DNA from: an uncultured Ruminiclostridium sp.
GTDB lineage: Bacteria > Bacillota > Clostridia > Oscillospirales > Ruminococcaceae
Assembly: GCA_947624435.1 (NCBI GenBank)
Contig: CANQKE010000024.1
Location: forward strand, 1-40,089
Length of the DNA: 40,089 bases
Direction of reading: 5' to 3'
Position 1 is the stretch's first letter. Every line of letters starts with the position of its first letter. Below are positions 1 to 40,089 of the stretch, piece by piece. The notes under the pieces were generated by a model that worked only from the letters and a program-made list of their open reading frames with translations, was not told where the DNA came from and made no database searches. The translations under genes were made by a program, and so were the position numbers.

Positions 1-77
1 TCCGACCATAGGTCGGACACTTTCGCTATGCGAAAGAAATTCGCGTAAGCGAATTTGCTGTTGAGGTTATTATACCA
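1..77. repeat. 77-bp direct repeat, copy A (hairpin triplet plus arm)
   Basis: Identical over 77 bases to 162-238. It holds three back-to-back perfect hairpins: TCCGACC-ATA-GGTCGGA (1-17), CTTTCGC-TAT-GCGAAAG (20-36) and AAATTCGC-GTAA-GCGAATTT (37-56). These are followed by an arm beginning GTTGAG at 60. The left end may be cut by the window edge. There is no coding potential. Family unknown to me; it resembles a REP/MITE-like non-coding repeat. Confidence 0.85.
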
Positions 78-160
78 TAAATTGCGGCTGACTTGTCAGA
101 CGCGGACGGCATAAGCCGTCGTTCGCAACGCGAACAAATTTATGATACAATGTTCTCAAC
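60..160. repeat. Inverted arms enclosing two further hairpins
   Basis: The 24-nt arm at 60-83 matches the reverse complement of 137-160 at 19 of 24 positions, so the two can pair. Between them lie two more perfect hairpins, GACGGC-ATAA-GCCGTC (105-120) and GTTCGC-AAC-GCGAAC (121-135). The CTCAAC end of the right arm (155-160) can instead pair with GTTGAG at 221-226, giving two alternative large folds. Confidence 0.7.
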
Positions 161-161
161 G

Positions 162-238
162 TCCGACCATAGGTCGGACACTTTCGCTATGCGAAAGAAA
201 TTCGCGTAAGCGAATTTGCTGTTGAGGTTATTATACCA
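162..238. repeat. 77-bp direct repeat, copy B (hairpin triplet plus arm)
   Basis: Second copy of the repeat at 1-77. The hairpins are GTCCGACC-ATA-GGTCGGAC (161-179, 8-bp stem), CTTTCGC-TAT-GCGAAAG (181-197) and AAATTCGC-GTAA-GCGAATTT (198-217). It sits about 85 bases upstream of the promoter at 322. Bases 239-321 hold nothing recognisable except a 6-bp inverted pair, AAGTGC (274-279) and GCACTT (318-323), the latter touching the -35 box. Confidence 0.85.
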
Positions 239-321
239 CTCGATATTTTGCTTGTCAAGGAGAAAGGGACGAAAAGTGCACAACCAAAAGATGAATTTTC
301 AGGAAATATTTACTTTCGCAC

Positions 322-350
322 TTGAAAGTCGGCCGCGTATGTGATATACT
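322..350 (+). promoter_or_regulatory. Sigma-70-type promoter of the glycosidase gene
   Basis: TTGAAA (322-327), a 17-base spacer, then TATACT (345-350). The -35 box coincides with an in-frame TTG codon that would extend the downstream gene, which argues against that upstream start. The presumed leader contains a small hairpin, CCTGCC-AAAC-GGCAGG (376-391). Confidence 0.75.
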
Positions 351-414
351 TAAAACAATAATTACGGTGTTATTTCCTGCCAAACGGCAGGACGTTTACA
401 GAAAGGACAAGAAT

Positions 415-1863
415 ATGCAAAATATCTACAAGATCCACATGGGCGCGGCAAACTGCCCGGTAGACCTCGGCGACGGCAGCGAGAGGGGCGAGTACGTCAA
501 TCAGGACTACATAATCAACAAGCTCGGCAGACCTCACCGCGCGGTCAATCTGATGTATTGCTATTACCCAAAGGACGAAACTTGGCCGGTGCGCGCAAGG
601 TACGCCTTTGCCGACAGGGAGATAGCTTTCCAGTGGGATTATCCCTACGACGATTATTTTCCGTATATGGGAGGTATCGGCGGCAGCACCGACGGCGAGC
701 CGTTTACCTGCATGCAGGACGTAAGGCGGCACGGACAGGACGTCATACTTACGCTGACCGTTGATCCCACACTGCCGGATGAATATCTCGTGAAGATAGC
801 GCAGGAGCTTAAGCCTTACGGACGTATCCAGGTAAGGATAAATCACGAGGCTACCGGTGATTGGTTCTCCTTTACAAAAAGGGCAAGCTACGCGGATATT
901 GCACAGTTCTTTATCCGTTTCCATAATATAATAAAGAAAGAAGCTCCCAACGTCAGCACTATCCTTTGCATAGGAGGAGTTGAGCATCCCGAAAAGGGCG
1001 GCGTTATCGAGATGGAGGAGGAGTTCGCTCCGGCGGTAAAGGTCGCTGATATCTGGTCGGTGGACAAGTACATGGCACTGCACTGGGGCTGGCCGTTCGA
1101 CGTTGCCGAGGTGGGAGGAAACTCTTTCAGCCGCAGCAAGGTGGAAACTACCTATCAGCTCACTAAGCTGTCCGAAAAGCGTTATAAAGAGATATGCGGC
1201 GGCGTTAAAAAGCCGATGGTAATGAGTGAATTCAATGCCGACGGCGACGTTACCGGACCTTACGACCAGGCGCAGATGGTAAAGGATTTTGTAAAGCTGC
1301 TCAAAGAGGACAAGGATCAGGGCTGGTTCAACGGCTTTACCTTCTACCAGTTCCGCGACAGAGGCAGATTGGGACTTGAGATAGAGGACCCGAACAATCC
1401 CGACTGCGGTATAGAGCAGCCGGTACTTAGCGCATATAAAGAGATAATCCACGACGAATATTTTAAGCCTAAGACCGAGCGCATCGGCGACGCGGTTTTC
1501 CCGATAAAATTGCGCTGGGGCGGCAGCGAGGACGCGGAGGGCATAGAGATACCGCTTGAATTTGAGAAAGCTCCGGTGTTCTGCGAGGTGACCTTTGACG
1601 GCGAGGACGAAAACTTAAATCTCATGATGGAGATAAACGGCAAGTGGTTTTACAAATCGCCGCAGGCAAAGACGATAGATCTCATGCCCGCCTTTTTTGA
1701 AAAGCCGCTGGACGGCGCAAAGGAGCTTACGCTGAGGATATTCGCACCTCCCGCAAGCGGAATGAACGATCCCGCCGACGGAGAGGACTGGCTTACAAAT
1801 TCCTATACCACCATTCATAAGCTGCCGAATATCAGGATAAGATTTGCGCCGATAGTGGAATAA
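415..1863 (+). CDS. Putative GH-A clan (GH26-like) glycoside hydrolase
   Basis: A 482-residue soluble protein with no signal peptide or membrane segment, so probably cytoplasmic. The sequence reads as a TIM-barrel glycosidase: RINHEATGDW places a candidate acid/base glutamate at E145, and MVMSEFNADG places a candidate nucleophile at E272. That order and spacing fits clan GH-A and recalls beta-mannanase family GH26. The last ~110 residues look like a separate beta-rich domain. The start is ATG 415, with GAAAGGA at 401-407. An in-frame TTG at 322 would add 31 residues but lies in the promoter -35 box and is rejected. Substrate is unknown. Family-level assignment is inferred from motifs only; it could be an uncharacterised GH-A relative. 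Confidence 0.55.
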   Translation: MQNIYKIHMGAANCPVDLGDGSERGEYVNQDYIINKLGRPHRAVNLMYCYYPKDETWPVRARYAFADREIAFQWDYPYDDYFPYMGGIGGSTDGEPFTCMQDVRRHGQDVILTLTVDPTLPDEYLVKIAQELKPYGRIQVRINHEATGDWFSFTKRASYADIAQFFIRFHNIIKKEAPNVSTILCIGGVEHPEKGGVIEMEEEFAPAVKVADIWSVDKYMALHWGWPFDVAEVGGNSFSRSKVETTYQLTKLSEKRYKEICGGVKKPMVMSEFNADGDVTGPYDQAQMVKDFVKLLKEDKDQGWFNGFTFYQFRDRGRLGLEIEDPNNPDCGIEQPVLSAYKEIIHDEYFKPKTERIGDAVFPIKLRWGGSEDAEGIEIPLEFEKAPVFCEVTFDGEDENLNLMMEINGKWFYKSPQAKTIDLMPAFFEKPLDGAKELTLRIFAPPASGMNDPADGEDWLTNSYTTIHKLPNIRIRFAPIVE

Positions 1864-1870
1864 CGTTGAT

Positions 1871-1904
1871 AAAACAGCCTCCGATCCAAGGGGCTGTTTT
1901 AGGT
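1871..1904 (+). terminator. Hairpin after the glycosidase gene
   Basis: AAAACAGCC (1871-1879) pairs with GGCTGTTTT (1892-1900), a 9-bp stem with a 12-nt loop. The 3' arm itself supplies the T-run. It lies between two same-strand genes only 58 bases apart, so it may terminate, attenuate or be read through into the DinB-like gene. Confidence 0.55.
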
Positions 1905-1921
1905 TTTGTAAGGAGAATAGT

Positions 1922-2422
1922 ATGGGGAAAATTTTAGAAATGATAAAAAAGCAGACGGACGCTAATTTTGTAAACCTTATCACCGCCGTAAAGACCTATG
2001 ACAGGACGGCTTTGGTATGCGGCGTACCGGCATGGAGATACGTCTATCATACCGTCCATTCGGCGGATAAGTGGTTTTTTAATCCGTATATTTATGATGA
2101 GCCGGAGCAGTACGAAACCGGCATGGATGACCCCGACGCTCCGTGCGGCATGGAATTAAGCGACGGACAGCTTTTGGAATATATAGAAAAAGTGCGCCGC
2201 AAGACCGCGGACTACCTCGATTCGCTTACCGATGAGCAGCTTTCGGAATATCCGCCTAAGTGCGACATGACGCGTTTAGAGCTTGTTCTTATGCAGTTTA
2301 GGCACATATCTTTTCACACCGGATTGCTGAACGGTCAGACCGTCGAAAGGACAGGCCGATTCCCGTTATATGTATCGCCGTATTCTATAGACCGGCTTGA
2401 TAACGGACTTTATGATGAATAG
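1922..2422 (+). CDS. DinB-like superfamily protein
   Basis: A 166-residue protein resembling the DinB/YfiT-like four-helix-bundle family. The likely metal ligands are H46 in the YHTVHSADKWF segment and H128/H132 in FRHISFHTG. These proteins bind a divalent metal, and several act as thiol-dependent transferases, but many have no known substrate. The start ATG 1922 follows AGGAGAA at 1911-1917. It lies 58 bases after the glycosidase gene with a hairpin between, so co-transcription is possible but not certain. Function beyond the fold is unknown. Confidence 0.65.
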   Translation: MGKILEMIKKQTDANFVNLITAVKTYDRTALVCGVPAWRYVYHTVHSADKWFFNPYIYDEPEQYETGMDDPDAPCGMELSDGQLLEYIEKVRRKTADYLDSLTDEQLSEYPPKCDMTRLELVLMQFRHISFHTGLLNGQTVERTGRFPLYVSPYSIDRLDNGLYDE

Positions 2423-2611
2423 ATCAACATGAAACGGCGGCCGAGTATTAAAAAGCGCATAAAAGAATGTAAGAGAAAACAGCAGAAAACGCTTGATATT
2501 TCATATCGCCGATTTTTTTGAAATGATAATCAAGAAAACAAGAGAAAGAGAGAAAAACGCAGAGAAATAACGAGAAATACAGCTATATTTGAAAATCGTC
2601 CCAAAAAACTA
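2423..2611. other. Intergenic spacer, purine-rich
   Basis: No gene is visible. Bases about 2529-2580 are strongly A/G-rich on the + strand. A weak hairpin, GATAT-TTC-ATATC (about 2496-2508), is followed by GCCGATTTTTTT and could be a poor terminator for the upstream gene. Nothing else is recognisable. Confidence 0.4.
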
Positions 2612-2640
2612 TTGACAAGAAAGAACGCTTTGTGTATAAT
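2612..2640 (+). promoter_or_regulatory. Promoter of the rplM-rpsI operon
   Basis: Consensus TTGACA (2612-2617), 17-base spacer, TATAAT (2635-2640), with TGTG just before the -10 (extended -10 character). This is one of the strongest-looking promoters in the window, as expected for ribosomal protein genes. Confidence 0.92.
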
Positions 2641-2654
2641 ATAGAAGTTCGCTG

Positions 2655-2697
2655 AAAACGGCAGGGGGTAGGCATGCGTATGCCTAACCTGCGTTTT
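2655..2697 (+). promoter_or_regulatory. Structured leader hairpin upstream of rplM (L13-leader-like)
   Basis: The leader folds into one long hairpin. AAAACG plus CAGG on the left pairs with CCTG plus CGTTTT on the right, with a bulged G. An inner stem TAGGCAT/ATGCCTA is capped by GCGT. Low-GC Gram-positive rplM-rpsI operons are known to carry an L13 leader for autogenous control. Position and shape fit that role, but I cannot confirm a match to the known RNA family. An ATG inside the hairpin (2674) is in frame with rplM but is not a credible start. Confidence 0.5.
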
Positions 2698-2727
2698 GAT
2701 AACAAAAACAAGAAAGGAAAAAGAAAA

Positions 2728-3156
2728 ATGTCAACTTACATGCCTAATCCACAGACAGTAGAGCGCAAGTGGTACATTCTTGACGCGGCAGGCAAGCCGC
2801 TCGGACGTGTTGCCGCAAAGGCCGCTCATATTCTCAGAGGAAAGCACAAGCCCACATTTGCTCCGCATTGTGACTGCGGCGATCATGTAATAATCATCAA
2901 CTGCTCTAAGGCAGTCCTCACCGGCAAGAAGCTGGATAAGAAGTATTACAGATGGCACACCGGCTACATCGGACATCTTAAAGAAGTACAGTACAGAAAG
3001 CTGATGGCTGAACAGCCCGAAAAGGCTATGAAGCTCGCTGTAGAGGGAATGCTTCCCGACAACACCATCGGACGCAAGGCAGCTACCAGAATGCGTCTTT
3101 ATGCAGGCCCTGAGCACAAGAATGCCGCTCAGAAGCCGGAAGAATACACACTTTAA
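2728..3156 (+). CDS. rplM: 50S ribosomal protein L13
   Basis: A 142-residue protein, the normal length for L13. It contains the family's conserved WYILDAAGKPLGRVAA start, the HVIIINCSKAVLTGKKLDKK stretch, the YRWHTGYIGHLKEV segment and the late VEGMLP..GR region. L13 is an early-assembly protein of the large ribosomal subunit that binds 23S rRNA. The start is ATG 2728, with GAAAGGA at 2712-2718. The longer in-frame form from 2674 would begin inside the leader hairpin and has no ribosome binding site. It forms a two-gene operon with rpsI, 12 bases downstream. Confidence 0.97.
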   Translation: MSTYMPNPQTVERKWYILDAAGKPLGRVAAKAAHILRGKHKPTFAPHCDCGDHVIIINCSKAVLTGKKLDKKYYRWHTGYIGHLKEVQYRKLMAEQPEKAMKLAVEGMLPDNTIGRKAATRMRLYAGPEHKNAAQKPEEYTL

Positions 3157-3168
3157 GGAGGGATAAAA

Positions 3169-3567
3169 ATGTACGAATCAAAGCCTTATTACTACGGAAC
3201 CGGCAGAAGAAAACATTCTGTCGCAAGAGTACGTGTTTATCCCGGCAGCGGAAGTATCACGATAAACGGCCGTGACATAGACGACTATTTCGGCCTTGAT
3301 ACTCTTAAGCTGATAGCACGTCAGCCTCTGGCTCTTACCGGGACTATGGATAAATTTGATATAATCTGCACAGTTGCAGGCGGCGGCGTTACCGGTCAGG
3401 CGGGCGCTATCCGTCACGGACTGTCCAGAGCGCTGCTCCAGTACAGCGACGAGCTTCGTCCGGTGCTGAAGAAAGCGGGCTTCCTTACCCGCGATCCGAG
3501 AATGAAGGAAAGAAAGAAGTACGGTCTGAAAGCAGCACGCCGTGCGCCGCAGTTCTCAAAGCGTTAA
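3169..3567 (+). CDS. rpsI: 30S ribosomal protein S9
   Basis: A 132-residue protein with the S9 hallmarks: the [19 protein letters not shown] start, the [19 protein letters not shown] core, and the basic tail ending in QFSKR, whose last residues reach the P-site tRNA. AAGGAGGG at 3155-3162 precedes ATG 3169. It is co-transcribed with rplM, the usual bacterial arrangement, and is followed by a hairpin terminator. Confidence 0.97.
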
Positions 3568-3604
3568 GGTATTATTTCAAAACATCTTACAAATATTGTA
3601 TACA

Positions 3605-3643
3605 AACCTCTCTATCGGGATACCGTCAGGGAGGTTCTCTTTA
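3605..3643 (+). terminator. Terminator of the rplM-rpsI operon
   Basis: AACCTCTC (3605-3612) pairs with GGGAGGTT (3629-3636) including one G-U pair. A small CGG-GATA-CCG hairpin lies within the loop, and CTCTTTA follows. The T-tract is interrupted, so efficiency is uncertain. Confidence 0.6.
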
Positions 3644-3667
3644 TGCCATCGTGGGATTTTATCTTTC

Positions 3668-3696
3668 TTGACATATAAGGGCGTTTTTGCTATAAT
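3668..3696 (+). promoter_or_regulatory. Promoter of the DUF1275-MATE pair
   Basis: TTGACA (3668-3673), 17-base spacer, TATAAT (3691-3696): a perfect consensus. It lies immediately after the ribosomal operon terminator and 43 bases before the TTG start of the DUF1275 gene. Confidence 0.9.
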
Positions 3697-3739
3697 TTAT
3701 ATATGAAGAAAATACAGCGTGAGAGGGGGCGCGCTATAA

Positions 3740-4420
3740 TTGGCAGAGAAATTCCAACCGTCTGAATCCTTTCGTGTAACTGCGCTTTTGGCGGTCACGG
3801 GAGGCTTTCTTGACGCTTACAGCTATATTGCGCGCGGCGGAGTGTTTGCAAATGCCGCGACCGGAAATATTGTCCTGCTCGCGCTGAATCTGTCACAGGG
3901 CAATTTTCAAAGGATGCTGTACTATCTTTTTCCGATAGCGGCATACTCCGCCGGTATAATTTCGGCGGAATTGATAAGGCGGCGTTTTAGCGGCAGCGAT
4001 ATGCATATCCTCCATTGGAGGCAGCTTGTGGTAGCGGCGGAGGCGGCTATAGTCTGCGCCGTGGGATTTATCCCGCAGGGCGACGCGGATTTTCTGGCGG
4101 TGATAGCTATATCCTATATTTGCTCTATGCAGGTGGAGAGCTTCCGTAAGGTGCAGGGAAATCCGTTTGCAAGCACTATGTGTACGGGAAATCTGCGAAG
4201 CGCCAGCGAAAACCTCTACAAACGCGTTTTCACCGGAGACAAACAGGCGGGGCATAAAGCGCTTATCTATCTCGGAATAATATCCTCGTTCATGCTCGGC
4301 GCAATGCTGGGAGGAGCGGCGGCTATATACCTTAAAGAAAAGGCGTGCCTTGCTTGTACGATATTTTTGCTCGCGGCAACGGTTTTCATGCTGAAAAAGC
4401 CGGAAAACGCCGACGGTTGA
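3740..4420 (+). CDS. DUF1275 (YoaK family) membrane protein
   Basis: A 226-residue protein with about six hydrophobic segments. The family signature is clear near the N-terminus: GGFLDAYSYIARGGVFANAA followed directly by TGNIV. The central MQVESFRKVQGNPFASTMCTG and GNLRSA region is also typical. The biochemical role of DUF1275 proteins is not established. The gene appears to start with TTG at 3740, behind AGGGGG (3724-3729); no in-frame ATG lies near enough to keep the conserved N-terminus. It is 33 bases upstream of the MATE gene with no terminator between, so the two probably form an operon. Confidence 0.85.
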   Translation: MAEKFQPSESFRVTALLAVTGGFLDAYSYIARGGVFANAATGNIVLLALNLSQGNFQRMLYYLFPIAAYSAGIISAELIRRRFSGSDMHILHWRQLVVAAEAAIVCAVGFIPQGDADFLAVIAISYICSMQVESFRKVQGNPFASTMCTGNLRSASENLYKRVFTGDKQAGHKALIYLGIISSFMLGAMLGGAAAIYLKEKACLACTIFLLAATVFMLKKPENADG

Positions 4421-4453
4421 TTTTACAGTTCAAAGGAAAAGGGATGAAAGATA

Positions 4454-5800
4454 ATGAAGCAGACGGATATGCTTCACGGACCGCTGCTTAAAAAGATGAT
4501 AATGTTTGCGCTGCCGCTGGCGCTGAGCAGTATACTTCAGCAGCTTTTCAACTCCGCGGATATCGCGGTGGTGGGATTTGCCGGAAGCGAGGCACAAGCG
4601 GCGGTAGGCGGCAACAATTCGGTGGTCAGCCTGCTGATAAACCTGTTTGTCGGGATATCGGTCGGGGCAAACGTGGTTTTATCCAATTACATAGGTCAAA
4701 ACAGAAAGCAGGACGTGCGCGAGGCGGTACATACCGTTGTAGTTTTGTCTGTGGTAAGCGGATTTGCGATACTGCTGCTGGGTCAGTTTATCGCACCGCC
4801 ATTGCTCAGATTGATGGACACACCGGAGAACGTCATCGATCTTGCGGTGTTGTACCTACGTATATATTTTGCGGGTATGCCGTTCATAATGTTTTATAAT
4901 TTCGGCTCGGCGATACTCCGCAGTATAGGAGATACCGCCAAGCCTGTCTACTGCATGATGGTGTCCGGTGTGCTTAATATCGGGCTTAATCTGCTGTTGG
5001 TGCTGGTATTTAATATGGGTGTTGCCGGGGTCGGTATAGCCACCCTCGTTTCCAATGCGGTAAGCGCGGCGATAATGCTGGTGTTCCTGCTTCGAGCCGA
5101 CGAGCTCATCCGCCTTGACTGGCACATGCTCGGGATAAAGAAAAAGCACCTGCTTAAGGTCATAAAGATAGGTATACCCGCGGGAATACAGGGCATGGTG
5201 TTCTCTTTGTCAAATGTCACGATACAGGCGCAGATAAACAGCTTCGGTTCGGACGCCGTCGCGGGCAGCGCCGACGCCGTGAATTTTGAGTTTTTCACCT
5301 ATTTTATTACCAGCGCGATGAGCCAGACCGTCGTTACCTTCACCGGACAGAATTTCGGCGCGGGACTGCATGACCGCTGCAAAAAGATATTCCGGCTCGG
5401 AGTATTGATAGGTCTTGTCGGCACCGGTATCATGAGTATTTCGTTTGTACTGTTCAGAGAAACCATGATACATTTCTTTACCGCGGATCCCGATGTGATA
5501 CATTTCGCGCTGATACGCATGCTCCATGTGGAATTGTTCACGATGCTGCCGATAACTTACGAGGTCTCTGCGGGCGCTATGCGCGGTATGGGTTATTCCA
5601 TGCTGCCGGCGATACTGACTATAATCGGTACCTGCGCGCTGAGATTCGGGTGGGTGTACGCCATATTCCCGTTGAATAACAGCTTTGAGCTGCTTATGGA
5701 CGTATATCCCGTGACCTGGCTGATGACTGGCGCGGCAGTCATTATATCGTATTTTATAGTAAGGCGGCGAGCTTTCAAAAAGTTCGGAAACGCCGCTTGA
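4454..5800 (+). CDS. MATE family efflux transporter
   Basis: A 448-residue polytopic membrane protein, typical MATE length with about twelve segments. The N-terminus (DMLHGPLLKKMIMFALPLAL, then QQLFNSADIAVVGFAG) and the mid-protein SAILRSIGDTAKP, with GAMRGMGYS in the C-terminal half, are standard MATE motifs. It is expected to export organic cations or other small molecules using a Na+ or H+ gradient; the substrate cannot be inferred. The purine-rich AAAGGAAAAGGG before ATG 4454 serves as ribosome binding site. Second gene of a pair with the DUF1275 protein. A second MATE, only distantly similar, lies at 21957-23330. Confidence 0.93.
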   Translation: MKQTDMLHGPLLKKMIMFALPLALSSILQQLFNSADIAVVGFAGSEAQAAVGGNNSVVSLLINLFVGISVGANVVLSNYIGQNRKQDVREAVHTVVVLSVVSGFAILLLGQFIAPPLLRLMDTPENVIDLAVLYLRIYFAGMPFIMFYNFGSAILRSIGDTAKPVYCMMVSGVLNIGLNLLLVLVFNMGVAGVGIATLVSNAVSAAIMLVFLLRADELIRLDWHMLGIKKKHLLKVIKIGIPAGIQGMVFSLSNVTIQAQINSFGSDAVAGSADAVNFEFFTYFITSAMSQTVVTFTGQNFGAGLHDRCKKIFRLGVLIGLVGTGIMSISFVLFRETMIHFFTADPDVIHFALIRMLHVELFTMLPITYEVSAGAMRGMGYSMLPAILTIIGTCALRFGWVYAIFPLNNSFELLMDVYPVTWLMTGAAVIISYFIVRRRAFKKFGNAA

Positions 5801-5825
5801 AAATTCAAGGACTAAATTAGCTTAA

Positions 5826-5861
5826 AACGCCCTGATTTATAAGCGGGGCGTTCCTTTATTT
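5826..5861 (+). terminator. Terminator after the MATE gene
   Basis: AACGCCC (5826-5832) pairs with GGGCGTT (5846-5852), followed by the T-rich CCTTTATTT. Between here and the next promoter (5862-5988) the DNA is AT-rich, with one further weak stem, GCACT (5903-5907)/AGTGC (5915-5919), followed by ATTTTTATAT. No gene is seen there. Confidence 0.75.
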
Positions 5862-5988
5862 GACAAATCATCAATAAAATGCTTCCGGAAAAACAGTATT
5901 TTGCACTATTTTTCAGTGCTATTTTTATATAAATCTCCGAAAAGAACCGACTAAAATAATTTTTTACTACAAAACAAGACATCGACGT

Positions 5989-6017
5989 TTGACATTTAAT
6001 TTTGGTTGTGTTAAAAT
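5989..6017 (+). promoter_or_regulatory. Promoter of the giant adhesin gene
   Basis: TTGACA (5989-5994), 17-base spacer, TAAAAT (6012-6017). The start codon lies 84 bases downstream, preceded by a strong ribosome binding site GGGAGGAA at 6086-6093. Confidence 0.78.
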
Positions 6018-6100
6018 ATTACTTATAAATTGGCTCAGTTTATCTGTCAGGATAATATACATCATTTGTATTAATTTTTCTCATTGGGAGGAACAAAACT

Positions 6101-9100
6101 ATGAAAAAACGTGTTATTGCTCTTATCACATCGTTTGTACTGGTATTGCAGAGCATACTGCCTACCGGTCTTACGGCGCTGCTGCCGGGATTGTTCGCAG
6201 GGGCGGCGTCGTACACCGGCACGGACTCCAACTGCGTCAGCAGCGTTGAAGTGCAGGTGCAGGGCAATGAAGGCACCGGCGCGGTGGACGTTGATATCAA
6301 TGTGAATGTCACTCCCGCTAACGGCGCGATAACAAATACGGTTATCGGCAAGGATAGCACCGGCAAAGACGTGACTGTGGAGGAACTGCGCAGTCAGGTC
6401 AAGCAAATATACGAACAAAGTCATGGTGAAGGTTCGTTCCCGAATAATAAGGATATGCTTACTCCAGGTGCTTTTGGGGAATTGAAGGGTATTGTTGACA
6501 GTCTTATTGGACAATATGGTTGGAACGACGTTCCGGAGGTAAGCACCAAGCTTCGTGTCAGAAAATCCGTTAGCGAGCACGCCGGCGATAAAGAGGTTTC
6601 GGAAAAGACTGTCGGCGATATAGTAATTCCCGATAATCTTCGCAACGGAACAATAGAGTTTTTTGACGAAAAAAACAACGCGAAATACGAAGCCGGAGAA
6701 TGGCATATTAAAGAGGACGGCGATTATTACGAAATAGAAGTAAAACTGAAAAAGGACGTGCTTTTCTGGGAGCAGGATCCTTTCGGTTTTACTATCGAAA
6801 CCAAGATAAATAATGACGGCGAGGACGATATTGACTGGAACGTCGACGTAAAAGACGGCGACGTTGAGGCGGAAATAGTTATCGACGCGAAGCGTCCGTC
6901 CAAGGCTGACGATTATTCGTTAAAAAAGGATGTCGGTACGTCGGATTCTCCTTTCGGCATGACTTTTACCGCTACGGTCACCGCTAACGGAGATAACACT
7001 CTTAAAGGCGGCAAGTTCTCGGATTCCTCCATAATTAAAAATGACTGGGAAGGCTATGATGCGGCTACGCTTTATTCCGTAACTGTAAAATATGAGGACG
7101 GAACTACAAAGGAGTTCACCAAAGATGAACTTAACGCTTTGATCGACGAAGACGGCAACTTTATTTATGAATTTACAGAAGAAAGCAAAAAGGCCTATAT
7201 AATTCTTGAATACTCCGCTACCGATGATTACATGAAAGAAAAGTATAAGTCCATTAATGATTCAAAGGACGGACAGGGAGGTAGCGCAGGCTCCAACGGA
7301 TACTCTAATATCGCACACTTTACACCGTCCGATCCGGACAGTTCTCCTAAGGATGATACGGCTTATGCCAACATGGGCAGCGTGCAGCTGGTAGACAAGT
7401 CCGGTGCGCCGTCACAGGGCGATTCTCAGAAGATCGAATGGACTGTGACTATAGATGCTGATAACTTCAATTATGAAAATCCCTATTTCTTAGATTATTT
7501 CCAAAGCGAGAATCAGGAACTCGAAGCAGGCGCCACCGTTACCGTAAACGGCCAGAGTTTTACTCTCGGCACAACTGTAAAGGCTGAAAGCGTTGAAGCT
7601 ATGACTGCAGCGCAGGCAAAGTCACTTCTCGGAGATCAAAAAGCTGTATTAGTCGAAACCTCCGACGGTAAAAAAGGCTTCCTGCTCGATCTCACCGGAG
7701 TTAAGCAGGGTGAGAAAATTGTAATAAGGTACAGCACGGATGCGGCTCAGTTTGATGAGGACGGCAACGCTGTTGCAGATAATGACGGCGAGTTGCTGAC
7801 TGATAAGATAACCGCTGAAACTCCCGACGGCAAGAAGCACGAAAATGATACTATAAAAGGTATAACCGACCACGAAAAGGTAACTACCAAGACCAACCCG
7901 ATAGAAAAGACCAAAAAAGGTTTTGATCCTGCCAGCGGTTTGTTTACCTGGAACTTTACCTTTGATGATATTTCCAAGAAATATGATTATGCGATAATAA
8001 AGGATACTCCTGATGGATCGCAGATCTTCCCTGAGTTTTATACAGCGGACGGAAATACGATAACTCTTTCGGCAATCAGCAACAAAACAGGTGAGGCTTC
8101 TGCCGATAACAACATCACGCTTGCTTATAAAGGCAGCACCGTACCGGACAAGGATTCTATTACTGCCGATTCACAGGGTTATTATGTTTCTGAGGACGGA
8201 AAGCAGCTTACTATAGTGCTGTATAATGTCACCGGTGAATATAAGTATACTTTCCAACTTAAGACCAAGCTTTCCGGCGGCGATTTTCTCGATGATAATT
8301 ATAATATCGACGAGCATTATACAGACCAGGAATGGGATCACCGTACTTGGTATCCCAACTCGGGAACAAATTATCTCAGCGGAAAAGTACATAATGATGT
8401 TTTGGTAGAAACCGATACCGGTGAGTTCTTTGGTTATGCCGAGGATAGCGCATCGGCTGCTCGTTTGTGGAAGAATATCAATAATAATGATTACGGTTAT
8501 GTAGGCACGGCTGATTTTGTTACAAACGCCAAGAAATATAACGGAACATTCAATTATGAGATAATCGTTAATCCTTATTGCTTTGATATAGATGTCGAGT
8601 CTTTTAATGACGTTCTGCCGGTAGGTACATCTTTATTAAGCGTTGACGATGTTGTGGTACATGATATTTCTTATTCCGACAACAGCAGCATTAAAACCTA
8701 TTCCGGCGACGATATAAGTTCTGTGCTCAACTGGACGACGACAGAGGGTACTGCTGCATACAACGGTAGCACAAAACTGTACAGCGCCGACAAGATAAAC
8801 TTTACCTTTACCGAAGAAAACCCGATAAGCAAATGCTATATTATTCATCTTACCGTTAAGGTTGACGATGACTTTGCATCCGATTATCTGGGCGACAGCG
8901 ATAAACCCGAGGTACAGTTTAAGAATCATACCACTCTGACCGGTGAGATAAACGGAGAGAAATTTACCGATACTCAGGCGGCAAACGGTATAGTTCAGTA
9001 CGATGACGTTACCAAGGAAGGTCAGGTAGATGGTACCGCCAACGCCATAAAGTGGGTAGTAGAATTCAATCCCGCCGGAAAAGATATGGGCGGCATGACT

Positions 9101-12100
9101 ATCGTTGATGATCTCGCAGGCACCGGACTTAGAATGGTAATGCGCGATGATGAACTGAACAACACATGGGACGGCGATCAAGGCAGAGCAGCCACCTACT
9201 TTAAGGTAGAATATTTCGGCGATATACCTAATGACTGGGGCGAGGGTACACACCAGGGCTACATAGATATTACGGATAAGTTCAAAAAGATAGTTACCTT
9301 AGGCGGTTTCCAACTGTTTATCGACGAGGATAACGAATACAAGAGCACCCATTTGCGTATAACATTCTACACCAAGATAAATAGTGTGGCTGATAAAAAT
9401 AATCAGGAAACCTTTACCAACAAGCTGAATCTGGAGGTTACCGGCACAAAGGAATTTGAAGGCGACTACAGCAGTAAAGAGGTGTCCGGCGGTAGCCTTA
9501 CTTATCAGTCATGGTCATCCGGTTACGGTCTGCGTACGCTTACGCTGAAAAAGGTGAATGAAAACGGAGAACCTCTTGACGGAACAGTATTTAATATCAA
9601 TTATTATAATCCTGATCTTGGCGAATGGCAGGATATCCTGAAGGATACGAATGAATATGGCAATGACCCTAAGGGTGAGTTCACTTATACAGATTTTCCG
9701 TGGGATACTCTTATCACGATAACCGAAACCACACCACATGAAGGTTATCAGCCTAATGAAGAACCGATATATCTTGTATTTATTTCAAAGGATTTTGCTA
9801 AAAAATATGACGGAGATTTTGAAAAAGCCAAGGAGTGGTTCAAAACACAATATCCGGATTATGATGATATCAGATTTGCAGACGAAAACGGCAAAGCTGA
9901 GATAACCGTAAAGAACGAACCTCTCGGCAAAACCGCTTCCGTCACCTTAAACAAGGTTTGGGACGGATTTGACGCCGCCGGACTTTCCACCGATGAAATA
10001 AAAGCGTTCGTCGAAGACACTTTATTTGCGCTCAAAGACAATGACTTGGGAGATACAATCAAGACTGATACCCCGAAGTGGGATTCCGGTAAGGGAACGC
10101 TGACTTTCAGCAGACTTTTGCCCGGCAAGACCTACACCATCACCGAGACCGACTCCTCCGATGGCTATGTGAAGTTTGACGGTACGATCACCGTTGAGGT
10201 CGATGACGACGCAAATGTAACCATTACCGTCGAAGGCGAAGACGCGGTTGTTGATGACAATGTATGCACGATAACCAACTATCAGCTTGGCAAGATAAGG
10301 GTAGATAAGACTTTCGAGGGCAAGACGTTTGCAGAGCTGTCCGCCGCTCAGCGTACGCAGCTTGCCGAGGGAACAAAGTTCGCGCTTTACACCGATCCGG
10401 AGTGTCAGCGTGAAAACAAACCGGCAACGCAGCTTACCGTAGGTGAGGACGGATTTTACGCCGAGTTTACCGATTTGCCTTACGGTAGTTACTATCTTAA
10501 GGAGACTGTTGCGCCCGAAGGCTTCACCAAGAGCGAGGATGTTTACCTGTGCAAAGTAACCAAGACCGGCACTACCTACACGCTTTACATTGATGATGAA
10601 ACGGCTATGGGACCGGCAGACAAGACCTTAAGCATTGAGAATAAGGCTGAGGAAATTGTCACCGGCAGCATAACCGCGGATAAGACTTTTGCCGAAACCG
10701 TTGACAGCGCGATAACACAGTCCATGCTGGACAGCACCGAGTTTACGCTTTATTCCGACTACACCGACGGAATTCTGAGCAAGCCTGTCGGTGAGCCTCA
10801 GACTCTTAACAAGGATAAGCAGGCGGTATTTGCAAATCTTGCACCCGGAACTTATTACCTTGCGGAAACTGCGGCGGCTGACGGCTACCTGCTGGATGGC
10901 ACTATATATAAGTGCGTAATAGGCGCGGACGGCAAAACAACTTATTATAATATAAATAACGAGAAGCAAGACGCGGCAGCTTTTGTCAATGAAAAGATAA
11001 AGCTGGTTATAAATAAGCAGTATGAGGATTGGCAGGAGCTTAAGCTTGACCTTGCAGTTCTGGCGAGCGATACGAGCTTTTTACTCAGCAGGGTAGAGCT
11101 TGACAATACGCTGACCCCGCTTGCCGAGGCAAAGCCTGTTGTCGGCACCGGCAACGAGGTTACCGTTACCTTTGAGACCGGAATGCCCGGTATAGAAAAA
11201 GGCAGCACATTGATCCTTGAAAAGGACACTGAATATGTAATAACCGAGGTCAAAGCACCCGATCGTTACGATAGCAAGGTGAACGCAAAGGGATACAGCT
11301 TCACCATTGATGAGGACGGCAATGTCACTTATTCGGCCGAGGGCAAGACCGGAGTCGGCGCTATGCCTTTCGTTAACGAATACGAGTATCGTCCCGCAGC
11401 GATAGAGTTTACCAAAGAGTACGTCGAAAAAGACTTCTCCGGCATGAGTGAAACCGAGATAAACAAGTGGCTGTCCGGTACTGTATTCGGAATTTATGAG
11501 GGCAGTACGCTGCTTGCTCAGACCAGCCCGGTATGGGACGGCACAAAGGCGGTCGTTACATTTGAAAGCAGAAAGACTTACGGCGATAATGAACTTACAT
11601 TAAAGCTCGGTGGCAGCTACAAAATAGTTGAGACCAAGACCTCAGACGGCTATGAGAACGCCACCGGAATCGCTATAACAGTCGAGTTTGACAGCAAGGG
11701 CAACGCAAAGTATTCCACCGTTGTAGGAACTGCTGCACCCGTTCCCGCAGAAGAACCGGTAGTTATAAAGAACACCGAGATAACGGTTTCTTCCGATGTG
11801 AAGTTGTTTAAGCAATTCTCCGACACCACACTGTCCGAGCTTACCGCCGCGCAGCTTCAGGAGCTTGTTGATTCTACCGATTTCACGCTGTACAGCGACG
11901 AGGATTGCAAGAATACTGTGGTACACGGAAAAGCGACCGCAGATACAAAGAACAACAGAGTTGAGTTTGTATTCACTCACGAGGATATCAAGCCCGGCGG
12001 AGTGTACTATATCAAGGAAACACAAGATCCCTACTACACCGGAGCAGACGGCGATAAGGTCAACTTCACCGCAGACTCTAAGGTGATAAAGGTTACTGTT

Positions 12101-14152
12101 TCCGCAGACGGCAATACTGTCGAGTATTCGATAGACGGAGCTACTGCAGACAATGCGGTAAAGACTGTTGTAAATGACAAGGTCGTTGAGATAAAGACCG
12201 ATATCGAGGTCATTAAGGAATACCTTGACAGCGATGGCAACAGGTCCGATATCAAGGCACTTGACAAGTCGGTACTTGAAGAAACGGTATTCAGTCTTGT
12301 AAAGAAAGGCGAAACGATACCCGTTACCGTATCGCCGGACGCTGACGGCAAGGTGAAATTCACCGAGCTTTCCGATGGAGAATATACGCTGTTGGAATCC
12401 GATTCGGCAGACGGCTATGTAAAGAGCAGAGCGGTTTATACCGTTACTGTGAGCGGTGGCAAGGCAACATTCGCCATGACCGACGGCACGGCAGCTGATT
12501 CTTACTCTAATGATGACAAAATACCGGTATTCATCAATAAGAAGATGCCGCTTGAGATAAAGATCATCAAGCTGTATGGTGATACTGTGCTTGACAAGCT
12601 TCCGCAGAGCACGCTTGAAAAGCTTGCGGCAGATACAATATTCACCCTCTATAAGTCCGCAGAATGCAAAGACGCTGATAAGGTCGCTGTTACCGACGGA
12701 TTGGTATATGAGGACGGCAAGATGTACGTCCGCTTTGACAGCACCGACGGTATTGCTCCCGACAGTTACTACTGGGTAAAGGAAACCGCAGCGCCCGAGG
12801 GATACGAGCTTAGTGATGAGGTCGTAGAGGTTTATATCAGCGAAGACGGCGTTGCAAAATACGGTGAAAAACAACTCGTAGAAACTCCGGAGATAACCAA
12901 CAATAAGCATTATGTCCCCGGAAATATCGAGATAATCAAGGACTATGTCGGCGCAAAGGACGATGAGATCGCCGAACTTGCGGCAGATACGATATTTACT
13001 CTGTACGATAAGTACACGGATAGCGAAAAGCATGCCGTAACTACCGCCGCGCCTAACCTCAACGAGAAGAACGAATGGGTAGTAACATTCACCGATCTTG
13101 AACTCGGCGGAGTATATTACGTTGCCGAAACCAAGTCACCGGAGCTTTATAAGCTCAGTGACAAGGTCTATGTGTTCAGCATAAGCGATACCGGTGAGGT
13201 AAGCTACAAGCTGATCGGTGAGGACGACAGCAAGTACGCTTCCAACATACCCGTATGTCAGAACGAGCTTAAACCGCAGCCTCAGGATATAACGTTTGAA
13301 AAGAAATTTGAGGGCGTTGACCTGTCTAAAGCAGACGCGACAACTATCGAAAATCTGACAAGCGCTGTATTCACGCTGTACAAGGGCAACGCGGCAGTTA
13401 CCACAAAGTCGCTGGAGGTCAAGGACGGCAAGTTTATAGTTACCTTCAATGGTCTTGAGCTTAACACCTACTATAAGATAGCGGAAACCAAAGCGCCCGA
13501 CGGATATCAGCTGCTGGATACGGTGATAAATGTTTATATTAACGCAGAGGGCAATGTGCTTTATGCAGAGGGCGATTCCGAGGATTATGCCGATACCGAT
13601 ATAGTTCTGACCAACCTTAAGAAACAGGAGCAGCCTGAGCCGGAAACTTCTAAGCCCGAGACTTCGGAACCTGAAACTTCTAAGCCCGAGACTTCGGAAC
13701 CTGAAACTTCTAAACCCGAGACTTCGGAACCTGAAACTTCTAAACCCGAAACTTCAGCACCGGAAACCTCCGCACCTGAGACCTCGGCACCTGAGACTTC
13801 GGCACCCGAAACCTCCGCACCTGAGACCTCGGCACCGGAAACCTCCGCTCCTGAGACTTCAGCACCCGAGACTTCAGCACCCGAGACTTCAGCTCCGGAA
13901 ACTACCGTTCCCGAAACTACCAAGCCGGAAACCACTGTTCCCGAAACTACCAAGCCGGAAACCACCGTTCCCGAAACTACCAAGCCGGAAACTACTGTTC
14001 CCGAAACTACCGATACGATAACTGCGGGCGACCACGGCGATAATCAGCAGGATAACCCGATAACCGGCGTAGTTCTCTCAGGCGGTTCGGTTGCGATAGG
14101 TTCGCTCATTGCGATGGCGGCAGCTTTCGCACTTAAAAAGAAAAAGAAATAA
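6101..14152 (+). CDS. Giant NPxTG-anchored Cna-B/SpaA repeat surface adhesin
   Basis: A 2683-residue secreted wall protein. Residues 1-37 form a signal peptide (MKKR, hydrophobic core, FAGAAS). Residues ~38-1140 contain several modules reminiscent of collagen-binding/MSCRAMM Ig-like folds; examples are the IEWTVTIDADNF, FTWNFTFDDISKKY and IKWVVEFNPAGKDMGG segments, each followed by a D-rich strand. Residues ~1146-2505 hold eleven Cna-B/SpaA-type domains, starting near 1146, 1277, 1396, 1520, 1633, 1766, 1892, 2029, 2150, 2273 and 2394. Most have an early Lys strand and a late YxLxETxAPxGY-type Glu strand, the usual intramolecular isopeptide pair. Residues 2515-2639 are 25 PETS/PETT pentapeptides. 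NPITG (2652-2656), a membrane segment and KKKKK form the sorting signal. It is transcribed alone between a promoter and a strong terminator. No sortase is in the window. The ligand is unknown. Confidence 0.9.
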   Translation: MKKRVIALITSFVLVLQSILPTGLTALLPGLFAGAASYTGTDSNCVSSVEVQVQGNEGTGAVDVDINVNVTPANGAITNTVIGKDSTGKDVTVEELRSQVKQIYEQSHGEGSFPNNKDMLTPGAFGELKGIVDSLIGQYGWNDVPEVSTKLRVRKSVSEHAGDKEVSEKTVGDIVIPDNLRNGTIEFFDEKNNAKYEAGEWHIKEDGDYYEIEVKLKKDVLFWEQDPFGFTIETKINNDGEDDIDWNVDVKDGDVEAEIVIDAKRPSKADDYSLKKDVGTSDSPFGMTFTATVTANGDNTLKGGKFSDSSIIKNDWEGYDAATLYSVTVKYEDGTTKEFTKDELNALIDEDGNFIYEFTEESKKAYIILEYSATDDYMKEKYKSINDSKDGQGGSAGSNGYSNIAHFTPSDPDSSPKDDTAYANMGSVQLVDKSGAPSQGDSQKIEWTVTIDADNFNYENPYFLDYFQSENQELEAGATVTVNGQSFTLGTTVKAESVEAMTAAQAKSLLGDQKAVLVETSDGKKGFLLDLTGVKQGEKIVIRYSTDAAQFDEDGNAVADNDGELLTDKITAETPDGKKHENDTIKGITDHEKVTTKTNPIEKTKKGFDPASGLFTWNFTFDDISKKYDYAIIKDTPDGSQIFPEFYTADGNTITLSAISNKTGEASADNNITLAYKGSTVPDKDSITADSQGYYVSEDGKQLTIVLYNVTGEYKYTFQLKTKLSGGDFLDDNYNIDEHYTDQEWDHRTWYPNSGTNYLSGKVHNDVLVETDTGEFFGYAEDSASAARLWKNINNNDYGYVGTADFVTNAKKYNGTFNYEIIVNPYCFDIDVESFNDVLPVGTSLLSVDDVVVHDISYSDNSSIKTYSGDDISSVLNWTTTEGTAAYNGSTKLYSADKINFTFTEENPISKCYIIHLTVKVDDDFASDYLGDSDKPEVQFKNHTTLTGEINGEKFTDTQAANGIVQYDDVTKEGQVDGTANAIKWVVEFNPAGKDMGGMTIVDDLAGTGLRMVMRDDELNNTWDGDQGRAATYFKVEYFGDIPNDWGEGTHQGYIDITDKFKKIVTLGGFQLFIDEDNEYKSTHLRITFYTKINSVADKNNQETFTNKLNLEVTGTKEFEGDYSSKEVSGGSLTYQSWSSGYGLRTLTLKKVNENGEPLDGTVFNINYYNPDLGEWQDILKDTNEYGNDPKGEFTYTDFPWDTLITITETTPHEGYQPNEEPIYLVFISKDFAKKYDGDFEKAKEWFKTQYPDYDDIRFADENGKAEITVKNEPLGKTASVTLNKVWDGFDAAGLSTDEIKAFVEDTLFALKDNDLGDTIKTDTPKWDSGKGTLTFSRLLPGKTYTITETDSSDGYVKFDGTITVEVDDDANVTITVEGEDAVVDDNVCTITNYQLGKIRVDKTFEGKTFAELSAAQRTQLAEGTKFALYTDPECQRENKPATQLTVGEDGFYAEFTDLPYGSYYLKETVAPEGFTKSEDVYLCKVTKTGTTYTLYIDDETAMGPADKTLSIENKAEEIVTGSITADKTFAETVDSAITQSMLDSTEFTLYSDYTDGILSKPVGEPQTLNKDKQAVFANLAPGTYYLAETAAADGYLLDGTIYKCVIGADGKTTYYNINNEKQDAAAFVNEKIKLVINKQYEDWQELKLDLAVLASDTSFLLSRVELDNTLTPLAEAKPVVGTGNEVTVTFETGMPGIEKGSTLILEKDTEYVITEVKAPDRYDSKVNAKGYSFTIDEDGNVTYSAEGKTGVGAMPFVNEYEYRPAAIEFTKEYVEKDFSGMSETEINKWLSGTVFGIYEGSTLLAQTSPVWDGTKAVVTFESRKTYGDNELTLKLGGSYKIVETKTSDGYENATGIAITVEFDSKGNAKYSTVVGTAAPVPAEEPVVIKNTEITVSSDVKLFKQFSDTTLSELTAAQLQELVDSTDFTLYSDEDCKNTVVHGKATADTKNNRVEFVFTHEDIKPGGVYYIKETQDPYYTGADGDKVNFTADSKVIKVTVSADGNTVEYSIDGATADNAVKTVVNDKVVEIKTDIEVIKEYLDSDGNRSDIKALDKSVLEETVFSLVKKGETIPVTVSPDADGKVKFTELSDGEYTLLESDSADGYVKSRAVYTVTVSGGKATFAMTDGTAADSYSNDDKIPVFINKKMPLEIKIIKLYGDTVLDKLPQSTLEKLAADTIFTLYKSAECKDADKVAVTDGLVYEDGKMYVRFDSTDGIAPDSYYWVKETAAPEGYELSDEVVEVYISEDGVAKYGEKQLVETPEITNNKHYVPGNIEIIKDYVGAKDDEIAELAADTIFTLYDKYTDSEKHAVTTAAPNLNEKNEWVVTFTDLELGGVYYVAETKSPELYKLSDKVYVFSISDTGEVSYKLIGEDDSKYASNIPVCQNELKPQPQDITFEKKFEGVDLSKADATTIENLTSAVFTLYKGNAAVTTKSLEVKDGKFIVTFNGLELNTYYKIAETKAPDGYQLLDTVINVYINAEGNVLYAEGDSEDYADTDIVLTNLKKQEQPEPETSKPETSEPETSKPETSEPETSKPETSEPETSKPETSAPETSAPETSAPETSAPETSAPETSAPETSAPETSAPETSAPETSAPETTVPETTKPETTVPETTKPETTVPETTKPETTVPETTDTITAGDHGDNQQDNPITGVVLSGGSVAIGSLIAMAAAFALKKKKK
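13643..14017 (+). repeat. Tandem 15/30-bp repeat encoding the PETS/PETT stalk
   Basis: Twenty-five in-frame 15-base units. Seven alternate ETSKP and ETSEP (near-identical 30-base pairs from 13643), ten encode ETSAP (13748-13897), and eight are ETT units, mostly alternating ETTVP and ETTKP, ending in ETTDT (13898-14017). The three blocks differ in codon choice and appear to have expanded separately. Such tracts lengthen and shorten by slippage without breaking the frame. The reverse strand is also open here, purely because of the repeat. Confidence 0.95.
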
Positions 14153-14226
14153 CTTTTCCGATGATTCGGATATCTAACAAATGATTTTTAACTTTTACAA
14201 GAGGTTTATCGATCTCTAAAACTATT

Positions 14227-14269
14227 GATCCCGCTTACTGAAAATAATGCAAGCGGGATCTTCTTTTTA
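14227..14269 (+). terminator. Strong terminator after the adhesin gene
   Basis: GATCCCGCTT (14227-14236) pairs perfectly with AAGCGGGATC (14251-14260) across a 14-nt loop, followed by TTCTTTTTA. This is a classic intrinsic terminator that isolates the adhesin gene. Confidence 0.93.
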
Positions 14270-14312
14270 TCATTCGACATTATGTTTTTGATTTTTGAAA
14301 TTTTACAAAAAT

Positions 14313-14340
14313 TTGTTTTGGAATTATCATATTTTATACA
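14313..14340 (+). promoter_or_regulatory. Possible promoter of the VTC-DUF4956-lipoprotein operon
   Basis: TTGTTT (14313-14318), 16-base spacer, TATACA (14335-14340). It is a weak match, but it is the only candidate between the upstream terminator and ATG 14393, in a very AT-rich stretch. Confidence 0.35.
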
Positions 14341-14392
14341 CAATTAGATGTTAAACTATCCAACGTAATCAGAAAATCGAAAGGAGCAGGCA

Positions 14393-15148
14393 ATGTCTTA
14401 TCTGAACACATTTAAGCGAAAAGAACTTAAATTTGCGCTCAGCGAGGAAAAATTCCGCAGCCTTTGGGAAAGACTCGAGGGAATGGTGCTTGCGGACAAA
14501 TACGCCAAGGAAACTGTATCGAACATCTATTTTGACAATGACTATGACGAATTGATACGAACCTCGCTGTCAAAGCCCGTGTATAAGGAAAAACTGCGGC
14601 TAAGATGCTACGGTGTGCCGGATGATAGCACGACGGCTTTTGCGGAGATAAAGAAAAAGTATAAGGGCATAGTTTATAAACGGCGCGAGTGCATGAGCTA
14701 CGCCGAGGCGTATAACTGGCTGGTAAACGGCGCTGCTCCGTTACAAAAAACGCAGGTGACCGGAGAGATAGATTACATTATAAAAAAATACTCGCTTTAT
14801 CCCAAGATAGCGATATTCTACGACAGAACGGCATATTACGCAAAGGACGACGAGGAATTTCGCATAACGTTTGACAGCAACATACGCAGCAGGACGACGC
14901 AGCTTGATCTAAGAATGGGAACTTTCGGCGAGCTGCTGGAGGATCAGCCGTATTGCGTAATGGAGATAAAGGCGGTCGGCGCGGTACCGGTCTGGCTCAC
15001 CGATATACTTTCCGAGCGGCAGATATATCTGGGCTCGTTTTCAAAGTACGGCAGTATATATAATCAAAGTATCTGTTCTAAAACGGACGGTGCGGCTCAA
15101 AAAAACAAGGATAGTGAGGATAACAGCAAATGTTTTCAAGTGTCATAA
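14393..15148 (+). CDS. VTC-domain polyphosphate polymerase-like protein
   Basis: A 251-residue protein matching the VTC domain in its characteristic series of basic and acidic strands: FKRKELKF at the start, VSNIYFDN, KEKLRLRCYG, FAEIKKKYKGIVYKRR, FYDRTAYY, FRITFDSNIRSR and VMEIKA near the end. This is the triphosphate-tunnel fold of yeast Vtc4, which polymerises phosphate from ATP. The bacterial homologues are largely untested, and other substrates such as glycan-linked phosphates are possible. ATG 14393 follows AAGGAGCAGG. It overlaps the next gene by 19 bases. No membrane segment is evident; the partner membrane protein next door may provide the anchor. Confidence 0.82.
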   Translation: MSYLNTFKRKELKFALSEEKFRSLWERLEGMVLADKYAKETVSNIYFDNDYDELIRTSLSKPVYKEKLRLRCYGVPDDSTTAFAEIKKKYKGIVYKRRECMSYAEAYNWLVNGAAPLQKTQVTGEIDYIIKKYSLYPKIAIFYDRTAYYAKDDEEFRITFDSNIRSRTTQLDLRMGTFGELLEDQPYCVMEIKAVGAVPVWLTDILSERQIYLGSFSKYGSIYNQSICSKTDGAAQKNKDSEDNSKCFQVS

Positions 15149-15804
15149 ACCAGGCGGAGGGGCTGACCTTACAGTCAAGCTTGATATGTATTCTTTCGTC
15201 GATCGCGCTGGGTCTGCTGGCGGCGGTGGCGTACCGTATAAATAACCGCCATGCCTCAAAAAATATGTTGGTATCGCTTATGGTGCTGCCGGTGCTGGTG
15301 CAGGCGGTCATTATGCTGGTAAACGGCTCGGTAGGGGCGGGTATCGCGGTAATGGGCGCGTTCAATCTGGTAAGATTCCGCTCCACCCCGGGAAATTCCC
15401 GCGATATATGCTATATTTTTTATGCTATGGGACTGGGACTTGCTACCGGAATGGGATATATCGGCTTTGCGGTGCTCCTTGCGTTCGCCGCGGGCATAAT
15501 ACTGGTGGTAGTCAGCTTTATCCCCGGACTTTCGCAAAACAGCGCGGCAAAGTTACTTAGAATTTCCATCCCGGAAAATCTCGACTACAACGGCTGTTTT
15601 GACGATATATTCAGTGAATATTGCGGCAAGGCGAACCTTATTCAGGCAAGATCCGCCGGAATGGGAACAATGTTCGATCTAAGATACGAGATAATCGAAA
15701 AGGACGCTAAACGCGAAAAAGAGATGATAGATAAATTGCGCTGCCGCAACGGAAATCTCCCGATTTCATGCGGGATAATGCCCGCTAATCCGGAAGAGCT
15801 TTAA
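15130..15804 (+). CDS. DUF4956 membrane protein
   Basis: A 224-residue protein with about four to five membrane segments in the first ~140 residues and a soluble C-terminal domain. FNLVRFRSTPGNSRDICYIF followed by GLGLATGMG is the conserved DUF4956 core. The function is unknown. These proteins are recurrently encoded beside VTC-domain proteins and beside CotH or Cthe_2159-like surface proteins, as here. It starts inside the end of the VTC gene (19-base overlap), which suggests translational coupling and a joint membrane complex. Confidence 0.85.
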   Translation: MFSSVINQAEGLTLQSSLICILSSIALGLLAAVAYRINNRHASKNMLVSLMVLPVLVQAVIMLVNGSVGAGIAVMGAFNLVRFRSTPGNSRDICYIFYAMGLGLATGMGYIGFAVLLAFAAGIILVVVSFIPGLSQNSAAKLLRISIPENLDYNGCFDDIFSEYCGKANLIQARSAGMGTMFDLRYEIIEKDAKREKEMIDKLRCRNGNLPISCGIMPANPEEL

Positions 15805-15821
15805 CAAAAAGGAGAAATATT

Positions 15822-17666
15822 ATGAAAAAGAAAAGCATACTTGTGCTGCTTAGTTTATGCGTTTTGCTGTGTGGCTGTGAATATGAAAACACCGCTTCGT
15901 CGGAACAGGAAAACAGCGATGTTTCCGGCAATACGTCCGTTACGTCAGTCGAAAGCGGCGGGGAAGATCCCACGGCAAGCAGTACCGCAACTTCTTCGCA
16001 GAGTACGGCAGCGAACGCCGATACGAAAATTTCCTTTGACAGTTCTTCGGTGAATATAACAGGTAAAAACGCAAAAGCGGACGGCAGCGTTGTGACGATA
16101 ACCGGAGCGGGCGTGTATGAACTCAGCGGCAGCGGTGACGGTCAGGTCGTTATAGAGGCGGGAAAGGACGATAAGGTGACTCTGATATTAAACGGTCTTG
16201 ATTTAACCTGCGCCTCATCCGCGCCGATATATTGCATAAACGCCGACACGCTGACCGTTGAGCTGGCCGACGGCTCGCAAAACACACTGACCGACGGAGA
16301 AAATTACACTCTTGCGAGCGGCAAGGACGAGCCGGACGCCGCGCTTTTCAGCAAGGACGATACCGTTATAACAGGCGGCGGTTCGCTGACAATAACGGCA
16401 AACTATAAGGACGGGATAAAGTGTAAGGACAGTTTGGAGATAACCGGCGGGAATATCACCGTCAACTCGGCCGACGACGGAATAACAGGCAAGGACAGCC
16501 TTGTGATAAACGGCGGCAGCATTACCGTAAAAAGCGGCGGCGACGGGCTTAAATCCACCGAGGCCGACGACGCGCAGCTCGGATATATCACGCTGGACGG
16601 CGGCACTTTCAACATTAACGCAGAGGGTGACGCTGTACAGGCGCAGACTGCGCTTACCGTAAACGGCGGGGAATACACTGTAGTTACCGGCGGCGGCAGC
16701 GCGGGGGTACAGCATTCCGATACGGGAAATTTCGGCGGAGGAAGATTTGACAGGTTCTCCGCCGACGGAAATTCTCCGTTCGACTTTGATACCATGACCG
16801 ACGATTCCGGCAGTAATACGAGCACCAAGGCGTTCAAAGCCGATACCTCGATAACCGTAAATAACGGCACATTCAGCATAGACAGCGCGGACGACGCTTT
16901 CCATTCCGCCGATGTTACTATAAACGCAGGAGAAATTTCAATCTCCACCGGAGACGACGCTTTCCACGCCGATAATAAGCTGACGGTGTCGGGAGGAAAT
17001 ATAGAGATCCCGTCCTGTTACGAGGGTCTGGAGGGCATGACGATAGATATAACCGGCGGCACGGCAGCTCTTACCGCGCTTGACGACGGGTTAAACGCCG
17101 CGGGCGGAGATAACGCCGGAGCGTGGGGCTTTGATCCGGAGGGCTCGGAGGATTATTATATCAATATCACCGACGGAGATATCACGGTCAACGCGTCCGG
17201 CGACGGCATAGATTCCAACGGCAGCGTGACCATGAGCGGCGGCAGGCTTATAGTTTACGGCCCTACTAACAGCGGCAACGGCGCGCTTGATTATCAGATG
17301 AGTTTCAAGCTGACGGGCGGCACGCTTATCGCTTTGGGTGCGGTCGGAATGGCTCAGACCCCGTCCGAATCGTCGCAGCCATGCTATTCGCTGAATTCCG
17401 ATGTTGCGGCAAATACCGAAATATCTGTGAAAGACTCTTCCGGTAATAAGGTACTCAGCACCGTTACTCCTAAAAACTGCCAGTCGATAATAGTATCCTC
17501 TCCCGAGCTTAAAGCGGGTACCGAATATACCGTATATTCGGGAGAAAACGCTATTGACAGCTTTACCGCCGAAAACGGCGTTACAGGCACTACCGCGGGA
17601 GGCATGGGAGGCCCCGGAGGCGGTATGGGCGGCTTCGGCGGACGCGGCGACAGACCTATGTGGTAA
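15822..17666 (+). CDS. Cthe_2159-like carbohydrate-binding lipoprotein (beta-helix)
   Basis: A 614-residue lipoprotein. The N-terminus MKKKSILVLLSLCVLLCGC is a lipoprotein signal with the modified cysteine at C19. A Ser/Thr/Glu-rich linker (~20-65) follows, then a long run of ITGGxxxINxADDGIxGxxxLxINGG-type rungs typical of a right-handed beta-helix like the polysaccharide-binding Cthe_2159 family. D-D-G/A pairs at turns probably bind calcium. The last ~25 residues are Gly-rich (GGMGGPGGGMGGFGGRGDR) and include an RGD triplet that may be accidental. GGAG precedes ATG 15822 by a normal distance, and 17 bases separate it from the DUF4956 gene. It probably binds pectin- or cellulose-like glycans at the cell surface. 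Confidence 0.83.
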   Translation: MKKKSILVLLSLCVLLCGCEYENTASSEQENSDVSGNTSVTSVESGGEDPTASSTATSSQSTAANADTKISFDSSSVNITGKNAKADGSVVTITGAGVYELSGSGDGQVVIEAGKDDKVTLILNGLDLTCASSAPIYCINADTLTVELADGSQNTLTDGENYTLASGKDEPDAALFSKDDTVITGGGSLTITANYKDGIKCKDSLEITGGNITVNSADDGITGKDSLVINGGSITVKSGGDGLKSTEADDAQLGYITLDGGTFNINAEGDAVQAQTALTVNGGEYTVVTGGGSAGVQHSDTGNFGGGRFDRFSADGNSPFDFDTMTDDSGSNTSTKAFKADTSITVNNGTFSIDSADDAFHSADVTINAGEISISTGDDAFHADNKLTVSGGNIEIPSCYEGLEGMTIDITGGTAALTALDDGLNAAGGDNAGAWGFDPEGSEDYYINITDGDITVNASGDGIDSNGSVTMSGGRLIVYGPTNSGNGALDYQMSFKLTGGTLIALGAVGMAQTPSESSQPCYSLNSDVAANTEISVKDSSGNKVLSTVTPKNCQSIIVSSPELKAGTEYTVYSGENAIDSFTAENGVTGTTAGGMGGPGGGMGGFGGRGDRPMW

Positions 17667-17670
17667 AATT

Positions 17671-17714
17671 ATTGCTCTGTTGGAAACAGCAGAGCAATTT
17701 TGTTGTTTTGCACA
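17671..17714 (+). terminator. Terminator after the lipoprotein gene
   Basis: ATTGCTCT (17671-17678) pairs with AGAGCAAT (17691-17698), with a further possible inner CTGTT/AACAG stem, followed by TTTTGTTGTTTT. It lies 5 bases after the stop codon. Confidence 0.85.
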
Positions 17715-17721
17715 AATTTAA

Positions 17722-17735
17722 TTAGTTATAACTAA
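17722..17735. promoter_or_regulatory. feo palindrome 1 (TTAG-N6-CTAA)
   Basis: TTAGTTATAACTAA is a perfect palindrome 47 bases upstream of the feo -35 box. It shares the TTAG-N6-CTAA pattern with four other sites in this locus, and is likely a distal operator of a metal-responsive repressor. Confidence 0.55.
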
Positions 17736-17781
17736 CCGATAACGAAAAAATGACGAATTTGTATTTTTCTTAGGAAAACTG

Positions 17782-17810
17782 TTGACTTTTTTCTCTTAAC
17801 GGTATATAAT
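17782..17810 (+). promoter_or_regulatory. Promoter of the feo operon
   Basis: TTGACT (17782-17787), 17-base spacer, TATAAT (17805-17810). The large palindrome at 17813-17840 begins 2 bases after the -10 box and therefore covers the transcription start, the ideal position for a repressor. Confidence 0.87.
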
Positions 17811-17812
17811 AA

Positions 17813-17840
17813 TTAATGGTTAGCAGATGCTAACCGTTAA
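17813..17840. promoter_or_regulatory. feo palindrome 2, main operator over the transcription start
   Basis: Core GGTTAGC-AGAT-GCTAACC (17818-17835) is a perfect 7-bp inverted repeat, flanked by TTAAT and GTTAA that extend it to 28 bases with one mismatch. It contains the GTTAG-N6-CTAAC pattern. DtxR/IdeR/MntR-family boxes are also built from TTAG/CTAA half-sites, so an iron-dependent repressor of that family is the leading candidate; the binding protein is not in the window. Confidence 0.75.
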
Positions 17841-17852
17841 AACAGAAATAAA

Positions 17853-17867
17853 GTTAGCTTAGACTAA
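17853..17867. promoter_or_regulatory. feo palindrome 3 (GTTAG-N6-CTAA)
   Basis: GTTAG-CTTAGA-CTAA in the 5' leader of feoA, just before the ribosome binding site AGGAG (17874-17878). Same half-sites and spacing as palindrome 2. Confidence 0.55.
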
Positions 17868-17886
17868 TTATAAAGGAGCGTTTGGA

Positions 17887-18099
17887 TTGATGCCGCTAAC
17901 GTTTGCTGCTGTCGGTGAGGAGAACATAATAAAAAAGATAGGCGGTAAGCCGGAGGTGAGAAAGCACCTTGAAAATCTCGGCTTTGTCGTAGGCGGAACT
18001 GTTACTGTGATAAATGCTTTAGGACAGAACGTTATCGTCAACGTTAAAGAGGCGCGTATCGCGATAAGCAGTGAGATGGCTCAGAAAATCATGATCTAG
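17887..18099 (+). CDS. feoA: FeoA family protein (first copy)
   Basis: A 70-residue SH3-like FeoA-domain protein. The segment KPEVRKHLENLGFVVGGTVTV is the FeoA core, followed by NVIVNVKEARIAISSEMAQKI. FeoA is a small cytoplasmic partner needed for FeoB-driven ferrous iron uptake. Two starts are adjacent, TTG 17887 and ATG 17890, giving MM or M; AGGAG at 17874-17878 is 8 or 11 bases away, so either could be used. First gene of the feo operon, downstream of the main operator. Confidence 0.9.
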   Translation: MMPLTFAAVGEENIIKKIGGKPEVRKHLENLGFVVGGTVTVINALGQNVIVNVKEARIAISSEMAQKIMI

Positions 18100-18110
18100 G
18101 TCGAAAAACG

Positions 18111-18141
18111 CCGACGGCGGTTCGCCGAAACTGCCTGTCGG
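18111..18141 (+). other. Hairpin in the feoA-feoA spacer
   Basis: CCGAC (18111-18115) pairs with GTCGG (18137-18141), with an inner GGCG-GTT-CGCC stem. It lacks a T-tract, so it is more likely an mRNA stability or processing element than a terminator. Confidence 0.4.
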
Positions 18142-18187
18142 TAATTACATAAGCGGCCCGGACATACAATATACAGGAGGTAAGGCT

Positions 18188-18409
18188 ATGAAAACATTAA
18201 AGCAGGCTAAGGTCGGCGAAACGGTAAAGACCGTAAAGCTGCACGGCGAGGGTGCTGTAAAGCGCCGCATAATGGATATGGGTATCACAAAGGGCGTTGA
18301 GATATACATACGCAAGGTAGCTCCGCTCGGCGATCCTATCGAGATAACCGTCCGCGGATATGAGCTTTCTCTCAGAAAAGCCGACGCGGAAATGATAGAG
18401 ATCGAATAA
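18188..18409 (+). CDS. feoA: FeoA family protein (second copy)
   Basis: A 73-residue FeoA-domain protein with the KVGETVKTVKLHGEGAVKRR start, the MDMGITKGVEIYIRKVAPLG core and the ending DPIEITVRGYELSLRKADAE. It differs clearly from the first FeoA, so it is an old paralogue rather than a recent duplicate. ACAGGAGGTAAGG supplies a strong ribosome binding site before ATG 18188. It lies between the first feoA and feoB. Two FeoA proteins upstream of FeoB is common in Clostridia; how they divide the work is not known. Confidence 0.93.
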   Translation: MKTLKQAKVGETVKTVKLHGEGAVKRRIMDMGITKGVEIYIRKVAPLGDPIEITVRGYELSLRKADAEMIEIE

Positions 18410-18446
18410 CGATAGGTTTAATTTTATTGCGTTTTATTACGCAAGA

Positions 18447-18462
18447 GTTAGTGTATACTAAC
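18447..18462. promoter_or_regulatory. feo palindrome 4 (GTTAG-N6-CTAAC) upstream of feoB
   Basis: GTTAG-TGTATA-CTAAC between feoA2 and feoB, 46 bases before the feoB start. Complete half-sites, same spacing as the main operator. It suggests feoB has its own repressor contact or a second regulated promoter here; no clear -35/-10 pair was seen. Confidence 0.6.
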
Positions 18463-18507
18463 ATTAAAGTGCGGCACTTCGCCGTAAGGAAAGGAAGGAT
18501 ATCATAA

Positions 18508-20904
18508 ATGGATATTAAAATCGCTCTTGCGGGAAACCCCAACTGCGGCAAAACGACGCTGTTCAATGCGCTGACCGGCTCTAATCAGTTTGTAGGAAAC
18601 TGGCCGGGCGTTACCGTCGAGAAAAAGGAGGGCGGCCTTAAAAAGCACGAGGGGGTCACTATCACCGACCTGCCGGGCATTTATTCACTGTCGCCGTACA
18701 CGCTTGAAGAGGTCGTTGCGAGAAATTACCTTATAGGAGAGCGCCCGGACGCGATACTCAATATCGTAGATGGCACAAATCTTGAGAGGAACCTTTATCT
18801 TACCACACAGCTTACCGAGCTCGGAATACCGGTAGTCATCGCAATAAACATGATGGACGTGGTGAGAAAGAACGGCGATAAGATAAACACCGACGAGCTT
18901 TCTCGCGAGCTGGGCTGCAAGATAGTGGAAATATCCGCACTGAAAGGCACGGGTATAATGGAGGCTGCCGAAGCCGCTATCGAAGCGGCGCAGGGCAAAA
19001 AGACGGTGCCTATGCACACCTTTTCCGGCGCGGTGGAGCACGCTATAGCGCATATAGAAGAAGCGGCGGTGCATGATCTTCCCGAAGAGCAGCAGCGCTG
19101 GTACGCGATAAAGATATTCGAGCGCGACGAAAAGGCGCTGGCTCAGATGAATATTCCCGCCGACAAGCTGGCTCATATAGAAGAGGATATCAAAGCGGCG
19201 GAGGCCGAGCTTGACGACGATTCGGAAAGCATAATCACCAACGAGAGATATGTATACATAGCGCAGCTTATGAAAGGCTGCTATAAGAAAAAGAGCGCGG
19301 GCAAGCTGTCCACCTCCGATAAAATAGATAAGGTGCTGACTAACCGCTTTGCGGCATTGCCTATATTTGCGGTGATAATGTTCCTTGTGTATTATATTTC
19401 GGTAACCACCGTAGGAACATGGTGTACAGACTGGACAAACGACGGACTGTTCGGCGACGGCTGGCATTTATTCAATATCGGCGCGTCACAGTACGAGCAG
19501 GCGATGGGCGAATATGCCGAACAAAACATCTTCACCGACGACGTTGCCGCAACGGTAAAGAGCGCGGCGGACGCCGGAGTTATCGGCGCGGACGAGGTGT
19601 TAGGCGCTGTTGAGGAAAAGGACTTCGGCGCGTTCGACGAGGCTTACGGCTCCTACGGTGAGGCACTTGCCGAGGCGGGCTACGATATTTCCGAAACGGT
19701 AGACGCGGCTTTGGAGGAAGCGCCCGCTCCCGAAGATTACGGCGTATGGGTGCCCGGTATCCCGAAGCTCGCCGCGGACGGTCTGGAGGCTATAAACTGC
19801 GCCGATTGGCTGGAAAGCCTTATCGTTGACGGTATAATCGCCGGTGTAGGCGCTGTCCTCGGATTTGTACCGCAAATGTTTGTGCTGTTTATATTCCTTG
19901 CGTTCCTTGAGGCCTGCGGATATATGGCGCGTATCGCGTTCGTTATGGATAGGATATTCCGCAAATTCGGGCTTTCCGGCAAGTCGTTCATACCTATGCT
20001 GATAGGCACCGGCTGCGGAGTACCAGGTATCATGGCGTCGAGGACTATCGAAAACGAGCGCGACCGTAGAATGACTATCATGACAACGACGTTTATCCCC
20101 TGCGGAGCAAAGCTGCCTATCATCGCTATGATAGCGTCGGCGCTTTTCGGCGGCGCGTGGTGGGTAGCGCCCAGCGCGTACTTTGTCGGAGCGGCAGCGA
20201 TAATCGTATCCGGTATAATTTTGAAGAAAACCAAGATGTTCGCCGGTGATCCCGCGCCGTTTGTAATGGAGCTGCCCGCGTACCACTGGCCGACGGTAAG
20301 CAATATCCTGCGCAGCATGTGGGAGCGCGGCTGGTCGTTCATCAAAAAGGCGGGTACTATCATACTGCTTGCTTCGATAATCGTCTGGGCAGGCTCGGTA
20401 TTCGGCGTGGTCGACGGCTCGTTCGTATTCGATCCCGAAATGGATATTGAAAACAGCATACTCGGCATGATCGGAAATGCTATCTGCTGGATATTCGCAC
20501 CGCTGGGCTTTGGCATTATCAAGGCGGCTATCGCTACTATCATGGGACTTGTCGCAAAGGAAGAGGTCGTAGGCGTATTCGGTGTGCTTGACTTTGAAGG
20601 ACTTTCACAGCTTGCGGGATATTCCTTCTTGCTGTTCAATCTGCTCTGCGCGCCTTGTTTTGCGGCTATCGGAGCTATCAGACGCGAGATGAACAGCGCA
20701 AAGTGGACGTGGTTCGCGATAGGTTATCAGTGCGTATTTGCTTACGTCGTTTCGCTTATCGTATATCAGGTAGGCTCGGTATTCACCGGAAATATCAACG
20801 TGGTAGGATTTATCGCCGCGCTGCTGCTTGCGGCAGGTATGGTATTCCTGCTTGTAAGGCCTTATAAGGAATCCACAAAGCTTACCGCAAAAATAAAGAG
20901 CTGA
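18508..20904 (+). CDS. feoB: Ferrous iron transport protein B
   Basis: A 798-residue membrane GTPase that imports Fe2+. The N-terminal G domain is complete: G1 GNPNCGKT (9-16), switch I GNWPGVTVEKKEG (30-42), G3 DLPG (54-57), G4 NMMD and G5 SALKG. The membrane part begins near residue 282 and includes the conserved VPQMF region with LEACGYMARIAFVMDR, and GTGCGVPGIMASRTIEN, with the first gate cysteine. Between the first and second membrane segments lies an insert of roughly 85 residues (~325-411), rich in Asp, Glu, Ala and Gly, which E. coli-type FeoB lacks. AAGGAAGGA precedes ATG 18508. It is followed by two FeoB-associated small proteins. Confidence 0.97.
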   Translation: MDIKIALAGNPNCGKTTLFNALTGSNQFVGNWPGVTVEKKEGGLKKHEGVTITDLPGIYSLSPYTLEEVVARNYLIGERPDAILNIVDGTNLERNLYLTTQLTELGIPVVIAINMMDVVRKNGDKINTDELSRELGCKIVEISALKGTGIMEAAEAAIEAAQGKKTVPMHTFSGAVEHAIAHIEEAAVHDLPEEQQRWYAIKIFERDEKALAQMNIPADKLAHIEEDIKAAEAELDDDSESIITNERYVYIAQLMKGCYKKKSAGKLSTSDKIDKVLTNRFAALPIFAVIMFLVYYISVTTVGTWCTDWTNDGLFGDGWHLFNIGASQYEQAMGEYAEQNIFTDDVAATVKSAADAGVIGADEVLGAVEEKDFGAFDEAYGSYGEALAEAGYDISETVDAALEEAPAPEDYGVWVPGIPKLAADGLEAINCADWLESLIVDGIIAGVGAVLGFVPQMFVLFIFLAFLEACGYMARIAFVMDRIFRKFGLSGKSFIPMLIGTGCGVPGIMASRTIENERDRRMTIMTTTFIPCGAKLPIIAMIASALFGGAWWVAPSAYFVGAAAIIVSGIILKKTKMFAGDPAPFVMELPAYHWPTVSNILRSMWERGWSFIKKAGTIILLASIIVWAGSVFGVVDGSFVFDPEMDIENSILGMIGNAICWIFAPLGFGIIKAAIATIMGLVAKEEVVGVFGVLDFEGLSQLAGYSFLLFNLLCAPCFAAIGAIRREMNSAKWTWFAIGYQCVFAYVVSLIVYQVGSVFTGNINVVGFIAALLLAAGMVFLLVRPYKESTKLTAKIKS

Positions 20905-20957
20905 CGGCGCGCCCTCTCACGAGCGGAGTCGCTACAAATAAGAACGGAGATGATAGT

Positions 20958-21131
20958 ATGCCCGGTATAATTTCAACAATTATCGTATCGCTTGTCGTTG
21001 CGCTGGTAGTTGCCGCAGTCATCGCTTTCATGATAAAAGATAAAAAGAAAGGGAAAAGCTGCGGCGGATGCGGCGGCTCTTGCTCCGGCTGCGCTATGAG
21101 CGGAAAATGCCATCAGACGCAGGGCAAATAG
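20958..21131 (+). CDS. FeoB-associated Cys-rich membrane protein
   Basis: A 57-residue protein. One N-terminal membrane segment (residues ~4-26) is followed by KDKKKGK and a cysteine cluster, CGGCGGSCSGCAMSGKC, with five Cys and a final His. This matches the small FeoB-associated Cys-rich membrane family that follows feoB in many Clostridia. Topology by the positive-inside rule puts the Cys cluster in the cytoplasm, where it could receive iron from FeoB; that role is inferred. GGAGATGAT precedes ATG 20958, 53 bases after feoB. A strong terminator follows. Confidence 0.88.
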   Translation: MPGIISTIIVSLVVALVVAAVIAFMIKDKKKGKSCGGCGGSCSGCAMSGKCHQTQGK

Positions 21132-21154
21132 CACGACGTTCTTTTCTCGATCTC

Positions 21155-21187
21155 AAAGGGACAACAGACCTTGTCCCTTTGTTTTTG
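21155..21187 (+). terminator. Terminator of the feo operon
   Basis: AAAGGGACAA (21155-21164) pairs perfectly with TTGTCCCTTT (21171-21180), 6-nt loop, followed by GTTTTTG. It separates the feo operon from the HMA/DUF2325 pair. Confidence 0.92.
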
Positions 21188-21195
21188 AGAATTAA

Positions 21196-21211
21196 GTTTG
21201 TCTTAACTAAC
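21196..21211. promoter_or_regulatory. feo palindrome 5 (GTTTG-N6-CTAAC)
   Basis: GTTTG-TCTTAA-CTAAC, one base away from the locus pattern GTTAG-N6-CTAAC, between the feo terminator and the HMA gene. It probably controls a second iron-regulated transcript. The promoter here is unclear: TTGAGA at 21185-21190 or TTGTCT at 21198-21203 could be -35 boxes, with no good -10. Confidence 0.45.
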
Positions 21212-21250
21212 TATCTTGTACTAAATCAAAAGAAAGGGGCTGCTTGTATC

Positions 21251-21646
21251 ATGGACGAGAGCTCGGTCGTTTGGATAATCGTGGCGGCGGCGGTGATACT
21301 GCTGTTTGCTGTTGCGGTGATAAAAAGCTATATGAAAAAGCTGTCGCAGGGCTGCTGCGGGTCGGGCGGTGATAAGAAAGCGGCAAAGATAAAGGTCGCC
21401 GACCGCAACAGAGCGCACTACCCGTTCAAGGTGATACTTACCGTAGACGGAATGGTATGCTCCGGCTGTGAAACGCGGGTGGAAAACGCGCTGAACGTCC
21501 TTGACGGGGTATGGGCGACCGCCGACGTGGGCAGCGGAAGCGTCACCGTGCTGATGAAATCTGAGCCGGACGAGCAGGCGCTGCGCAGGGCGGTAAATTC
21601 CACCGGAGCATATACCGTTATGAAAATATCCGGTTTGAATGGTTGA
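21251..21646 (+). CDS. Membrane-anchored HMA (heavy-metal-associated) protein
   Basis: A 131-residue protein in two parts. Residues ~5-33 are a membrane segment followed by a short basic and Cys-containing stretch (YMKKLSQGCCGSGGDKK) that resembles the FeoB-associated small protein upstream. Residues ~58-131 form an HMA domain, with the metal site GMVCSGCETRVENAL and a beta-alpha-beta-beta-alpha-beta pattern, as in CopZ-type copper chaperones. The start is ATG 21251 with AAAGGGG at 21233-21239. A longer in-frame reading from 21068 would overlap the preceding gene and terminator and is rejected. The metal is uncertain: HMA domains usually bind Cu+ or Zn2+, yet the context is ferrous iron uptake. 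Confidence 0.83.
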   Translation: MDESSVVWIIVAAAVILLFAVAVIKSYMKKLSQGCCGSGGDKKAAKIKVADRNRAHYPFKVILTVDGMVCSGCETRVENALNVLDGVWATADVGSGSVTVLMKSEPDEQALRRAVNSTGAYTVMKISGLNG

Positions 21647-21666
21647 TTTTCGGGAAAGGAAAGTGA

Positions 21667-21942
21667 ATGAGCGTAGTTATAGTAGGCGGTAACGACTGCA
21701 TGGTACGTCAGTATAAGGAGCTTTGCGGAGAGCATGGCTGCGACGCGAAAGTATTTACGCATATAAAGGGGATAAAACATATAGGAAAGCCGGATCTTCT
21801 GGTACTTTTCACCGGCACAATGTCGCATAAAATGCTGCACAGCGCTTTGTGCGGGATAGACCGAACTACCGTGGTGGAACGCTCACATTCCGCCTCGATG
21901 TCCGCACTGAAAGCAATACTTAAAAAACACGTCGACAGATAA
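21667..21942 (+). CDS. DUF2325 protein
   Basis: A 91-residue protein matching DUF2325: a Rossmann-like VVIVGGNDCMVRQYKELC start and the VLFTGTMSHKMLHSAL and VVERSHSASMSALK segments. C-H-S/T-rich positions suggest possible metal or redox chemistry, but no function is established. GGAAAGGAAAG lies directly before ATG 21667, and 20 bases separate it from the HMA gene, so the two are co-transcribed. The convergent MATE gene's stop is 15 bases downstream. Confidence 0.82.
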   Translation: MSVVIVGGNDCMVRQYKELCGEHGCDAKVFTHIKGIKHIGKPDLLVLFTGTMSHKMLHSALCGIDRTTVVERSHSASMSALKAILKKHVDR

Positions 21943-21957
21943 TGCCGACGCGTTTTT
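21922..21957. terminator. Bidirectional terminator between convergent genes
   Basis: AAAAAAC-A-CGTCG (21922-21934) faces CGACG-C-GTTTTTT (21946-21958) with one mismatch. T-runs flank both sides, so it can stop both the DUF2325 transcript and the minus-strand MATE transcript. It overlaps the last codons of the DUF2325 gene and the stop of the MATE gene. Confidence 0.8.
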
Positions 21958-23330
21958 TATGAAGTTATCATATCGATATCATTGGAGGGCAGCTTTTTAA
22001 CAGCCGACATCTTTACATAATAGCTTGTTAAAAGCACCACGTCTGCTCCCGCCCACGCGAGGACCTCCGCCCAGAAGATACCCTCCGTTCCTATCAGCAT
22101 AGGCAGTAAAAATATCGTGGCTGTTCGCATAACGAACTCCGCCGCGCCCGAAACCATCGGCATTACCGTATCGCCCAGCCCTTGCAGAGATGAACGGTAG
22201 ATATGCAGCAGATAAAGCACCGGCAGGAACGCCGACATAACGCAAAGATAGTGGTACGCTATATCTATTGTTTTCTCAGCGTCCGCAGGTTCTCCGGAAA
22301 TGAACGCGCCGACTATGTACCTACCGAAAAGGAGCATTACGGCGCTGATTATCGCGGCGGTAACGACGCCTACCAGTACGCCTACGTGAACGCCTTTATT
22401 TATGCGTTTTATATTATTCGCACCGTAATTCTGTCCGACGTAGGTCGTTAGTGCGAATCCGTAAGAGATAGCGGCAATTTCAAGTATACCGTATAGCTTA
22501 TTTGTAGCCGTAAAGCCGGCGATATACAAAACACCGAAGCTGTTTATTACGAACTGTACTATCAGACCGCCTACCGAGATTATCAGATTCTGAAACGCAA
22601 ACGGCATGGCAAGCTTTAACAGCTTGCCGGCAAGCCTTTTGTCAAAGCCGCGTTCGTTTTTCGGAACATGTATCAGCTCCAGCTTTCTCAGCGAGATAAA
22701 GCATATCACCGCCGATACCACCTGACCTATAAGAGTGGCGGCGGCCGCTCCGGCGACTCCCCACTCGAAGACCAGCACAAACAGCAGATCCAAAACGATA
22801 TTGCACAGCGAAGCGGCTATCATTGCAAGCAGCGGCGTTTTGCTGTCGCCGATAGCGCGTAAAACGGACGCTAAAAAATTATATGCCATTACGATAGGCA
22901 CACCCGCAAATATCACGCTGAGATAGGTGACTGTTATGGGAAATATTTTCGACGGAGTGCCAAGCAGCCTGAGTATAGGCTGTAAAGATATAAACGCAAA
23001 GCACATGATGCCTATAGTGCAAAAAACCGAGAGTTTAAGCGAAGTTATGTATGTTCTTTTGAAGTTCTTTTCGTCATTTGCGCCGAAATTCTGCGCTAAG
23101 CGAATGGAAAACCCCTGGGCAAATCCTTGTATAAGGCTTAAAACCAGCCAGTTGAGCCACTCGCCGTTGCCTATCGCGGCAAGCGCGTTCAGTCCCAGCT
23201 TGTTGCCTACGACCATCGAGTCCACCAGCGTGTAAAGCTGCTGGAATACATTTCCTACCATCAGCGGCATCGCAAAGGATAGAAGTATACGCAGCGGTGA
23301 ACCGAAGGTCATATTCTTTACCGACGTCAT
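21957..23330 (-). CDS. MATE family efflux transporter
   Basis: A 457-residue twelve-segment MATE protein: MTFGSPLRILLSFAMPLMVG start, then FQQLYTLVDSMVVG, LASVLRAIGDSKTPL and YRSSLQGLGDTVMP. Expected to export small organic compounds driven by Na+ or H+; the substrate is unknown. AGGAGG sits just upstream of its ATG (complement of 23335-23340). It is the only minus-strand gene of the window, monocistronic, with its own promoter at 23396-23424 and a shared terminator. Confidence 0.94.
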   Translation of the reverse strand: MTSVKNMTFGSPLRILLSFAMPLMVGNVFQQLYTLVDSMVVGNKLGLNALAAIGNGEWLNWLVLSLIQGFAQGFSIRLAQNFGANDEKNFKRTYITSLKLSVFCTIGIMCFAFISLQPILRLLGTPSKIFPITVTYLSVIFAGVPIVMAYNFLASVLRAIGDSKTPLLAMIAASLCNIVLDLLFVLVFEWGVAGAAAATLIGQVVSAVICFISLRKLELIHVPKNERGFDKRLAGKLLKLAMPFAFQNLIISVGGLIVQFVINSFGVLYIAGFTATNKLYGILEIAAISYGFALTTYVGQNYGANNIKRINKGVHVGVLVGVVTAAIISAVMLLFGRYIVGAFISGEPADAEKTIDIAYHYLCVMSAFLPVLYLLHIYRSSLQGLGDTVMPMVSGAAEFVMRTATIFLLPMLIGTEGIFWAEVLAWAGADVVLLTSYYVKMSAVKKLPSNDIDMITS

Positions 23331-23350
23331 AAAAGCCTCCTATAACTTGA

Positions 23351-23393
23351 TATGCGGGTTCGCCGATTTGCAGGCGTTAATTATCCCCGCATA
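23351..23393 (-). promoter_or_regulatory. Hairpin in the start region of the MATE transcript
   Basis: TATGCGGG (23351-23358) is the perfect inverted copy of CCCGCATA (23386-23393), with a short CGCC/GGCG stem inside. It begins a few bases after the minus-strand -10 box, so it would form the 5' end of the mRNA or serve as an operator. No known riboswitch was recognised. Confidence 0.4.
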
Positions 23394-23395
23394 AA

Positions 23396-23424
23396 GTTAT
23401 AGCATAGAAACCGATAAATGTCAA
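23396..23424 (-). promoter_or_regulatory. Promoter of the minus-strand MATE gene
   Basis: Read on the minus strand: TTGACA (23424-23419), 17-base spacer, TATAAC (23401-23396). Confidence 0.83.
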
Positions 23425-23454
23425 GCAACATAGCTTTAATTCGTTAAATATGTA

Positions 23455-23483
23455 TTGACTTTTCATTTTGGAGGTGATATAAT
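23455..23483 (+). promoter_or_regulatory. Promoter of the glycan biosynthesis cluster
   Basis: TTGACT (23455-23460), 17-base spacer, TATAAT (23478-23483). It is the only strong promoter seen before a run of closely spaced + strand genes that extends past the window end. It is divergent from the MATE promoter, with 30 bases between the two -35 boxes. Confidence 0.87.
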
Positions 23484-23489
23484 AAACAT

Positions 23490-23697
23490 GTGCGTTTTCG
23501 TTAATTTTTTAGTTTGCGATAACATCGACAGGAGGCTGCTCCGGAGAGCTCATTTCGAAAACATAATAAGGGAATGATTCAAATGTCTTTTTCCGGAAAG
23601 CGGTATATCCTCCTCTCCGGAGTGAAACACTATTTTAATCTTTCGTTAATTTTATCAATTACGAAAAATTTCGGCGGTTTTATGCCGTGTTTAAGCC
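23490..23697 (+). promoter_or_regulatory. Long structured leader of the glycan cluster
   Basis: About 200 untranslated bases. A perfect 10-bp inverted pair, CTCCGGAGAG (23539-23548) and CTCTCCGGAG (23613-23622), encloses 64 bases that contain a smaller CTTT-TTCCGG-AAAG element. GGAGG (23531-23535) and CCTCC (23609-23613) can lengthen the stem irregularly. No terminator-like T-tract follows. Long leaders on polysaccharide operons often carry antitermination signals; that role is inferred. Confidence 0.5.
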
Positions 23698-25314
23698 ATG
23701 AGAACTGAGCTTTTCAACTTTGCGCTTATCCCGCACGAAGGCGCTCAGGAGCTGTATTATCGCACCGACGAGTTCAAAACGGAAAACGGCGGACTTTCAG
23801 CTGATAAGCCCGGCGCGTCGGTCACGTTTGACACATATTTTAATTTGATCTCTGTAGGGAAAATGCGGCGGTACTGCGATATTTTGGCGATAAGCTGTGA
23901 GGCGATATTCACCGGTGCGCTGCGCTTTGAAATTTTTGCTGACGACGGGAAATTACTTTCCAACGGAACAAACGGCGTTTCGGTAAAGCTTGCCGACGTT
24001 CCCGACAATGCCGAGTATCTGTATCTGAAGCTTACCGCGCTGTCCGAGAATGTCGGGATAGAAAAAATAACCGTGCTTGCGGAATGCGAAAACGTTCGCA
24101 AAATACTCCCCGCAATAGTGATATGCACATATCATCGTGAGCAATTTGCCAAGAAAAACGCGTCCCTACTTGCGGAATATTTGCGAAAAAGCGGCACTTC
24201 CGGGCAGGTCATAGTGGTAGACAACGGCAGGACGCTGACAGATTTCTCTGACGAGAGAATAACGCTTATCCCGAATGAGAACACCGGCGGCAGCGGCGGA
24301 TTCGGTAAAGGAATGGAGTACGCCGCGCAGCACGGGTTCACACATATTGTCCTTATGGACGATGACGTGGAATTTGAGCCGGTATCGTTTCAAAAGCTGT
24401 TCGGCTTTTTGAAAACCGCAAAGAATGAGGATATCAGCGTCGCGGGAACCATGCTGTTTTCGGACGAGCCGACAAGGTGCTTTGAATCCGGCGGATATTT
24501 CGATACCGCAAGCGGCGTTCAAACGGGGTTTTCCTACGGACTGGATATGACAAAGCCGGAAAATCTGTATTTGAACGAACAGGAAAAGAAGATAAATTAC
24601 GGCGGCTGGTGGATGTTCTGTATGCCGTCAAAATATGCCGAAAGCGGGCTGTTGCCCATGCCGTTTTTCATAAAATACGACGATGTGGAATATGCGCTAC
24701 GCTGTAAAATGAACATCGTCACTTTGAACGGAGTTGGTGTATGGCACGAGAGGTTCGACGGAAAATACAACTCCGATTCCGAGTATTACAATGTGAGAAA
24801 TTTTCTGCTGCTGCGCAGTCTGCATGGAGGGATATCGCCGAAAGAGGCAAAGAAATTCGCGCGTTGGCGGGTTCGCGAAAAGCTGTGCTGCCAGCAGTAC
24901 GATATGGCGTATGCCGCGCGGCTGGGCTATCGGGATCATCTAAAGGGTACGGCGTTTTTAGAGAAACTTGACCCGGAGAAAAATCACGAACAAATACGCA
25001 AGCTGAACTACCCTATGCTGGACGAAAATACGCTTTACGACAAGTACGGGGTGAGATTTTCACAGGAAAAGCTGGACTTGTCGCAGCAAGCCGTTCCGTC
25101 GTTTTTCAAGAAGATATTGTTGTACGGACATTTGATACCGAATTGTTTTTGCAAGAAAGATCATGCCGTGACAGATATCTTTTTTGACCGAAAGGAAATG
25201 TACTTCGGCTATAAGACCGCGCTGCATTTTGACAGTCGGACAGGCAGAGGGTATATGACGAAGAAAAGCTTGAAAAATTTTATATTATATAAATTCAAAA
25301 GAGGTACAAAATGA
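23698..25314 (+). CDS. GlfT2-like galactofuranosyltransferase (GT2)
   Basis: A 538-residue glycosyltransferase. Residues ~1-135 form an N-terminal beta-rich domain like that of mycobacterial GlfT2. The GT2 catalytic domain follows: VICTYHREQ, NENTGGSGGFGKGM, the metal-binding DDD at 221-223, YGGWWMFCMP near 301, KYDDVEYALR near 326 (second acidic pair, catalytic base) and GVWHERFDGKY near 348. This motif series is specific to the UDP-galactofuranose transferase group. It ends in a basic tail (LKNFILYKFKRGTK). No Shine-Dalgarno is visible before ATG 23698, unusual here. It overlaps the next gene by 4 bases (ATGA). The acceptor is unknown; no glf mutase gene is in the window. Confidence 0.85.
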   Translation: MRTELFNFALIPHEGAQELYYRTDEFKTENGGLSADKPGASVTFDTYFNLISVGKMRRYCDILAISCEAIFTGALRFEIFADDGKLLSNGTNGVSVKLADVPDNAEYLYLKLTALSENVGIEKITVLAECENVRKILPAIVICTYHREQFAKKNASLLAEYLRKSGTSGQVIVVDNGRTLTDFSDERITLIPNENTGGSGGFGKGMEYAAQHGFTHIVLMDDDVEFEPVSFQKLFGFLKTAKNEDISVAGTMLFSDEPTRCFESGGYFDTASGVQTGFSYGLDMTKPENLYLNEQEKKINYGGWWMFCMPSKYAESGLLPMPFFIKYDDVEYALRCKMNIVTLNGVGVWHERFDGKYNSDSEYYNVRNFLLLRSLHGGISPKEAKKFARWRVREKLCCQQYDMAYAARLGYRDHLKGTAFLEKLDPEKNHEQIRKLNYPMLDENTLYDKYGVRFSQEKLDLSQQAVPSFFKKILLYGHLIPNCFCKKDHAVTDIFFDRKEMYFGYKTALHFDSRTGRGYMTKKSLKNFILYKFKRGTK

Positions 25315-27212
25315 AGAAGATAAAGCTGTTGGTGTGCTATCATAAGCCGGATACTTTGATAAAAAACGAGGTTTTTACGCCTATACATCTGGGTCGTGCG
25401 ATAGCAAAGAAAGAGATGAAGCCGGACGATCCAAAGCTGAAATGGCTGCTGGATAACATGATAGGCGATGATACCGGAGATAATATTTCCGAGCTTAACC
25501 GCACATATAACGAGCTTACCGCTCTTTACTGGGCGTGGAAGAATTACGATAAGCTGGACGATCCCGACTATATCGGGCTTATGCACTACCGGCGGCATTT
25601 CGTGTTCAACGAGGGCGAGATAAAGGTTTACGAGATACCGGAAATGGAGTCGGAGCATTATCCCGAGATACTGAATTTTGACCCCGAGCGGCTTTCAAAG
25701 GAGCTGGAAAGCTGCGATTTTGCCTGCCATCTCGGCAAGGTGGACGGTATATATAAGCACTATCTTGCAAATCACCGCATAGAGGATATGGAGCTTGCGC
25801 TTAAGCTGCTCAAAGAAATGTACCCGCAGTATTCCAGAGCGGCGGACGAATATATGATGCAGGACGTGGGAAATTTCTGCAATATGTTCATCTTTCCGAA
25901 GCAGCTGTTTTTTAAGTATTGTGAGTTTATCTTCAGCATACTGGAGGAGTTCCGCAAGAGGACGGATATTTCCGAAAAGCGCTTTTTCATCTCGGAGCGT
26001 CTGACCGGAATTTTCATCTATAAAATGATGAAAGAGGGCAAGAAGTACAAGGTATATCCAATAAATTTCGTGTCGGAAAATATCAACATTCCTATAGCTT
26101 ACCCTATAAACAAGGACAACCTATTTGCGACCGAGGTTTCAATGATCTCCGCATTAGAAAAGGCAAAGAAAGGCACATCGTTCACCTTTTACCTTATTCA
26201 CGGGGAGGATATTACCGAGCAGGATAAGAACAATCTCGAAAAGCTGACCGAGCTGTACGATATCTGCAAGATAGAGTTTATCAGCTCCGAGCTTGAGCAG
26301 AAATATTATCCGCTGGAAATATCCGAGCGCCTGCCAAAGGTGAAGAAGCTGATATATTTTAATGAAAAAACCATAGCTATGCACGATCTCGGCGAGTTTT
26401 ACCGCACCTGCAGCGTTGATGATTATTATATCAGCGGATTGCCGGAGGACGTGGTGACAAATGTTTCCGCCGACAGAAAATTATCAAATGATATTTTCGT
26501 GATAAACGCCGACCGATTCAGAAAGCACGATATCTATAATAAGGCAAAGCCGTTCATCGGCAATAAATCACCGGAAAATATCATTAATCTTCTATGCGAG
26601 GATCAGATAGGATTTTTCGCGGAGTGGTTCATCACCCAGGCGGGAACGGTAAAGGAATATGATCTGCCGATTTTCTCAAAGTACAAAAACCGAGGGCAGT
26701 ACCAGCTTGAGGCAACGTGGCGTCCGGTGCTGTATTTCGGCGAGAATGAGCCGTGGGCTAACGTGCAGGGCGTGTACAGTAATTTTTGGTGGAACTGCGC
26801 AGTAGATTCGCCGATGTGGTTTAGATTCCCGACAGTTAAAACCGCCGCTGCCGTAAAGCAGCTTAACGATCAGCAAAAAGAGCTTAATCATTTAGGAGAG
26901 ATAACCCGCAGAATGTGCGGCGACGACCTTGCCTTGACTTTATCTCTTCCTAAAGTCAATACTCTGGAAGTCAGGGTTGATTCTCGCAAAGAAAAGATTG
27001 CAGTTCAGCAAATCGCAGTCAGAGATAAAGCGGTTGAAGATGTTACAGAACAAAATCAAAACGTTTTGTCTCCGGCGCAACAGCCGCTCGTTGTGATAGG
27101 TTCATCTGAATACGGAAAGTTATCTCTTTTTGGAAAGGCCAAAGTGTATCTAAAAACATATGGCTTGAAAATGACCATAAGAAAAATTTTTCAAAAACTT
27201 TTCGGAAAATAA
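25311..27212 (+). CDS. DUF4422 plus degenerate GT8-like glycosyltransferase
   Basis: A 633-residue two-part protein. Residues 1 to ~255 match DUF4422: VCYHKPD, ELTALYWAWKN and IGLMHYRRHF. This family is a putative glycosyltransferase module. Residues ~270-450 follow the GT8 layout, but the usual DxD at YLDADxVV is replaced by YFNEKTIA (F350-N351-E352), so this half probably cannot bind metal and nucleotide sugar in the normal way. A Trp-rich segment at about residues 480-500 (YSNFWWNCAVDSPMWFRFP) follows. The tail ends in the basic amphipathic LKMTIRKIFQKLFGK. ATGA overlap with the upstream gene implies translational coupling. Specific sugar unknown. Confidence 0.75.
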   Translation: MKKIKLLVCYHKPDTLIKNEVFTPIHLGRAIAKKEMKPDDPKLKWLLDNMIGDDTGDNISELNRTYNELTALYWAWKNYDKLDDPDYIGLMHYRRHFVFNEGEIKVYEIPEMESEHYPEILNFDPERLSKELESCDFACHLGKVDGIYKHYLANHRIEDMELALKLLKEMYPQYSRAADEYMMQDVGNFCNMFIFPKQLFFKYCEFIFSILEEFRKRTDISEKRFFISERLTGIFIYKMMKEGKKYKVYPINFVSENINIPIAYPINKDNLFATEVSMISALEKAKKGTSFTFYLIHGEDITEQDKNNLEKLTELYDICKIEFISSELEQKYYPLEISERLPKVKKLIYFNEKTIAMHDLGEFYRTCSVDDYYISGLPEDVVTNVSADRKLSNDIFVINADRFRKHDIYNKAKPFIGNKSPENIINLLCEDQIGFFAEWFITQAGTVKEYDLPIFSKYKNRGQYQLEATWRPVLYFGENEPWANVQGVYSNFWWNCAVDSPMWFRFPTVKTAAAVKQLNDQQKELNHLGEITRRMCGDDLALTLSLPKVNTLEVRVDSRKEKIAVQQIAVRDKAVEDVTEQNQNVLSPAQQPLVVIGSSEYGKLSLFGKAKVYLKTYGLKMTIRKIFQKLFGK

Positions 27213-27226
27213 AAGGAGTGACATAA

Positions 27227-29164
27227 ATGGCTATAGTGTCTGTACTTATACCAGTATATAACGTTGAAAAATATCTGAAGCAGTGCCTTGACAGCGTGAT
27301 CGGTCAGACTTTTTCGGATATAGAGATAATATGCGTTGATGACGGTTCAACTGACCGCAGCGCATCTATTTTGAAGAAATACGCCAAAAAGGACAAGCGC
27401 ATAAAAATAATAACCAAAAATAATGGTGGACTTCCTTCAGCACGTAATGCCGGTATAAATGCCGCTACCGGAGAGTATGTATCTTTTGTCGATGCGGATG
27501 ACTATATTCAGCCGGACATGATCAAAAAAATGCTGATGGCGGCCGTAAAAGATAATTCCGAAATAGTTATCTGCGGGGCGAATGTTTTTCCGCGCGATCC
27601 TGCGCCGGACGGTTGGCTTGATTGGGTGCTTTCACCGGAGAACGCTTACTATGAAACCGGCGACGAAAAGCTGTTGTTTGAAAATCATGCCTCGCGTCCG
27701 TTTATCTGGCGGACGTTCATGAAAAGGGAACTGCTTACCCGCAATAAATTCCAGCTTAATGAGGATATACACGTCGGCGAGGATAACGCGTTCCAGTTCA
27801 GGATATATCCGAAAGCAAAAGGTATAACGCTGATTTCCGATAAGCTGTACAATTATCGCTGGTACCGCGAGGATTCGCTGATGAATTCCATCGTGTATAA
27901 AAACGTTGAGAAGAAGTGCCTGGCGCATATAAAGATGGTGCTTCATGTTGCGCAGGAATGGATAAGATCCGGCGACATGAAAAAGATGGGTAAAGATTTT
28001 CTTAGATGGAGCGTTGAATTTTTATACGACGATTTTATCAAGATGCCGCTCAACGAAAGAGCAGAAAACGCAAAGCTGCTTACTAAAGTATGGACCGACG
28101 GAGGATTTTACAAATATGAATACAGTTTTCCGGATCATATACGGGACATGTTCAAGTATTTTTACACCGTTGCCGAAGAAAAGCCTTTTAAGTGCGATGT
28201 GTCCGTGATAATAAGCGCCGACTGCGATCACACCTATTTCGAGCAGACGATAGAAAGCTGTCTTGGGCAGGATCATAAAAACTTTGAGCTGATAATTATA
28301 AATAACGGAGCGAGCGCTTCAACATATTCTGTTATTCATAAATATCTTCACAAGGATAAGAGGGTACGGGTATACAACACGTCAAAAAGTCATTATACCG
28401 ACGGATATAATACAGGTATCGGGCTGAGCGCCGGAGATTATCTTCTGTTTGTAAGACCTGACGACTGGCTGGAGGATAAAAACGTATTATCCGAGTGGCT
28501 CGGTACGGCAAAAAGGGAAAAAGCAGATGTATGCCTCAGCCTTAACAAGGAACTTGACAGCATGTATTATTCCGGAGCACCGGCAAAGTATGATGACAAC
28601 GACAGCACATATTATCTGGAGTGCGTGTTGGGAAACGCGATGTTCCGCAAAAAATTCGTTGTAGATAAAAAGCTGGAATTTACGGATTATTCCATAGAGA
28701 GCGGCAAGGTGTTTTTATCCGCCGCTTGTCTGACGTCCGGCAAGATTGTAGTCGTCGATAAGCCGATGTATGTGTCAAGAAACGTATATAAGCAAGACTG
28801 GATCCCTACCGGAGAATGCGTAAAAGTATTAAAGTCCTTTGCCGACAGACTGGAGCTTGCCCAAAAATATAGATCTGCCGAGCTTCACAATAAGATATTC
28901 TCGCTTTTGGTCAGCGATTATTACATGAATCTGCTTATCAATAATACAAAGCCGTATTTCATGACGGTGCAGGAGTGTCCCAACGGCGAAAACAGCCAGT
29001 CGGAAACATTCGAGCAGATAATACGAATACTTAACCTGATAGACCCACAGCTGCTGCCGAAAGAGGACGGAATATCCCCGACGCTTCCGTCGTTCTTTGC
29101 AAAATTTGTAGACGGACGCCATAAGTATATCGGCGACGTTTCGGATGAATATCTGAGAGTATGA
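27227..29164 (+). CDS. Two-domain GT2 glycosyltransferase
   Basis: A 645-residue protein with tandem GT-A folds. The first (residues ~3-230) is a canonical GT2: VSVLIPVYNVEKYLKQCLDS, VDDGSTDRS, then VDADDY with the D89-A90-D91 metal site. The second (from ~325) starts VSVIISADCDHTYFEQTIES and keeps the fold pattern (IIINNG, YNTGIGLSAGDYLLF), but its metal site reads RPDD (410-413), so it may be weak or non-catalytic. AAAAGGAG precedes ATG 27227, 14 bases after the previous stop. It has no basic C-terminal tail, unlike its neighbours. Donor and acceptor unknown. Confidence 0.85.
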   Translation: MAIVSVLIPVYNVEKYLKQCLDSVIGQTFSDIEIICVDDGSTDRSASILKKYAKKDKRIKIITKNNGGLPSARNAGINAATGEYVSFVDADDYIQPDMIKKMLMAAVKDNSEIVICGANVFPRDPAPDGWLDWVLSPENAYYETGDEKLLFENHASRPFIWRTFMKRELLTRNKFQLNEDIHVGEDNAFQFRIYPKAKGITLISDKLYNYRWYREDSLMNSIVYKNVEKKCLAHIKMVLHVAQEWIRSGDMKKMGKDFLRWSVEFLYDDFIKMPLNERAENAKLLTKVWTDGGFYKYEYSFPDHIRDMFKYFYTVAEEKPFKCDVSVIISADCDHTYFEQTIESCLGQDHKNFELIIINNGASASTYSVIHKYLHKDKRVRVYNTSKSHYTDGYNTGIGLSAGDYLLFVRPDDWLEDKNVLSEWLGTAKREKADVCLSLNKELDSMYYSGAPAKYDDNDSTYYLECVLGNAMFRKKFVVDKKLEFTDYSIESGKVFLSAACLTSGKIVVVDKPMYVSRNVYKQDWIPTGECVKVLKSFADRLELAQKYRSAELHNKIFSLLVSDYYMNLLINNTKPYFMTVQECPNGENSQSETFEQIIRILNLIDPQLLPKEDGISPTLPSFFAKFVDGRHKYIGDVSDEYLRV

Positions 29165-29202
29165 GCGTTGACGTTTGTAATTTGATTCTAGGGTGATTGC
29201 TG

Positions 29203-31533
29203 ATGGCTAGTAATATAGAGAAAGTTAATAAAAATGAATGTACCGGCTGCGGTGCGTGTTATAATCTCTGCCCGGTGAATGCTATAACGATGGAGCCGGA
29301 CGGAGAGGGCTTTCTTTTCCCGTCGGTAAACAAGGAACTGTGTACGACATGCGGGCTGTGCTACAGCAAATGTCCTGCCGAGGGCGGCGTTTATCCCGTC
29401 AGCGGTAATGGTGACGTGTATGCCTGCTGGGCGGAAGATGACATTCGCATGAAGAGTTCATCCGGCGGAGTTTTCAGCATACTGTCAAAGTATATCCTCT
29501 CTCAGGGAGGAGCTGTTGCCGGAGCAGCATGGAGCGACGATTACAAGGTAAAGCATATAATTATCCGAAGTGAGGACGAACTGGACAGACTCAGAGGTTC
29601 AAAATACCTCCAAAGCGATGTCGGAAGCGTATACTCCGAGATAAAAGCGTTACTGGAAAAAGATGTTCCTGTGCTTTTTTCAGGCTGTCCCTGCCAGGTA
29701 GCAGGGTTGTATGCAGCTGTCGGAAAGCAATATAAAAATTTGTTTACGGTAGATATTGTCTGTCATGGCGTGCCTTCTCCAAAGGCGTTTGATAAATATA
29801 TAGAGGAACTGGACAAAGGCAAAAAACCGCAGAATGTGGATTTTCGTGATAAAAAGCGCGGATGGGGAACATACAGCAGTATAATTCTGAACGATGGTAC
29901 AGAGTATTTTGAAAACTGCCGTGAGGATCCTTACTATATCGCTTTTTTGAACAGTATAAGTACCCGGCGTTCCTGCGCGAAATGCAAATATTCCTCTCCG
30001 GAAAGGATAGGAGATATAACGCTGGGAGATTTTTGGGGAATATCCGAAATTGATCCCTCTTATAACGACGGTAAGGGAACCGGTTTGGTTATTGTCAACA
30101 CCGAAAAAGGCATGGAGATTTTTGAAAAAATTTCTCCGCTTCTTAAAATGGTCAATAAGGTTTCGCGAGAGCGTACTCTAGAGATAGCCAAACGCAAAAA
30201 TGGGCAGCTTATGTTTCCGAGACCTATGCACAAAAATCGCGACGCTTTTTTTGCAAATTTGGATAAGCTGCCGTTTTCCGAGGCTGCGTATTCGGCCGCC
30301 GAAAAAAAGTACGATGTCGGCATAGTCGGTTGGTGGTATAACGAAAATTACGGCGGCACCCTTACGTATTTCGCTTTGCATCAGATTTTAAGAAGTATGG
30401 GGTTGTCTGTTCTTATGATAGAAAAATCCGCTCCCGACGGATATGTTCCGAATCAGGATACCGTGCCGAGAAGATTTGCCGCTAAGCATTACAAGATAAG
30501 TAATGTTTATCGGAATAATAAAATGGGTGAACTGAACGAAAAATGCAGCGCTTTTGTTTCAGGCTCGGATCAGCTTTTTAATCCGGCGTTGTGGCAATAT
30601 TCCGGTCCGCAGTATTTTTTGGATTTTGCATCTCCTGAAAAACGTCTGGTATCCTACGCTTCCTCATTCGGCAATACGATAAAATGTTCCGATAAGCATA
30701 AAATGATGATGTCGTATTTTCTGCATAGGTTCGATGCGATCTCGGTCAGAGAAGATTATGCCGTAGATTTGCTGTCGGATAATTTCGGGTTGAAAGCTAA
30801 GAAGGTGCTTGATCCGGTATTCGTGTGCGACCCTAACGAGTATCATCGGCTTGCTGAAAGCTCGCAGGTCAAGCCGGAAGAGAAGTACCTTGTAAGTTTT
30901 ATTCTTGACCCGGACGCGCAGAAAAAACAGGCTATCCTTTATTTGTCCGAGAAATTGGGATTGCCGTATGTAAATCTTCTTAACGCTGTGAATATTGAAG
31001 AAAATTCACGTAAGCTTGGTCTGGACAATATTAAGCCGGGAATAGATATAGAGGATTTTCTCAGTTATTACAAAAACGCAGATTTTATAATTACAGATTC
31101 TTTCCACGGCACCTGCTTTGCGATAATTTTTCAAAAGCCGTTTATTTCAATATCTAACAAAAAGCGCGGAGCAGGGCGTTTTGCTTCAATGCTGGACGAG
31201 CTCGGGCTTATTGACAGAATGGTAGAGAATATTTTCGATATTGAAAAAAAGCCCGAGTTACAGGAGAATATCGATTATTCATATACATCGGCCCGTTTGT
31301 CTGTTCTAAGGAAAGATTCTTATGAATGGTTGAGAAATGCGATTACTGCGCCGTTTGACAAAGCCGGAAATGAGTTCAATATTTTGGACAACAAGATAAA
31401 TAAATTAGTCAATACCGTTTGGGAGTTGAACGCTCAGATAAACAGCTTGAAGCAGGATTTGAACAAAAACAGTATGCTGCGGCCGCGTAAAGGTATAATT
31501 CAAAGGATAAAAAGCAAGCTAAGACGCAATTGA
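29203..31533 (+). CDS. FrhB-type Fe-S flavoprotein fused to polysaccharide pyruvyltransferase
   Basis: A 776-residue fusion. Residues 13-60 hold two 4Fe-4S motifs, CTGCGACYNLCP (C13, 16, 19, 23) and CTTCGLCYSKCP (C47, 50, 53, 57). Residues ~80-345 match the beta subunit of F420 hydrogenase/dehydrogenase (FrhB): SSSGGVFSIL, GSKYLQS, VLFSGCPCQVAGL, IVCHGVPSPKAF, CAKCKYSSPERIGDITLGDFWG. Residues ~370-720 match polysaccharide pyruvyltransferases: GIVGWWYNENYGGTLTYFAL, SGSDQLFNP, ISVRE, TDSFHGTCFA. The C-terminus is a short coiled coil and the basic GIIQRIKSKLRRN. Start ATG 29203 with AGGGTGA is preferred to TTG 29197. Likely transfers pyruvate from PEP to a sugar; the redox half's role is not known. 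Confidence 0.87.
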   Translation: MASNIEKVNKNECTGCGACYNLCPVNAITMEPDGEGFLFPSVNKELCTTCGLCYSKCPAEGGVYPVSGNGDVYACWAEDDIRMKSSSGGVFSILSKYILSQGGAVAGAAWSDDYKVKHIIIRSEDELDRLRGSKYLQSDVGSVYSEIKALLEKDVPVLFSGCPCQVAGLYAAVGKQYKNLFTVDIVCHGVPSPKAFDKYIEELDKGKKPQNVDFRDKKRGWGTYSSIILNDGTEYFENCREDPYYIAFLNSISTRRSCAKCKYSSPERIGDITLGDFWGISEIDPSYNDGKGTGLVIVNTEKGMEIFEKISPLLKMVNKVSRERTLEIAKRKNGQLMFPRPMHKNRDAFFANLDKLPFSEAAYSAAEKKYDVGIVGWWYNENYGGTLTYFALHQILRSMGLSVLMIEKSAPDGYVPNQDTVPRRFAAKHYKISNVYRNNKMGELNEKCSAFVSGSDQLFNPALWQYSGPQYFLDFASPEKRLVSYASSFGNTIKCSDKHKMMMSYFLHRFDAISVREDYAVDLLSDNFGLKAKKVLDPVFVCDPNEYHRLAESSQVKPEEKYLVSFILDPDAQKKQAILYLSEKLGLPYVNLLNAVNIEENSRKLGLDNIKPGIDIEDFLSYYKNADFIITDSFHGTCFAIIFQKPFISISNKKRGAGRFASMLDELGLIDRMVENIFDIEKKPELQENIDYSYTSARLSVLRKDSYEWLRNAITAPFDKAGNEFNILDNKINKLVNTVWELNAQINSLKQDLNKNSMLRPRKGIIQRIKSKLRRN

Positions 31534-31551
31534 TTGGATGGTGAAAACTAT

Positions 31552-34500
31552 ATGGTCGGCAATTCTAATAATATAAAATTATCTATTATTGTACCTTGTT
31601 ATAATGTTGAAAATTATATAAGAAAATGCTTGAGTTCTATTGTAGATCAAACATTAAAAGAAATAGAGATAATTTGCGTTAATGACGGCTCTACTGATAA
31701 TACATTGAATATTATTTCGGAATTTGCCGGAAAGGATGAACGGATTTTTGTTATAGATAAGCCTAACTCCGGTTACGGGGATTCGCTAAATACAGCTATA
31801 TCCGAAGCATCGGGCGAGTATATAGGCATAGTAGAGAGTGATGATTTCGCAGAGTCCGAAATGTTTGAAACTCTTTATAATAAAGCAAAAGAATATGATG
31901 CTGATGTTGTTAAGTCGAATTTCTGGTTATATTGGGGAACTGAAGACAGAGATGATTTTTTCGAGTGTTTGCATAAGGACGAATGTAATAAAATAATCGA
32001 CCCGTTATTGCATGACAATGGTTCCTTTTATAACAGAAAGGCCAGTGTATGGTCTGCAATATATCGCAGAAAATATTTGACGGATAACAAAATTCGATTT
32101 TTAACAACGCCAGGCGCATCATTTCAAGATATTTCATTTACGTTTAAGGTGTTATCAACCACAAAAAAGATGGTGTGCGTTTATGAGCCGTTTTTGCATT
32201 ACAGGCAGGACAACGCAAGTTCTTCTATAAATAACGTAGAAAGAAAAATTCCATATTTTTTGAAAGAATATGATGAGGTTATAAATTTTATCAATGCTGC
32301 AAATTATGGAAAAGAGCACCTTTTTTCACTATACTGTTCACAATTTTACGATAATTGCTTATATATATATGAACGTTCCGACCCGGTAAGCAGATATCCT
32401 TTTCTTAAAATCGTTTCGGATAAATTTAAAGATATTTTATCTGAGATTGACCCCGAAAAGATAAATTTCGGCGATTGTTGGTGGAAAAGACGAGATATTG
32501 TCAGAATAGCCGAGGATCCATATCAATATCATATGTGGCGCAATGATGAACGATATGACCAGAAAAAAGGTTCTATACGTTGCGCAAACCCCGATATACC
32601 TGTAGGAACGATCGTTTATCCTGACGGTTATAAGGATAGTACCCGACCGACTTTTTCTGTTATTATACCGATATTTAATGTGGAAAAATTTTTGCCGTCC
32701 GCCCTGGAAAGTTTGCTGTATCAAACATATAAAGACCTTGAGATAATATGCATCAATAACGGTTCAACCGATAATTCGCTGTCGATAATTAAAGCATATT
32801 CTAAGATTGACAAAAGAATTATCATTATAAATCAAGAACATAGTTCTCTCGCTGCTGCCAGAAACAATGGAATGGATATTTCCAAAGGCAATTACGTTGT
32901 TTTTTTAGATGGTGATGATTATTTGTCTGAAAATACATTTGAAATTTTGAGCAGAGTAATAATAGAAAAAAACGATCCGGATATGATCGAATACGGCTCT
33001 ACGCCCTTTCCGAAATCTCCGGCAGCAAGTAAATGGCTGTATGATATATTGACTACACCGGATGATTTTTATTATAAAATTGATCAGACCACATTTCTAA
33101 AAACCGGTTTTTTGAAGGTTTTTTGCTGGAGATACTGCATAAGATCCCAATTTATAAAAGAGCGCCATATAACGTTCCCGACGGAATTGATATTTGGCGA
33201 GGATGCCATATTTGTAATGCACTGTCTTATGCAGGCGACAGGTGTTGTAATAATATCCGACAAACTTTATTTTTATCGGCATAACAGAAGCGATTCTTTT
33301 TCCACTACTATTTATAAAGATAGTGAGTTGTATGCAAAGCTACAATTTATGATACTCGAAAGAATGCTGAAAGATGCTTTTTCACTTTTCGAATTTGAAA
33401 AATCACCTTCCTTGTTTGAATATTGCAGTTATTTTATTGAAGGTTGTCTGAATGGTTTGAGCCGATCTTCAAAAGTAAATTATATAACGAAATTTTTATC
33501 TTTAATGAAAGAATACGGACTTGATCAGTGTGTTTACAACTGTTCGCAAAACAGGCAGAATTTTTACAATCACTGCTTGGAAACAGTAAAAGAAGAAAGC
33601 CGAGAAAAGGAGGCAAAAGCTGTGGCTGTAACTGTTGTTTTGGTCGACAAAAATATATGCACCGGCTGCGGCGCGTGTTATAATATATGTCCGGTAAATG
33701 CGATAAGAATGGAGTCGGACAGCGAGGGGTTTTTGTGTCCGGTAATAAAAGACGATATATGCACTTCCTGCGGGCTTTGCTACAACAAATGTCCTGCAGT
33801 AAATGAAGATATATATTTTAATAATGCGCAGCCGGAGGTTTATGCCGCTTACGCTCCCGATGAGATACGTATGGAAAGTTCTTCAGGCGGTATGTTTACC
33901 GTACTTGCCGAGCATATCATTGATAAAGGCGGGTATGTAGCCGGGGTACGCTGGGACGAAAAATTCAGTGCGGTTTTTGATATAGTCGAGAAAAAAGAAG
34001 ATCTCGCTTTAATGAGAGGTTCTAAGTATGTGCAGAGCAGTACGGGGTTGATCTTCCGCAAGATAAAACAATTGCTGAATGACGGTAAAACAGTACTCTT
34101 CACGGGCGTACCTTGCCAGACAGCCGGTTTAAGACATTTTCTCGGAAAAGATTACGACAACCTTTATATAGTGGATATTTTGTGTCACGGTTCACCATCG
34201 CCGAAATCGTTTGAAGAATTTTTGAAATGCGCAGTCAATTCTATCGAAGGCAATGACGATATATCTCAGATAGAAAGCATAGAATTCAGGAACAAGCATA
34301 GGCACGGTTGGGGACACTCCATTATTATCAAATTAAAGAACGGCATGGAATATGACAAGACGCGTAATGCGACCAACTGGTACAACAGCTTTTTGAATAT
34401 TCTGAACTGTCGCAGAGTGTGCGGGCAGTGCAGATACAACACGCTGCCGCGACAGGGCGATATAACGCTCGGAGATTTCTGGGGCATAGAATCGGTCATG

Positions 34501-35883
34501 CCGGACAGCAATTATCACAAAGGTGTAAGCGTAGTTACTTTGAACAACGAAAAGGGTCAGAGGCTTTTCGGCGAAATATCGGATAAGCTGGAATTCAAGC
34601 GCCAAAGCAATATTGACGACGCAAAAAAAGGAAACTGGAATCTTGTCGGCTCTTCAAGAGCGCATAAATTCAGAAATGATTTTTTCCGTTTGCTAAATAT
34701 GTACGGCAACTTTGAAAAAGCGACTGAATACGCTCTTAACCGTAAATTTGATATAGGCTTCATAGGCTGGTGGTACGGTGAAAATTACGGCAGTATCCTG
34801 ACCAGCTTTGCACTTCATCAATATCTGAAAAGCCGCAATAAACGCGTATTGATGATTGAATGGCCGCTGAGAAGCAAGGACGTACACGTAAATAAAAATA
34901 CGATATCAAGAAGACTTGCCTCCAGATATTATGAGGTAAGTATAGACAGGACGTTTGATGAGCTGCATGATCTGAATTGGTTTTGTGATGCGTTTGTACT
35001 GGGTTCAGACCAGCTGTGGAATTATTGGAGCTCTCGAGAAGTGGACTATTTTTATTTTCTTGATTTTGCAGAGGACGCAAAGAAAAAAATAGCTTATTCA
35101 ACCTCTTTCGGACATAGAGAATTTGAGGCGCCGACATGGTATCTTAAAGCTGCTTCGTATCATATGAGCAGATTCGACCATATTTCGGTAAGAGAAAACG
35201 AAGGTGTAGAGCTTTGCCGCAATGTGTTCGGCGTAGACGCAGTAAGAAATATAGACCCAGTATTTATCTGCGATAAACAGGAATATTTAAGTCTTGCGGA
35301 ACAGAGTAAGCTGGATACAGGCGAGAAGTATATCTTTGCATATGTTCTGAATCCTACTCCGGAAAAGCGTCAGGCGCTGATAGAATTATCTCAGAAGAGC
35401 GGTTTGGGGATAAGGCTTGTCCTTGACAGACAGTTTGATTCTCAAACAAACCGCAGCATAATGGACATGGATAATAATATAATAGTCCCGCAGGAGATAG
35501 AAGACTGGCTTAAGCTTATCATAAATGCGGATTATGTTTTCACGGATTCGTACCACGGAACTTGCTTTTCATTGATATTTAATAAACAATTTAGTTGTAT
35601 CGGCAATATGCTCAGAGGTGTCTTCAGATTCACCACCTTGTTGGATTGTGCGGGACTGTCAGACCGCCTTTTGTTCGACCCGCTTAAGGTTATTGACCAG
35701 TACGAGCAGGTTATCAATTACGACGAAGTGAATGCCAGATTGAATAATGATATAGAACGTTCGCGCCGGTGGCTCAATAACGCGTTGGATTCCCCAAAAT
35801 TTTTAAGATCCTCTGGATATGATTTGTTAATTGATAAAATACGGGAATTGCAAAAGCAAATAGATGAGCTTAAGAGAAAATAA
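31552..35883 (+). CDS. GT2-GT2-FrhB-pyruvyltransferase four-part fusion
   Basis: A 1443-residue protein. GT2 domain A (residues ~6-230: IIVPCYNVENYIRKCL, VNDGSTDN, VESDDF). GT2 domain B (from ~365: VIIPIFNVEKFLPSAL, INNGSTDN, LDGDDY). A linker follows, then two 4Fe-4S motifs beginning at C703, an FrhB module (~760-1040) and a pyruvyltransferase module (from ~1066: IGFIGWWYGENYGSILTSF, ending in TDSYHGTCFS). The second half is a clear paralogue of the protein at 29203. The C-terminus is a short coiled coil (IDKIRELQKQIDELKRK). ATG 31552 is chosen with GGATGGTG upstream; TTG 31534 has no ribosome binding site. The first half is strikingly AT-rich. A Shine-Dalgarno/GTG pair lies at the junction (33607-33624). 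Confidence 0.88.
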   Translation: MVGNSNNIKLSIIVPCYNVENYIRKCLSSIVDQTLKEIEIICVNDGSTDNTLNIISEFAGKDERIFVIDKPNSGYGDSLNTAISEASGEYIGIVESDDFAESEMFETLYNKAKEYDADVVKSNFWLYWGTEDRDDFFECLHKDECNKIIDPLLHDNGSFYNRKASVWSAIYRRKYLTDNKIRFLTTPGASFQDISFTFKVLSTTKKMVCVYEPFLHYRQDNASSSINNVERKIPYFLKEYDEVINFINAANYGKEHLFSLYCSQFYDNCLYIYERSDPVSRYPFLKIVSDKFKDILSEIDPEKINFGDCWWKRRDIVRIAEDPYQYHMWRNDERYDQKKGSIRCANPDIPVGTIVYPDGYKDSTRPTFSVIIPIFNVEKFLPSALESLLYQTYKDLEIICINNGSTDNSLSIIKAYSKIDKRIIIINQEHSSLAAARNNGMDISKGNYVVFLDGDDYLSENTFEILSRVIIEKNDPDMIEYGSTPFPKSPAASKWLYDILTTPDDFYYKIDQTTFLKTGFLKVFCWRYCIRSQFIKERHITFPTELIFGEDAIFVMHCLMQATGVVIISDKLYFYRHNRSDSFSTTIYKDSELYAKLQFMILERMLKDAFSLFEFEKSPSLFEYCSYFIEGCLNGLSRSSKVNYITKFLSLMKEYGLDQCVYNCSQNRQNFYNHCLETVKEESREKEAKAVAVTVVLVDKNICTGCGACYNICPVNAIRMESDSEGFLCPVIKDDICTSCGLCYNKCPAVNEDIYFNNAQPEVYAAYAPDEIRMESSSGGMFTVLAEHIIDKGGYVAGVRWDEKFSAVFDIVEKKEDLALMRGSKYVQSSTGLIFRKIKQLLNDGKTVLFTGVPCQTAGLRHFLGKDYDNLYIVDILCHGSPSPKSFEEFLKCAVNSIEGNDDISQIESIEFRNKHRHGWGHSIIIKLKNGMEYDKTRNATNWYNSFLNILNCRRVCGQCRYNTLPRQGDITLGDFWGIESVMPDSNYHKGVSVVTLNNEKGQRLFGEISDKLEFKRQSNIDDAKKGNWNLVGSSRAHKFRNDFFRLLNMYGNFEKATEYALNRKFDIGFIGWWYGENYGSILTSFALHQYLKSRNKRVLMIEWPLRSKDVHVNKNTISRRLASRYYEVSIDRTFDELHDLNWFCDAFVLGSDQLWNYWSSREVDYFYFLDFAEDAKKKIAYSTSFGHREFEAPTWYLKAASYHMSRFDHISVRENEGVELCRNVFGVDAVRNIDPVFICDKQEYLSLAEQSKLDTGEKYIFAYVLNPTPEKRQALIELSQKSGLGIRLVLDRQFDSQTNRSIMDMDNNIIVPQEIEDWLKLIINADYVFTDSYHGTCFSLIFNKQFSCIGNMLRGVFRFTTLLDCAGLSDRLLFDPLKVIDQYEQVINYDEVNARLNNDIERSRRWLNNALDSPKFLRSSGYDLLIDKIRELQKQIDELKRK
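33607..33624 (+). promoter_or_regulatory. Internal Shine-Dalgarno and in-frame GTG at the fusion junction
   Basis: AAGGAGG (33607-33613), 8-base spacer, GTG (33622-33624), in frame with the surrounding gene at codon 691. The GTG lies 12 codons before the first Fe-S cysteine, the same distance as the start codon of the separate FrhB-pyruvyltransferase gene at 29203. It could start a 753-residue FrhB-pyruvyltransferase protein independently. Confidence 0.7.
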
Positions 35884-35902
35884 TTATCAATCGGAGGAAA
35901 AG

Positions 35903-38701
35903 ATGGGAAAATTTAGAGTAATATTATTTACTGAAACATGGGAATTGGAAAAAGCGATCTCTTTATTAAACGGTTCTTTAATTAAAGGGGACGTTGAAAT
36001 TAACGGATTTACGTCATTGAAAGAATGGGCTTTTTCAAAGATATGCAATTATAATTTTATTCCTTACAACAAGTTGAAAGAAGTAGACTATGACTATATT
36101 ATTGCTTGCGATTTTTCTGCCGACTGTCCGTTAAAGGAAAAAATAATCAACCTTGGATTTGACAAACAAAAAATAATTAAGGGACGCATTATCGAAAATC
36201 CTTGTTTTGATATGTCGTATTATGACATGTTACACAAAGATCCGCCAAGCATAATTTCATCAACCTGTTTCGGAGGAGTAATATGTCATGATTTAGATCT
36301 TCCGTTTATGTCGCCATTTGTTAATCTTTTTGTTAATGATGATGAGTTTTATGAAATGTTGAAAGACTTAAAGTCAACTATAGATTCTCCTATTCAAGAA
36401 AAGATCAATACTGATAATAATATTAATTATCCGGTTGGTTTATTAAACAACGGTAAAAGTATAATAGAGGTTCATTTTAACCATTATAATAACTTTGATG
36501 AAGCAAAAAGAATTTGGGATAAGAGAAAGGAAAGAATCAACTATAACAATATTATTGTTACATCAATAATATGGAATCAAGAAAGCTTGAAAAAATTTCT
36601 GCAAATTACATATAAAAAAATAGGTTTCGCGTTTACTAAATTAGATCAGGAATATGACGATGTTCTTGACTGTACCATGTTTTTTGATCCGGATATTCGC
36701 AAAAAGACCTCTAACTATTATTGGAAGTTTTTGCATGACTCTTCATACGAAAACGAGAGAAGGCAGTTTCCGAGATTATATGATCCATATAAATTGCTGC
36801 TGAAAAAGACCGGTTGGAAATTATCACACGGAACTATTTTGAACAATAAAATTGATTTTCAAGAAGCCAACAGCGCTTTATCGAATTTACAAAATGTTGT
36901 AAATATAATGTTTTTAGATCTCGACGGAAGTTATCTTCCTTATTTATTTGTGTTGATAACCAGCTTGCTTGACAATCATTCTGATAGTACAAAATTCGTA
37001 TTTTTTCTCGGATATGTAAATACTCCTAAAGAAGAAATGGATAAATTAAAAAATTATGTAATCAGCAAAGGCGCTGAGATGTTTCTAATATATGCCGACA
37101 CTAGTGTGTTTGATGGATTTAAGAATTTCGGCAAAGGAGGACTGCATAATTACAAAATTTTCCCTCATCTTCTTTTGCCTGATACTGTTGACAGAGTTCT
37201 CGTCTTGGACACAGATATTGTAGTATGTGATGATATCCTTGATTTATATAATATTGATTTTTCCGAAAATGAATTATATGCTGCGGCGATTGACGGCGGA
37301 AATTCTCTTGAATATGTAAAGAATTATCCCTCGTCATCTCAAAATAAGCTTGATTTCGGCGTGAACTCCGGAGTATTAGTTGCAAATCTGGTACAATTAA
37401 GAAAAGAAAATTGTACAATTGATGCAATGGTAAAAAAGACGGGACTCCCCAAAAGCAGATTATGGGAGGAGGGAATATTATATTATGGATATAGGGATCG
37501 AATTAGACCGGTATATGACTTCAGATATAATTATAATATTTCCAGACATGACGAATATGTTGAGTTCTGCAAAAAAAATAAAGTGGAGTTTAATATAAAA
37601 ATAAGGCATTTTCATGTTTATACATATCCTATAAATTCATTTTTATATCGTCCCTGGCAGCTCTTTTTTGAAAACAACGAACGATTATTGTATAGTGACA
37701 ACGAACTTATTAATAGACGAATTCAGGATAATTTTTCATACTGGTGGTTTTATGCTAAAAAAAGCCCCAATTACGATATTCTTCGCAAAAACATGCTGGA
37801 AATCAAGGATTTGCATAAATTTGCAGCTTCAAATTATATCTTGAAATATACAAATAAGCTCTCTGCTCAAAAAGGGTGGTATTACAATAATTCTCTTTTC
37901 TTTGAGAAATTTACAAGCGACCTTCTTTATAGTCATTCGGCATACGATTTCATTATGGATATAAATAATAAACGTATATCTATAATTAAAAACAATACAT
38001 TAGTTGGTAAATTTGTACATGCTCTGTTAAAGAAAAACAATATTGAGATAATTTTTACAAGCGATAAAGATTCTATCAAAGATTTAAGTGAAACGGAGTG
38101 GAATGAATGCAAAAAAGCAGATATAATTATTAATTGCAATATTCACACAAATATAGACGATGAAAGAGACGGAATTGTATCGAAAAATATAAACTCTATT
38201 TTTAACAGCAAGAATATTGAGAATGATTTTAATAGTGATAATGGCTTGGATTTGTTTTCTAAAAAATCAGAAAATTCAAACGAAAGAGTGTTAAAAGAAC
38301 TTTCTGCTTTGAATGAACGAATTGAACAATTGGCTGATTATAAGATAAAATTCGAACATGAAATTGAAAAAAATACACAGATCAATAATTTGATCAATAC
38401 ATATAAAGCTGAAAACAGCAGCTGCCAGTCAAAAATAACAGATCTGCTTGAGTGCCAAACTAAACTTAATAAAACCATAAATGCTAATAATGCTCAGATT
38501 GCTTCTTTAAGTAATAACAATCAGGTTTTAACGGACAGTCTGTCAGAAGCCTCAATAAAATTATCCGAAATGAAGAAGCAAGTCGATGCGCTAGCTGCCG
38601 AGCGTGATAAGCTCAATGCCAGAATTTCCGCAATAGAGAATTCCCGTTCCTGGCGTTGGACGCGAATATTCAGAAGAAATAAAAAGGATGAAGAAATATG
38701 A
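35903..38701 (+). CDS. DUF1919-GT8 fusion with long C-terminal coiled coil
   Basis: A 932-residue protein. Residues 1-~105 are unrecognised. Residues ~113-230 match DUF1919 (TCFGGVICHDLDLPFMSPF, FVNDDEFYEML, YPVGLL, IEVHFNHYNNFDEAKRIW), a putative transferase found in capsule loci. Residues ~332-600 are GT8: MFLDLDGSYLPYLFVLITSL, DxD at D436-T437-D438, FGVNSGVLVANL and a late HFHVYTYP. A small unassigned domain (~680-765) and a coiled coil (~795-915) follow, ending in SRSWRWTRIFRRNKK, a motif often seen at the ends of glycan-assembly proteins. ATG 35903 with GGAGGAAA is chosen over ATG 35864, which lies inside the preceding gene. The DNA is strongly AT-rich. 4-base overlap with rfbF. Confidence 0.8.
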   Translation: MGKFRVILFTETWELEKAISLLNGSLIKGDVEINGFTSLKEWAFSKICNYNFIPYNKLKEVDYDYIIACDFSADCPLKEKIINLGFDKQKIIKGRIIENPCFDMSYYDMLHKDPPSIISSTCFGGVICHDLDLPFMSPFVNLFVNDDEFYEMLKDLKSTIDSPIQEKINTDNNINYPVGLLNNGKSIIEVHFNHYNNFDEAKRIWDKRKERINYNNIIVTSIIWNQESLKKFLQITYKKIGFAFTKLDQEYDDVLDCTMFFDPDIRKKTSNYYWKFLHDSSYENERRQFPRLYDPYKLLLKKTGWKLSHGTILNNKIDFQEANSALSNLQNVVNIMFLDLDGSYLPYLFVLITSLLDNHSDSTKFVFFLGYVNTPKEEMDKLKNYVISKGAEMFLIYADTSVFDGFKNFGKGGLHNYKIFPHLLLPDTVDRVLVLDTDIVVCDDILDLYNIDFSENELYAAAIDGGNSLEYVKNYPSSSQNKLDFGVNSGVLVANLVQLRKENCTIDAMVKKTGLPKSRLWEEGILYYGYRDRIRPVYDFRYNYNISRHDEYVEFCKKNKVEFNIKIRHFHVYTYPINSFLYRPWQLFFENNERLLYSDNELINRRIQDNFSYWWFYAKKSPNYDILRKNMLEIKDLHKFAASNYILKYTNKLSAQKGWYYNNSLFFEKFTSDLLYSHSAYDFIMDINNKRISIIKNNTLVGKFVHALLKKNNIEIIFTSDKDSIKDLSETEWNECKKADIIINCNIHTNIDDERDGIVSKNINSIFNSKNIENDFNSDNGLDLFSKKSENSNERVLKELSALNERIEQLADYKIKFEHEIEKNTQINNLINTYKAENSSCQSKITDLLECQTKLNKTINANNAQIASLSNNNQVLTDSLSEASIKLSEMKKQVDALAAERDKLNARISAIENSRSWRWTRIFRRNKKDEEI

Positions 38702-39474
38702 AAGCATTGATCTTAGCCGGCGGGTTCGGCACGCGCATAAGTGAAGAAAGCCATTTGAGACCCAAGCCGATGATAGAGATCGGGGAAAAACCGATACTCT
38801 GGCACATAATGAAAACCTATTCCCATTATGGGATAAACGACTTTGTGATACTCGCGGGGTACAAACAGCACGTTATCAAGGAATGGTTCGCGGACTACTT
38901 CCTGCATACCTCAGACGTGACGTTTGATTTCACGGCGGAAAACAAAATGACCGTGCATCATAAAAGCGCCGAGCCGTGGCGGGTGACCGTGGTGGATACA
39001 GGCCTTAATACCATGACCGGCGGGCGTGTTAAACGCGCTCAGGAGTATGTGGGCGATGAAACTTTCATGCTCACCTACGGCGACGCGGTGGGGAATATCA
39101 ACATATCCGAGCTGCTGGAATTTCATAAAGCGCACGGCAAGATAGGAACCGTGTCGGTGTATAACTTCGGGCAGGATAAGGGCGTGCTTGAAGTAGCGGA
39201 AAACGGCAAGGTAAACGCTTTTCGTGAAAAGTCCGACCTTGACGGCGACCTTATCAATATCGGCTTTATGGTGTTTGAACCTAAGGTTTTTGATTACATA
39301 GAGGGCGACAGCACCGTGCTTGAAAAAGACCCGCTGAATAAACTCGTAGAAATGGGCGAACTCAACGCGTATCTTCATAAAGGCTTCTGGCAGTGCATGG
39401 ACACTATCCGCGAAAAAGAAAAGCTGGAAAAACTCTGGAACAGCGGACAAGCCCCGTGGAAGGAGTGGGATTGA
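38698..39474 (+). CDS. rfbF: Glucose-1-phosphate cytidylyltransferase
   Basis: A 258-residue enzyme of the usual family length. It makes CDP-glucose from CTP and glucose 1-phosphate, the entry step to CDP-linked dideoxy and deoxy sugars. The nucleotide-binding start MKALILAGGFGTRISEESHL, then RPKPMIEIGEKPILWHIMK, and later TYGDAVGNI and the WQCMDTIREKEKLEKLW ending are diagnostic. It overlaps the upstream gene by 4 bases (ATGA) and rfbG by 1 base (TGATG), so it is translationally coupled to both. Base composition returns here to GC-richer DNA after the AT-rich glycosyltransferase genes. Confidence 0.95.
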   Translation: MKALILAGGFGTRISEESHLRPKPMIEIGEKPILWHIMKTYSHYGINDFVILAGYKQHVIKEWFADYFLHTSDVTFDFTAENKMTVHHKSAEPWRVTVVDTGLNTMTGGRVKRAQEYVGDETFMLTYGDAVGNINISELLEFHKAHGKIGTVSVYNFGQDKGVLEVAENGKVNAFREKSDLDGDLINIGFMVFEPKVFDYIEGDSTVLEKDPLNKLVEMGELNAYLHKGFWQCMDTIREKEKLEKLWNSGQAPWKEWD

Positions 39475-40089
39475 TGCTTGATTTCTACAAAGGTAAAAAA
39501 GTATTCGTTACCGGTCATACCGGCTTCAAAGGCTCTTGGCTTTGCAAGATACTGACAATGGCAGGCGCAGAAGTAACCGGCTATTCGCTGAATCCGCCTA
39601 CAGATCCCTCGCTGTTCGAGATAGCGAAGATAGGTGAGCATATAACCTCGGTTATCGGTGACATAAGCGATTATGACAAGCTGAAAGCGGCTTTTGATAA
39701 GGCGCAGCCGGAGATAGTGCTGCATCTCGCGGCTCAGCCTATCGTCCGCGACAGCTATAAAGACCCTGCCTACACCTATCGCACTAACGTTATGGGAACG
39801 GTGAATATCCTTGAATGTGTAAGAAACAGCAGCTGCGTTAAGTCTTTTCTGAACGTTACCACCGACAAGGTGTACAAGAATAAAGAGTGGGAGTGGGGTT
39901 ATCGCGAGAACGAAGAACTTGACGGCTACGACCCGTATTCAAATTCAAAATCCTGCTCCGAGCTTGTCACTCACAGCTACAAGAACAGCTTTTTTGAGGA
40001 CGGCAAAACCGCTATCTCTACCGCCAGAGCGGGCAATGTGATAGGCGGCGGGGATTTTGCAAACGACAGGATAATCCCGGACTGCGTGC
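39474..40089 (+). CDS. rfbG: CDP-glucose 4,6-dehydratase (partial, cut by window end)
   Basis: The first 205 codons of an NAD-dependent short-chain dehydrogenase/reductase-type enzyme. KKVFVTGHTGFKGSWL is the nucleotide-binding loop. LHLAAQPIVRDSYKDP, the TTDKVYKNKEWEWGYREN segment and the catalytic YSNSK (Tyr-x3-Lys) match CDP-glucose 4,6-dehydratases, which make CDP-4-keto-6-deoxyglucose. Full-length enzymes have about 360 residues, so the C-terminal substrate-binding part is missing here only because the window ends. AAGGAGTGG precedes ATG 39474, which overlaps the rfbF stop by one base. Steps after this (for example an RfbH-type dehydratase) should follow outside the window. Confidence 0.93.
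   Translation, partial: MLDFYKGKKVFVTGHTGFKGSWLCKILTMAGAEVTGYSLNPPTDPSLFEIAKIGEHITSVIGDISDYDKLKAAFDKAQPEIVLHLAAQPIVRDSYKDPAYTYRTNVMGTVNILECVRNSSCVKSFLNVTTDKVYKNKEWEWGYRENEELDGYDPYSNSKSCSELVTHSYKNSFFEDGKTAISTARAGNVIGGGDFANDRIIPDCV

Follow-up and report, generated by a model that had tools for sequence, protein, structure and literature searches.

The fused gene and its surroundings

The stretch of DNA analysed here (the window; 40,089 nucleotides from an uncultured Ruminiclostridium sp.) carries on its forward strand a single reading frame, 31552-35883, which is open throughout and encodes a protein of 1443 residues, with a computed mass of about 167 kDa and the domain order GT2-GT2-FrhB-PSPT (Table 1). 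The mechanically called frame begins earlier, at TTG 31534, and ATG 31552 is taken as the start. The preliminary description of this DNA had placed a double GT2 protein and an FrhB-pyruvyltransferase in one frame, and Pfam finds the domains as named: two GT2 domains, a Fer4 pair, FrhB_FdhB_N, FrhB_FdhB_C and PS_pyruv_trans. The glycosyltransferase family 2 profile (PF00535) matches two stretches above its cut-off (220.9 bits for the whole protein), and the GT2 domains contain what we take, by eye, to be DxD-like motifs. The FrhB_FdhB_N and FrhB_FdhB_C matches (33.1 and 74.3 bits) place the following part with the flavo-Fe-S proteins of the FrhB/FdhB type; two 4Fe-4S motifs of the form C..C..C...C lie at residues 703 and 737. 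The C-terminal domain, residues 1078-1352, is a predicted polysaccharide pyruvyl transferase (PF04230, 107 bits, above cut-off). At the junction of the halves, AAGGAGG (33607-33613), a spacer of 8 nt and the in-frame GTG 33622 are present as originally reported, and the distance from this GTG to the first Cys does equal that in the neighbouring paralogue, 12 codons in each case, counted there from ATG 29203. Duplex energies of the Shine-Dalgarno (SD) sequences, in kcal/mol throughout, were calculated with what we take to be the anti-SD sequence.

Table 1. Features of the fused gene and of the surrounding glycan locus in the window
Feature	Coordinates	Strand	Remarks
Double GT2 gene, last of a conserved core upstream that also includes 23698 and 25311	27227..29164	+	Orthologue in G048
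Variable module	29165..38642	+	G031 identity ends at 29160; G048 identity (82%) resumes at 38643
Free-standing FrhB-PSPT paralogue	29203..31533	+	Sister to a G018 copy; ATG 12 codons from first Cys
Start region of the fusion	31534..31554	+	ATG 31552, SD energy -11.4; alternative TTG 31534 without SD (-0.4)
N-half: two GT2 (GT-A) domains	31552..33621	+	690 codons, AT-rich, GC 34.3%, GC3 0.319
Shine-Dalgarno AAGGAGG at the seam	33607..33613	+	Duplex energy -12.2 kcal/mol
In-frame GTG, codon 691	33622..33624	+	8-nt spacer after AAGGAGG; 12 codons before first Fe-S Cys
C-half: two 4Fe-4S motifs, FrhB N/C and PSPT	33622..35883	+	753 aa, 87 kDa if GTG-started
Next gene, DUF1919 and GT8	35864..38701	+	20-nt overlap with fusion end; no SD (-0.7)
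Glucose-1-phosphate cytidylyltransferase, conserved right flank	38698..39474	+	TIGR02623 376.9 bits, cut-off 300.25

Comparison with related genomes indicates that the fusion sits in an exchanged glycan module. Genome G031 is 93.6% identical to the window over 15.5 kb ending at 29160 and has different genes beyond, and contig C25 of genome G048 aligns in the same orientation at 82% over 38643-40085 and at 72.9% over 33643-35600, marking it as the corresponding locus. Since the gene at 35864 overlaps the end of the fusion and has no SD of its own, it is probably translationally coupled to it. Between 29000 and 36200 we counted 29 promoter-like sites (20.7 expected, s.d. 4.8) and 11 terminator-like sites (5.8 expected, s.d. 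3.0), neither count being informative.

Relatives of the two halves

The nearest relative of the C-half is a separate gene of 754 aa in G048 (locus L031), which lies not behind a counterpart of the N-half double GT but directly behind the orthologue of 27227, whose tail is recognizable upstream of it by alignment (65% over 55 aa, E 9e-25). In the tree the fused C-half is sister to this gene (100/99), and a free gene of G013 branches next (100/98); both trees omit L032 (the window itself) and L061 (a partial ORF), and matches with fewer than 250 aligned residues and duplicates were left out of the input. Between the C-half and its G048 relative dN is 0.218 and dS is saturated, with 70 of 179 fourfold sites identical; it follows that the split is old and that the fusion could fall anywhere along that branch.

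Close full-length matches to the N-half occur in two of the 71 genomes of the genus, namely the window's own and G013, which has a free double GT (46% identical, with a C-terminal tail of ~85 aa that is absent from the fusion) and a fused copy (44%). More distant free double GTs within the genus show 32-34% identity over ~580 aa. The fused copy belongs to a 1641-aa protein, GT2-GT2-PSPT-FrhB (L080:9033-13958), which combines the same double-GT family with the same two partner domains. However, in that protein the partners are reversed, the FrhB part is of another lineage, a linker of ~45 residues separates GT from PSPT, and the seam carries no start site, so we regard it as an independent fusion.

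A further fusion in the order seen here turned up with neither half as query. The C-half was run against the 71 genomes of the genus at E <= 1e-60 and against 396 of the family at E <= 1e-85, and the N-half against the same genus set (E <= 1e-50), 396 genomes of the family (E <= 1e-70) and 391 of the class (E <= 1e-80). The family and class sets were samples, and from each of their genomes only the 2-4 best candidates received a score. A search for viral relatives of the C-half found none. The expectation that close relatives would keep the halves as separate genes is borne out, the C-half being free in G048 and a close double GT in G013; a long-standing fusion common to all relatives and devoid of a seam SD, which the preliminary description had named as the contrary outcome, is excluded, the fusion having been seen in no other searched genome. 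These comparisons support the view that the halves were once separate and that the fused state is derived.

The two halves also differ in base composition (GC3 0.319 in the N-half vs 0.459 in the C-half). The change point falls at codon 661, and its 3-unit interval, 630-759, spans the seam at 690/691; none of 1000 shuffles reaches it, although the interval is wide (129 codons) and the neighbouring gene 35864 is equally AT-rich.

The start site at the seam

As a bare motif, AAGGAGG-N8-GTG occurs in the genome at chance level, in 8 places vs 9 for the reversed control, and its count was rejected as evidence for the seam site. Within 251 sampled ORFs (the fusion excluded), internal in-frame start codons whose SD equals or surpasses the one at the seam number 10 among 81,713 codons, or 10 among all 4,296 start codons of this kind, and the exact AAGGAGG precedes such a codon once. 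GTG 33622 is the very codon at which the free-standing G048 orthologue begins, there with CAGGAGG, 9 nt and ATG. Of 27 free-standing FrhB-first genes, 10 have an ATG in frame at a distance of exactly 12 codons from the first Cys, the four nearest being among them (a comparison without L061 and without the FrhB-only paralogues L031_+2475, L084_+11593 and L089_+3849, the three paralogues being kept in the trees). The SD at the seam (-12.2) is no weaker than the one serving the fusion's own ATG (-11.4) or than the SDs found in the four nearest free genes (-10.2 to -10.8); the start codon is ATG in these four genes and GTG at the seam. The predicted RNA structure at the seam is ordinary (z -0.21).

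Thus, an SD and a start codon in register, at the position where the orthologue starts, are found together at the seam, which supports its interpretation as the inherited start site of a once-separate C-half gene. We found no sign that such junctions generally carry start sites: none of the eight PSPT-FrhB fusion seams has a comparable site (the best SD within 40 codons before the Cys being -6.2). L121 (G493) was disregarded, the longest ORF taken there probably not being the matching gene.

Origin of the fusion

The best explanation of the whole, which we consider likely, is a derived and probably young in-frame fusion inside an exchangeable glycan-biosynthesis module. According to the tree and the match of the start sites, the C-half descends from a free-standing FrhB-PSPT gene, which in the ancestor presumably followed the orthologue of 27227, as it does in G048. 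An AT-rich double-GT2 gene would have been inserted upstream of it, probably along with the second FrhB-PSPT gene (29203), and the right edge of the insert would have landed in frame, just before the SD of the resident gene. The outcome would be one protein of 1443 aa, tethering two glycosyltransferases to an Fe-S/FrhB-pyruvyltransferase pair, and from the intact site at the seam ribosomes may additionally make the 753-aa protein. Judging from the names of the domains, the likely work is to assemble and pyruvylate one surface-glycan repeat, with the Fe-S/FrhB part reducing or oxidising. The contrast in composition and the single occurrence suggest that the event was recent.

The preliminary description had offered a fusion by loss of a stop codon that left a fossil start. 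Its components have fared differently: the formerly separate halves, the derived state and the inherited GTG with its SD are upheld, and the idea that neighbouring genes merely lost the stop codon between them is not well supported, in view of the position of the G048 C-half behind the 27227 orthologue, the extra tail of the G013 GT and the shift of composition near the seam. The two halves were found as adjacent separate genes in none of the searched genomes. Insertion or recombination upstream of the resident SD fits better, a preference based on few relatives: a single one that shows the resident arrangement, and a single free double GT that is close.

One product or two

It is about an even bet that one gene yields two proteins, i.e. 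that the seam start works and gives rise both to the 1443-aa fusion and to a 753-aa FrhB-PSPT protein. The intact SD, which matches or exceeds those of the fusion's own start and of the four nearest free genes, speaks for this possibility, as do the ordinary RNA structure and the intact start codon, spacing and register; one purpose could be, for example, to keep more FrhB-PSPT free than tethered. On the other hand, the codon is GTG and not the ATG of the four nearest free genes, the paralogue 29203 already provides a free-standing FrhB-PSPT, and sequence alone cannot tell a site in use from a recent fossil. Reportedly, the start within Shigella spa33 is likewise internal and in frame. Spa33 is described as one gene giving multiple proteins (PMC6925163), as proposed for the fusion, although the two are unrelated and no gene fusion is visible there. 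Another precedent is Cas11 of type I-B, I-C and I-D CRISPR systems, for which one report describes an internal in-frame start on the cas8 transcript, so that the C-terminal part is also made as a subunit of its own (PMC13199841). The two-product arrangement would work alike in unrelated proteins, except that initiation has been reported by others for Cas11 and is a prediction for the fusion. The same report also tells that internal sites can be silent, as was the Cas11 start of T. maritima cas8b1 in E. coli (PMC13199841). Just short of even, in our estimate, are the chances of the fuller version, in which the start site of a captured gene yields a four-domain fusion and a free two-domain enzyme in a ratio set by two starts of similar strength. 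If it is true, clusters that shuffle modules ahead of resident start sites could in this way try out tethered enzymes with the free one retained.

A reading that we hold only tentatively, with chances somewhat below even, is that the fusion is simply too young for the old start site to have decayed, and that the site is unused or irrelevant. The unlike composition of the N-half, the occurrence of the fusion in one genome only, the exchange of the module relative to G031 next to a left flank 93.6% identical, and the lack of such a site at all eight PSPT-FrhB seams are consistent with it. However, a start codon at the right distance from a strong SD would be expected to support some initiation unless translating ribosomes occlude it.

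It is unlikely that the locus consists of two separate genes, with a base error or a misassembly hiding a stop near 33560-33606. The other reading frames around the seam do contain stops, and near residues 37-41 of gene 21068 one genome, either this one or G031, has a shifted frame relative to the other; but the GT matches to G013 stay in frame to codons 675-690 of 690, eight of the nine compared window genes match G031 across their full window length in an unbroken frame, and more than 6 kb of the 40-kb contig separate the seam from the nearer end. Least probable is an ancestral fusion later split in the relatives: fission is possible in principle, and G013 likewise has GT-GT joined to PSPT and FrhB, but in the opposite order and with an FrhB from the PSPT-first clade (100/100) apart from the C-half, which itself nests among free-standing genes, and fission alone would not produce a start site whose SD and codon correspond to what other free genes have.

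Comparison with known systems

The derived in-frame fusion, which we prefer, has its closest counterparts in the free-standing FrhB-PSPT genes of the genus (G048/L031, G018/L084, G013/L081 and 29203 of the window), which share its domains, their order, the 12-codon leader and the SD before the start, but have no glycosyltransferase part. Genes of the FrhB and pyruvyl-transferase types are both named in an account of Klebsiella cps loci (PMC4616057), and they lie close together on several plasmids, of Bacteroides finegoldii, Klebsiella aerogenes and Pseudobutyrivibrio. In these glycan loci of other bacteria they are annotated as separate genes, unlike in the fusion, and none of 1058 matching plasmid records covers 80% of the four-domain query. 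In Phocaeicola massiliensis (H2, unannotated) one tblastn piece spans 703-1428, and a two-domain FrhB-PSPT frame may exist there.

An F420-dependent FrhB enzyme was also considered and is not supported. Neither the F420 ligase (PF01996) nor CofD (TIGR01819) has a match in the genome, which is 99.96% complete, and each search detects its family in control genomes; the fusion is therefore not filed as an F420 enzyme. This suggests that the FrhB type functions in a cell without detected F420 synthesis genes.

In the open-licence literature we found no paper on a GT2-FrhB-PSPT fusion and none on a gene fusion paired with internal initiation. To our knowledge, it is rare to observe genes midway through fusion. 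In this locus and its relatives one can see the ancestral start site, its free-standing orthologue, the exchanged module and a second, independent joining of the same partners, so that the passage of two genes into one, with its possible two-product intermediate, becomes directly testable. The case also suggests that, in these glycan loci, double GT2 enzymes and FrhB-pyruvyl transferase pairs are functionally coupled.

The fused gene and its seam

The gene at 31552-35883 encodes 1443 aa in an uninterrupted frame, in which profile searches recognize two GT2 domains, two 4Fe-4S motifs, FrhB_FdhB_N, FrhB_FdhB_C and polysaccharide pyruvyl transferase (PSPT), all complete as judged by the profile matches. 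The preliminary description placed AAGGAGG, an 8-base spacer and an in-frame GTG at the border between the joined double-GT2 and FrhB-PSPT halves, and all of these are present in the sequence. Its further claim, that the seam GTG and the start of the free-standing FrhB-PSPT paralogue 29203 lie equally far from the first Fe-S cysteine, is also borne out, at 12 codons each.

Coordinates of the seam elements and of the double-GT gene pair in genome G013
Feature	Position	Strand	Remark
Seam Shine-Dalgarno (SD) AAGGAGG	33607-33613	+	sequence
In-frame GTG, codon 691	33622	+	8 nt after AAGGAGG
Neighbouring double-GT genes of G013	L080:6718-13958		second one fused to PSPT-FrhB

The bare motif is not enriched: AAGGAGG-N8-GTG occurs in 8 places in the genome, against 9 for the reversed control. 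A sample of 251 ORFs was drawn from the window plus 400 kb of its genome (of at least 200 aa, hardly overlapping and, since they were picked mechanically, possibly including a few that are not genes). Of its 81,713 internal codons, 10 are starts in frame whose SD equals or exceeds that of the seam in strength, and an exact AAGGAGG precedes such a codon once. The seam start falls on the exact codon where the orthologue in G048, a publicly available uncultured Ruminiclostridium MAG, begins. It is SD strength and position, rather than the motif itself, that carry weight against chance.

Origin of the two halves

The preliminary description proposed looking for the two halves as separate genes in relatives, and for the C-half G048 provides such a case. 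Its orthologue of the C-half, the closest relative (FrhB 79-80%, PSPT 65% identical), stands alone as a 754-aa gene that starts with an ATG, 12 codons before the first Cys and with CAGGAGG 9 nt upstream; synonymous divergence between the two is saturated, with identity at 70 of 179 fourfold sites. Of 27 free-standing FrhB-first genes examined, 10 carry an ATG that is in frame and precedes the first Cys by exactly 12 codons (in some of these the mechanically called ORF starts slightly further upstream, by a few codons); the other leaders have ATG at 11 (n=3), TTG at 13 (n=1), ATG at 9 (n=1) or exceed 50 codons (n=12). The four nearest free genes (those of G048, G013 and G018, and 29203) all have 12 codons and SD energies of -10.2 to -10.8 kcal/mol. 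In a tree of 39 FrhB domains the fused C-half is sister to G048 (100/99), followed by the G013 free gene (100/98), and 29203 groups with a G018 copy (100/99). Because the fused C-half is nested with free genes, the fused state is derived.

For the double-GT half, a search of 71 genus genomes at E <= 1e-50 gives matches in 8, but full-length ones of close similarity (44-46%) are confined to G013 and the window's own genome; other free double-GT2 proteins of the genus (about 715-840 aa) show 32-34% identity across some 580 residues. At E <= 1e-70 the same two genomes alone remain among 396 sampled family genomes, and at E <= 1e-80 the 391 sampled class genomes add to the window's own one 34% match, over residues 9-582, in G493. 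Of two adjoining copies in G013, a free one encodes 766 aa and extends at its C-terminus about 85 aa past the shared block, and the other lies within a 1641-aa GT-GT-PSPT-FrhB protein. Since the FrhB of the latter falls in the PSPT-first clade (100/100), the same partners were fused independently, at least twice and in opposite orders.

Composition also changes near the seam, with good support: GC3 is 0.319 in the AT-rich double GT versus 0.459 in the C-half, and the best change point is codon 661 (interval 630-759; 0 of 1000 shuffles as strong). Gene 35864, next after the fusion, is equally AT-rich; this DUF1919-GT8 gene (35864-38701; 31% GC, GC3 0.30) overlaps the fusion end by 20 nt and has no SD.

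Locus setting and proposed history

The conserved upstream core comprises 23698, 25311 (DUF4422) and 27227. The window is 93.6% identical to G031:C7 (L113-L115) over 13655-29160, and this 15.5-kb identity stops at the last codons of 27227; beyond it G031 has other genes, for a PSPT-FrhB protein of 1480 aa and a glycosyltransferase of 1013 aa, and similarity is limited to scattered domain matches of about 68%. The 29160 border is a sharp module-exchange boundary in the glycan cluster. Identity to G048 is 82% along the right flank (38643-40085), and the matching stretch shares its contig and orientation with the C-half orthologue; the region between the conserved flanks is a swapped module. The slot directly behind 27227 holds the C-half orthologue in G048, where the preceding gene ends in the 27227 orthologue's tail (65% across 55 aa by alignment), and a 29203-type gene in the window and G018:C11.

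In the simplest history, whose order of events we infer, a 29203-type gene and a double GT would have been inserted ahead of a resident FrhB-PSPT gene, the insertion ending in frame immediately upstream of the resident gene's SD. The seam start site, with its strong SD and correct spacing, is an inherited one. No second genome with the same fusion was found among those searched, and there is a small chance of a base error in the fusion sequence. Eight of nine neighbouring genes compared are matched over their full window length in G031. The exception is 21068: the G031 counterpart of 21068-21646 is split over two frames, with a break near residues 37-41 where one of the two genomes has either a frameshift or an error.

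Possible use of the seam start site, and function

Ribosomes might also initiate at 33622, which would yield a protein of 753 aa. We give use of the site about even odds, because its SD equals or exceeds in strength that of the main start (-12.2 versus -11.4 kcal/mol for the ATG at 31552, with an assumed anti-SD sequence) and local folding finds ordinary RNA structure around the seam. Cas11 is a precedent for an internal in-frame start, and one such site was silent in E. coli (PMC13199841). Seam start sites are not a general rule, because none of eight PSPT-FrhB seams inspected within the genus has a comparable site (best -6.2 kcal/mol).

The fusion may tether two steps of sugar transfer to a pyruvylation and a redox reaction within a single surface-glycan unit. 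The 'F420' of the domain name should not be read as the cofactor here, because F420 ligase and CofD families had no match in the 99.96% complete genome, the same searches being positive in control genomes. That genome encodes at least three FrhB-type proteins, for which F420 made by the cell itself is probably not the cofactor.

Very large fused glycan enzymes of 1480 aa (L085:9561-14003, PSPT-FrhB with an NAD-dependent epimerase-like part) and 1992 aa (L086:6192-12170) suggest that the genus commonly fuses several enzymes into one protein. The window also encodes, at 6101-14152, a large, surface adhesin-like protein of 2683 aa with 8 SpaA prealbumin-like stretches.
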